Below the pieces are notes generated by a model that was not told the DNA's origin, did no database searches, and saw only the letters and a list, made by a program, of their open reading frames with translations. Both the position numbers and the translations under genes were made by a program. This document shows, piece after piece, positions 1-64,000 of a DNA stretch of 64,000 nt (the first letter of the stretch is position 1; each line of letters starts with the position of its first letter). Source of the stretch: Paragorgia papillata (lineage: Eukaryota; Cnidaria; Anthozoa; Scleralcyonacea; Coralliidae); NCBI GenBank assembly GCA_035771165.1, contig JAWNZC010000234.1, positions 2,284,501-2,348,500 on the forward strand, given 5' to 3'.

Positions 1-34
1 TAAGCAGTAATGAGTTACATGTAACAAGTGTTTA

Positions 35-673
35 AGTTTCTTGAAAACTGAAGTGGAAAACACGTTTCAGACCCAAACTCTTGCACATTGATATTTTGTT
101 AGGAGAATGAAACTAAATGCCTTGTATAGAACAGCATTTTGATTATCAGAAACTGAAACGAAAATGTGCGTAACCTTGGTTGCTATGGCAACAATGACGT
201 TTCTAAATGGCTGCTAATTTGTGTTTAAACTAGTTTAATTCGCAAAAAAACTCGGTGACACCCAATTATTATTTTATTAAAAGTTTTCTTCTAGTATGAG
301 TAATCGTTAGGCCAAATTAAAAAAAATTCTGTAGATCCAAATATTTTTATTAAGAATAATCATGTTTTTTTATTTGAAAAATTTTGGATACACAGAATTT
401 TTTTAATTTGGCCTAACGATTACTCATACTAGAAGAAAACATTTAACAAAATAATAATTGTGGGTCACCGATGTTTTTTGCGAATTAAACTAGTTTAAAC
501 GCAAATTAGCAGCCATTTTGAAACGTCATTGTTGCCATAGCAACCAAGGTTACGCACATTTTCGTTTCAGTTTCTGATTCTCAAAGTGCTGTTCTATACA
601 AGGCATTTAGTTTCATTCTCCTATTAACAAAATTTTGGGTCTGAAACGTGTGTTTTCCACTTTTCAAGAAACT
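35..673. mobile_element. Foldback element (long palindrome)
   Basis: The sequence from 35 to about 351 is repeated in reverse complement from about 375 to 673, with only a few mismatches and a ~25-base AT-rich centre. Both outer ends read AGTTTCTTGAAAA inward. No open frame of note lies inside. Two ~310-base arms with a tiny loop are typical of a foldback-type non-autonomous DNA transposon; a recent inverted duplication is the alternative. The small differences between arms show it is not a simple assembly palindrome. Confidence 0.85.
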
Positions 674-686
674 GTATGGAGCCACC

Positions 687-809
687 TTAACCCATTCCTT
701 CCTGAGCTGGCCACATACTACCCCTTTGTTTTACTCTGCCTATTATGCTAGATGATTTTACTAATCAAAGGGAGAACCCGTAGACATGCTATAGGCAGCA
801 ATGGGTTAA
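687..809. repeat. Short TAACCC-type MITE, copy 1
   Basis: It begins TTAACCCATTCC and ends GCAATGGGTTAAC, so it has short terminal inverted repeats. The interior carries the phrase GATGATTTTACTAATCAAA and GGAGAACCC. Related pieces occur at 821-966, about 1770-1786 joined to 3230-3251, and about 6403-6519. This marks a short dispersed MITE family. There is no coding capacity. Confidence 0.7.
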
Positions 810-820
810 CATGTTGTTAT

Positions 821-966
821 TTAACCTATTCCTTCGTTCCTTCCTGAGCTGGCCAAAAATGACCCCTAATTGTTTTACTCTACAGGTAGCTGTCTAACAC
901 CAGACGATTCTACTTGTCAAAAGGAGAACCCTTGAGAAGACATCCTATAGAGCAGCAACGGATTAA
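821..966. repeat. Short TAACCC-type MITE, copy 2
   Basis: It starts TTAACCTATTCC, contains GTCTAACACCAGACGATT and AAGGAGAACCC, and ends AGCAACGGATTAA. It is a diverged second copy 134 bases after the first, so the two may have arisen by local duplication. Confidence 0.65.
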
Positions 967-1785
967 CCAAAAAATGCCCCCTTTACAGTGGTGGATTAAC
1001 CCTCCCAGGGCTGGGGGTAAAGAATATTTTAGAGCTAGTGGTTTGGGGGGAGGGGGAGGGCATAACTTTTGGGGGACACATTTTTTGGAGGTTGATCAAA
1101 ATCTGGGGCCAGATGCAAATGCCCCTTTATTTTCCCTCTATTGTCTTTGTCTAAAAATGCCAGATGATGGTAACACCACCCCCCCCCCCCCCAGGGTTGC
1201 CCGGGGGATGGTTACACTTACAGGAAGAATTTATTCATGCATTAAATGCATGAAGGAAGAATTTTCTTCCTGTAAGTGTAACATCCCCCCCCCCCCCCGG
1301 CAACCCTGGGGACAATGTAGAAACTCAAATCCCTGGGGTGGGGAATTGTTTTATTAATTTTGTCCCAGCGGTATAGGACGGAGAATGGACAGGGATGCAA
1401 GGAGATGTGCAGGGAGTCTGGTAACTAAAGTATTCATATTCAAAATGGTGACAAATTCATTGAAAGATTTCTCAGGTTGCTGAAAATCGATGCAGGGGTG
1501 CTGAAAAAGTGGGAAAAACTAGAGCTCAAAGGAAACAGCAACAGAAATGAGCCACTGTTTAAGTTAATTTACATTTGATGTTAAAACATGTTTAATTATA
1601 CATTTGTTTGATGTTAAAACTCATGTGTTTTTGTATTAGTTTTTCAGCCTTGCCCCAGGGTGGGGAATTGTCAAATTTCAAAGTCCTGGGGGTGGGGAAT
1701 TTGCGATGAGCTTCATACAAAATTCCAAATCCCGGGGGGGTGGATGGTTACAGGAAGAATTGATCCATGCATAACACCAGACGAT
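967..1785. repeat. G/C-run region with a short palindrome
   Basis: No gene is supported. The phrase 'CCTGGGG(G)TGGGGAATT' recurs three times (about 1330, 1655 and 1685). An imperfect palindrome spans about 1183-1313: ACTTACAGGAAGAATT meets its reverse complement around a centre at 1243, flanked by poly-C/poly-G runs. The 147-residue open frame across it is low-complexity and in part reads the palindrome, so I do not call it coding. Confidence 0.55.
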
Positions 1786-3193
1786 TTTTGTATCTACTGC
1801 GCATGCACGAGTAGATACATTGCTGTCGTGCATGTAATGTAAGTTAAACAAAACATAGAATTAAACAATTGACTGACGACAAACCGCCGAAGCCAAATTG
1901 TAAACCAAGTACTTCATGTAAGTCAATGCTATGGCAGCATGGAGCGAAATCAGTTCAAGGAGTGAGAATATTTATTTCAAGAATAGAAGTTTTTACAAGC
2001 TTGGTAAGTATTTTAAGTCTGAATCATAGTCGGTTTTTAAATGTGATGAATTATAGACGTTGTTGGAATGATGATAAGTTTTTGAAAGCCTCTTAATAGT
2101 CTTTGGACAATTTCATATTCAGACGAGGCCATTTATATGGCCAACATGTTTACATGTATTCAGCAGTCTGATCGAGCTTTGTAAACTGACAAGGCTGTGC
2201 ATTGCTGAACAGAAATGAAATTTTCTTCTAAGAAAACAAAACTAGCTTCATGATCAAGCAACAAAGTGCAAAACCTGTGGTAGTCCACGAGCGAAATTAT
2301 TATGCTATTAAATAACATATTGTGCAATAGTCAAATGTCAGTGACAGGCTATGTAGAGAGTGTGAAACTGAAACAGCAAGTCTTTATATTTATAATGGGG
2401 TAATTAAATTGTATGCTGCATCTGTCAATGTCATGCAAAAATTTATGACATGAATGCCAAATATTTATTCTACCTTTTACTGCATGCATGCATATACAGT
2501 ATACATCTACTCTTGAAGAACAATTAATGTATAGTTGCTAAGTTGCTTTCATAATTTTGATGACAATTGCTGGAGATCTTCATTCACATATTCATTATTT
2601 TTAAACTTTACAGCAGTCATATTTCAGATGCTTGTTATCTCAAATGATTTTTCTTTACCTACCAACTGCATTGCATTATTATTTGACAAATTGTCGCAAC
2701 AAAGTTATTTAAATACTTTAGTCAAATTTTGTGAGTTATTGGTGTACTGTATTAAAATTTGATTTGCCTACTAAACAATAACAATACTTTATTACCATAG
2801 GTTTTAAATAGTACCATAGCTTTAATAGTCAAGCTATTATCACACTGCCTCTTACCATGAGGACCTAAGTGAAGCCCAATTTGATTGAGTTAATATTTAA
2901 ATGGGTGACCATGCACATAATTTATCTGTATGAGCTTGGGACTCATGCTTCTGTGCTGGATATATGAGTAGAGTTGTTAGTGCTCAACCTCCTGTGCTTT
3001 GCTGGCTTTACTCTGAGTTCCTTTCTTAAGGTAAAAACACAGCATGGCAAGCATCGACAAAAATCTTGTTCAGCTCTGAATACAAGGTCACTCACTACAA
3101 GTACATACAGTATTAAATTACAACATTGTTTTTACCATAGTAGCTATACGCATGATTGAACGCAGTAGATACATGCATGTCTGGACATGCCTA
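1786..3193 (+). mobile_element. Dispersed element with 5S-rRNA-like core, copy A
   Basis: The left end carries a hairpin (GTATCTACT ... AGTAGATAC, 1790-1818). The right end is the inverted form CGCAGTAGATACATGCATG followed by TCTGGACATGCC. A longer copy lies inverted at 57301-59204, sharing both ends and interior blocks such as 2120-2300. Copy A sits inside a TAACCC-type MITE: the left flank reads AACACCAGACGATT and the right flank GGCAGCAATGGGTTAA. That shows it is an insertion. No protein is encoded that I can recognise. Confidence 0.7.
2838..2975 (+). repeat. 5S rRNA-like segment in copy A
   Basis: The block at 2887-2911 resembles the universal 5S rRNA stretch that ends in ATGGGTGACC (the TFIIIA/box C side). 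The counterpart in copy B (57560-57583, minus strand) is closer, with about 20 of 24 positions matching the usual animal form. This could be a 5S-derived (SINE3-like) pol III promoter inside a repeat. It is not a functional 5S gene: the flanks do not make the 120-base rRNA. Confidence 0.45.
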
Positions 3194-3386
3194 TTTTTAA
3201 TATATATGAAAAAGAGAAACCTCAGATATTCCTAGGCAGCAATGGGTTAATTGTTACATTGGCAGTACAACGCATATCTATTAACTCATTCCTGTCCAGA
3301 TGAGTACTCCTGTCCGAATGAGTACTAAAAATACTATGTTGTTGTTTTCGGCATTTTCTATACATGTACTGTTCTTTAGTACTTAC

Positions 3387-3876
3387 CATTTTGTATCAAG
3401 ATTTTCAAACATATCGCATCGGCTGGGTAGTGATCTTCTAGTTGGCTCTTGTAAGCACTGTAGTTTTTATAAACCACACAAAGCAGCAAGTAGAGCGAAA
3501 CTTGATTGCCAACCAAGATCGCGCAACTCGAGCTGATCGAATCAGATGTGAACGCGAAGAGCCAACACACATTGACGATATCACATAGAATGTAAAGCAC
3601 ATAAAACAACGCGTTCAACACCGGTGGAACATCCCTTAAACCCGTCGTCAAAGCGTATACGATGTAGGCAGCATTCCATGTGTAGATCAAGCCCCATATT
3701 GAAAATGCCCATCCTGCTGGAGTGATATCGAGAGCGAATGTATCAGAGACATTTTTTATCGATTCTTGAAAAGGCTCGTAGCCCAAGCCCGCTAAAGTGT
3801 TCAAACCTATTTTGATTAAGAACAACGAAAGAGACAGTATGGCTAACATGACTGTGGACTCCGTTGGACGTTGCAT
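3387..3876 (-). CDS. TspO/MBR-like membrane protein, first exon
   Basis: The open frame starts at ATG 3876 and runs about 163 codons to a consensus splice donor (G|GTAAGTAC) at 3386, so this is exon 1 of a longer gene. The reading frame closes just inside the presumed intron. At least four hydrophobic segments are visible, at about residues 8-32, 52-74, 82-104 and 116-136. The segment TPAGWAFSIWGLIY matches the conserved second-helix region of the TspO/tryptophan-rich sensory protein fold, which binds porphyrin and cholesterol-type ligands; the subfamily and ligand here are unknown. A TATATAA lies about 30 bases upstream of the ATG. No following exon is recognisable, and the region downstream is filled by the repeat at 1786-3193, so the gene may be truncated or have a long intron. 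Confidence 0.6.
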
Positions 3877-3961
3877 TTCGTCGATCTACAGACTGTGGCA
3901 TTATATACTGTTGTGTAAACAAACAAGACTGGAGTGTATCACATGATGTTTACAGGGGGGG

Positions 3962-4290
3962 GTATGGCGCTTTTTTACGGACAAAAATACGAAACTACAT
4001 CCATCGTTGTCCAAGCAACATTCATCGTTATTCAAGCCTACCATCAATGTTCAAACACATTGATCGTTATCCAAACCACATCCATTGATGTTCAAACACA
4101 CTCCATCGAGGTTCACACCCATCCATCGAAGTTCATAAAACGCGTCCATCGATGTTCAAAAACAATGTATGCATCGATGTTCAAGATCCATCCATCGATG
4201 TTGAAAAACAACGCCAAAACATCGATTTTATGTTCCCGCCAAATTAAGCGTCAGCCGCCAAATTAATCGTCTGCCGCCAAATTGGGCATT
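3962..4290. repeat. Degenerate ~21-bp minisatellite (CATCGATGTTCAA type)
   Basis: Units of about 20-22 bases with the core (C)CATCGATGTTCAA repeat a dozen times, then change to three ~20-base units with GCCGCCAAATTAA. The same two-part block occurs in reverse complement at 31735-32060, and a two-unit piece occurs at 27530-27563. It is preceded in both places by TTTTTTACGGACAAAAATA or its inverse, so the whole block moves as one dispersed repeat. Confidence 0.75.
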
Positions 4291-5421
4291 TGCCGAGCAG
4301 GGGTTGGCAGTGCCACTTGCACGAGAGGACCGCACGAGAAGACCCCTATACACGAGAGCACCCCTACCATATATGGTTCGAAGGTTATCAATATGGCGCC
4401 TTCGTCAGTTTTCTTGACTCTTGTCCACTCTCGAGGGATTTCTGGTGAAGAAAAATTTCGAGTTTGTCTGCTATCTAGGGGACAGTGGTTTGTGCATAAC
4501 AGAGAGTAAAAATTGATCAATTTAGAATAGCGCTTTCCTCCAAACGACAAACGTTGACCTCCTCGGATGACTTGGCGTCGGAAATATTGAGTATCGCCTC
4601 GGAACAAATGTTTTATACAGGTATTAAGCTTATAAAGCATTTTTATAGTACTGAAGGCGTCTGTGTAGGAAATGTACGTTTATTTTAGCCAGACTATTTT
4701 ATTCTTCTTGTGGATGTTTCGGAGACAGAACTGAGAAGATTTGACTGAAATTTACAGTGTTATTAAAATTTTACTCTTGCCTCTACTGACAGTCTGTATA
4801 CCACTATTTACATGTATATATAAATATATTTCTGAAATCATTAATAATTCATGAGGAAAATTCAGAGGTTTAATCAAATGTCTGTTCACCCCTATAACAG
4901 AACTGATATCAGTGCCTCTAAATGTGATTACAGAACTGTTTAACAAAAGATCAGTTCTGTAGCACATTTTATACAGACACTGAATATCAGTTCTGTAGCA
5001 ATTTATAGTGTACAGACACTTTGCTTTCAACTATCTTGAGTGAGGTACGCTGGTAGCATCCTCATACAAAATGAAGATGCAAACATTTGCGTGAACAACA
5101 ACATTTGTTGAAAAACAAGTGATGATCAGAATGGTTATTTATGGTACATCACTTAGAATATAAAATGTAGGACTAATTGCTAAATCAAAGCGCATCACTA
5201 ATTTATTAATCGTAGCCTATTAAACCTTACCTCGAAGGTTTATCAGCTCTTAACATGATGTAAACTTAAAACGTGTTTTAGAAGTAATTTACCAGAATTT
5301 GTGTCCGTTCTGTACCGGGATACATACAGGTTCTTGGCTTCACCTCATGTTTATATACCCCCAATACAGAATGGCCACTCATTCTGTAAATAGTACATAT
5401 GCATTATACAGTATATATATA
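4291..5421. other. No gene recognised
   Basis: The open frames here are short and without recognisable motifs. At 4890-5015 the phrase CAGAACTGATATCAGTG and its inverse recur, so part is repetitive. A single-copy promoter-like stretch cannot be excluded around 4300-4620. Confidence 0.4.
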
Positions 5422-5690
5422 CAGCGGATTCAGGTTGACCGTTTAACGGCAACATTTTGTCGCGTTAGTTGCAACTGATTAACTTATACGACGTTTCCAG
5501 GCAAAATGTCAGACGTTGCTGGGCGGGGCTTACAAGTTCTTAGTAAATTCACACGCAACGCTGATATTTTTTGACTGAACGTTGTAAGTCCCGCCCAGCA
5601 ACGTCTGACATTTTGCATGGAAACGTCTTAATTAACTGTTGCAACGAACGCGACAAATGTTGGCGTTAAACGGTCAACCTGAATCCGCTG
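5422..5690. mobile_element. MITE with long terminal inverted repeats
   Basis: The ends are CAGCGGATTCAGGTTGACCG (left) and its reverse complement (right). The inverted repeat extends about 110 bases inward, including CAACGTCTGACATTTTGC. TATATATA flanks both sides, consistent with a TA-type target duplication (Tc1/mariner-like or similar). There is no coding capacity. Confidence 0.85.
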
Positions 5691-5693
5691 TAT

Positions 5694-5912
5694 ATATAAG
5701 TGAGTTTTGGTTCACGAAATGTTAGAGAGTGCTCAATACCATATATAGATAGAGCAAAATACAAAGTATGATGTATAGTTTTACCTTAAAGTCTTCGCTA
5801 CCAGAGGTTTCACCCTAAACGGGATCCTAAACACCTGATGATCCTGTTTAGGGTGAAACCTCTGGTAGCAAAGACTTTAAGGTAAAACATACTTCATACT
5901 TTATATATAATA
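5694..5912. mobile_element. Inverted pair of Penelope-like element ends
   Basis: Positions 5697-5826 match, in reverse complement, the 3' tail of the Penelope-like element at 36905-37030. Positions 5827-5912 are a second copy on the plus strand. The plus copy keeps a hammerhead core: CTGATGA at 5835-5841, GAAAC at 5854-5858, then an ACC/GGT stem. Its stem II has a wobble pair and stem I is poor, so it is probably inactive. The two ends are fused at GGATC. Confidence 0.75.
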
Positions 5913-5979
5913 TGTATATACATACTGTACACTAGTATACACTAGAGGGAAGAGTAAAATTTTTATATATATATTATCT

Positions 5980-5991
5980 ATATATATACTT

Positions 5992-6068
<77 letters not shown>
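5980..6068. repeat. (TA)n microsatellite
   Basis: About 85 bases of near-perfect TA dinucleotides directly precede a minisatellite. Similar TA runs mark the borders of repeats at 11360, 34455 and 37030. Confidence 0.95.
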
Positions 6069-6071
<3 letters not shown>

Positions 6072-6700
6072 GGGGTCACCACTTAATCCTTTAACTCCCA
6101 CCATGTCAGGCGGTCTTTCCCTGATGAGTAAAATCATTTGGCATTAGACAGAGTACATGTAAAAAATAGAAAGGTGGCCAAATGGCACCAATGGGAATGA
6201 AATGGTTAAATGTGGATATCTTCCCAAAATTAATAAGATTTCATGTACAGTACATGTAATTTGTATAGAAAAATAGGGTCACCACTTAATGTCGGTATCT
6301 CCCTGAGATTCAAAATTATTGACAAATGGGGTCACCCCTTTACATGTACATGTAATGTGGGTAATCACCCTGAAATTAAAATTATAGGAAAATGAGGTCA
6401 CCACTTAACCCTTTTTCTACTAGGTCACCCTAAACCAGCCACTTTGTTATTTAACTCTGGTCTAACACCAGAAGATTTTACTCATCAAATGAGAACCCCT
6501 AGGAGGGAAAGGGTTAATGTGGGTGTCTCCACAACATTAAATAAGTGCAGAATGATATCAAAATATTGAGTCACCACACAGATTGGGTATCTCCCTGAAA
6601 TTAGAATTATGAAGAAATGGGGTCACCATATCTCCCTGAAATTAAGATTATGGGAAAAATGGTGTCATTTTAATGTGGGTACAGTATCTTCTGGAAATGA
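6069..6700. repeat. Degenerate ~60-bp minisatellite (GGGGTCACCACTTAA type)
   Basis: The phrase GGGGTCACCACTTAA ... GTATCTCCCTGAAATTA recurs about eight times with variable spacing. Two TAACCC-type MITE pieces (about 6088-6207 and 6403-6519) interrupt it. The reverse complement phrase TTAAGTGGTGACTCCATTTT appears at 7363 and 8590, so the block and the following duplication share ancestry. Confidence 0.75.
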
Positions 6701-7231
6701 AATATATGAGAGACTCAACGTTTTGACCACAAGGTTTTTATCCAGTTAGAATGGTTGATAGTTGGGCCTGTACAGTATTTATATTTGTGTGTGTGTCTAA
6801 TTACCACAACACAATTTCTGTTGCTACAGTATATAAAGGGGATATTACACAGTGGTGAGAAGATATGGATTTTATGTTTGAGTGGCAAGGACAATATCTT
6901 ACGAGTGAGCACAGCAAACAAGTGAGATATTGCTCTTGCCACAAGAACATAAAATCCATATTTGAGAAACCATGTAATGTTCTATTTATTATATGGACAA
7001 TGAAATTATGCGTGGAACAGGAAGTGATGTTGATAAACTGGGTTTAATGCAAAAACTACAACCACTTGACCTAAAACTCTGAGAAAATACAAATGAAAAA
7101 TACAAACAGCTTATTCGAATACGTCATTTTACGTGAAAAAATGAGAATTTACTTGATTCAAAACTTACAACAAAAGCCATAAATTTTGATTTGTCAATAC
7201 AGTATGTCTCTTGCCAGTGTTACATACGAGA

Positions 7232-8880
7232 AATACACCACTCAGTTCCCAGATGTAGTGAAATATGGATTCTACGAGTGTTTTAGTTGCTAGAAAAAAC
7301 TCTTCTCCATATAATAATTAAACTGTAATATCCACTTTAATTAGTATGTATCTAATCTACCATTAAGTGGTGACTCCATTTTTTTATTATTTTAATTTTG
7401 AGGAGATATCCACAAGTTTTGTCAGTGGTAACCAGGGTTTATAATGACAGTTTTTTTATTTAATCCAAAAGTAAAAATATATGCCACATGTGTCTTATCC
7501 TTGACATGGTTGCCTGCAAAAACTGTTTTGAAACAATTTTATATTGAACAAATTTTTAGATTTTTAATAAGGATTTATATATATTCTCTATAAGTATTAA
7601 GCTTAAATTGTATTATGGGCATGTAATAATTATGTAAATACACCACTCGCTTCCCGGGTTGTAGTGAAATATCGATTCTACGAATGTTTTAGTCATACAT
7701 GTCCAACATAAGCATCGGATGACGGATCGTAACGATCGGTAAAAGGGCGTTGCAGATCACACGTACCGTATACCATCTGTATTCCGATAGTCACGGACCG
7801 ACATCACGTGATACAGATGGTAGACACTTAGTAAATATATACGTTTCAGATGGTACGGATCGTACGGACCGTGACATCTGCATTCGGATGGTCACGGATC
7901 GATATCACATGATACAGATGTGTAGAAATCGAGCATTACACGGCATAATGCCACAACTATATCACAATGTTGCCTCGTTCTTTATAAATCTCAGGCGCAC
8001 GTCAAGTACGAAATATTCGTGACTCGAACATTACACAGCATAATGCCACTAGTATATCACAATGTTGCCTCGTTCTTTATAAAACTCCGGCGTACGTCAA
8101 GTACGAAATATTCGTGACTAGAGCATCACACGGCATCGTGACCATCCGAATACAGATGCCACGGTCCATACGATCCGTACCATCTGAACTATCTGCACTA
8201 TCATACATATGTACAATATCTCAGAGTCACGTGTATTTACTAAGTCTAAACCACCTGTATCATGTGATGTCGGTCCGTGACCATCCGAATACAGATGCCA
8301 CGGTCCGTACGATCCGTACCATCTGAACCATCTGCAACTATCATACATACAACATCTGAGAGCAGCGTATATTTACAAAGTGTCTACCATCTGTATCACC
8401 TGATGTCGGTCCGTGACCATCGGAACACAGATGCTACGGTACGTACGATCTGCAACGCCCTTTTACCGATCGTTACGGTCCGACATCCGATGCCTATGTT
8501 GGACATAGCTCGTTTTAGTTGCTAGGTAAAATACTCTTCTCCGTATAATAAACTGTAATATCCATTTTAATTAGTATGTATCTAATCTACATTAAGTGGT
8601 GACTCCATTTTTTCATCATTTTAATTTTGAGGAGATATCCACAAGTTTTGTCAGTGTTACGTAACCAGAGTTTATAATGACAGTTTTTTTATTTAAACCA
8701 AAGTAAAAATATACCCCAGGTCTTATCCTTGACATGGTTTGCCAGCAAAAACTGTTTTGAAATTTATATTGAACAAATTTTTAGATTTTTAATAAGGATT
8801 TATATTATATATACTCTATAAGTATAGCTTAAATTGTATTATGGGCATGTAATAATTATATATATAATTTGATCATGTGT
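7232..8880. repeat. ~405-bp tandem duplication, second copy interrupted
   Basis: AAATACACCACTC at 7232 recurs at 7637. The sequence after each (GTAGTGAAATAT, GTTTTAGTTGCTAG, TTAAGTGGTGACTCC) matches with few differences. The second copy is split by the 818-bp insertion at 7694-8511, after which the unit resumes. Confidence 0.8.
7694..8511. mobile_element. TIR element with 8-bp target duplication
   Basis: The left end reads CATACATGTCCAACATA and the right end, inverted, CGAGCTATGTCCAACATA. The inverted similarity continues through GATCGGTAAAAGGGCG and into internal blocks (GATGGTACGGATCGTACGGA) repeated several times in both orientations. GTTTTAGT occurs on both sides (7686-7693 and 8512-8519), and the uninterrupted copy at 7283-7290 shows the empty site. 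The 8-bp duplication suggests a hAT- or P-type mobiliser. There is no transposase. Confidence 0.85.
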
Positions 8881-9768
8881 AATATACAGTAAAGAGCCTT
8901 TTTCAGGGAATGACATTTGTCCATGTACACCACCAACGCGGGGGTTATCACGTCAAGTGAAAATGATGTATTTGTGTATTCTAGTAAAATTCTGGCCAAT
9001 TGTAACTATACTAAGTTCTATTTCTTTCTTTGTTTTTTTTTTTTCAGTTCCTTAGTACTTTCCATCATTTGGATTAAATGATACTCAATCTGCTTTACTA
9101 CTGTCATAGTTTTCCTATTGAGTTATTTTGAAGACGTCGGTGAATTTACTTTTGAAAGACCAAAATATAAGGAAGAGTGCTTCAGTGCATGTTATATTGC
9201 CAAATTCGAGAGCTTGATACTGACGTTTTTAAGCAAAAACCATCGTCGGAGTAAACGGTTGATCAGAGTGAACATGCATGGTTTATTCTTGCAAATTGTG
9301 TGTATTAATTGTATATTTAACGATGGCCCGCAATGGTAAAACACAACTCCAAAATTTCGATGTTGACTGCTCATAAATAGATTATTTGCCTACAGTACCA
9401 ACAAAAATTGTTGCTTTTACTTATTACATGTATATCCAACTACAGTAGGGGAAATACATAACATCATATTCTCTTTCAATGATAGAAGAGCAAGTGGGCC
9501 TTATAGTATTCCTACGTTTATACTAAAAATATTGAGTAATGGACAGTAATATTATATTCTTAATATTATACTCTTAATATTATATTCTTTGAGATATTAT
9601 TTAATTTCCCCCCTATCAGGTATACATGTACCCTGGTCCATTAAAGACCATTATGTTCTACACCCCCCCCCCCGAAATGCTCAATTGCAAAGGGGTGCCA
9701 ATTACTCGATTAGTGCCTTGCTGCAGTGGGATGCGACGCGGGCTTTTCATTGAAAATGTCAATCACAT
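8881..9768. other. No gene recognised
   Basis: AT-rich sequence with a poly-C run at 9662-9673 and a small tandem stretch of TAATATTATA(T/C)TCT at 9548-9590. The open frames on both strands overlap and have no recognisable motif. Confidence 0.4.
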
Positions 9769-10140
9769 TTCTAATGTCTAGCTTCCGTGGATTTATTGGA
9801 TTTCCCCCCGTTATTTTCTATAATTTTACATGTATTTGTATAATAAAACGGCCACTTCATCCCTAAATTTATATGACACCTTCCAGATTGATAAAATGCG
9901 CTATTGAAAACACGATTTAAAACTTTTAAATCTTTCTTCAAAGTACCGTCGGAATGCAGGAAATGCCATTTCAGAGGTCCAAATTTAAAACATTTTCCGG
10001 GGCACCCTAGGAATGGTTTGACTAAGGTGAAAAAAATTCTAGATCCGCCCCTGCAGCACACCCCCTGCAGCACCCCCCCTACCAGATCAAGCTGGATCCA
10101 TCACTGCACCAATCTTGCTTTCATCTTGGAGTAATCTAAT
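9769..10140. repeat. Probable decayed dispersed repeat
   Basis: This contains the phrases GGGGCACCC and TAGATCCGCCCCTGCA with two short CCCCTGCAGCAC repeats at the end. A related G/C-rich phrase (GGGGGGTCCGGGTGCATTG) occurs at 12876. I infer an old transposon tail; no coding region is seen. Confidence 0.4.
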
Positions 10141-10364
10141 AGCGTACCGTCCAGCTGCTATTAATAGCACAAAAAGCGGACAAACAAAGCAAAATTGACT
10201 TTCAAATCATTGAAAATGAGCCATTATCCATTGTTCGAAGTGCAAGAATTGTGGGTAAAAGCGGACAAACATCAATCCTGACGTCATCACGACGGAGTGC
10301 TAGTGATGCCCAACCAATAAAAACACTTGCGTAACAGATTTAGCCCCCTAACAGATTTATAGTA

Positions 10365-10720
10365 AACGAAATATATAGATAATAATACATGAATGCGCGG
10401 GTCAACACGAGAAATAAATTTCATATTTCCAAGCATTCATGTATTGTTCTGTTTATTATATAAAAAACAGTCCTTTTTCCCCACAAAAATAGAGCAGTAA
10501 ACTCTAAAACGTTTCAAAGATAATCGACACATGTGAGATTATCATGAATAATCACATGTGAGATTATCGTTTTTATTAGTGGCGGAAACATCAATAAAAC
10601 ACCGCTCTATTTTATAAACTAAAGTAAGGTTAGATATACTGCCGAAACAGAGAACGTAGGAGTCTAACGTTTCGAGCGAAGGCCCTTCCTCTTGCGTCTT
10701 ACGCACGCTGTGATTGGTCA
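10365..10720. repeat. Inverted-repeat segments and a GTTTCGAGCGAAGG tail
   Basis: ATACATGAATG and its inverse CATTCATGTAT bracket 10386-10444. ACATGTGAGATTATC is repeated twice at about 10528-10570. TAGAGCAGT and its counterpart ACCGCTCTATTTTATA frame the block. At 10654-10690 the minus strand reads CTTCGCTCGAAACGTTAGAC, which resembles the GAAAC half of a hammerhead in a PLE tail, but the CTGANGA half is not intact. Confidence 0.5.
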
Positions 10721-10793
10721 GTTACCGTGTTTATATCAGGCGATGTAAACACGGTTGTGATGTCACGGCACATTTTTTAGCCTTATTTCATAA

Positions 10794-10986
10794 AAGAAAT
10801 AGAAAATGGATGCCCTGTGTTTATATAACCTGATGCAAACACGAGAGTGAGTTGGGAGAATTCGAAAGTACTTACGTAAACCCTCGCCTACGGCTCGGGT
10901 TCACATAAACCTTTCGAATTCTCCCAACTCACTCTCGTGTTTGCATCAGGCTATATAAACACGGGCGGCCATTTTCTATTTCTTAA
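10794..10986. mobile_element. Palindromic MITE, ~190 bp
   Basis: AAATAGAAAATGG ... GTGTTTATATAACCTGATG ... GAATTCGAAAG runs inward from the left, and the reverse complement from the right, around a 40-base centre. A half-copy without the second arm precedes it at 10725-10750 (GTGTTTATATCAGGCGATG). There is no coding content. Confidence 0.8.
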
Positions 10987-11086
10987 ATATAACCAGACAC
11001 AGTGCTACAAAGCGGTGCCCTCACCCTGTGGCGTTCAAAACATCGCGTTAAGAATGTCCCGTCAAAAATGTCGCTTGCTATTGATT

Positions 11087-11182
11087 CCGAACGAACGAAC
11101 GAACGAACGACGAACGAACGAACGAACGAACGAACGACGAACGAACGAACGAACGAACGAACGAACGAACGAACGAACGAAG
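11087..11182. repeat. (GAAC)n microsatellite
   Basis: About 23 GAAC units with two one-base slips (ACGACG). It generates open frames in several phases (NERTNERT on one strand, FVRSFVRS on the other), which are artefacts. It is followed by a perfect 14-base hairpin, GAAAGTTAGCTGCG / CGCAAGCTAACTTTC, at 11192-11230. Confidence 0.95.
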
Positions 11183-11404
11183 TCACAAGCGGTTTGAAAG
11201 TTAGCTGCGCCCGCAAGCTAACTTTCAAGGCACCGCAATATTTTAACAGGGAGCCCATGTCACCAAAGTGTTTTTCAATAGGTACCTATAATAACAATAA
11301 TATATACGGAGTAACATAAATGAAATATGAAAGTAAATACAAGATAACAAGATATGGTTATATATATATATATATATTATATATATATACGTTATATATA
11401 ATAG

Positions 11405-11585
11405 ACGGTTGGTGGTCGGTCGTCCAGCTCAATTACTCAGAAAAGATTTTAGCGTTTGCATGAGAATAAGATGTAGTTAAAGTGATATGATAAGTTGTAC
11501 GTATACATGTGCATGTGGTACGTTTGCGAACTTGGTGTAATGTAACAAACGTTTGGTGGACGTTCGTCAAGCTCAATCAGCCAGG
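11405..11585 (-). repeat. SINE body fragments
   Basis: The segments at about 11405-11440 and 11490-11585 match, in reverse complement, the body downstream of the tRNA-like head at 63600. Shared phrases include GAGCTTGACGAACGTC, TTACACCAAG and CGCAAACGTACCACATG. Two partial copies appear to be joined. Confidence 0.65.
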
Positions 11586-12067
11586 GGCCGTCTTCTTCGT
11601 GATAAATTTAATTTATGTTTTCCCCAGTTAGTCTTACCTTTAGGTAAGTGGAATTTGGTGTTGTTTCTAGTATGGTATCGGTGGAAATTGCTATTTGGTA
11701 TAGTAGATCAACTTTGAATCAAAAACGTTGTTCAGACATTTAATGTTACTGTAGACCTTCGGGTTACGTTTTAGGGAAAACATAGCGCTCCGTCCATTTA
11801 TTGCATATACCAAAACCTAGCTACACATTCGAAAGCTGGTATATTGGGCTACAAGACTGCATCAAAACACATTTGGTAATTTAGTTATGAACGCAAACAA
11901 AAAATAGCGCTTCTGTTTATAAAGGTTTTCATTCCAATTTGAAATATACTATATACTATAAGTGAACAACTAGGTAGATAAATATCATAGCAAAAAAAGG
12001 GTGTCCGGGTTTGTAAAAATTCCAAATACTTTTAGAGTTATAATTGTCAGTTTGCTGTACAAGCTGT

Positions 12068-12170
12068 GTTAGTTGGTAATACTCAGAAAAACTCTGAGCT
12101 CTAAGCGGGACTCGAACCCAGCTCAGAGTTTTTCTAGAGCTCAGAGCTCTTCTGATTATTACCAACTAAC
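12068..12170. repeat. tRNA-like palindromic repeat
   Basis: GTTAGTTGGTAATACTCAGA on the left pairs with its inverse on the right (ends at 12170). The minus strand contains GCTGGGTTCGAGTCCCGCTTAGAGCTC, the pol III box B and 3' half of a tRNA-like head, followed by TTTTTCTGAGTATTACC. This is a folded pair of SINE-type ends rather than a tRNA gene, since no complete cloverleaf forms. Confidence 0.6.
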
Positions 12171-13099
12171 ATAGCTTGTACAAATTATTACTAACATCAA
12201 GCTGCAATTTCTGAAACTAACTTTTAGAGTTATCGAATTTTCACTATCACAGCTAACACAGGAGGTTGAATGGTGCTATGCATAAAAGGCCGTAGAGAGA
12301 AAGATAACTAATTGCTAACAATTTTAAACAATTCCCAGACACACTTGTCACCAAGAATGTTAAGTTACTCGAATACAATTGTTAGACGATTCTGAATAAC
12401 ATTTGTGTTCACCTTGATAGCCTCTTTTAAAATTTCTTACTTTCGTTCAAAATCATTTCCTTTCAGGAAAAGCTCCGTCTGTGAAAGAAACCTCTGTGTT
12501 CACTTTTTTCATTGCTTAGAAATAAAAAAAAAAACACATTTCCGGAATCTGAAAAGCCCTCATAAAGTGCTTCACGTTCAGCGCAGTACAAACATCAATT
12601 CAAAACACTATGGGTTGGAGGTCTACAGTACAACCCTAAAAATTACAGTTTACCAGCGATGCTCGTGATCGTCGAATCGATTTATTCAAGAGTATAACAG
12701 AATTATATTAAATAATATTACAGGAATGTTTTGATATATAGTATAAAGGTTACTCAATCAGCCCTGAAAACAATTTGAATTCAAAATACTATTAATAATT
12801 AACTAGTGATGCTATGACAGCTACTTGGTATCAAATTACTAATCTTAGAGTTTCCCGAAGAGGAACTCTTCTCAGGGGGGTCCGGGTGCATTGCCCCCCT
12901 GGAAAAATTTTGAAATTTAGTAGTCTCCAAAACAATGCCATTTTCCTGTCATCCTGAGGGGTGACTTTTAAAGATTCATCTGTCTCTATGCTTAATAGCC
13001 TGAGTCCGTGAAATCTACCTTTTATATTTTAGATTGCTTCCATTCTTTGCTCATTTATTTCGGTTTATTTACTGGGGGGGGGGGGGGGGGGGGGTATCG
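12171..13099. other. No gene; G/C-rich repeat tail and poly-G
   Basis: AT-rich and largely featureless. At 12870-12905 lies a GGGGGGTCCGGGTGCATTGCCCCCCTGG self-complementary phrase, and at 13074-13094 a 21-base G run that borders the satellite array. Confidence 0.4.
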
Positions 13100-16000
13100 A
13101 GTATACGTATGTCCGTTAAGTTCTAAACCAATGTGAACCAACACATCACCCCATATATGCGGTTTACACTCTCTATATATAACACCTTTAGCCGAAAACA
13201 CCACATTTTTGGAAAAGATGGAAGGAATGAGTCAAATTGTCTGAAATTTTCAGATAAGTCTACCTTTACCAAGATAAAACTTTAGTTAAAATATCAAGAA
13301 AAATTATAAAATCAAACAATGTGAACTGAGAGACATTATTCAAGGGAGACTATTTAGTCTCCCCTGCATGGAAAGGGAGACTAATTAGTCTCCCTTCAGA
13401 TTTTAGACTTGCCGTTTACATGGTACAAATTTGGAACACAATTAACAAGTGCCAAGTTAAAAGTATGGTTAAAGTATCATAAAAAATTATAAACTGATAA
13501 AGTCAGACAATGTCAACCAACATATACGCACTCCGTGATATGCCGTTCATGCTCTATATATAACACCTTTAGCCGAAAATACCCCATTTTTGGAAAAGAT
13601 GGAAGGAATGAGTCAAATTGTCTGAAATTTTCAGATAAGTCTACCTTTACCAAGATAAAACTTTAGTTAAAATATCAAGAAAAATTATAAAATCAAACAA
13701 TGTGAACTGAGAGACATTATTCAAGGGAGACTATTTAGTCTCCCCAGCATGGAAATGGAGACTAATTAGTCTCCTTTCAGATTTTAGACTTGTCCGTTTA
13801 CATGGTACAAATTTGGAAACACAATTAACAAGTGCCAAGTTAAAAGTATGGTTAAAGTAGCATAAAAAAATTATAAACTGATAAAGTCAGACAATGTCAA
13901 CCAACATATACGCACTCCGTGATATGCCGTTCATGCTCTATATATCACACCTTTAGCCGAAAATACCCCATTTTTGGAAAAGATGGAATGAATCAGTCAA
14001 ATTGTCTGAAATTTTCAGATTAGTCTACTTTTACCATGATAAAGCGTTAGTTAAAATATCAAGAGAAACCATTAAGTCAAACAATGTGAACCAACACATC
14101 GCTCCATATATACGGCTTATACTCTCTCTATATATAACACCTTTAGCCGAAAATACCCCTTTTTGGGAAAAGATGGAAGAAATCTGTCAAATGGCCTGAA
14201 ATTTTGAAATTAATCTACTTTTACTAAGTTAGAACTATGGTTAAAATATAAAGAGAAACCATGAAGTCAAACAATGTGAACCAACACATCACCCCATATA
14301 TGCGGTTTTTACTCTCTCTACATATAACACCTTTAGCCGAAAATACCCCATTTTTGGAAAAGATGGAAGGAATGCGTCAAATTGTCTGAAATTTTCAGAT
14401 AAGTCTGCCTTTACCAAGATAAAACTTCAGTTAAAATATCAAGAAAAATTATAAAATCAAACAATGTGAACTGAGAGACATTGTTCAAGGGAGACTATAT
14501 AGTCTCCCCTGCATGGAAAGGGAGACTAATTAGTCTCCCTTCAGATTTTAGACTTGTCGTTTACATGGTACAAATTTGGAACACAATTAACAAGTGCCAA
14601 GTTAAAAGTATGGTTAAAGTATCATAAAAAATTATAAACTGATAAAGTCAGACAATGTCAACCAACATTTACGCACTCCGTGATATGCCGTTCATGCTCT
14701 ATATATAACACCTTTAGCCGAAAATACCCCATTTTTGGAAAAGATGGAAGGAATGAGTCAAATTGTCTGAAATTTTCAGATAAGTCTACCTTTACCAAGA
14801 TAAAACTTTAGTTTAAAATATCAAGAAAAATTATAAAATCAAACAATGTGAACTGAGAGACATTGTTCAAGGAGACTATTTAGTCCTCCCCTGCATGGAA
14901 AGGGAGACTAATTAGTCTCCCAACAGATTTTAGACTTGCCGTTTACATGGTACAAATTTGGAACACAATTAACAAGTGCCAAGTTAAAAGTATGGTTAAA
15001 GTATCATAAAAAATTATAAACTGATAAAGTCAGACAATGTCAACCAACATATACGCACTCCGTGATATGCCGTTCATGCTCTATATATAACACCTTTAGC
15101 CGAAAATACCCCATTTTTGGAAAAGATGGAAGGAATGAGTCAAATTGTCTGAAATTTTCAGATAAGTCTACCTTTACCAAGATAAAACTTTAGTTAAAAT
15201 ATCAAGAAAAATTATAAAATCAAACAATGTGAACTGAGAGACATTATTCAAGGGAGACTATTTAGTCTCCCCTGCATGGAAAGGGAGTCTAATTAGTCTC
15301 CTTTCAGATTTTAGACTTGTCGTTTACATGGTACAAATTTGGAACACAATTAACAAGTGCCAAGTTAAAAGTATGGTTAAAGTATCATAAAAAATTATAA
15401 ACTGATAAAGTCAGACAATGTCAACCAACATATACGCACTCCGTGATATGCCGTTCATGCTCTATATATAACACCTTTAGCCGAAAATACCCCATTTTTG
15501 GAAAAGATGGAAGGAATCAGTCAAATTGTCTGAAATTTTCAGATTAGTCTACTTTTACCATGATAAAGCGTTAGTTAAAATATCAAGAGAAACCATTAAG
15601 TCAAACAATGTGAACCAACACATCGCTCCATATATACGGCTTATACTCTCTCTATATATAACACCTTTAGCCGAAAATACCCCTTTTTGGGAAAAGATGG
15701 AAGAAATCTGTCAAATGGCCTGAAATTTTGAAATTAATCTACTTTTACTAAGTTAGAACTATGGTTAAAATATAAAGAGAAACCATGAAGTCAAACAATG
15801 TGAACCAACACAACACCCCATATATGCGGTTTTTACTCTCTCTACATATAACACCTTTAGCCGAAAATACCCCATTTTTGGAAAAGATGGAAGGAATGCT
15901 CAAATTGTCTGAAATTTTCAGATAAGTCTGCCTTTACCAAGATAAAACTTCAGTTAAAATATCAAGAAAAATTATAAAATCAAACAATGTGAACTGAGAG

Positions 16001-19000
16001 ACATTGTTCAAGGGAGACTATATAGTCTCCCCTGCATGGAAAGGGAGACTAATTAGTCTCCCTTCAGATTTTAGACTTGTCGTTTACATGGTACAAATTT
16101 GGAACACAATTAACAAGTGCCAAGTTAAAAGTATGGTTAAAGTATCATAAAAAAATTAATAAACTGATAAAAGTCAACAATGTCAACCAACATTTACGCA
16201 CTCCGTGATATGCGTTCATGCTCTATATATAACACCTTTAGCCGAAAATACCCCATTTTTGGAAAAGATGGAAGGAATGAGTCAAATTGTCTGAAATTTT
16301 CAGATAAGTCTACCTTTACCAAGATAAAACTTTAGTTAAAATATCAAGAAAAATTATAAAATCAAACAATGTGAACTGAGAGACATTGTTCAAGGGAGAC
16401 TATTTAGTCTCCCCTGCATGGAAAGGGAGACTAATTAGTCTCCCATCAGATTTTAGACTTGCCGTTTACATGGTACAAATTTGGAACACAATTAACAAGT
16501 GCCAAGTTAAAAGTATGGTTAAAGTATCATAAAAAATGATAAACTGATAAAGTCAGACGATGTCAACCAACATATACGCACTCCGTGATATGCAGTTTAT
16601 ACTCTATATATAACACCTTTAGCCGAAAATACCCCATTTTTGGAAAAGATGGAAGGAGTCAGTCAAATTGTCTGAAATTTTCAGATTAGTCTACTTTTTA
16701 CCAAGATAAAGCGTTAGTTAAAATATCAAGAGAAACCATTAAGTCAAACAATGTGAACCAACACATCATCCAAATATACGGCTTGTACTCTCTCTATATA
16801 TAACCCCTTTAGCCGAAAATACCCCCTTTTTGGAAAAGATGGAAGAAATCTGTCAAATGGCCTGAAATTTTGAAATTAATCTACTTTTACTAAGTTAGAA
16901 CTATGGTTAAAATATAAAGAGAAACCATGAAGTCAAACAATGTGAACCAACACATCACCCCATATATGCGGTTTTTACTCTCTCTATATATAACACCTTT
17001 AGCCGAAAATACCCCATTTTTGGAAAAGATGGAAGGAATGAGTCAAATTGTCTGAAATTTTCAGATAAGTCTGCCTTTACCAAGATAAAACTTCAGTTAA
17101 AATATCAAGAAAAATTATAAAATCAAACAATGTGAACTGAGAGACATTGTTCAAGGGAGACTATATAGTCTCCCCTGCATGGAAAGGGAGACTAATTAGT
17201 CTCCCTTCAGATTTTAGACTTGCCGTTTACATGGTACAAATTTGGAACACAATTAACAAGTGCCAAGTTAAAAGTATAGTTAAAGTATCATAAAAAATTA
17301 TAAACTGATAAAGTGAGACAATGTCAACCAACATATACGCACTCCGTGATATGCAGTTCATGCTCTATATATAACACCTTTAGCCGAAAATACCCCATTT
17401 TTGAAAAAGATGGAAGGAATCAGTCAAATTGTCTGAAATTTTCAGATAGGTCTACCTTTACCAAGATAAAACTTTAGTGAAAATATCAGGAAAAATTATA
17501 AAATCAAACAATGTGAACTGAGAGACATTATTCAAGGGAGACTATTTAGTCTCCCCTGCATGGAAAGGGAGACTAATTAGTCTCCCTTCAGATTTTAGAC
17601 TTGCCGTTTACATGGTACAAATTTGGAACACAATTAACAAGTGCCAAGTTAAAAGTATAGTTTAAAGTATCATAAAAAATTATAAACTGATAAAGTGAGA
17701 CAATGTCAACCAACATATACGCACTCCGTGATATGCAGTTCATGCTCTATATATAACACCTTTAGCCGAAAATACCCCATTTTTGAAAAAGATGGAAGGA
17801 ATCAGTCAAATTGTCTGAAATTTTCAGATAGGTCTACCTTTACCAAGATAAAACTTCAGTTAAAATATCAAGAAAAATTATAAAATCAAACAATGTGAAC
17901 TGAGAGACATTGTTCAAGGGAGACTATATAGTCTCCCCTGCATGGAAAGGGAGACTAATTAGTCTCCCTTCAGATTTTAGACTTGCCGTTTACATGGTAC
18001 AAATTTGGAACACAATTAACAAGTGCCAAGTTAAAAGTATGGTTAAAGTATCATAAAAAATGATAAACTGATAAAGTCAGACGATGTCAACCAACATATA
18101 CGCACTCCGTGATATGCAGTTTATACTCTATATATAACACCTTTAGCCGAAAATACCCCATTTTTGGAAAAGATGGAAGGAGTCAGTCAAATTGTCTGAA
18201 ATTTTCAGATTAGTCTACTTTTACCAAGATAAAGCGTTAGTTAAAATATCAAGAGAAACCATTAAGTCAAACAATGTGAACCAACACATCACTCCAAATA
18301 TACGGCTTGTACTCTCTCTATATATAACACCTTTAGCCTAAAATACCCCTTTTTGGGAAAAGATGGAAGAAATACTGTCAAATGGCCTGAAATTTTGAAA
18401 TTAATCTACTTTTAACTAAGTTAGAAACTATGGTTAAAATATAAAGAGAAACCATGAAGTCAAACAATGTGAACCAACACATCACCCCATATATGCGGTT
18501 TTTACTCTCTCTATATATAACACCTTTACCGAAAATACCCCATTTTTGGAAAAGATGGAAGGAATGAGTCAAATTGTCTGAAATTTTCAGATAAGTCTGC
18601 CTTTACCAAGATAAAACTTCAGTTAAAATATCAAGAAAAATTATAAAATCAAACAATGTGAACTGAGAGACATTGTTCAAGGGAGACTATATAGTCTCCC
18701 CTGCATGGAAAGGGAGACTAATTAGTCTCCCTTCAGATTTTAGACTTGTCGTTTACATGGTACAAATTTGGAACACAATTAACAAGTGCCAAGTTAAAAG
18801 TATGGTTAAAGTATCATAAAAAATTATAAACTGATAAAGTCAGACAATGTCAACCAACATTTACGCACTCCGTGATATGCCGTTCATGCTCTATATATAA
18901 CACCTTTAGCCGAAAATACCCCATTTTTGGAAAAGATGGAAGGAATGAGTCAAATTGTCTGAAATTTTCAGATAAGTCTAACCTTTACCAAGATAAAACT

Positions 19001-22000
19001 TTAGTTAAAATATCAAGAAAATTATAAAATCAAACAATGTGAACTGAGAGACATTGTCAAGGGAGACTAATTTAGTCTCCCCTGCATGGAAAGGGAGACT
19101 AATTAGTCTCCCATCAGATTTTAGACTTGCCGTTTACATGGTACAAATTTGGAACACAATTAACAAGTGCCAAGTTAAAAGTATGGTTAAAGTATCATAA
19201 AAAATGATAAACTGATAAAGTCAGACGATGTCAACCAACATATACGCACTCCGTGATATGCAGTTTATACTCTATATATAACACCTTTAGCCGAAAATAC
19301 CCCATTTTTGGAAAAGATGGAAGGAGTCAGTCAAATTGTCTGAAATTTTCAGATTAGTCTACTTTTACCAAGATAAAGCGTTAGTTAAAATATCAAGAGA
19401 AACCATTAAGTCAAACAATGTGAACCAACACATCACTCCAAATATACGGCTTGTACTCTCTCTATATATAACACCTTTAGCCGAAAATACCCCTTTTTGG
19501 GAAAAGATGGAAGAAATCTGTCAAATGGCCTGAAATTTTGAAATTAATCTACTTTTACTAAGTTAGAACTATGGTTAAAATATAAAGAGAAACCATGAAG
19601 TCAAACAATGTGAACCAACACATCACCCCATATATGCGGTTTTTACTCTCTCTATATATAACACCTTTAGCCGAAAATACCCCATTTTTGGAAAAGATGG
19701 AAGGAATGAGTCAAATTGTCTGAAATTTTCAGATAAGTCTGCCTTTACCAAGATAAAACTTCAGTTAAAATATCAAGAAAAATTATAAAATCAAACAATG
19801 TGAACTGAGAGACATTGTTCAAGGGAGACTATATATTCTCCCCCTGCATGGAAAGGGAGACTAATTAGTCTCCCTTCAGATTTTAGACTTGCCGTTTACA
19901 TGGTACAAATTTGGAACACCAATTAACAAGTGCCAAGTTAAAAGTATAGTTAAAGTATCATAAAAAATTATAAACTGATAAAGTATGACAATGTCAACCA
20001 ACATATACGCACTCCGTGATATGCAGTTCATGCTCTATATATAACACCTTTAGCCGAAAATACCCCATTTTTGAAAAAGATGGAAGGAATCAGTCAAATT
20101 GTCTGAAATTTTCAGATAGGTCTACCTTTACCAAGATAAAACTTTAGTGAAAATATCAGGAAAAATTATAAAATCAAACAATGTGAACTGAGAGACATTA
20201 TTCAAGGGAGACTATTTAGTCTCCCCTGCATGGAAAGGGAGACTAATTAGTCTCCCTTCAGATTTTAGACTTGCCGTTTACATGGTACAAATTTGGAACA
20301 CAATTAACAAGTGCCAAGTTAAAAGTATAGTTAAAGTATCATAAAAAATTATAAACTGATAAAGTGAGACAATGTCAACCAACATATACGCACTCCGTGA
20401 TATGCAGTTCATGCTCTATATATAACACCTTTAGCCGAAAATACCCCATTTTTGAAAAAGATGGAAGGAATCAGTCAAATTGTCTGAAATTTTCAGATAG
20501 GTCTACCTTTACCAAGATAAAACTTCAGTTAAAATATCAAGAAAAATTATAAAATCAAACAATGTGAACTGAGAGACATTGTTCAAGGGAGACTATATAG
20601 TCTCCCCTGCATGGAAAGGGAGACTAATTAGTCTCCCTTCAGATTTTAGACTTGCCGTTTACATGGTACAAATTTGGAACACAATTAACAAGTGCCAAGT
20701 TAAAATTATGGTTAAAGTATCATAAAAAATGATAAAACTGATAAAGTCAGACGAATGTCAACCAACATATACGCACTCCGTGATATGCAGTTTAAACTCT
20801 ATATATAACACCTTTAGCCGAAAATACCCCATTTTTGGAAAAGATGGAAGGAGTCAGTCAAATTGTCTGAAATTTTCAGATTAGTCTAACTTTTACCAAG
20901 ATAAAGCGTTAGTTAAAATATCAAGAGAAACCATTAAGTCAAACAATGTGAACCAACACATCACACCAAATATACGGCTTGTACTCTCTCTATATATAAC
21001 ACCTTTAAAGCCGAAAATACCCCTTTTTGGGAAAAGATGGAAGAAATCTGTCAAATGGCCTGAAATTTTGAAATTAATCTACTTTTACTAAGTTAGAACT
21101 ATGGTTAAAATATAAAGAGAAAACCATGAAGTCAAACAATGTGAACCAACACATCACCCCATATATGCGGTTTTTACTCTCTCTATATATAACACCTTTA
21201 GCCGAAAATACCCCATTTTTGGAAAAGATGGAAGGAATGAGTCAAATTGTCTGAAATTTTCAGATAAGTCTGCCTTTACCAAGATAAAACTTCAGTTAAA
21301 ATATCAAGAAAAATTATAAAATCAAACAATGTGAACTGAGAGACATTGTTCAAGGGAGACTATATAGTCTCCCCTGCATGGAAAGGGAGACTAATTAGTC
21401 TCCCTTCAGATTTTAGACTTGCCGTTTACATGGTACAAATTTGGAACACAATTAACAAGTGCCAAGTTAAAAGTATAGTTAAAGTATCATAAAAAATTAT
21501 AAACTGATAAAGTGAGACAATGTCAACCAACATATACGCACTCCGTGATATGCAGTTCATGCTCTATATATAACACCTTTAGCCGAAAATACCCCATTTT
21601 TGAAAAAGATGGAAGGAATCAGTCAAATTGTCTGAAATTTTCAGATAGTTCTTACTTTACCAAGATAAAACTTTAGTGAAAATATCAGGAAAAATTATAA
21701 AATCAAACAATGTGAACTGAGAGACATTATTCAAGGGAGACTATTTAGTCTCCCCTGCATGGAAAGGGAGACTAATTAGTCTCCCTTCAGATTTTAGACT
21801 TGCCGTTTACATGGTACAAATTTGAACACAATTAACAAGTGCCAAGTTAAAAGTATAGTTAAAGTATCATAAAAAATTATAAACTGATAAAGTGAGACAA
21901 TGTCAACCAACATATACGCACTCCGTGATATGCAGTTCATGCTCTATATATAACACCTTTAGCCGAAAATACCCCATTTTTGAAAAAGATGGAAGGAATC

Positions 22001-24060
22001 AGTCAAATTGTCTGAAATTTTCAGATAGGTCTACCTTTACCAAGATAAAACTTTAGTGAAAATATCAGGAAAAATTATAAAATCAAACAATGTGAACTGA
22101 GAGACATTATTCAAGGGAGACTATTTAGTCTCCCCTGCATGGAAAGGGAGACTAATTAGTCTCCCTTCACATTTTAGACTTGCCGTTTACATGGTACAAA
22201 TTTGGAACACAATTAACAAGTGCCAAGTTAAAAGTATGGTTAAAGTATCATAAAAAATTATAAACTGATAAAGTCAGACAATGTCAACCAACATATACGC
22301 ACTCCGTGATATGCCGTTCATGCTCTATACATAACACCTTTAGCCGAAAATACCCCATTTTTGGAAAAGATGGAAGGAATCAATCAAATTGTCTGAAATT
22401 TTCAGATTAGTCTAGTCTACTTTTACCAAGATAAAGCGTTAGTTAAAATATCAAGAGAAACCATTAAGTCAAACAATGTGAACCAACACATCGCTCCATA
22501 TATACGGCTTATACTCTCTCTATATATAACAACCTTTAGCCGAAAATACCCCTTTTTGGGAAAAGATGGAAGAAATCTGTCAAATGGCCTGAAATTTTTG
22601 AAATTAATCTACTTTTACTAAGTTAGAACTATGGTTAAAATATAAAGAAGAAACCATGAAGTCAAACAATGTGAACCAACACATCACCCCATATATGCGG
22701 TTTTTACTCTCTCTATTTATAACACCTTTAGCCGAAAATACCCCATTTTTGGAAAAGATGGAAGGAATGAGTCGAATTGTCTGAAATTTTCAGATAAGTC
22801 TACCTTTACCAAGATAAAACTTTAGTGAAAATATCAAGAAAAATTATAAAATCAAACAATGTGAACTGAGAGACATTATTCAAGGGAGACTATTTAGTCT
22901 CCCCTGCATGGAAAGGGAGTCTAATTAGTCTCCTTTCAGATTTTAGACTTGTCGTTTACATGGTACAAATTTGGAACACAATTAACAAGTGCCAAGTTAA
23001 AAGTATGGTTAAAGTATCATAAAAAATTATAAACTGATAAAGTCAGACAATGTCAACCAACATATACGCACTCCCGTGATATGCAGTTTTATAACTCTAT
23101 ATATAACACCTTTAGCCGAAAATACCCCATTTTTGGAAAAGATGGAAGGAGTCAGTCAAATTGTCTGAAATTTTCAGATTAGTCTACTTTTACCAAGATA
23201 AAGCGTTAGTTAAAATATCAAGAGAAACCATTAAGTCAAACAATGTGAACCAACACATCACTCCAAATATACGGCTTATACTCTCTCTATATATAACACC
23301 TTTAGCCGAAAATACCCCTTTTTGGGAAAAGATGGAAGAAATCTGTCAAATGGCCTGAAATTTTGAAATTAATCTACTTTTACTAAGTTTATAACTATGG
23401 TTAAAATATAAAGAGAAACCATGAAGTCAAACAATGTGAACCAACACATCACCCCATAAATGCGGTTTTTTACTCTCTCTATATATAACACCTTTAGCCG
23501 AAAATACCCCATTTTTGGAAAAGATGTAAGGAATGAGTCAAATTGTCTGAAATTTTCAGATTAGCCTACTTTTACCAAGATAAAACTTTAGTTAAAATAT
23601 CAAGAAAAATTGTAATATCAAACAATGTGAACTCAGAGACATTATTCAATGGAGACTATATTTAGTCCTCCCCTGCGTGGAAAGGGAGACTAATTAGTCT
23701 CTTTTCAGATTTTAGACTTCATGTCGTTTACATGGTACAAATTTGAACACAATTACCAAGTGCCAAGTTAAAAGTATGGCTAAAGTATCATAAAAACTGA
23801 TTATAAACTGATAAAGTCAGACAATGTCAACCAACTTATGCGCACTCCGTGATATGCAGTTTATACTCTAAAAATAACACGTTTATTAGCCGAAAATACC
23901 CCATTGTTGGAAATGATGGAAGAAAGTCAAAGTGTCTGAAATTTTGAAATGAATTTACTTTTACCAAGTTAGAACTATGGTTAACATATCAAGAGAAACC
24001 ATGAAGTCGAAGAATGTGAACCAACACATATATAAAACCTTTAGGCCTAAAAAACACTTT
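13100..24060. repeat. 11-kb satellite array with higher-order structure
   Basis: The landmark AACACCTTTAGCCGAAAATACC recurs roughly every 381 or 190 bases for 11 kb. Long units carry two adjacent palindromes, GGGAGACTA(T/A)TTAGTCTCCC and, after CTGCATGGAAA, GGGAGACTAATTAGTCTCCC; about twenty such pairs are present. Short units lack them. A longer pattern is visible: the variant TTTCAGATTAGTCTAC appears near 14024, 15543, 16682, 18208, 19352, 20878, 22405 and 23177, i.e. steps close to 1.14 and 1.52 kb (three or four long-unit lengths). Copies decay at the right edge (23.4-24.06 kb). The recurrent 62-65-residue open frames come only from copy identity. A centromeric or heterochromatic role is possible but not shown. 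Confidence 0.95.
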
Positions 24061-24341
24061 TAGGAAATATTGAATAAATTAGTCAAATTTCCCGAAATTT
24101 TGAAAAGAGTCCACTTTTAACCAATTTACTGACTTTTACCAGGTTAGAACTTTAGTTAAAATATCAAGAAAAATTATGAAGTCAGACAATGTTTGACCAT
24201 GCACCACAGTTATATGTAGTTTATACTCGCTATACAAGACATTTAGGTCATTATGTAACCTATTCGAAATCGAAGGCGTTTTCTGTTGAAAATGATACAA
24301 CAGTGTTGGCATGACCACATGATCATTATTAATCGCCATTA

Positions 24342-24430
24342 AATCATCATCATCATCATCATCATTATCGTCATCATCATCCCATCCTGAATGTAACCGT
24401 CATTGTCATCGTCGTCATTATCATCATACT
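24342..24430. repeat. (TCA)n microsatellite
   Basis: About 14 TCA units, interrupted, grading into TATTAT-type simple sequence up to 24545. Confidence 0.9.
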
Positions 24431-24639
24431 TATGATAATATCATCCTAGCTATTCTTCATTATCATTAATATATTATCAATTATTATTATATTAATTATT
24501 ACTATTATTATTATGATTATGATTGTTGTTGTTGATAGATATATACATTTAATAAATAGATAATGCGCTATAAAAATCTGTATGCAAGTATATTGTATAC
24601 ACAAGATTATATTAGCAAGAAAGACTATATTATATAGCA

Positions 24640-25175
24640 TAGGCGGCGGAAGATGTTTTATATTGGGGGGGCTAATTCACAAAGAAAATCGTGGGACAGG
24701 GCGTGGCATTCTGACCTACCGGCAAAATTTCCGAGAGTTAAAAAAATTAGGTGAAATTTTAGACCTTTGATTTTATTAATAATTAAAATGTATAACATAG
24801 AATAAAATGTCATTAACATATTAAGCAATAATTAAACTTAAAAGCATTATTCTATTTCCAGAGTGAGTAATTAACACTGTTAAGGTATATATATGCGCAC
24901 AATATGAATATGTCCCATAAATATAGAAACATTTTACGCCTACCAGAGCTTTCAATAACATTTTATCTTTCGCTGAATACTGTTGGCAGTGCAACTTGCA
25001 AGATTAGCAAATTAAATTTGACGCGCTTCTTGTATTGCAACAAGCGTTCTTAGTTTTAACTTTTCTAAATGATTACTTTTAATTTCACGCTTCGCAGAAC
25101 GTTTCTTTACAGGTGCGAACCGGTTCGATTTTTAACCCCCCCCCCCCCCCCCCCACCCCCTTCCGCCGCCCTTGT
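24640..25175. mobile_element. Insertion with GGCGGCGGAAG ends
   Basis: The left side starts AGGCGGCGGAAGATG followed by a G run. The right side ends in a C run then CTTCCGCCGCCC, its inverse. A ~55-base flank (GTATACACAAGATTATATTA ... GACTATATTATATAG) is present before (24594-24640) and again at 25253-25300. The interior has no recognised gene. The short inverted ends plus duplicated flank suggest an inserted element, though a local duplication could explain the flank. Confidence 0.5.
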
Positions 25176-26100
25176 TATATAGTCTATATAATATTATTTA
25201 TATTATATATAGTAATAGTAATTATTATATTATATATAGTAATAGTATATTGTATACACAAGATTATATTAGCAAGAAAGACTATATTATATAGACTATA
25301 TAATATTAAAATTATATGACTATATAATAAATATATTCTTTTAATGAAGGTTACTTAAAAATATATTTGCCACTGATCGTTCTCAGAAAATTGTATTTAA
25401 GTGCTTGGTTATTTAACTTTATACGGTTGTCGCTATATATAAATTATAAATGGATATATATTTTTAGAATTCTCAGTAAAGTATGACACCCAGACAGTCA
25501 TCCTGAATAAATATACGGTGCAGGTCTGAGACAGCATGACTGCTTCTTAAAAGACTTTTAATACGCGTCAAACAACCCGACCGTTTCAGACCTTCAGAGA
25601 ATGTTGATTATCATTGCGCGCGTATTCCGTATAGTGAAGTAAAGCGCTTGATTTATAAGCTTGCCTAATATATTATATTTTCAGAGTATGAGAGTTGACG
25701 CTCAGACAACATGCACTAGTTATCAAGCTATGCTCAGACTTATGATATCTTGACTTATTATGCATTTATCCCTCTCTTGCTATATTAAACATGCAGTAAC
25801 TTAAAGAAATCGATTATTGAGTGGCAAGTTGTTTCAATTTGTATCACCCTTACTGAACTCATATACTTCAACTCATCAAGTCTTGATCAAGACATCAACT
25901 TTTATATAAATTCCAAAAGCAAATGCAAAGATTTTGTGCTCTTTACCGATCTTATATTATAGCCGATGAGATTGAGAAGTGTCAATATAATCGAAAGGTC
26001 GTATTACACTTGCTATGAAGAACATATAAGGCGATATATGCCATATATGGCATGGGCCCTCTCGTGTATTTGGGTCCTTCTCATGTGTATCTTCTCAGGT
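25176..26100. other. No gene recognised
   Basis: AT-rich; 25190-25330 is TA/ATT simple sequence with a repeated ATATATAGTAATAGTA. The rest shows no coding motif or clear repeat. Confidence 0.4.
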
Positions 26101-27511
26101 ACTGGCATAGACTTGCTCCAAGTCTGCCTCTTGTTGTTTCGAGACAGGCGGCCATGGGAAGAAAACCCGCGAGCGGAAAACCCGCGGGCGGAGGGAAAAG
26201 GGAGGGAGGGAGAGGCAGACTTGTTTCCCTTGCAGCGCGCCAAATTCACCGGTTGAGTTTTTCAACCGGAGGCGTGGCCTATTGCTCATCTCGGAAATAA
26301 TCGATTATCAGTGACATCACGTGAAGGTCAGTGTGAACTACACCGAGTGGAGTGATCAAGCCCGAAATGAGATCAATAAAGGATGCTATTATTTACGAGC
26401 CAATAAATGTGGTTATAGAACGATAAGAGATCAGCAGAGGCAAGTTGCCGAGGCATATCTTTCCGGACGCGATGTATTTATGTCTGCCCCTACGGGATCT
26501 GGTAAAAGCTTTACCTTTGGAAATTGCTCCTTACGCCTTCGATTTCACGTCAAGCGAATCAAACACAGTGGAAGAAGCCCGATCGGTCTGTTTGTGATAG
26601 TTCCACTTATCGCGTTTGATGAATGATCAAGTGGCTTCCCTAACTTCGCGAGGACTATCGGACTATCTGGAGGTTTGAAAAGCAAGCGAACGAAAAAGCT
26701 GTTATATAACTTAAAACAAAACCCGTGAAAATCCGTCTCGTAATCCACCAGTCTCCAAACAATAAAGACGACGTTTGAATTAACTAAAAGCAAGTCGCGC
26801 AAGAATTTATACGACTCTGTCCTCGTTTGATCAAGGCTTTTAGTTCGTCAAAGAATATTATTATAATCAATAGGCTATTAATATGCCTCGTATTAGCTCA
26901 TTGTCAAACGAATCTTTCCCCATGCGTTTTGTGTACGCTAGCTGTAGATCTTTCACTGCTCAACTTTGTCTTCGTAGACTCAAATCTTTCTCTGACCTGA
27001 ACTGTCTTCTTAACCAAAGTTTCATTTCGGTCAAAGCAGTTGCGACAGATAAATTTCTGTCAAAAGCAATGTTCTGTCAAGTTCTACTCCGATTACAATC
27101 TCTGAACTTAAACAAGCTTTAGTTTTTAGGGACGATGGACCAAACAGCTTCCTTCGAACGTCGGCTTTCACTACTGATGCACAGCACTGAACACAAACCT
27201 TATTCTTGGAACTTGGCGAAATATCTAGGCGAGAATGAAACTTTCGTCGGGTACTTTCTGTCGTCCTCCATGCAAGCGCGTGAAAACATAGTGAAATCGA
27301 CACCGTACATCACTGATCTCTGCCGCACACTTGTCAATCAATTTTCGCGCCGAATATATAATATGATTCGAATTTCTGCAAGGGAAACAAGTCTGCCTCT
27401 CCCTCCCTCCCTTTTCCCTCCGCCCGCGGGTTTTCCGCTCGCGGGTTTTCTTCCCATGGCCGCCTGTCTCGAAACAACAAGAGGCAGACTTGGAGCAAGT
27501 CTAGTACTGGC
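26101..27511. mobile_element. Inverted-repeat element around helicase debris
   Basis: A 135-base arm at 26101-26235 is repeated almost perfectly in reverse complement at 27376-27511. Key phrases are GACAGGCGGCCATGGGAAG, AACCCGCGAGCGG and AGGGAGGGAGGGAGAGGCAG. The arms are far more GC-rich than their surroundings. Between them lie a broken RecQ-like helicase start and unrecognised sequence. The right arm is followed by GCCGCCAAATTTGACATT units of the 3962-4290 repeat family. I infer a composite element, or two MITE copies flanking unrelated sequence. Confidence 0.65.
26342..26672 (+). pseudogene. RecQ-like DNA helicase N-terminal fragment, frameshifted
   Basis: The frame reads YRTIRDQQRQVAEAYLSGRD then SAPTGSGKS, the RecQ-type entry motif (residues that contact the base) and the Walker A loop that binds ATP. 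After it, the expected helicase motif (E-I-A-P-Y) is only readable in another frame. The motif VIVPLIA comes back in the first frame, and MNDQVASLTSRG appears in the next. At least three single-base shifts within 180 bases break it, and motif II (DEAD/DEAH) and everything beyond is absent. It is enclosed by inverted arms, so it was probably carried or captured by a mobile element. It cannot make a working helicase. Confidence 0.7.
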
Positions 27512-27654
27512 ACTGCCAAGTATAATAGCATTTGCCGCCAAATTTGACATTTGCCGCCAAAAAAACGCCAAGGCAAAATGGCTGCGAGCATTTGGCTTCC
27601 AAATATCGAAGAGTTTTTTTTTCACTAATAAATTTAATAGTGGATGGTGGTGAA

Positions 27655-28290
27655 CAGCGTGATACAGTTTCCCGCGATTCTGCTGACTTTTTTGCTCGTC
27701 GTTTGGATGAACATGAAAGAACGCTTGCAGTTTTGACGCTACGAATAGAGGAATCGTTTCCCGACCGTGGTTGTATAATCAACGATCTGAGGCAATTGCT
27801 GTCTACTCTATCTTACACGAGTTAAAAGTACATTTTGAGAGAGTTTCAGCAGAGAATGTTCATCAACCAAATGAGTTTCAAGAATGCGCACAACAGTCTA
27901 TAGCTTTTACCATACAAGACGGTACGCCTGGAAGACCTCGGCTGCAAATTTGTGGAGAGCAACTGGAAACCTTACATGGAAGCTGATGACATTACGCCGC
28001 CGGAGATATGAACATGGGATGCCAGTTGGTCGCGCTACGGAATTTAGTAACATATCTGATGACGAACTAGACAATATTGTGCGTGACATTCTGAGCACTA
28101 CCCCAAATTCAGGTCAACGACTTGTTGAAGGGGGATTGCGGCAGAGAGGCCTACGCATTCAAAGAAGACGGATACAAGAAGCTGTTAGGAGAGTGGATCC
28201 AGTGGTGTGTACTTTAAGGGCTTCACGACATATAATTCGACGTGTGTACTGTGTACAGTGTTCCTTGTCCGAATGCGCTATGGTATGTTC
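27655..28290 (+). pseudogene. Retroviral-type integrase-like protein, N-terminal half, broken
   Basis: Pieces in three frames line up with the N-terminal half of a widespread animal 'integrase core domain' protein family of transposon origin. They are a leader (LDEHERTLAVLTLRIEESF), GTPGRPRLQICGEQLETL, then YRRR-like RRRYEHGMPVG, the winged-helix-like SDDELDNIVRDI, the segment GQRLVEGGLRQRGLRIQRRR and IQEAVRRVDPV. The expected entry to the catalytic core (PNALWYV) is seen only after another frameshift near 28262, and the catalytic D, D and E residues are missing. It is therefore a 3'-truncated, frameshifted relic. Family assignment rests on remembered motif order, not a search. Confidence 0.55.
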
Positions 28291-28581
28291 AACCGACATT
28301 TTTATATATTGGAACTGTGTAATATCTTTTTTATATTCAGTATAAAAATTGTATCGAATAATTTCATATTCTAGCATAAACATATTGTTCCATTTTAAAA
28401 ATACTTCTATATTTTTCATGATTTTCAAGTACTGTATTCAATTCATGGTAATTGGGGACATGTGAAATTATCATAATGTACGACTCAATTCCAACTGCAA
28501 CCACCACCACCTACCACCCCTCTACTTAGACAGGCATTTGATGTGAACCATGATTTGAGTTTGACAAGAATGACATTGGAA

Positions 28582-28933
28582 TTAAGCTGTTTTGCCTATG
28601 AGTTTTAAACTTGTAGCTACAAGAGAAGGGTCAAGGTTTAATGTTCTTAATACACTTATCTTTACAGGCACATTGATGGCAACCACAAGCTCATTCAGCC
28701 CTATCACTTTGTTATACACGGTGGCATTGATGGTTACTCCAGGCTGATTGTCTTTTTGCATGCCTCGACGAATTATTTCTGCTTGAAGGTCCTCCCACTC
28801 CTCCACCGTTTCCATCACTATGGTTTGAACTTGAAACCTGCCTTAAATTTGTTACAGCGTTCAACACACTCCTGACAAATGTTTGAACATTTTCCACACG
28901 TGCACCTTCGCGGTTTTCATCTCTGGCAGCCAT
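28582..28933 (-). CDS. Unrecognised possible exons
   Basis: Two overlapping minus-strand frames have protein-like composition. One starts with ATG at 28933 ([17 protein letters not shown]... [14 protein letters not shown]). The second, in another frame, is acidic then hydrophobic ([16 protein letters not shown] ... [18 protein letters not shown]). A splice acceptor-like AAGGCAG before GTTTCAAG and a donor-like GTAAAGATAAG after INVP could make the second an internal exon. Alternatively it is a frameshifted relic. I recognise no family. Confidence 0.25.
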
Positions 28934-28939
28934 TTTTTA

Positions 28940-31734
28940 CTCATTATTGTTGCAGGGCACAGAGGAGGTTGGACAAGTGCCGCAAAGCATCATGGTCATA
29001 ACGCTAAAATTGATAAATTATTGATTCATTTGCATCTGACCGCAGACGAGGAATGAACTCTGCCTGGTGGACTACATGCGCGAAACCTTTTGAAAACTCG
29101 TCACAGTTGATCCAGAATTGATAAACCTGATGGTCAGGAAAATGCGAGAACAATTCGTGACGATCATAGACAATTAATATGATCAGAATGTGCTTTATTT
29201 GGCGTATATTCTTGACAATGGCGGATGGGCATTCAAGATAGTTTTTCAAGGACCACTCAATCCTTTCGGATTCGACGCATTTTATATTACAAATAATGTA
29301 ACAAATCAGAAATGAATTAGATATTTACAACAAAGAAGGATTTGTTGTGCGGTGCAACGTGTGATTCGTTACAACTGGAGAAAAGCGTGAGGTGAGATAT
29401 GAAAATCAACATTATTTGTTGTTTAGTGGTTTATGATTTCCCTCTTCCTTCATACTTACTTACTTGTATCCCAAATTTTATCAAATTGTGAATAAAGCTA
29501 GCCTAAAATTTTTTATTCAATAACCTATCTTGTATTTTTTCTTTGTATTAAGGTGAATTCAAAATCCGAAATCGAGATAATTTATTTAATTGCCTCCAGA
29601 ATCCTATTGATAAACTTGGTATAACTGGTCCAAATGTTCAAATATTCTATTTTAACAAATAAAGTGTATTTCCTGTATCCTAAAATATATATGTAAATAA
29701 GGAACTTGAATAGAAATTAAAATGTTGCTCAATATTGATCTTGTTTGCTTCTAAAGCACTACTGTACTGACACTGGATACAAGTATTCAATCAGGGGCAT
29801 TGTTAAACATTTTAACATTGGTCCAACATTTTTGCAGTCAACCACCTCCCCACCCCCCCCCCCCCCCCCCACCCCACCCGTGCCAAGAAAACATCAACTT
29901 TAAGCGAGGGCATCAGAAAAGTTAATTAAGGTAGACAATGATGTGAATGGGTAATCGAACTAAAAGAGAGACAAAGTCCAATAAATGAACTATAAGGCAG
30001 ACAAAGTTCAGCCCAAGGGTGTCTGTCTTAGACAGAGTTCACTGTTTATCAGTATGTACATGCAGTAGCACTCAAAGGCAAAGGGGTGAATAATATCCAG
30101 GCATTTATTTAGGCTTTGAGACACAGCATTTGAATTGTATAATTATGTGAGATAATACCTCTGTGTTAAAATTTTATTAGTTATGTCCACAATTATGCAT
30201 TGTTATGTAATTATACAACTGACAACATGCAAAACTTCAAACTACATATTTGAATGTTATTTGGCAAAAGAGAATCCATCAATTTATCATCATCAAAATC
30301 CTGTTCAGATTGGTGCTTGTGCCCGGGCACGGGCAACTCAGTCTGAACACTGCCAAAGTAAGTTATTCCAACACTGACATCTGTACTGTATCTCTTCACT
30401 TCCTGTAAAAAAATAAGAAGTGCGATGGAATTATTAACCCTTTCATGTCTTAAAAGTTGACTGTACAGCCAATGCCTAACTATTGTATTCACTTTGTGGG
30501 TGTACAAACCAAGGGGTGGACACAAGGGCACATGCCCCCCCCCCCCCACAGACACGCCCACTTGGTTAAAGTCCCCCTTTTGCAACAAAAAAGCCCTTTA
30601 TCAGAAGACATGTGCCTCAAGGGTCGTTTTGAAGCTCTGCCCTGAAACAAGGTACTTTTGAAAGTGTACACTTCCCCCACCCCATCAGCTTGCTTCCTAC
30701 ATCACTGACTCAGTTGAAACGGACAACTGGGGCAAAAGGGATAATAAATATTTGTAACTGAGAAACAATATGAACAACAACAAATTATAACAAATTAACA
30801 AAAAATAAAAAATACTACAACTACAATATATTATTCACAATAACAATGACCAACAATAAACTACAAATAATCCACACATCAATTTTAATATTAATACTGC
30901 TGCCATGGAACACAATGTTATTTATTATATAAAAAAAATATCTATACATATCAGGCCTGTATACATATATAACAGATCTTTAAGAAAGTTCAGTACATTC
31001 TGTAATAATATTTACAGAATGTATGTATAGGCTTGATATGCACCTGAATGGTGTTTTTATACAGCGAGGTCAAGCGTTTTGGACCATAAAAACAGACAAA
31101 TACCAAATTTTACTCTTTAATAATTGTCCACCACTCATTCTACACTTACTCTAAAGAATAAAGCTCGAAATATTAGGAAACTTCCAAAATTCTTGAGAAA
31201 AAAACAAGCTTTAGTTGGCGAAAGGCTCTCTTAAATTTATTAGGCGCCATCTTAGAAAAAGCCAAAATACCATGGTCGGTTCAACGGCGAATATCTCGAA
31301 AACGGTTGAGAGGTCCCCGGGGGTCGTCCGGATAGAATGAAACATTAGACATTTCTTCAACTTATTTCGCTAAAATTAGAGAATTCGAACCGTTGGAATT
31401 CGAGATTTTTTGCTTTGAAGATTGTTGACAAACCGGAAGTGGGGTCTTCGCTTCGCGCGACACGACGTACATAAACGATCAAAACAAAGTAGAAAAAATA
31501 CAGTTACCTTGCAAAATCCTGCAGATATGGATAGTCCAACAATATATCAAACGATATCGGTGCTTTTTTAAAGAAAAAAATGAATGACAATAGCGTAATA
31601 TTCGGTATTCTAAGTCCAATGCAAAAATTTCAGCCGATCAAACGATGAGAAAATGAAGCCATTTCATTGGTCGACAGCATCACGTGACAATCACATGACA
31701 CTTGTCCGGCCTCCTCTGGCAGGGCACAAGCCTT
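28940..31734. other. No gene or clear repeat recognised
   Basis: Mostly AT-rich. It has C runs at 29851-29871 and 30534-30547 and a weak inverted pair (TTCTGTAATAATATTTACAGAA, 30999-31020). The open frames overlap antisense to one another and lack motifs. The 31200-31700 stretch is less AT-rich and could be unique sequence or a promoter region, but nothing supports a start. Confidence 0.4.
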
Positions 31735-32060
31735 GGCGTTTTTTTGGCGGCAAATGTCAAATTTGGCGGCAAATGCCCAATTTGGCGGCAGACGATTAAT
31801 TTGGCGGCTGACGCTTAATTTGGCGGGAACATAAAATCGATGTTTTGGCGTTGTTTTTCAACATCGATGGACGCGTTTTATGAACTTCGATGGATGGGTG
31901 TGAACCTCGATGGAGTGTGTTTGAACATCAATGGATGTGGTTTGGATAACGATCAATGTGTTTGAACATTGATGGATAGGCTTGAATAACGATGAATGTG
32001 CTTGGACAACGATGTATGTAGTTTCGTATTTTTGTCCGTAAAAAAGCGCGATAGGGGGGA
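31735..32060. repeat. CATCGATGTTCAA minisatellite, inverted copy
   Basis: Reverse-complement copy of 3962-4290: TTTGGCGGC(A/T)(A/G)A units first, then TGAACATCGATGGATG-type units, ending TTTCGTATTTTTGTCCGTAAAAAAGCGC. The order and borders match, so the block spread as a unit. Confidence 0.8.
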
Positions 32061-32585
32061 ACCGGGAATTTTATCTCATCATTCATGCAAATTTTAACGT
32101 CACTGAAACAAAAACCAACCTCCGTGGATACCAAGGCTGAACCACTGAAATTGACCGAATGACTGAACAAAAACGTGTGTATAGGTATTTCGTAAAATAA
32201 TGAACTAAAGTTATAGATAGAAGAGGAGGGGGCAAGGGGGGAGGGGGATCTTGTCACGAGTTCACAGATACTTTTTTGGCATTTTACGAATCACAAAAAG
32301 TAAAATAGCACTTTTTCAACAGTTCAATCACGATTCACGGGACAATATTGCTCTAAATCACGATATTCACAAAGCTCAAAAATACTGTTCTCAAAGAAAA
32401 ACAAAAAACAACAATCGTTTTACGGCCGTTTTCCCCACTTACGCGGGGGTTGGCCGGCGGCTGGCCCACAGCAGTTTCCTCCACTTCTCTCTCTCCGGAG
32501 CATCCTCCCTTTTCAACCCCGTAATGGAATTTGTGACGAGAACTCTCTAAACAACATATACAAGTCCCCAATGTATACATATATG

Positions 32586-32731
32586 TTATTTACCGGCTGG
32601 GAGGTCCGTATAGAAAAATATTTGCCCAAGGTCTTAAAAAAGGCCCGAGGCCGCAGGCCGAGGGACATTTTTGAGACCGAGGGCAAATATTTTTCTATAC
32701 GGACCGACCAAAACGGTAAATAACATATTTA
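32586..32731. mobile_element. Palindromic MITE (TTATTTACCG ends)
   Basis: TTATTTACCG ... GGTCCGTATAGAAAAATATTTGCCC runs inward and is mirrored from the right, around GGCCCGAGGCCGCAGGCCG. The ends GTTATTTACC/GGTAAATAAC sit in AT-rich flanks. There is no coding capacity. Confidence 0.8.
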
Positions 32732-33988
32732 TTTTTTTGTTACATAATTAGAGAAATTAACATAATTGAATAAAGTTGCGTAATCGAGATGACGTTCACG
32801 TGATATTCAAAAGTCCAAAGTTTATCGTTCGAGACTGTAAACAACTGCCGACATGCAGTCTTACAGGGAAACTTGGAACCTTTTTTGTCATAAAAAAACA
32901 TTCAAAACTCGAAGATCTAGTTACGAAGGGAAGTCAGAATGCAGTCCAAGTGTTTTTAATGTTTAGTTGATAAAGATTCTTCGTCGTTCTTCTTCGTCGC
33001 TTGCTCGTTTTTTGGCTGTTCGCTTGCATGGAAAGTCGCTTTCAATATTTGGCTGACTGCATGAAAATTGAAAGTGTGGTCCTCAAGTTTGAAGACGAAA
33101 ATGCTTGTCAGTAAGCCATTTGTAATTTCAAGTTTCAAGGACATGAGACGATGAGGTTGGCATGTGGAAAATGTTTGGTTAAAAGGTAAAAGACTTAAAG
33201 CTTGTAGTGGTTTTGTTGAGTATAGCGGTTGGATAACAGAAGAAAGATAGTTTAGTATCAAAAGGTTTCACTGAGCTTTTCTATCTTAATCTCGTGGTAT
33301 GATTTTTTATATATATTTCTATATAGTTTCATTTAGTGATTCAAAATACTGTGTTCACAAGTTTATGTATGTTTTTCCTACCGTTTTAAACGGTTTTCTT
33401 TATAAATGTCAACTCGTAAATTTTTTGCTTTCAGTTTAACCAGCGTTTTTTTTAAATTCGTTGTTTACACATGAAGTTGTCAAAACTATTTGGATAATAA
33501 AACTCATTTGTATCCCCGTAGCTCTCTGTTGAATTTATTTTTTCTGTGGCAAGCGAAATAGTTATGAAAATCGGTCAATTTTAGATGAATTTTAAAATTA
33601 AATTTAGGATTCCGTGACCGTGGTCAGATATCGTAAAAAACTGCCCGCTCACGCAGCCAATCAAATTGCAGCATTACCTAGGATTCCGCCCGCTCACGAT
33701 TGATAAAAAAATAAAATATGTTAATAGAACTAACTAGATGTTAGTACCCAGTTTTTACACACATTTTTAAACTTTTTGAATAGTTTAACATATATCATTC
33801 AAAGCACTATTGTTTAAAACTCTCTAATTGTTTTATCTACACCTATATAAGGACGCTATTCTGTAATTTACCAGTATTCTTCAGCTGAAGAAGGTTATAG
33901 TAATTTTTATTGTGAATTATTTTTAAGCCAGAGTCAACAAATAAATATATATTTTTATTCTTATTCTTGTATATATATATATATATAT
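32732..33988. other. No gene; repeat remnant at 33600-33730
   Basis: CCGTGACCGTGGTCAGATATC and the doubled phrase GCCCGCTCACG (33646 and 33690) look like an old element end. AAAAAATAAAATATGTTAAT at its edge mirrors TAACATATTTATTTTTTTG at 32721. The two edges may bound one ~1.1-kb non-autonomous element with the palindrome at its left end. The rest is featureless. Confidence 0.4.
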
Positions 33989-33996
33989 AGTTCAAT

Positions 33997-34039
33997 CTAC
34001 AGACACGGTGTTTCGCTGTACAACAGCTCATCAGTGTAG
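33997..34039 (-). ncRNA. Hammerhead ribozyme, retrozyme copy 1
   Basis: Read on the minus strand: stem I strand CTACA (34039-34035), CTGATGA (34034-34028), stem II GCTG/CAGC with loop TTGTA, GAA (34014-34012), stem III ACA/TGT with loop CCG (34011-34003), then C at 34002. The TGTAG that follows (34001-33997) pairs perfectly with the first CTACA. Every invariant core base is present, and the cleavage triplet is GUC, with cleavage expected between 34002 and 34001. The very short stem III is normal for this class. Confidence 0.9.
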
Positions 34040-34273
34040 CTTGGAACAATCTGAATGAATTTCATCAATTATTTATACACATGCGATCGTCGGTGACAAC
34101 CGCATGTGGGACAGCATCGACGAAGTACATTCGGATAGCGTGAAGTGCGCATGGGCCCAGAGTGCTCAAACTTCCACAAGGGTAGTGAGCGTTGCATTAT
34201 CGCTAATAGGTACCCACGGCAACTTCACAGAGTGCTCAAAAACACCGAAGTGAAGGAGCGTACATAGTTCAAT

Positions 34274-34316
34274 CTACAGACACGGTGTTTCGCTGTACAA
34301 CAGCTCATCAGTGTAG
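34274..34316 (-). ncRNA. Hammerhead ribozyme, retrozyme copy 2
   Basis: Identical core to copy 1: CTGATGA, GCTG/CAGC stem II, GAA, ACA/TGT stem III, GUC cleavage triplet, and CTACA/TGTAG stem I. Cleavage is expected between 34279 and 34278. Cleavage here and in copy 1 would release a 277-nt RNA (34278 down to 34002). Confidence 0.9.
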
Positions 34317-34469
34317 CTGGGAACAATCTGAATGAATTTCATCAATTATTTATACACATGCGATCGTCGGTGACAACCGCATGTGGGACAGCATCGGTGA
34401 AGTACATTCGGATAGCGTGAAGTGCGCATGGGCCCAGAGTGCTCAATTGCTCAGTATATATATATATAT

Positions 34470-35905
34470 ATATATATATACATACAAAGTATGAAGTATA
34501 GTTTTACGACTTTTACCGTAAAGTCTTCGCTACCAGAGGTTTCACCCTAAACGGGATCATCAGGCGACTGAAAAATACCGGTTAGTGGGCTGCTTAAATG
34601 CGTTGGTTGGGGCGTGGGTGTCGAAACGTCCGGCGCATTCCTTTGGAGCATGGGTGTGGGCGTCGAAACGTTGATCCGAAATCTGTTTTTGTGCCGACAG
34701 GTCGAAACTATTTCTGATCTTTTGTTTAGTAAAAGTCGTTTGTCTGCCTTCATGATGAAAATTTTTTCGTCCAAACATAAATTGCATCTTTTTTATCCTC
34801 CCGTGTAAGAAATTGAGTGTTTTAGTATAGACCAGGTTATGTCGAAACTTTGTTGTTGTTTTTTTAGATTCCAAATGTATTTCGAAAGTTCCGTCTCATT
34901 TGAATACTTTTTATTCTGGAAAGATTTAGTATGGTTACGATATCGCTCTTTAAATGTACTTGCTGTCATGCCAATGTATTGCTTAGTGATGTTCGTGTTG
35001 CTTATGGAAATAGATGCCTTGTATACTATGTTGTTTGTCATGCATTGCCCACGTAGGGGGCAATTGTCCTTAATCATGCAATTGCAACTGCTTGTAACTA
35101 TGCTTAGTGGCTTGCTTTTCCTGATTGTGCATGAATTATGTTTCGTGATAATAGACTTGACGTTGTTCATGCAACTATAGCTAATCTTGACTGTGTTTCT
35201 GTTAAAGAGTTTGTGAAGCTTGTGTCCTGGTGGAAAGTGCTTGTCAATAAGGCTAAGAAAGTTGCGTCCTATGTTTGTTTTGACATTTTTGTTAAATGGA
35301 GGGTTAAACCAGATGATATTGCGGTGTCTATTTCTGCGTGTTTGCTGTGGTGCTTCTTGTGTGTAGTTTAGCTCATGGTTGAAATTGCTGCGCCTTAATG
35401 CATTTTGGTAAATTGGTGCGGTTTCATGGAATGTCCGCTCGTCAGACGAGAGGAGGGAAATGCGCTTGTTGATTGATGTAGGTAGCTGTCTTAAAATGCT
35501 TGGCGGGTGGTTTGATTGCTTGTTTATGTATAATGGATCGAAAAGGTTTGTATTTTCCATTGCTTAGGTCGAAAGTAACGTCTAAAAAGTTTACTGAAAT
35601 TAAATTTGCTTCTGCCGTGATTTTTAAGCCAAACTGTTCGACACTTTTGTGAAGATCTTTTCTTGTTTTGTCTGCCAATCGTGCGGTCTTATTTTTTAGT
35701 ACTGCCAATCCGTCGTCTCTATATAAGCCAATATTTTGGTTGCCAAACTTTTTCCCTAGGTCGTTTAGAATGAAAAGGCCTACTAGTTCGCATATACTTC
35801 AGCGCCGTCATAGCTACCCATGGTAACATCAAATAAACTGTTGCTGTCTTTTTTTATCCACGGTTTTTCGTTGTTGAAAAGGAGCGATTTTTCAAACAAC
35901 GAAAA
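34470..35905 (-). pseudogene. Penelope-like element, 5'-truncated, broken (RT end + GIY-YIG)
   Basis: The minus strand encodes the C-terminal part of a PLE polyprotein. It opens in the reverse transcriptase palm: [10 protein letters not shown], then NIGLYRDDGLAVLKN, where YRDD holds the catalytic aspartates. The RT thumb and linker follow (LYINKQSNHPPSILRQLP). Then comes the Cys-rich linker (CNC..DNCPLRGQC) and the GIY-YIG-type endonuclease (IVYKA ... YIGMTASTFKERYRNH), ending with CNLC ... CRHKNRF. Lesions are a 2-base insertion near 35800, a frameshift near 35535, and an in-frame stop where the plus copy has Ser (about 34790). Everything before the RT palm is missing. The element ends in a hammerhead and a TA run. 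Insertion would normally proceed by target-primed reverse transcription. Confidence 0.85.
34527..34567 (-). ncRNA. Hammerhead-like motif in PLE tail (minus copy)
   Basis: Minus strand: TCGC (34567-34564) before CTGATGA (34563-34557), stem II CCC/GGG with loop GTTTA, GAA, stem III ACC/GGT with loop TCT, cleavage triplet GUA, then GCGA (34530-34527) pairing with TCGC. The base pair next to the core in stem II is U-U instead of a Watson-Crick pair, so activity may be low. Confidence 0.75.
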
Positions 35906-35918
35906 GGATCAAAAAATC

Positions 35919-37028
35919 AAACTACCCGCCAAGCATTTTAAGACAGCTACCTACATCAATCAACAAGCGCATTCCCCTCCTCTCGTCTGACGAGCGGACA
36001 TTCCATGAAACCGCACCAATTTACCAAAAAGCATTAAGGCGCAGCAATTTCAACCATGAGCTAAACTACACACAAGAAGCACCACAGCAAACACGCAGAA
36101 ATAGACAGCGCAATATCATCTGGTTTAACCCTCCATTTAACAAACATGTCAAAACAAACATAGGACGCAACTTTCTTAGCCTTATTGACAAGCACTTTCC
36201 ACCAGGACACAAGCTTCACAAATTTTTAACAGAAACACAGTCAAGATTAGCTATAGTTGCATGAACAACGTCAAGTCTATTATCACGAAACATGATTCAC
36301 GCACAATCAGGAAAAGCAAGCCACTAAGCATAGTTACAAGCAGTTGCAATTGCAGGATTAAGGACAATTGCCCCCTACGTGGGCAATGCATGACAAAGAA
36401 CATAGTATACAAGGCATCTATTTCCATAAGCAACACGAACATCACTAAGCAATACATTGGCATGACAGCAAGTACATTTAAAGAGCGATATCGTAACCAT
36501 ACTAAATCTTTCCAGAATAAAAAGTATTCAAATGAGACGGAACTTTCGAAATACATTTGGAATCTAAAAGAAAAAAAACAAAGTTTCGACATAACCTGGT
36601 CTATACTAAAACACTCAATTTCTTACACGGGAGGATCAAAAAGATGCAATTTATGTTTGGACGAAAAACTTTTCATCATGAAGGCAGACAAACAACTTTT
36701 ACTAAACAAAAGATCAGAAATAGTTTCGACCTGTCGGCACAAAAACAGATTTCGGATCAACAACCTAAACAATCAAAGGAATGCGCGCAACGTTTCGACG
36801 CCCACACCCACGCTCCAAAGGAATGCGCCGGACGTTTCGACACCCACGCCCCAACCAACGCATTTAAGCAGCCCACTAACCGGTATTTTTCAGTCGCCTG
36901 ATGATCCCGTTTAGGGTGAAACCTCTGGTAGCGAAGACTTTAAGGTAAAACTATACTTCATACTTTGTATTTTGCTCTATCTATATATGGTATTGAGCAC
37001 TCTCTAACATTTCGTGAACCAAAACTCA

Positions 37029-37030
<2 letters not shown>
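35919..37030 (+). pseudogene. Penelope-like element, second copy, 5'-truncated
   Basis: A plus-strand copy of the same family begins at about 35919 within the RT C-terminal region (CAAACTACCCGCCAAGC), out of frame at first. An open frame from about 36261 covers the Cys-rich linker (CNCRIKDNCPLRGQC), the GIY-YIG-type nuclease (YIGMTASTFKERYRNH), CNLCLDEK and CRHKNRF. It ends in a threonine/proline-rich tail (DVSTPTPTLQR), the last residues of which overlap the ribozyme DNA. The nuclease part is uninterrupted for 217 residues, so it is better preserved than the minus copy, but the RT is gone. The two copies meet head-to-head at 35905-35919. The 3' tail matches 5697-5826 and ends in (TA)n. Confidence 0.85.
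36894..36934 (+). ncRNA. Hammerhead-like motif in PLE tail (plus copy)
   Basis: TCGC (36894-36897), CTGATGA (36898-36904), stem II CCC/GGG with loop GTTTA flanked by a U-U mismatch, GAA (36918-36920), stem III ACC-TCT-GGT (36921-36929), A36930 as the cleavage residue, then GCGA (36931-36934) closing stem I. The motif overlaps the end of the element's open frame. Hammerheads in PLE long-terminal-repeat-like regions are an established feature of these elements. Confidence 0.8.

Positions 37031-37097
<67 letters not shown>
37021..37097. repeat. (TA)n microsatellite at PLE/satellite border
   Basis: About 70 bases of TA separate the PLE tail from the first recognisable copy of the 1.09-kb satellite. 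Confidence 0.95.
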
Positions 37098-37100
<3 letters not shown>

Positions 37101-37385
37101 AAAGTTGGTTTGATGATTCACAGTCATTTTCTACATCAATTCATGTTTATATATCGCCTTTCCGAAAATATGTTCATTGTTCCAAGATACTAAACATTCA
37201 GTTGTCCTTCAGCAGCGTATATATGTGAAGATACTGATTTCCCAAAGATACTGATACTGATTTCATATTGTAGAAAGCTCCCGGAGCACGTATGACCGTT
37301 CATACACGCGTTTCATAAAGGTAAAAAGATAAGTAATCTGAAGCAAAAATTATGTGGATTTTGCCAGTGAATTCTCTAAGCTTAA

Positions 37386-38361
37386 AGGTCAACTATACCT
37401 TTTGAGGTTATATATATTTTCAAAGCAGTTATCATCTAATTTCGCAAAATTGAAGAAAAAATGAATTTGGAGTAAAAGCGCATGACTTACTGGGGGGAGA
37501 TTCTAAGTACCTTTTGATGCACGACCGAGTTGTTTAGAAGAATGGGTACTACATATTCGGTGACGTCATACCGGTAAGTTGCCTAATTACTGCAGAAATA
37601 TTCCAATGTTCGAGCTTTGGTTTGCCACCTATTTACTCATTCAAATACGTGTATTAGCATTATTTTGGGGGCATTTTAAGGTATATCTTCTTCACACTCT
37701 GTCAACGAGTCTTCTTAATTGTATTTGGGTGAGTTTTGCGATATTTAAAGTAGAAGGTGATGTAGATGAAGCTACGGCAGCAGATCCAATTTCGCAAAAG
37801 TAAAACTACAGTTCTGACGAACAATGTATATCCAGGCTTCTGTCAAATCAATAACTCAATAGTTAGAACTAACAATATACAGTAGTTTAAAACTCAATAG
37901 TTTTGTCTTATCAAGACAAAAATGAATCGTACCCTTCTTCCCCTCCATACTAGGCGTAGTGTTTTTTTTTCTTGCGAAAACCCGTTGTACTGCTGTACCG
38001 TTTGGTAAGCTAAAATATCATAGCCATTCTTGATAAGTCGTGGAGTCGAACTTGTGGCCGGGTACTGATCTTTTAGAAAAACTCTCCTGGTTAGCATTGA
38101 CAATGTTGTGGCTTTTTGCCGAAGCGAGCTGTATGACGTCACAAGTTTGATACCGGTATGACGTCACAAGTTTGCTAGTGCCAGACTACCTTTTAACGCG
38201 GTCGTTGTTTAAATATGGTTCAGAAAAATGGCCAAAACTCAATATTTGACAGAACATAAAAACAGAACCGAGTGACCGATTTTAATTTTTTGTTCGGTTT
38301 TGGAATAAACGTTTTCGAATTTAACAGAAAATATAATAACCTCAAAAGGTATAGTTGACCT
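37386..38361. mobile_element. Non-autonomous TTAA transposon, 976 bp
   Basis: The terminal inverted repeat AGGTCAACTATACCTTTTGA continues for ~27 bases at each end. TTAA flanks both sides (37382-37385 and 38362-38365). The parallel satellite copy at 39210-39225 (CACCTTAAGTCCACGG) shows the empty site with a single TTAA. TTAA duplication is typical of piggyBac and Kolobok transposons. The interior has no transposase. It includes two GATACCGGTATGACGTCA-type blocks (37560 and 38150) in inverted orientation. Confidence 0.9.
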
Positions 38362-39647
38362 TTAAGTCCACGGTAACTGGAAAACAAAAACTATTTTGAA
38401 AATCAAAAGCTGAACAGATATCGTCAAACCAAACTCGAGAGATCAACAAAACGATTCACTGATTGCTTTCAATTAATATCAATAGAAACTCCTGCGATAG
38501 CCAATGAAATTCAAGGATTTGTAATAGAAACTTGTAAATTTATACTAATATATTTTAGCTTCATGGAACTTATCTTGTATCGATCTATATAAAGGAAGCT
38601 AGCCGAACATCTTCGTCATTTTAAACATTCTGGTGAGATTACGTGGAAGTGAACTTCTGGAAAGTACTATCAAAACAAAATAGTATAATACTAGGAAACG
38701 TATGCTGTGAGACAAACTCACAAAATACCAAGAAAAGTATGCTGTAAGACAAACTCACAAAGTACATTCATTGCTTGTAGATAAAAAGCCTATAGCAACC
38801 CCAAAAAATATATACAACCGCAAAGCAGAGAAAAAATGGCAAGTGAATGATATTCAAACGGCTAAAAAGTATAGTTGTCGGTCGACTTATCGATTTTGCT
38901 AAATGCATGTTCTTAAAGTGGACAATTTTCACGGTGTACATGCTAAATGTTTTTAAACAGTGGACGGTTTTCATCGTGTACATGCATGCTGAATACTGAG
39001 ATACCTGTCCTATAACAAAGCATATATGAAAGTTAATTTGATGATTCACAATCGTGTTCTATATCGCCTTTCTGAAAATATATTCATTGTTCCAAGATAA
39101 TGCAGATTTCATATTGTAGGGAGCTGACCGTTCATATATATACGCGTTCATAAAGGTAAAAAGATAAGTAGTCTAACGCAAGAATTAGTAGATTTTGGAA
39201 GTGAATTCACCTTAAGTCCACGGTAACTGGAAAACAAAAACTATTTTGAAGCTCAAAAGCTGAAGCAGATATCGTCAAACCAAACTCGAGAGATCAACAA
39301 AACGATTCACTTGCTTTCAATTAATTTCAAAGAGACAATTTTATGAACTATACTCAGCGTTAGTCTCTTAAAGTGTCACTAAGACGAAAAATCGACCACA
39401 AAAATTTGACAAACTTTAACTTTCATGAGCTTTACTTTGTTATGAATAGCTAGTATACAAAATTTGAGCCGATTTGAATGAGTAGTTTAAAAGTTATAGG
39501 CTTTTAAAGTGGTGAAAATCACGTCCGCCATTAAAATTTTCGCCAGCATAGAATTTGAAACCTGAGAAGGGCCGTGACGTCATTTTCTTAACCCTTCTCA
39601 CGAAAACAACAGCCAGACACAGAGACATATACAGGTTAACAACGAAA

Positions 39648-42213
39648 ATGTCGAATTCAGCAACATCTAGTTGTTCTTCTGGTTCATGGTCCGAAAGGGA
39701 ATCATCAAATGCATCGTCGGAATACATGACAGCAAATTCAGACGAATCTAATTCCGATTTTCTCCCGTACGACGACCATATTGAACCTCTTGCTTCACCT
39801 GAGGAGATAGTGCAATCACTGATCTATATAAGAGACTGGATAGAGCATCCGTTGTCTGAAATTGAAGTCGGAAGTTGGCAACAGCCGCCATGTTGGATGG
39901 TCCCACTTTCGCTATATTTTACTGTTGCACAATTATAGTTTTCGCATATTAAGGCATTTTTCTCCTTCGGGTTCGGACAAACTTTTTTATCACGAGGAAG
40001 AAAGGACACGTGAAGCATTTAGAGAGAAAAATTGTAGTTATTTAGCCCCAAAATGTGGGGGGAAACGGAATTTGCGAGTTCGATGGAGCGAACTCCCAAG
40101 TGTCATTGATGACAACTTTGAACAGACGAAGGCCGTTCTCATTCAGAATTTTCTCACAATATGGAAATACTGCTAAAGGACCCAATGAATTCGGGAAATT
40201 TGATCAACTGAACAAGCTACACTACGAACAACTGCTGTGGTATTATTATATCATATTAAGCCAAAAGACCGGAATCAAACAATTAATTTAAGAATGCGAT
40301 GTGCCCAACTGTATAGATCAGTGGATGTGCCTATAGTTGAACAATATATTTTCACTCACAGAAAACTCGGGGTAATGATTCAAATAAGTTATCCTGGCAT
40401 TCACAGGATTAATCAGAATGAGTTTATTATTTTCTATGAGATAGGGTTATTTAATTTGGGCAATTGGGCCTACATTTGCCTACAACTAAAAATCTTGTAT
40501 TAATTTTACAATATAATTATATAGTTTTGTGACTATACCTTTGCCAAGATGCTTTTTTTTAGCCAGTTTACAAATGTTATCCGCCACATCGTTGTGAAGT
40601 TTAACATATATATTAGCTTGATTTGTTTTGACTTTATATAAACATCAAACACTGGCCTTGTTGATCTACTTGTATAGTACACACTGATAGTACAGTATTT
40701 GTTCTGCCACAATTTTCATAACATACAGAAGTCAGAGAACAGATTAAAAATTTATCATTATATACTACATTTATAACAGAATCAAACTACACAAGACAAA
40801 ATACACTCATGAATTGTAAACATTTTCTTTAATCAAATCATTGACAAAGTTTGAAAACTATAAATGACACAGTTCAATTATATTCTGTATTAAGTTGTCA
40901 TGTTGCTTCACCTTTATTGTTCTTCATTCATTGTTGTTTTAAACTACCTACAACATAACATACAAATATCACATTCAATTTTACAGATACTCACAAACAA
41001 TTTTTTCATCAAAATGACAGGGAGTAAAATAGCTCAGCTGTTAATAAGAAACAATGTTGACAACTTAATTTCTTAAATACATGACTTGGACACTGGGCAT
41101 GGAGTTTAATAAAACAAACTGGCTCGTTCTTGTTATGATGCATGCTACAGTTTACTTCTATGGAAGCACCAAACATTGTAAGTATTACAAACTTATAGAG
41201 TATTAACATGCTCCTATGTTGCCAAAGAAATATGCTGCTTGTCGAAATCTACTCACAACTCTACAAGCCAATCTATCTTCTGTGCCATAATTTTACACGT
41301 CCTTCGGCTTTTTTTAAAATGATCTACTCGATTGTGAACATTCCACAATTACAGTATTATCTCACATTTGTATCCTACAAATCAGTTTATTAACCACCGG
41401 CCGTTTACAATGTTGGGTTTCCCGTTTCCTTGGTAAATAACCCTTCGGGAGCTCTCCGTCCCCTTCGAAATTTCGTCAAAATATCAAGTTATTTACTTAC
41501 GATTCAGTTTCCCTTCACGTTCTTAGGTCCTCCATAGTTCCATGATGTGTCACGTTGCTTGAAATACCAAAATGGATTTGTGTTGTTCGTCTATTTCGTG
41601 ATTATATGCGAAAACAACGAATTCACAACAGTAAAATATAGCAACTCACTCCTCATGGTGGGACCATCCAATATGGCGTCGCTTACAAATTAGGGCGTAA
41701 CTTCCGGCTTCAATTTCTGAAGGCGCTCAGATAATAGATGCTCTATCCAGTCTCTTATATAGATCAGTGAGTGCAATACGAAGAAATGGTCGCTGAAGAA
41801 GAGCACAATGAAAGCATTCTGCAACATCGTTTTAATGCCGACGTCGAGGTTACTTCTTGGTAAGTTCATTTTAGCGTGTACTTGTGTTTATAGAGAACAG
41901 CATGGGGACAGCAAGAGCGTTTTCACGATAACGCTCGTTTGAATCTTTTTATTAGGTGTGATTGTGGCAACTGTGGTTTGGATTTGGTAGTAAAGCCTGA
42001 AGAGTGTCGCTGCTGTATGGAAATTCAACAGTGTCGTGACAAAATGTTCCCATTCGAAACAAGTGAAAACAGCAAATGTATCATCGATCATCCAGGGTTT
42101 AATGAGATATGTTTGAATGAATGGGTTCTAGAGACTGCTGCTTTGGGCTTGAAAACAAAAGGGCGCAGAAATTATGCTTCTGTGTTTCGAGAGGGACAAA
42201 AGACCAGAGCAGA
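39648..42213 (+). CDS. P2RX7-type cysteine-rich domain protein (exons, interrupted)
   Basis: The frame starts at ATG 39648 with a Ser/acidic leader (MSNSATSSCSSGSWS, DESNSDFLPYDDH). It reaches EEIVQ at 39816, where a 1.95-kb element is inserted. It resumes in phase at 41778 (YEEMVAEEEHNESILQ) to a donor G|GTAAGT at 41859/41860. Exon 2 (41956-42213, acceptor TTAG) continues WCDCGNCGLDL ... EECRCCMEI ... IIDHPGFNEICLNEWVL and stops at a donor GTAAGA. The CxCGxC, CxCC and HPGFxxxCL pattern is the intracellular 'ballast' domain known from the P2X7 receptor C-terminus, which binds zinc and guanine nucleotide in that receptor and occurs alone in many cnidarian proteins. No channel part is present. 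Role here unknown; it may be an accessory protein of the transposon. The last exon is not identified. Confidence 0.7.
39817..41769. mobile_element. Nested TIR element, 1.95 kb, 8-bp target duplication
   Basis: The left end CACTGATCTATATAAGAGAC is mirrored at the right end, and the inverted similarity goes on for over 130 bases (CTGGATAGAGCAT, GGATGGTCCCAC, ATATTTTACTGTTG). AGTGCAAT is duplicated exactly at 39809-39816 and 41770-41777. Removing the element with one AGTGCAAT restores an open coding frame (EEIVQ then YEEMV), which is strong proof of insertion. It holds one unrecognised open frame at about 40000-40175 (EERTREAFREKN ... GGKRNLRVRWSELP). The 8-bp duplication suggests a hAT- or P-like mobiliser; superfamily not settled. 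Confidence 0.9.
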
Positions 42214-42515
42214 GTAAGATTTGCTTTAAGTTTCCAGTATTGCAATTAAACAATATATAAACACATGCATGCTGATATTTGTATGTAGTATGATCTATTT
42301 AAATTTGTATGATATATTTAGCTGTTTTTGTTTAAGCTTTACCGAATCGCTAGTATCACTTGAATAATTTTTAGCCTTGGTTGTCCTTTTTTCCACTTCT
42401 AGCATATCTTTTATAACCTTAACGATAAAGGAAAGTAGAAAGATATTGAAATAATTGTCATAGAGTCGGATTATATATGCCGGGTAAGAAGAGGAGATAA
42501 GAAGTGTTTACTTAC

Positions 42516-42836
42516 CTTGCGACGTTGCCTTGAAGAAAATTCTTCCTCGGAAAGTTTCGATTCGGTTTTCCAAATGGTAGGTACAGCTTCCTGCTCAAGA
42601 CGACGAGAACGTCCTTGCGTGTGGTAAGCTCGTTCAAAACGTTCTGCTGGAAAGTGTTCTGAACAAACCATAAAGCGCGTTTCTTCCGGCGGGTTAAAAT
42701 TCGCGCGCTTTGTTCGAACAAATCTAACCCAGCTTGCTCTTTTAATTTTATTCGTTGGACTTGTATGCAGTGATATCCCTGCAGCAGCATGCGATCCATT
42801 GCTACAGTCCTGTACGACACAGCGTGTTGATGGCAT
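42516..42836 (-). CDS. THAP-domain protein, first exon
   Basis: ATG at 42836 opens MPSTRCVVQDCSNG. The C2CH zinc ligands are visible as Cys6, Cys11, and the pair in VCSEHF about 50 residues on. The family's Trp (RASWVRF), Pro (FNPPEETRF) and AVPTIW are also present at their usual places, giving a complete ~90-residue THAP DNA-binding domain. The frame reaches a consensus donor (AAG|GTAAGTAAAC) at 42516/42515, so more exons should follow at lower coordinates, antisense to the P2RX7-type gene's intron. THAP domains bind DNA and are found at the N-terminus of P-element and Kolobok transposases as well as host regulators. Its position inside a TTAA element favours the transposase reading. Confidence 0.75.
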
Positions 42837-42894
42837 AGTGAAATAATTTAATTTTGATTCACAAATTCACGTGCGCCGACCTTACAACCCTACT

Positions 42895-43640
42895 ATTCTA
42901 CAACACGCGACGTAGCCTGCGTGCAGACGCTCTAGGGGGATTCCAAACAAGGGGGGATTTAGAGCGTCTGCGAATCAGCGCCAAATTCCGTGTTCTGTAA
43001 TTTATTCCGATTAATTTGCAATTCAGCAATAATTACAGCGAGTGTCAACGACTAACGAGTATTCGCTAGGAAATTGAAATCTACATCAATTTATACTAAC
43101 CACTTAAGAATCTATATGAAGAAAGAAACTCTAATCGATAAATAGGATACTCTGAGCTTCGTAGGAAGGTAATAAAACAAAAACAAACATCGAGGAGCAA
43201 AGGTCGTATTATATAAAGTGTCGTATTTCACTGTGATGTTTGAAGCGATTCACAAGTTCAGTCCCGCATCTTTTTCGGCTGTTTGATAGTTCTCAAACAA
43301 CATTACGCCGACTATAAAAGCTTCTAAAAGAATTAACGAACTCATTTTAGTCCGTGCTTTGGTACAGTTTCGATTAATGCGTTGAAGCGGACGAGTCAAA
43401 ACGTCCGTTGCCTTTGTCTGCCTGGTAAACAACAAAACATTCAAAACGGAAGCAGTTGTAATTAACCAATTGAATATCGTGTATAAATATTTGGCCAATC
43501 AGAGAGCGTCCCCGGAATCCATGCGGATAGACGATGTCACAGAACAAGAATTACGGAGCTGATTCATGGACGTTCTACTCCGGGGATTTTCCGAACGTCT
43601 ATGGCGTAGGCTACACGCGACGTTGTTGTGTTAAGAAAAT
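42895..43640. repeat. Probable inner MITE with GTAGCCT ends
   Basis: CGCGACGTAGCCTGCGTGCAGACG at 42905 has an imperfect inverse, GGCGTAGGCTACACGCGACG, at 43603-43622. GCAGACGCTCTA is mirrored at 42961-42973 by TAGAGCGTCTGC. This suggests a further small element nested in the TTAA transposon. There is no coding content. Confidence 0.45.
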
Positions 43641-44269
43641 GACGTCACGGGCTTCTCAAGTTACGCGCAGAGCGTCTTTTAGAAATTTTAATGGCGGACG
43701 TCAAATTTGAGATTTCAACTCGCCGTAACAGCGCCGCTTTTTTTAATTTTGACATGAAACTTAGTACAGTAGTTTGTGGGTAGGTATACTTCACAATTAT
43801 GAAATAAAAATGAGGGGTGAAATTTTCGTCTTAGTGACACTTTAAAGTTAAAATTTGCTTGTTTCTACATGGAATACGACTGCAAGAAACTCGGCATGTC
43901 GAGAAGCAAACGTGAAACTGCGGAATGCCGTGATATGAAGCTGAAACTAAGTAGCCGAGTTACCCGCCTGTCTCATATAAACACTCTGCCGGGATAGCAT
44001 TGAATTTCTATACATGGCGGGTAATTGGTTTGCCGAGTAACTCGCCTAGCCGGGTAATTCGGCTTCGTATAAACAGGCCCTAAGCAGAAAAGCAGAAAAA
44101 CATGCAGATTTGTCATTTTGGACGTAATAATTATTTTCTTCCTTTTGTTTCATGCACAGGGCGTTTTCAGGCATTGTTACACCCATGCTTTACTTATGCA
44201 TTATGCTTTACCTGTACGAGTTGTATACTGTTTGTTATGCATATCAATAAGTAGTCATATATATATATA

Positions 44270-44520
44270 TAGTTCAATCTACAGACACGGTGTTTCGCTG
44301 TACTACAGCTCATCAGTGTAGCTTGGAACAATCTGAATGAATTTCATCAATTACTTATACACATGCGATCGTCGGTGACAACCGCATGTGGGACAGCATC
44401 GGTGAAGCACATTCAGATAGCGTGAAGTGCGCATGGGCCCAGAGTGCTCAAACTTCCACAAGGGTAGTGAGCGTATATATTATAGTGCTCAAACTTCCAC
44501 AAGGGTAGTGAGCGTGTATA
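44270..44520 (-). mobile_element. Retrozyme fragment in the 1.09-kb satellite
   Basis: It begins after a TA run with AGTTCAATCTACAGACACGG and carries the same unit as 33989-34265 up to GGGCCCAGAGTGCTC. Then a ~40-base phrase (GTGCTCAAACTTCCACAAGG ... GAGCGT) is duplicated. It holds one complete ribozyme, not two, so it is a partial unit. Confidence 0.8.
44279..44321 (-). ncRNA. Hammerhead ribozyme, retrozyme copy 3
   Basis: Same structure as the two at 34 kb: CTACA/TGTAG stem I, CTGATGA (44316-44310), GCTG/CAGC stem II, GAA, ACA-CCG-TGT stem III, and GUC. The only change is in the stem II loop (TAGTA instead of TTGTA), which lies outside the conserved core. Stem and core conservation in a copy 10 kb away supports function of the fold. 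Confidence 0.88.
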
Positions 44521-47500
44521 TATTAGCAACTGGAGACTTCCGTCTAATAGCCTTATGGGAGTTTGCATCAATTTATATAAAGGAAGCTAGCCGAACATTT
44601 CCATCATTTTAAATATTCTGGTGAGATTACATGGAAGTGAACTTCTGGGAAATAGTATCAAAATAGTATAATATCAAGAAAAGTATGCTGTGAGACAAAC
44701 TCACAAATTTGTAAGTACATTCATTGTTTGTAGATAAAAACCTTATAACAACCCCATAAAATATATACAACCGCAAACCAGAGAAAAAATGGCCATGCAG
44801 TGAATGATATTCAAAAGGCTGAGGAGTAATGCGGATCTGATAATAATCGATTTCGAAAGCAAGTGCAAAGTTGTTGATCAACTTATTGATTTTGCTAAAT
44901 GAGTTTTTAAGCAGTGGACGGTTTTCATGGTGTACATGCTGAATACTGAGGTACCTGTTTAACAAAGCATATATGAAAGTTAATTTGAGGATTCACAGTC
45001 ATGTTCTATATCGATTCATGTTTATGCATCGCCTTTCCGAAAATATGTTCATTGTTCCAAGATACTGATTTCATATATTATGAGGTAGCTGACCGTTCAC
45101 ATACGCGTTTCATAAACGTAAAAATATAAGGAATCTGAGGCAAGAATTATATAGATTTTGCAAGTGAATTCTCTATAAGTTCACGGTGACTGGAAAACAA
45201 AACTTTATTTTGAAAATCAAAAGCGAAAGCAAATATCCTCAAAGCAAACTCGAAATATCAGCAAAACGATTCACTTGCTTTCGATTAATTTCAAAGAGAC
45301 AAATTTATGAACTATACTCAACGTTAGTCTGTTAAAGTCAAAATTTGCTTGTTTCTTGGAATACGACGACTACAAGAAATTCGGCATGTCGAGAAGCAAA
45401 AGTAAAACTGCGGATATGATAGTTGAAGCTGAAACAAAGCGGAAAAGCAGAAAAATATGCAGATTTGTCATTTTGGATGTAATATTTTTTCTTTCTTTCT
45501 TTTTGTCTGCACTGGGTGTTTTCATGCAGTCATTGTTATTAATAACACTCAAGCTATATATGCATTATGCTTTACCTGTAAGAGTTGTGTACTGTTTGCT
45601 ATGCATGTAAATTAGCAGTAATATACATTTTGGCAACTGGAGACTTCTGTCTAATATTGCATCAATTTCTAAAAGGGAAGCTAGCCGAACATTTCCATCA
45701 TTTTAAATATTCTGGTGAGATTACTACAGAAGTGAACTTCTGGGAAATAGTATCAAAATAGTATAATATCAAGAAAAGTATGCTGTGAGACAAACTCACA
45801 AATTTGTAAGTACATTCATTGTTTGTAGATAAAAACCTTATGACAACCCCATAAAATATATACAACCGCAAACCAGAGAAAAAAATGGCCATGCAGTGAA
45901 TGATATTCAAAAGGCTGAGGAGTAATGCGGATCTGATAATAATCGATTTCGAAAGCAAGTGCAAAGTTGTTGATCAACTTATTGATTTTGCTAAATGAGT
46001 TTTTAAGCAGTGGACGGTTTTCATGGTGTACATGCTGAATACTGAGGTACCTGTCTAACAAAGCATATATGAAAGTTAATTTGAGGATTCACAGTCATGT
46101 TCTATATCGATTCATGTTTATGCATCGCCTTTCCGAAAATATGTTCATTGTTCCAAGATACTGATTTCATATATTATGAGGTAGCTGACCGTTCACATAC
46201 GTGTTTCATAAACGTAAAAATATAAGGAATCTGAGGCAAGAATTATATAGATTTTGCAAGTGAATTCTCTATAAGTTCACGGTGACTGGAAAACAAAACT
46301 TTATTTTGAAAATCAAAAGCGAAAGCAAATATCCTCAAAGCAAACTCGAAATATCAGCAAAACGATTCACTTGCTTTCGATTAATTTCAAAGAGACAAAT
46401 TTATGAACTATACTCAACGTTAGTCTGTTAAAGTCAAAATTTGCTTGTTTCTTGGAATACGACGACTACAAGAAATTCGGCATGTCGAGAAGCAAAAGTA
46501 AAACTGCGGATATGATAGTTGAAGCTGAAACAAAGCGGAAAAGCAGAAAAATATGCAGATTTGTCATTTTGGATGTAATTTTTTTTTTTCTTTCTTTTTG
46601 TCTGCACTGGGTGTTTTCATGCAGTCATTGTTATTAATAACACTCAAGCTATATATGCATTATGCTTTACCTGTAAGAGTTGTGTACTGTTTGCTATGCA
46701 TGTAAATTAGCAGTAATATACATTTTGGCAACTGGAGACTTCTGTCTAATATTGCATCAATTTCTAAAAGGGAAGCTAGCCGAACATTTCCATCATTTTA
46801 AATATTCTGGTGAGATTACTACAGAAGTGAACTTCTGGGAAATAGTATCAAAATAGTATAATATCAAGAAAAGTATGCTGTGAGACAAACTCACAAATTT
46901 GTAAGTACATTCATTGTTTGTAGATAAAAACCTTATGACAACCCCATAAAATATATACAACCGCAAACCAGAGAAAAAATGGCCATGCAGTGAATGATAT
47001 TTAAAAGGCTGAGGAGTAATGCGGATCTGATAATAATCGATTTCGAAAGCAAGTGCAAAGTTGTTGATCAACTTATTGATTTTGCTAAATGAGTTTTTAA
47101 GCAGTGGACGGTTTTCATGGTGTACATGCTGAATACTGAGGTACCTGTCTAACAAAGCATATATGAAAGTTAATTTGAGGATTCACAGTCATGTTCTATA
47201 TCGATTCATGTTTATGCATCGCCTTTCCGAAAATATGTTCATTGTTCCAAGATACTGATTTCATATATTATGAGGTAGCTGACCGTTCACATACGCGTTT
47301 CATAAACGTAAAAATATAAGGAATCTGAGGCAAGAATTATATAGATTTTGCAAGTGAATTCTCTATAAGTTCACGGTGACTGGAAAACAAAACTTTATTT
47401 TGAAAATCAAAAGCGAAAGCAAATATCCTCAAAGCAAACTCGAAATATCAGCAAAACGATTCACTTGCTTTCGATTAATTTCAAAGAGACAAATTTATGA

Positions 47501-50500
47501 ACTATACTCAACGTTAGTCTGTTAAAGTCAAAATTTGCTTGTTTCTTGGAATACGACGACTACAAGAAATTCGGCATGTCGAGAAGCAAAAGTAAAACTG
47601 CGGATATGATAGTTGAAGCTGAAACAAAGCGGAAAAGCAGAAAAATATGCAGATTTGTCATTTTGGATGTAATATATTTTTTTTTCTTTCTTTTTGTCTG
47701 CACTGGGTGTTTTCATGCAGTCATTGTTATTAATAACACTCAAGCTATATATGCATTATGCTTTACCTGTAAGAGTTGTGTACTGTTTGCTATGCATGTA
47801 AATTAGCAGTAATATACATTTTGGCAACTGGAGACTTCTGTCTAATATTGCATCAATTTCTAAAAGGGAAGCTAGCCGAACATTTCCATCATTTTAAATA
47901 TTCTGGTGAGATTACATGGAAGTGAACTTCTGGGAAATAGTATCAAAATAGTATAATATCAAGAAAAGTATGCTGTGAGACAAACTCACAAATTTGTAAG
48001 TACATTCATTGTTTGTAGATAAAAACCTTATGACAACCCCATAAAATATATACAACCGCAAACCAGAGAAAAAATGGCCATGCAGTGAATGATATTTAAA
48101 AGGCTGAGGAGTAATGCGGATCTGATAATAATCGATTTCGAAAGCAAGTGCAAAGTTGTTGATCAACTTATTGATTTTGCTAAATGAGTTTTTAAGCAGT
48201 GGACGGTTTTCATGGTGTACATGCTGAATACTGAGGTACCTGTCTAACAAAGCATATATGAAAGTTAATTTGAGGATTCACAGTCATGTTCTATATCGAT
48301 TCATGTTTATGCATCGCCTTTCCGAAAATATGTTCATTGTTCCAAGATACTGATTTCATATATTATGAGGTAGCTGACCGTTCACATACGCGTTTCATAA
48401 ACGTAAAAATATAAGGAATCTGAGGCAAGAATTATATAGATTTTGCAAGTGAATTCTCTATAAGTTCACGGTGACTGGAAAACAAAACTTTATTTTGAAA
48501 ATCAAAAGCGAAAGCAAATATCCTCAAAGCAAACTCGAAATATCAGCAAAACGATTCACTTGCTTTCGATTAATTTCAAAGAGACAAATTTATGAACTAT
48601 ACTCAACGTTAGTCTGTTAAAGTCAAAATTTGCTTGTTTCTTGGAATACGACGACTACAAGAAATTCGGCATGTCGAGAAGCAAAAGTAAAACTGCGGAT
48701 ATGATAGTTGAAGCTGAAACAAAGCGGAAAAGCAGAAAAATATGCAGATTTGTCATTTTGGATGTAATATTTTTTTTTCTTTCTTTTTGTCTGCACTGGG
48801 TGTTTTCATGCAGTCATTGTTATTAATAACACTCAAGCTATATATGCATTATGCTTTACCTGTAAGAGTTGTGTACTGTTTGCTATGCATGTAAATTAGC
48901 AGTAATATACATTTTGGCAACTGGAGACTTCTGTCTAATATTGCATCAATTTCTAAAAGGGAAGCTAGCCGAACATTTCCATCATTTTAAATATTCTGGT
49001 GAGATTACATGGAAGTGAACTTCTGGGAAATAGTATCAAAATAGTATAATATCAAGAAAAGTATGCTGTGAGACAAACTCACAAATTTGTAAGTACATTC
49101 ATTGTTTGTAGATAAAAACCTTATGACAACCCCATAAAATATATACAACCGCAAACCAGAGAAAAAATGGCCATGCAGTGAATGATATTCAAAAGGCTGA
49201 GGAGTAATGCGGATCTGATAATAATCGATTTCGAAAGCAAGTGCAAAGTTGTTGATCAACTTATTGATTTTGCTAAATGAGTTTTTAAGCAGTGGACGGT
49301 TTTCATGGTGTACATGCTGAATACTGAGGTACCTGTCTAACAAAGCATATATGAAAGTTAATTTGAGGATTCACAGTCATGTTCTATATCGATTCATGTT
49401 TATGCATCGCCTTTCCGAAAATATGTTCATTGTTCCAAGATACTGATTTCATATATTATGAGGTAGCTGACCGTTCACATACGCGTTTCATAAACGTAAA
49501 AAATATAAGGAATCTGAGGCAAGAATTATATAGATTTTGCAAGTGAATTCTCTATAAGTTCACGGTGACTGGAAAACAAAACTTTATTTTGAAAATCAAA
49601 AGCGAAAGCAAATATCCTCAAAGCAAACTCGAAATATCAGCAAAACGATTCACTTGCTTTCGATTAATTTCAAAGAGACAAATTTATGAACTATACTCAA
49701 CGTTAGTCTGTTAAAGTCAAAATTTGCTTGTTTCTTGGAATACGACGACTACAAGAAATTCGGCATGTCGAGAAGCAAAAGTAAAACTGCGGATATGATA
49801 GTTGAAGCTGAAACAAAGCGGAAAAGCAGAAAAATATGCAGATTTGTCATTTTGGATGTAAATATTTTTTTTTCTTTCTTTTTGTCTGCACTGGGTGTTT
49901 TCATGCAGTCATTGTTATTAATAACACTCAAGCTATATATGCATTATGCTTTACCTGTAAGAGTTGTGTACTGTTTGCTATGCATGTAAATTAGCAGTAA
50001 TATACATTTTGGCAACTGGAGACTTCTGTCTAATATTGCATCAATTTCTAAAAGGGAAGCTAGCCGAACATTTCCATCATTTTAAATATTCTGGTGAGAT
50101 TACATGGAAGTGAACTTCTGGGAAATAGTATCAAAATAGTATAATATCAAGAAAAGTATGCTGTGAGACAAACTCACAAATTTGTAAGTACATTCATTGT
50201 TTGTAGATAAAAAACCTTATGACAACCCCATAAAATATATACAACCGCAAACCAGAGAAAAAATGGCCATGCAGTGAATGATATTCAAAAGGCTGAGGAG
50301 TAATGCGGATCTGATAATAATCGATTTCGAAAGCAAGTGCAAAGTTGTTGATCAACTTATTGATTTTGCTAAATGAGTTTTTAAGCAGTGGACGGTTTTC
50401 ATGGTGTACATGCTGAATACTGAGGTACCTGTCTAACAAAGCATATATGAAAGTTAATTTGAGGATTCACAGTCATGTTCTATATCGATTCATGTTTATG

Positions 50501-52143
50501 CATCGCCTTTCCGAAAATATGTTCATTGTTCCAAGATACTGATTTCATATATTATGAGGTAGCTGACCGTTCACATACGCGTTTCATAAACGTAAAAATA
50601 TAAGGAATCTGAGGCAAGAATTATATAGATTTTGCAAGTGAATTCTCTATAAGTTCACGGTGACTGGAAAACAAAACTTTATTTTGAAAATCAAAAGCGA
50701 AAGCAAATATCCTCAAAGCAAACTCGAAATATCAGCAAAACGATTCACTTGCTTTCGATTAATTTCAAAGAGACAAATTTATGAACTATACTCAACGTTA
50801 GTCTGTTAAAGTCAAAATTTGCTTGTTTCTTGGAATACGACGACTACAAGAAATTCGGCATGTCGAGAAGCAAAAGTAAAACTGCGGATATGATAGTTGA
50901 AGCTGAAACAAAGCGGAAAAGCAGAAAAATATGCAGATTTGTCATTTTGGATGTAATATTTTTTTTTCTTTCTTTTTGTCTGCACTGGGTGTTTTCATGC
51001 AGTCATTGTTATTAATAACACTCAAGCTATATATGCATTATGCTTTACCTGTAAGAGTTGTGTACTGTTTGCTATGCATGTAAATTAGCAGTAATATACA
51101 TTTTGGCAACTGGAGACTTCTGTCTAATATTGCATCAATTTCTAAAAGGGAAGCTAGCCGAACATTTCCATCATTTTAAATATTCTGGTGAGATTACATG
51201 GAAGTGAACTTCTGGGAAATAGTATCAAAATAGTATAATATCAAGAAAAGTATGCTGTGAGACAAACTCACAAATTTGTAAGTACATTCATTGTTTGTAG
51301 ATAAAAACCTTATGACAACCCCATAAAATATATACAACCGCAAACCAGAGAAAAAATGGCCATGCAGTGAATGATATTCAAAAGGCTGAGGAGTAATGCG
51401 GATCTGATAATAATCGATTTCGAAAGCAAGTGCAAAGTTGTTGATCAACTTATTGATTTTGCTAAATGAGTTTTTAAGCAGTGGACGGTTTTCATGGTGT
51501 ACATGCTGAATACTGAGGTACCTGTCTAACAAAGCATATATGAAAGTTAATTTGAGGATTCACAGTCATGTTCTATATCGATTCATGTTTATGCATCGCC
51601 TTTCCGAAAATATGTTCATTGTTCCAAGATACTGATTTCATATATTATGAGGTAGCTGACCGTTCACATACGCGTTTCATAAACGTAAAAATATAAGGAA
51701 TCTGAGGCAAGAATTATATAGATTTTGCAAGTGAATTCTCTATAAGTTCACGGTGACTGGAAAACAAAACTTTATTTTGAAAATCAAAAGCGAAAGCAAA
51801 TATCCTCAAAGCAAACTCGAAATATCAGCAAAACGATTCACTTGCTTTCGATTAATTTCAAAGAGACAAATTTATGAACTATACTCAACGTTAGTCTGTT
51901 AAAGTCAAAATTTGCTTGTTTCTTGGAATACGACGACTACAAGAAATTCGGCATGTCGAGAAGCAAAAGTAAAACTGCGGATATGATAGTTGAAGCTGAA
52001 ACAAAGTGGAAAAGCAGAAAAATATGCAGATTTGTCATTTTGGATGTAATATTTTTTTTTCTTTCTTTTTGTCTGCACTGGGTGTTTTCATGCAGTAGTC
52101 CTGGAGCGAGTACGTCGGAAGCTTTCGTCAGCGTTGTCGGCAA

Positions 52144-54064
52144 ATGACGTTAAGCAAGCAAACCGCGGACAAAACATGGACTGTGGAGCAACAAAATGTA
52201 AACACAAGTACACAACTAAGTGTTTTCAGTAATTTCAATAATTTACTTATCATGTGCAGTTTAAAGGACGCTCGAGAGATGCTTCTTTTGTCCATGCTCC
52301 ATAGTTTTATCACGGAGGAAGAGTTTGTGCTTTTATACGATGCCAGTTTCTCTAAGAACCTGAATTTTCCCCACAAAGACTACGGTCGATTCAACCTCGA
52401 CGACATGGACGAAACTGAGTGTTATCAGGAATTTAGAGTGTGCAAACTCGACATACCTCGTCTGGCCGATGCACTCAGGTTACCAGAGAGTTTGAGCTGC
52501 TATCAGCGAACTAGAGCAGACAGAATCGAGGGACTTTGCATGGTGTTGAAGAGACTGTCCTATCCCTGTCGTTAATACAGCGACATGATTCACCGATTTG
52601 GTCGTGCAGTCCCAGAAATCAGCATGATTACTAATTGTTTTGAGGACTGGATTTATGAAAACCATCACAGGAAGATAACTGAATGGAATGCTGAACTGTT
52701 GAGTCAAGATAAACTCCAGTTATATGCTAATGCTGTAGCGGCTAAAGGAGCAGCACTAACCAACTGCTTTGGTTTTGTGGATGGGACTGTACGACCAATT
52801 TGCAGACCAGGCAAAAACCAAAAAATTGTGTACAACGGGCACAAAAGAGTCCACGCTTTGAAATTCCAGTCGGTTACAGTGCCAAATGGACTGGTTGCCC
52901 ACCTGTATGGTCCTGTAGGTAAGCTTTATTGCTCTATTAAATGCTTATATTGATATTGCTTTATTAAATGCTTATAGTAAGTAAAAGATTACACCACAAC
53001 CACCTGTTGACTCATGACCTAGAGTTAACTTATAGTTGTGTAATTTGTATACATTTTACATTACATCTCTAATAGTCTACAGTTACACTTGTGGGTGTTG
53101 GGTAGCCAGCTACGGTTTACCGACCCAGTACTGTTTGGGTTGCAGTTTACGACCCAGTACTCATTTGGGAATTTTAGTATTTTCCCCTAGCACTCGGATC
53201 TTGGCTACCAGAGTGTTTTAAAGTACAGTGACCAATTTTAAAATACAACAACTTGAGAGCTTGAGATCCTACTGTGCATAGAAGATGACACCCATATACA
53301 TAATCATTTATTACTTCAATATTTATTTTACTAATATTTACTGTAATTGTGCAACTATTTTAGCATTTTACCACTTCACTGCTAAAGCACATTACCAGCT
53401 GAATATGTAAAAGCCTACAGTTAAAACTGTTAAAAACCCCTGAATTAATAGCCTGCTTTTGGTTTTCCAAATTAAACTTTGGTATTTTTTCCAAAACACC
53501 TGGGGTTTTTAAAAGCAGAGGTGCTGGTGGGCTGGCTTTTTGTAAAAAGAAACAGGGTTTTCAACAACCTGGTGTTCAGTATGTAGATTTATTATACCTA
53601 AGTTTTTCTAAATAAAATAACTTATTAAGTTTATTTTCTGAAATTACACAGAGGGTAGAAAGCATGATGCAGCAATGCTGAAGGATTCCAGGCTGTTAGA
53701 GAATTTGGAAATGAATGCCATTAGCCCAACTGGTATGCCCTATTGTCTGTACGGAGACCCTGCATATCCACTGAGACTTCATCTACAGGCACCATTCAGA
53801 GATAATCCACTCACAGCTCCGATGCAACAGTTCAACAAGTCAATGAGTGTGGTGCGTTCATCAGTTGAGTGGATCTTTGGTGATATTGTTTGTTCATTTA
53901 AATTTATTGATTTTAAAAAAAATCTAAAAATTGGTTTAAGTGCTGTTGGTAAACATTATGTAGTCAGTGCATTGCTAAGAAATGCTTTAACATGCATGTA
54001 TAGTAATGGTGCAGCCAAGTTCTTTGGAGTGGATCCACCTTCTCTTGAGGAATACTTTGCATAA
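52144..54064 (+). pseudogene. Harbinger (HARBI1-type) DDE transposase, one stop codon
   Basis: Two exons: up to 52918 (donor G|GTAAGC) and 53652-54064 (acceptor ACACAG), which join in phase as GPV-E-GRKHDAAM. The DDE_4 catalytic triad is present: Asp in GFVDGTVRP, Asp in YGDPAYPL, and Glu in VEWIFGDI. The helical N-terminal region (YQRTRADRIEGLCMVLKRLSYP) precedes it. An in-frame TAA at 52573-52575, between SYPCR and YSDMIHRFG, is the only break I see; it looks like an extra codon. In-frame ATGs occur at 52144 and 52252, and the true start is uncertain since TGTGCAG before 52261 could be an acceptor. The enzyme would cut and paste the element together with its SANT partner. Confidence 0.85.
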
Positions 54065-54369
54065 ATTATTATTTGAATATACCCAGAACACATTGTCATA
54101 TGCAACACAAAAAGAAATATATATATATACTTTGTAACAATGAATTTTCCTGTTTATTAATTAATATCAAGCCCTTTCAGTAATATATTACTTAATTTAA
54201 ATGTAATTTGAATGACATTTAATTCGGGATATTAATTAACTCAATATTATTATAACGATGTATTACACAACATGTCACACAAAATATAATGTAAATCAAG
54301 ATATACTTAAATTGTAAATTATATATTTTTCAAATGAATGTACAGTAAAAACTCTGTTGAATAAATAAT

Positions 54370-54500
54370 TAATAAATACACATTGTGACTTGTGTAGACT
54401 TAAACTGTCTAATTAAGGGTTTTTTCCCAATATGGACTGTCATCAGCATTTGATATTGCTGTTGTTGCTGCTGAGCCATGATGGCTTGCATTTGCAAAAA

Positions 54501-54533
<33 letters not shown>

Positions 54534-55203
54534 TTGTTCCTGCTGCTGTTGCTGTTGTTGTTGTTGTTTGATTAGCATTTGCATGAGGCCATGATGCTGT
54601 TGGTCAAGCAGTTGTTGCCTGTTGGATTCCTTTTCTACCTGCTTTGATCTTATTCCACATCCCTCTCTTTTAATGTCATCTCCTCTTTTGCCCTCTCACG
54701 TAAGTATGCTACCACTTCGGATCCATTTGATCTACTTTTCTTGGATTTGGGCTGACTGGACTCTTGTTCCCCTTCTGACCTCTTTTTTGTTTGGCTGAGG
54801 ACCTCCATTGCTTTCAATCTAATATCCTGAGCTTGCTTTTGCTCTAGTTGTAATTTTTCTCTAGCTTTTTCATCTTCCTCATCTCTCATCTGTTCATTAG
54901 CCTCCATTCTCTCTGTTATTTCCTCTAGCAGTCTGTCCAATTCAGTTGGTTCAGGGCTTATTCCACTTGAAGTGAGCTCTTTTGAAGTTTTCTTTTTAAA
55001 TTTGTCCACAAGCCCTACAAAATGCTCCCGTACAGATCTCTTGCTCACTTTGAAGTCTGGTAGCTTGGTTAAGTTGTCTGCTATGGTCTGCCATGCTTGA
55101 GCTCTGTTCACTGTTTTTTCTCTTGTTTTGTATGGCAAGACTTCATGACAATCTGCAAGACTTCATGACACAAAAGCAGGTCCTTCCTTTCATTCCATTC
55201 CAT
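54370..55203 (-). pseudogene. Harbinger SANT/Myb-like accessory protein, frameshifted
   Basis: Minus strand: ATG at 55203 gives MEWNERKDLLLCHEVL. Then a ~20-base tandem duplication (GTCATGAAGTCTTGC repeated) shifts the frame. The SANT/trihelix-type domain follows from PYKTREKTVNRAQAWQTIAD to SKRSVREHFVGLVDKFKKK, then an acidic coiled stretch (RMEANEQMRDEEDEKAREK) and a basic segment (PKSKKSRSN). A one-base loss near 54657 moves the rest to another frame: GIRSKQVEKESNRQQLLDQ and a poly-Gln tail to 54370. In PIF/Harbinger elements this protein binds the transposon ends and carries the transposase to the nucleus. With two frame breaks it is inactive. Confidence 0.8.
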
Positions 55204-55349
55204 TCTATAACTTTAAAAAAATAAAAGAAAATAATATATACATCATATTCTGTATATATTATACAGCCACTAGTGCATGTATCATTTGATATACAACCAC
55301 TAGTGGCTGTATCAAGCTTTTTCCAAGCTACATCTACTTGATACTCAGG

Positions 55350-55562
55350 TAATTAATGATGATAAAGGATAAAGGTTGTTCTCCAAGTAACGAAACCATA
55401 CTGGGCTAGTATTCAGCTGTGGTCAATTAATGATGATAAAGGATAAAGGTTGTTCTCCAAGTAACGAAGCCATACTGGGCTAGTATTCAGCTGTGGTCAA
55501 GTAACTTTTCTACTTTCCCGGTATGGTTTTGTTCACTCAGAGAACAACCTTTATTATCAATA
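55350..55562. repeat. 80-bp tandem duplication with inverted tail
   Basis: AATTAATGATGATAAAGGAT to TATTCAGCTGTGGTCAA occurs twice in a row (about 55351-55425 and 55426-55500). The inverse of its AAAGGTTGTTCTC phrase occurs at 55538-55553 (GAGAACAACCTTTATTATCA), followed by (TA)n. It lies inside the Harbinger element, near the right end. Confidence 0.75.
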
Positions 55563-57300
55563 TATATATATATATATATAAAGTAGATATATGTAGTAGT
55601 CTGATACAAATAAATATCTAGAAAAACAAAATATGAAAAAAAAAGTGGAAAAAAAAACTTAGCAGAACTTTGGGAGAATTGTTAAAAACAATTTTTGTAA
55701 AAGTTGCGAATTTAATACACTGAAATAGGGATTATATTCTGGAGATAGCTATAAATACTACACCTCTCATGCGGCCCCAAATATAACTAACCTTAATGCC
55801 TGTTTTTCCGGTACAGAAACCAAACTTGACATCACTGCCAGGCAAGTAAAAACAACTGTGTTTGAAAAGACAAATAATTATGACATGTTTTACATTTAAG
55901 TTTAGAAATACAGAAATTAAAAAGGTTTGCTTGAACTCAAACCTACCTGTCAATTGAGTTCGTTTTCAGCGAATTTAGTTGAAATTAGAAAGGTTTTCCT
56001 CCAGTGTTTTCTCCACGACGGCAAATACAGCAATCCTAGGTCGGGGACGTAACACAGCCCAAGAGGCGGCCGCTGTATCCCATGACAACGGCTGAAGAAT
56101 TTATGAAATTTACTTCCGCCCTACGTCCGCGACGTCAACGTTCTCGATGCTTAAGGTCCCTATTGTTATTAATAACACTCAAGCTATATATGCATTATGC
56201 TTTACCTGTAAGAGTTGTGTACTGTTTGCTATGCATGTAAATTAGCAGTAATATACATTTTGGCAACTGGAGACTTCTGTCTAATATTGCATCAATTTCT
56301 AAAAGGGAAGCTAGCCGAACATTTCCATCATTTTAAATATTCTGGTGAGATTACATGGAATGTTCATTGTTCCAAGATACTGATTTCATATATTATGAGG
56401 GAGCTGACCGTTCACATACGCGTTTCATAAACGTAAAAAGATAAGGAATCTGAGGTAAGAATTATATAGATTTTGCAAGTGAATTCTCTATAAGTTCACG
56501 GTGACTGGAAAACAAAACTTTATTTTGAAAATCAAAAGCGAAAGCAAATATCGTCAAAGCAATCTCGAAAGATCAGCAAAACGATTCACTTGCTTTCGAT
56601 TAATTTCAAAGAGACAAATTTATGAACTATACTCAACGTTAGTCTATTAAAGTCAAAATTTGCTTGTTTCTTGGAATACGACGACTACAAGAAATTCGGC
56701 ATGTCGAGAAGCAAAAGTAAAACTGCAGATATGGTAGTTGAAGCTGCAAAACAAAGCGGAAAAGCAGAAAAATATGCAAATTTGTCATTTTGGACGTAAT
56801 ATTTTTTTGTCTGCACTGGGTGTTTTCATGCAGGAATTGTTATTAATAACACTCAAGCTATATATGCATTATGCTTTACCTGTAAGAGTTGTGTACTGTT
56901 TGCTATGCATGTCAATTAGCAGTAATATATACTTTGGCAACTGGAGCCTTCTGTCTAATATTGCATCAATTTCTAAAAGGGAAGATAGCCGAACATTTTC
57001 ATCATTATAAATATTCTGGTGAGATTACATGGAAATGAACTTCTGGGAAATAGTATCAAAATAGTATAATATCAAGAAAAGTATGCTGTGAGAAAAACTC
57101 ACAAATTGGTAAGTACATGCATTGTTGTCTGCACAGGGCGTTTTCATGCAGGCATTGTTATTAATAACACTCATGCTAAATATGCATTATGCTTTACCTG
57201 TACGAGTTGTGTACTGTTTGCTATCCATGTCAATTAGCAGTAATATATATATTTTAGCAACTGGAGACTATTCTGTCTAATATTGCATTAATTTCTAATA

Positions 57301-59204
57301 GGCACGCCCAGACGTGCATGTATCTACTGCGTTAATGCCTGTTTGCGACAAAATTGATGGAATAGTATACTTGTAACAACCTTGTATCCAATTGATCTAC
57401 AGCTGGACAAGCTTTTTAACAAAATTTTCGATGCTCACAGGCCAATGCTGTGCTTTAACTTTAAAAACAGAAGAACTCAGAGTTAAGCCATCAAGGCACA
57501 GGAAGCTAAGCACTAATAAATCTACTCATATCTGGCATGAGTTCCAAGCCCAGACAAGTGGTCACCCATTCAAATACTAACTCAATCCAATTGGGCTCTA
57601 CTCCGGTCCTCAGTGGTGAGAGGCAGTGCTCTAATTATAGTCATACAGTATGGTAGTAAAGCTTTAAGTAGGCCAATCAAATTAACATAACCAACAACTC
57701 ACAAAATTTGACCTAAGTGACTAATACAGCGTTTAAAAATCTTCGTTACAACAATTTGTCAAATAATAATGCAATCTAGTTAGAAGGTAAAGGAAATAGC
57801 ATTACTGTTGTTTAAATAATATACAGGGCAAAATTACTTGATTATAAAAAATATGATTGGCTAATGAAGAGGGCTTGAACAAATCTGCAAGGTTTTTTGG
57901 TCTGAAAATACTTTTTTGTTTACTTTGAACTAATTTAAACTATTGAACAAACTATTGTAAACTATTGTAAACTATTAGTGAAAGTAAACACACTTATACG
58001 GTACTATCGTTGTCATATTGTTATATTTCCTTATTTGATTTGTCTTTTCGTTAATTAAACTTACATATATTAATTAAACTAGTCTAGAAAATTTACGAAC
58101 TTTTGCATGTGTTTACAATAAGAAAGCTACAGGCGCAGCGATAGAGTGTGGAAAATTGGAATGTTGCCAAGCACTGACCATGATAAGGTACATGTACTTC
58201 AACATTTTCCGGACATAACATAGCTCTTGAATAATTTTGCCCGCTATATTATTAACACATAATCACATGAGTTCTCGTAAAATTGAGGTTTAATTTCACT
58301 CGTGTTCTCAAAATCTTACAAATTACCCTCGTCGCTTAGCGACTTGGGCAATTGTGTAAAATTTTGAAAACACTCGTGAAATTAAACCTTAATTTTCCTC
58401 AGCCCCGGCATGCGATTATACCTATACTAATATTTAATAGCGAGTGAAAAAGATGTTCAGCAATGTCATCAAAATTATAAGAGCAACCCTTCAAGATATA
58501 TGCATATATACATCCAGTAAAAGGTAGAATGTTTGCCCATTCATGACACAGATTTTACATGACATTGACAACTGCAGTCTACAAGTTTTACCATTAATAA
58601 TGTATATAGACTTAATAATGCCAGTTCACGCTCTCAACATAGCCTGTCACTACCATTTGACTGCTATTTAATACCATATTTCGCTCGTGGACTACCATAG
58701 GTTTTGCACATTGTTGCTTGGCCATAAAGCTAACTTTGTTTTCTTAGAAGAAGGTCATCCATTTCTGTTCGGCAACGCTGTCTTGTCAGTTTACGAAGCT
58801 CGATCAGACATGTTGGCCATATAAATGGCCTCGTCTGAATATGAAATCGTCCATGCAACGACCATTAATTTGCTTTCAAAAACTTTTATCATCATTCCAA
58901 CAACGTCTAGTACATCACAATTAAGAATTGACTTCGATTCATTTCACACTTAATATATTTACTAAACTTGTAAAAACTTTCTCTTGTGCAATATCCCGCT
59001 CCTTGAATATCTATCAACAATAACTTGTGAAATACTTGGTGTACTGTAGTTATTTTTGCTTCGGTGGTTTGTCGTGAGTCAATCGTTTTATTCTATGTTT
59101 TGATTGGCTCCGAAGGTATTCTTTTGTTAACTAAACTGCACTGAACTGAACTTACACGGATGACAGCATAGTATCTACTCGCGCATGCGCAGTAGATACA
59201 AAAA
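57301..59204 (-). mobile_element. Dispersed element with 5S-like core, copy B
   Basis: This is the reverse-complement relative of 1786-3193. The left end GGCACGCCCAGACGTGCATG then TATCTACTGCG corresponds to the right end of copy A. The right end has the perfect hairpin GTATCTACT/AGTAGATAC at 59171-59199. It interrupts satellite sequence at both borders. The 5S-like stretch is at 57560-57583. An internal palindrome at 58257-58430 (AAAATTGAGGTTTAATTTCAC and its inverse) is a separate MITE absent from copy A. No protein recognised. Confidence 0.7.
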
Positions 59205-59379
59205 CTATTTTGAAAATCAAAAACACAAGCGAATATCGTCAAACCAAATCAGCAGAACGATTCACTAAATTAAAATCAGCAGAACGAAATCAAAATCAGC
59301 AGAACGATTCACTAATTGCTTTCAATTCGATCATTTCAAAGAGACAATTTTATGAACTATACTCAGCGTAGCCGTTAAG

Positions 59380-59803
59380 GCCCTGTTACACGGTGCAATT
59401 TTTCATGCAACTTACTTGTCTCGCAACGCCGTTGGAGACAAGTTGCATGAACAATTGCACCGTGTAACATGCTGTGCAATGGTCAAAATCGTTGCTAGAT
59501 AAGTTGCAACAATAATCGTTGCACGAAGTAGAATCAGGTTCCATTTCCTACAACGATTGCAGCAGTTTGTTTCAGTGTTGCACCGTGTAACACCCCTTCA
59601 GCAACTTGTTTCGCAATATTTTGTTATAACTTGACACTCAATCGAGCCTCTCCCCAGTCTACCCGCTTTTATCAAAATCAAAATCATTGGAAAATTGCAT
59701 AAACGCGTTGCAGGGTGTAACGCCCCTTGTCTTGCAACTGTAATGCTGCATGAGTCATCATTGCGAGACAAGATACACGAAAAATTGCACCGTGTAACAG
59801 GGC
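59380..59803. mobile_element. MITE with GCCCTGTTACACGGTGCAA ends
   Basis: The terminal inverted repeat is GCCCTGTTACACGGTGCAAT at the left and its inverse at the right; internal phrases CACGGTGCAA(C/T) and GTGTAAC(A/G)CCCC recur. It sits in the last satellite piece (CTCAGCGTAGCCGTTAAG | ATTTAGTCTGTTAAAG). There is no coding capacity. Confidence 0.85.
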
Positions 59804-59830
59804 ATTTAGTCTGTTAAAGTCAAAATTTGC

Positions 59831-60674
59831 TTGTTTGTTAAAAGAACCATTTATTACCACATTTCTACATTATAAATTCAACGTGAAACCATTGTCTAAT
59901 ATAATAAAAACCAATATCACGAACTCCCTCTACTATAATAGACGATTGAGAAGCGATTTCATAAACTCGTGTATCGTATTTTACCAGGGGTTTCAAACAC
60001 TCGAGAACAACAAAAATCACTTGGCCAATAATTTTCAATGCCTCGTACTTTTCAATGTTCTCTTGCGTTTGTAAAACATTCGAAAACAATTAAAATCGCT
60101 CGGCTTCTATAGCCTCGTGATTTTCATTATTCTCTCATGTTTTATAAACACTCGAGAATAATGAAAATTACTCCGTTAGAACGGCCTCGTGATTTTCATT
60201 GTCCTCTCGTGTTTGTAACTCCTGGTAAAACACTTCCACTAGTTTATGAAATATTACTTCTAAGAATATTTAAAGTTGTGGCTTTTATGAGAGTGAAATT
60301 AACATCTTGAATAATCCAAGCCATATGGACAAAGTCAACTTGGTCTGAGAATGACTTTGGAATGTCGAAATATTATAACCACTTCATCTTTCTGCCTTTC
60401 ATACATACACATACATAAAACTTTATTTCAACTCGGATTTTTGATTAGCGTATTTGCTAGTATCTCCGAAAAAAATAAACAAAATGATCATTACATAAAT
60501 TATATAAATTTCAAAAAGTGGAAAAAAGATAAACCTAACAAAATGGAAAAACGAAAAGTTAATTTGGTACGTATTTTCCAAAAGGGAAAAAAACACAAAA
60601 AAAAAACACAACAAAATATTAATACCAAACATGATAAATTTACTGTCAATGACATCCTCCAATATCAACTGGGA
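59831..60674. other. No gene; inverted TCGTGATTTTCATT repeats
   Basis: At 59985-60240 the phrase CTCGTGATTTTCATTNTTCTCTC and its inverse CTCGAGAA(C/T)AA(C/T)(A)AAAAT recur four times, an imperfect set of palindromes. The rest is A-rich and without a supported gene. Confidence 0.5.
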
Positions 60675-61560
60675 CTAGGTGCTAAAAGGTCTCATCGACA
60701 ATGAAATTTCGAATCGAATTTTTAAAAGAGATGGTGCTGCCATAATGTCATCGTCCAAAAGATTCCAACACTTAGAGGAATAATAGGCAAATGAATGTAA
60801 GCTAAATTTAGTAGTTTGAACCTTGGAAATAACAAGCTTATGCAATCCTCTTAAATTATAAGTGTTTGACCTCCATTCAAGAAGAGAGTTCAGATATACT
60901 GGTGACCTGCCACTTTTGAATTTATACACAATAACAAGCATATCCTGAATTCTGCGATTTTGAAGTGAAGTCATACCCATTTTCTCAAGGAGGGTCCCAT
61001 AAGAGCTGGATTTTCCATTAAACCATTATCCCTGAACCATACAATGGCTGTTGATAATTCACTATCTAATTTAGAAAATAATTTAGATTGATCAATATCT
61101 GAATCATAAAGCTGCTGATCGTCTGCATACACATTTAGCTTAACATGAGTAATAAAGGTAAAATAAATCATTAAGAAAATATTAAAAAATAATGGGCCTA
61201 ACACACTTCCCTGTGGAACGCCTCTCTCAATATTTTGCCAAGTTGAATAAGTATCCCCAAGCTTTACCCTTTCTTGTCTACCATGTAGGTAATCATTAAT
61301 CAAAGAGCAAATCTGACTATCGATACCATAAGCTCGTAGTTTGGTAATCAACAAAGAGTGTGGAAGACTATTAAATGCTTTGGATAAATCTATAGCAATC
61401 ATGGCAACAACTTCACCTTTATCAAGACATTTCTTCCAATCTTCAATAAGCCTTAACAATGTTGTCTGGCAACTATAGTTTTTTCTGTATGCCGATAGAT
61501 GGTCAGATATAGGAAACCCTGAGCATATGTCAAAAGTTGTGATGCCAAAATCCTTTCATA
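60675..61560 (-). pseudogene. LINE (jockey/CR1-like) reverse transcriptase fragment
   Basis: The minus strand opens at about 61550 with ISDHLSAYRKNYSCQTTLL. RT domain motifs then follow: AIDLSKAFNSLPHSLL (catalytic Asp of motif A), GVPQGSVLGPLFFNIF (motif B), and VKLNVYADDQQLY, whose ADD holds the other two catalytic Asp. After NGLMENPA an internal deletion and frame change joins directly to the LINE C-terminal region (LQNRRIQDMLVIVYKF, NTYNLRG, SFAYYSSKCWNLL). The endonuclease and RT start are missing. It is a 5'-truncated, internally deleted copy; the clade is a motif-based guess. Confidence 0.85.
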
Positions 61561-61944
61561 AATATTATTCATTGCCTTGTTTTTTATTTAGATTTTTCAA
61601 AATGTTCATTTTTGAATTATGTTTTATATTGTTTTTCGCTAAATTATCGGCTGGCTCTGGCTTTTGTCCGATCGCGCGAATTGTTGCGAGACATGTTGCA
61701 ACGGGGTGTTACGCTAGTGTGCAATGCTTCAAAAATCCGTTGCAGGGTTGCCACAATTGTTGCAAAAATTAAGTATAGAACTTCAGTAATTCTATTTTGT
61801 GTACTGGTTGCTAAACCATATTCGTTCTCATGAATGAGCGCGGTTGTATGCATGTGTATGTAAGTATGTGTGCGTGTATTTAAAAATGTTTCGTCAATCA
61901 AGTGATCAAAGCGAAAAGTTATCCATAATATATGCTATTTTAGC

Positions 61945-62126
61945 CTGTGTCACGCCGTCACTAATCGTGTTCTAGGTTATAATTGAGGATTTTAATTTTT
62001 TTTTCTACGTGGATTTTCCACAGATCTGTGGAAAGATGTCTGATTGGCCCTTTACAGTTTAATTATATTATAATTTACTAAAAATCCACGTGACCTACCG
62101 ACACGATTAGCGACGGCGTTACACAG
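61945..62126. mobile_element. MITE, 182 bp, CTGTGT ends
   Basis: The left arm CTGTGTCACGCCGTCACTAA ... CGTGTTCTAGGT has its inverse at the right (CGACACGATTAGCGACGG ... ACACAG), with an inner CTACGTGGATTTT/AAAATCCACGTG pair. There is no open frame. Confidence 0.8.
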
Positions 62127-62129
62127 ACG

Positions 62130-63595
62130 CTCTCTCGTGAGTATAAAGCGGCTGTGCACAGCTGGCTAATGATATTTCAGCATCTCGTAATAAAACCATA
62201 CAAAGTGTTATTATAATTATTCCGTAATGCGCCTCGAGTTTCTCATTGAAACGATAAGCTAGCTCTCCAAGAGCGAAGAGACAGAGTGAATGCTAATTGA
62301 GATCCTTCTAAATTTTGAATAGCCTTTCAACTAGTGTTTCAATTAAGTGTTGACATGTTAAGCGCTCGGCCAAGATGTTACACGCAGAAATCCACTGTGC
62401 TCGGTACTTGCTTGAATTACATGTAGCTAGACGTATCCCGAATACGTATTCGAAACGCGTGTTGAACACTGTTGAGACGAATCGATGCATGTGTAACCGG
62501 AGGTTAAAAGAGTAACATTATTTACAGCGAGAGTGATATATCACATTCCTTAATAATGCGAGTAGCGACCACTTTTGCTGTTTTTGCGGATTTACCTAAA
62601 GTTCAAACAGGCAAAAATGTCATTTTACAAGTATAGCGTTAGGATTAGGGGTTGGGTTAGGGATTGGGTTGGAGTTACGCAAAGGATACGCTGATATTTC
62701 ACAAGATCATCTAGTATTTTCAGCATGTTTTAATGAAAAATTTACATTGTTCAATCATTATCTGTTAACTAAATAAGTACAAGTATCCGCATGTACGCAA
62801 TGCGTACCTATTTTCAGTTCTGGTTTCCTGTACGAATTGTACACTAGCTGTTTGCTATGCATATTCCGACATAAGGAGGGCTATAGCCAAATATTTTTTT
62901 TATCATTTTAGAACATCAGTGTGATTAGAAATGGACATCTGTGGCTGGTCTGTCAGTCTTGTATATATCATCATTTATAATATCTAAACAAATTTGCAGT
63001 AAGAAAAAATTGTAAGTACATAATTGTGTAGATATATGCATGCATGCATGCATGCATGAACTTATATACTTGTTATCCTATACTTTCAGGTTACTTAGTA
63101 AGTTCAAAAGAGGTTTTAATTTTGCAGGCTATTTTGTCCTTATTTGTTTTAAAATAAAATAAAAGAAGCCTTTAAAATAACAAACAACAGATACACAGAA
63201 AAAATAGCAATTAATTAATTATATATAATAAATCTTAAAATAAGTAAAAAGGATATATAATAAATAATATTATATTATCATTATATGTACGGGAAAACAC
63301 AAAGGAAATCAGTACCATATCCGGATAATTCTATATCTGGTAAAAATCCTGATTTACATAAATTTTAGCTTTAATTTTCTCGGCTTTAACAACGTTGTTT
63401 TTCAAGCTAATAATAAACTTACTAAATGCACGGTCTATTCAAAACATTTGCAGTACGTGTTTTATTAGATTTATAACATCTAATAAGACTTTAAATCATT
63501 TATAAGGCTTATAAAATACTGCTGCTCGTGTTCAAATGCATAGTCATATGTGCTCCTAGGAGCAATATGACTATGAATTTGCAACCTTACAATTA
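62130..63595. other. No gene; G-rich telomere-like stretch and GCAT run
   Basis: At 62637-62676 the plus strand reads GTTAGGATTAGGGGTTGGG then TTAGGGATTGGGTTGG, a degenerate (TTAGGG)-like run with quadruplex-forming potential. A (GCAT)n run lies at 63036-63058. The remaining sequence is AT-rich and unassigned. Confidence 0.5.
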
Positions 63596-63599
63596 TCCA

Positions 63600-63790
63600 T
63601 CTGAGCCTCAGTGGCTCAACGATTAGAGCGTCTAACCGGTCATTAGAATGTTGCAGGTTCGAACCCTGTCTGGGGCTCAGAAATCTTTTCTGAGTAATTG
63701 AGCTTGACGAACGTCTACCGAACATTTGTTACGTATTACACCAAGCTCGCAAACGTACCACATGCACTACATGTATACGTACAACTTGTC
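63600..63790 (+). repeat. tRNA-derived SINE
   Basis: The head folds nearly as a tRNA: acceptor strands GAGCCTC/GGGGCTC, D stem GCTC/GAGC, anticodon stem TCTAA/TTAGA with loop CCGGTCA, and T arm GCAGG-TTCGAAC-CCTGT. Box A (TGGCTCAACGATTAGAGC) and box B (GGTTCGAACCC) are clear. Position 33 is C rather than T, and there are extra bases at both ends of the acceptor, so it is not a standard tRNA. A body (TTGAGCTTGACGAACGTC ... CGCAAACGTACCACATG) follows, and matching body pieces occur at 11405-11585. This is a pol III-driven SINE. Confidence 0.75.
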
Positions 63791-64000
63791 AAGTACCCAC
63801 GTATGTCCGTATAGTTTTATAGTCTTTATATCGCCTTAGCTTGTGTCAGTTTAGATCGGATAAAAGTAAAACACTGCTGCTCTTGTGTTAAATATTACTA
63901 TTAGTTTAAAACCTGTAATGTGTCATCTACTCTACAGTATGGTTTTATACCCGATTGATGTCAGAAAGTATATTCATTAGCATTTTAGAATACCCATAAT

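Follow-up and report, generated by a model that had tools for sequence, protein, structure and literature searches.

The window, the whole 64,000-nt stretch of Paragorgia papillata DNA analyzed here, carries on its minus strand two type I hammerhead ribozyme motifs 277 nt apart, which the sequence itself and a descriptor scan both place where the original prediction had put them. As claimed there, each has an intact invariant core (CUGAUGA, GAA, and GUC), a 4-bp stem II (GCUG/CAGC), and a 3-bp stem III (ACA/UGU, loop CCG), and the two predicted cuts would release a 277-nt RNA. Stem I had been described as a perfect 5-bp helix; these 5 bp (CUACA/UGUAG) are present and form one part of a bipartite helix, which goes on past an internal loop (CAAG or CCAG opposite AUU) into the 4-bp helix GUUC/GAAC. 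A stem I internal loop and a stem II loop are both found in this hammerhead. The second half of stem I, a third copy of the element, and a neighboring Penelope-like element (PLE) had been overlooked. The features of the retrozyme, as we will call the element, are as follows.

33970..33989: (TA)n, 3′ end of the 34-kb retrozyme insertion
33990..34266, minus strand: retrozyme unit 1, 277 nt; hammerhead 33990-34047, predicted cut 34002/34001
34261..34266, minus strand: UAUGUA, directly after GAAC in the putative circle; candidate primer annealing site
34267..34446, minus strand: retrozyme unit 2, 5′-truncated, about 180 nt; hammerhead 34267-34324, predicted cut 34279/34278
34455..34480: (TA)n separating PLE copy A from the retrozyme 5′ end
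44257..44271: (TA)n, 3′ junction of the 44-kb copy
44272-44474, minus strand: third retrozyme copy, 203 nt, 5′-truncated; hammerhead 44272-44329
44484..44515, minus strand: 41-bp tandem duplication that repeats part of the 44-kb insertion's 5′ end

The 34-kb tandem amounts to 1.6 units, less than a full dimer. Its unit 2 is 98.3% identical to unit 1, the third copy is 97% identical over 203 nt, and the unit has a GC content of 47%. No LTR, primer-binding site, or polypurine tract was seen in the retrozyme on reading by eye, and the list of open reading frames holds no long frame within it.

The hammerhead motif, chance, and folding

Searching the window with Rfam at the gathering score called no hammerhead; at relaxed E-values, Hammerhead_3 aligned to both copies at 16.1 and 15.6 bits (E values of 4.3 and 6), with the cutoff at 48.5. 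In a nearest-neighbor model, an alternative structure of the bare 58-nt motif is favored by 2.4 to 2.9 kcal/mol, and the motif folds no more stably than its shuffles. Because this model holds no tertiary contacts, the fold of the bare motif leaves the hammerhead question unsettled. Folded as a circle, the 277-nt RNA reaches −86.9 kcal/mol, 4.6 standard deviations under its shuffles, and forcing the hammerhead within that circular fold costs 6.7 kcal/mol.

A descriptor with relaxed stems finds five sites in the real window (the three of the retrozyme and two in the PLE), compared with a mean of 0.02 and at most 1 in 150 dinucleotide-shuffled windows. That the likeness is an accident would fit the weak Rfam scores and the competing fold of the bare motif, but with the strict motif (stem I of at least 5 bp, stem II of at least 4 bp) in 0 of the 150 shuffled windows and a core identical in 30 of 30 locus consensuses, we regard it as extremely improbable. 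The exact hammerhead pattern had no match in viral or bacterial/archaeal contigs, and BLAST against a phage collection found nothing, as one would expect of eukaryotic DNA.

Copies, ends, and an empty site in the genome

In the 618-Mb assembly (473 contigs), at least 106 pieces match the retrozyme unit; 40 of 230 candidates were scored, so that counts given here are lower bounds, and the loci are the best-scoring among the matches listed, not a random sample. The search for tandem copies that the original prediction had called for found both dispersed copies and long arrays, the latter of at least 11 units in each of the stretches L036 and L037 (one contig), L044 and L045 (another), L023, and L032. 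Among the matches listed, full units are 94 to 100% identical to the window unit, which suggests that the retrozyme has been active recently.

A lack of conservation of the pairing positions relative to the rest of the unit was to count against the original prediction. This check did not refute it: core and stems change less than the body, at a borderline level of support. Among 30 locus consensuses, differing cells number 0 of 330 in the core, 4 of 960 in stems, 3 of 450 in loops, and 82 of 6,492 in the body; site-level permutation of positions, for core plus stems, gives a P value of 0.055. Over all 210 units, a set that includes non-independent units from the same array and some overlapping loci, the difference rates are 0.26% (core; 6 of 2,309 cells), 0.31% (stems), 0.60% (loops), and 1.28% (rest). 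The three window copies taken alone show no excess conservation of the hammerhead (2 of 58 positions variable, versus 5 of 122 in the rest; Fisher P = 1.0), and the changes in the locus set are too few for helix covariation to be assessed.

We compiled 24 dispersed insertions, a set that excludes the array loci (L023, L032, L036, L037, L044, L045, and L046), overlapping loci, copies cut by a locus end, and copies under 100 nt, one of these being the 87-nt inverted copy in L004; L031, whose flanks repeat those of L025, was dropped, and L003 and L008 contribute two rows each. In 21 of the 24, the 3′ end is the same: the element stops at GAAC, 12 nt downstream of the cut, and TA comes next. Of these, 20 are clean and L011 has a mutation near the cut. 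The three exceptions are L005, which ends five nucleotides earlier in AT repeats, and the broken ends of L033 and of one L008 copy. As judged by BLAST boundaries, the 5′ ends fall at 21 distinct unit positions, and lengths run from 142 to 1,407 nt, or 0.5 to 5 units. A TA run of at least 8 is found no farther than about 45 nt from the 3′ end in 23 of 24 insertions, and no farther than 45 nt from the 5′ end in 14. By share of bases, these runs account for 0.27% of ten 4-kb stretches sampled from the genome and 1.1% of the window. Since 10 of 24 insertions have no such run on the 5′ side, simple landing in the middle of a long TA tract is disfavored. Counting terminal hammerhead copies across the scanned loci, 29 of 31 end in GAAC-TA (28 by threshold plus L041; nine are from L046).

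The common 3′ end, the scattered 5′ ends, and the lengths of 0.5 to 5 units are the pattern of a mobile element, and a combination of largely uniform 3′ ends with dispersed 5′ ends is a hallmark of target-primed reverse transcription. Since the insertions extend past the cleavage junction at their 3′ ends, the template was probably a circle or an uncut multimer, the latter yielding junctions identical to those of a circle; for the same reason, a self-cut linear RNA copied from its own 3′ end is excluded.

Two loci have more complex layouts. L046, on contig C1, is a higher-order array in which retrozyme units are mixed with AACAAAGTA repeats and TA tracts; besides its nine GAAC-TA ends, one more cluster (8438-8998) ends differently. 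In L004 (1236-2045, contig C354), two retrozyme copies of 723 and 87 nt lie head to head in opposite sense, a layout also found in PLE pairs, and the end of the 87-nt copy is without TA.

For the 44-kb copy, the site before insertion can be read. The repeat that hosts this copy is diverged from, but related to, a 1.1-kb tandem repeat. Seven related repeats aligned to it (shorter BLAST matches to one flank were left out) all lack the insert and have only a short AT run at the site; the sequence there is ...AGCAGTAATATACATTTTGGCAACTGG in six and a close variant of it in the seventh. Where the element is present, a TA run of 15 nt flanks it on the 3′ side and TATATAT on the opposite side. Therefore, the 44-kb copy is an insertion into what had been a short AT run, and its 3′ junction has gained TA sequence. 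The 1.1-kb repeat itself forms about seven near-identical tandem copies (99% identical) at 44563-52096, with diverged relatives around 38.7 to 39.4 kb and 56 to 57 kb.

One could instead see in these copies a satellite DNA and nothing else, spread by unequal exchange with the hammerhead as a passenger, and the long arrays would be in keeping with that. The dispersed single or short copies, which mostly share their 3′ end but vary in their 5′ ends, as well as the empty site, argue against this account, which we consider very improbable.

The Penelope-like neighbor

At 34485-37030, next to the retrozyme, lies an inverted pair of PLE fragments that carry minimal hammerheads and a GIY-YIG endonuclease fold; a second inverted pair lies elsewhere in the window.

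5691-6033: PLE fragments, inverted pair; hammerhead at 5834 with broken stem I
34485..35870, minus strand: PLE copy A, 5′-truncated, frame disrupted, 3′ end without a tail (borders approximate)
34527..34567, minus strand: minimal type I hammerhead of copy A, core at 34563
34793-35563, minus strand: GIY-YIG reading frame of copy A
35915..37030, plus strand: PLE copy B, inverted relative to copy A (98% over 848 bp)
36189-36914, plus strand: GIY-YIG reading frame of copy B
36894..36934, plus strand: minimal type I hammerhead of copy B, core at 36898
36993..37003, plus strand: the 11-mer TTGAGCACTCT in the copy B tail

The copy A hammerhead has stem I UCGC/GCGA, stem II CCC/GGG, stem III ACC/GGU, and an A before the cut. 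The copy B tail ends in CTCACT and is followed by (TA)n at 37031-37097. Both inverted pairs show tailed and tailless ends, then TA or TA-rich sequence. Inverted copies, an optional 3′ tail, and a GIY-YIG endonuclease are all present in the window, and the PLE occupies the same kind of AT site as the retrozyme. Of a telomerase-type reverse transcriptase, expected upstream in one frame, there are only frame-broken remnants, in which we read by eye a YRDDG that we take to be the PLE reverse transcriptase motif. Judging from fragments, none a full-length copy, the minimal hammerhead is probably located in the pseudo-LTR.

Pfam and NCBIfam profiles gave no name for the PLE endonuclease (its relative P0044 passed the cutoff of an unrelated "kidney androgen-regulated" profile), and a sequence search of the PDB brought no relevant match. 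The exact pattern of the PLE terminal region had no match in viral or bacterial/archaeal contigs, again in line with a eukaryotic source. One PLE relative has at least 120 relatives, and the two of those listed that carry an organism name come from Apostichopus japonicus and Oculina patagonica.

Several features tie the two elements together. The window holds the 11-mer TTGAGCACTCT at six places, of which four are in the retrozyme (34159, 34229, 34436, and 44441, minus strand) and two in PLE tails (in copy B and, on the minus strand, in the tail fragment at 5726), always in sense; tailless PLE ends, that of copy A included, are without it. Among 300 shuffled tails, 3 shared 11 nt with the circle in a same-strand comparison and 0 in an either-strand comparison. 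The looser pattern GCTC-spacer-GAGCACT has six window matches, all in retrozyme or PLE, against 0.08 by chance; a tighter form with stricter last letters and spacer matches in two retrozyme copies only. As a hairpin, this motif is supported in the PLE tail (z = −2.8) and unsupported in the retrozyme, where another pairing wins in the first copy and the second has a z of +0.4.

PLE sequence also accompanies retrozymes, with a TA-rich tract connecting the two, in 8 of 30 sequences examined (the two window sites plus 28 of 46 loci, with L025 and L031 sharing flanks), within about 110 bp in seven and across a TA-rich repeat of about 430 bp in L002; a 40-kb sample of genomic background contained no PLE sequence. 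Of the seven close pairs, six agree in sense and the remaining one, in L005, is tail to tail, a bias that is not significant. Template switching as the origin of these joints was set aside: the intervening TA tract favors successive insertion, and the orientation bias falls short of significance.

A retrozyme and its possible helper

The original prediction called the locus an animal retrozyme, and we agree: tandem type I hammerheads, a GC content below 50%, dispersed multiple copies, and common 3′ with variable 5′ ends all fit, and the element belongs to the known animal non-LTR retrozymes, here with a well-resolved insertion pattern. Such elements are established in coral, mussel, and axolotl (Cervera and de la Peña 2020, PMC7229834). 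As described there, they share with this one the type I hammerhead, tandem units of 170 to 400 nt with less than 50% GC, a range from dimers to long arrays, a predicted circle that is self-paired, and a genome that also houses PLEs with minimal hammerheads. Compared with that account, the ends are resolved here, from the DNA, to a usual 3′ end, a TA junction, scattered 5′ ends, and an empty site. A term search of its main text turned up no such junctions, and the words "microsatellite" and "dinucleotide" are absent from it; among the sources returned by our literature search, we recognized no report of fixed TA 3′ ends or of a PLE-retrozyme joint for animal retrozymes.

The plant LTR retrozymes share tandem hammerheads and a circular RNA intermediate (which we infer here) but, as presented in PMC7761336, have type III hammerheads, lengths of 600 to 1,000 bp, 4-bp target duplications, and their own primer-binding site and polypurine tract. 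By their description in PMC6155905, the Schistosoma Sm-alpha and newt satellite repeats are alike in combining a type I hammerhead with repeats of a few hundred base pairs. PLEs with minimal hammerheads, as characterized in PMC11167929 and PMC3846280, resemble the PLE of the window in their GIY-YIG domain, AT-rich targets, head-to-head inverted copies, one-sided optional 3′ tail, and minimal hammerhead near the terminal repeat, whereas the retrozyme has no long listed reading frame and a full-size hammerhead.

We imagine the following sequence of events. The canonical hammerhead would cut tandem or read-through transcripts into 277-nt RNAs, which a host ligase, judging from published work, may close into circles. 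A nicked AT-rich target would then prime reverse transcription of the circle or of an uncut multimer. We propose UAUGUA as the annealing site for a DNA primer ending in TA (against TATATA, it could form five Watson-Crick pairs and one G-U pair); copying would begin 12 nt beyond the ligated cleavage site, at GAAC, an end point that is seen directly in the DNA. The enzyme may circle its template up to several times and halt anywhere, which would give 0.5 to 5 units and scattered 5′ ends. Slippage would lengthen the TA run of the 3′ junction, where one insertion documents such growth. Leaving aside where the enzymes come from, we are fairly confident that this is a nonautonomous retrozyme family copied from a circle or multimer at a nicked AT target.

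PLEs have been named, without a test, as strong or likely retrozyme helper candidates (PMC7229834, PMC7761336), and the adjoining PLE family is, with somewhat better than even confidence, the most likely supplier of both endonuclease and reverse transcriptase here. Retrozyme and PLE both have TA 3′ junctions and AT targets. Because a shared TA preference would explain the junctions and the adjacency without a shared enzyme, mobilization by the PLE is something that we infer. A bolder version, which we hold tentatively and rate below even odds, makes the circle a parasite of the PLE: it would bear the PLE tail motif (GCUC...GAGCACU) twice as well as a built-in UAUGUA site, this site would pair with the TA end produced when the PLE endonuclease cuts, and a telomerase-like PLE reverse transcriptase would add TA by slippage and then roll round the circle. 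Integration, dimers, and TA junctions might then all be the work of one PLE enzyme, and some of the joints single events.

Mobilization by a LINE-type element rather than a PLE is unlikely in our estimate, yet it is the most serious competitor: the window contains a reverse transcriptase fragment (Pfam RVT_1, 60971-61555) that is presumably LINE-like, and TA tails made by slippage resemble the microsatellite tails of some LINEs. LINEs are also named as candidates in PMC7229834. Against them, it is the PLE that has its target type, its tail motif, and its TA 3′ junctions in common with the retrozyme.

It could further be argued that the retrozyme began as a terminal repeat module of the PLE itself and then separated from it, given the common TTGAGCACTCT and the six places where PLE 3′ ends enter retrozymes through TA tracts in the same sense. 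We find this improbable: in the window, the PLE 3′ ends at 37030 and near 5700 both reach TA without a retrozyme, the hammerheads of the two elements are unlike in sequence and architecture, and the retrozyme junction points vary from place to place.

Animal retrozymes are abundant, and the enzyme moving them is only proposed in PMC7229834 and PMC7761336. At this locus the insertion ends are defined, one site can be read in its empty state, and the same genome provides candidates for both the priming site and the helper family, so the helper question is open to an in vitro reaction like that described for the Anolis PLE system (PMC11167929).

The window holds further features of its own. A conserved 169-aa frame (3376-3885, minus strand), with no Pfam match and no name, has 25 relatives, 19 of them at 60% identity or more. 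Harbinger-like DDE transposase pieces lie at 52099-55162, with Pfam DDE_Tnp_4 at 53642-54064; the frame at 54650-55162, for which Pfam gave no match, may, we assume, encode the Harbinger partner protein. An 11-kb array of a 190/381-bp satellite occupies 13171-24021.
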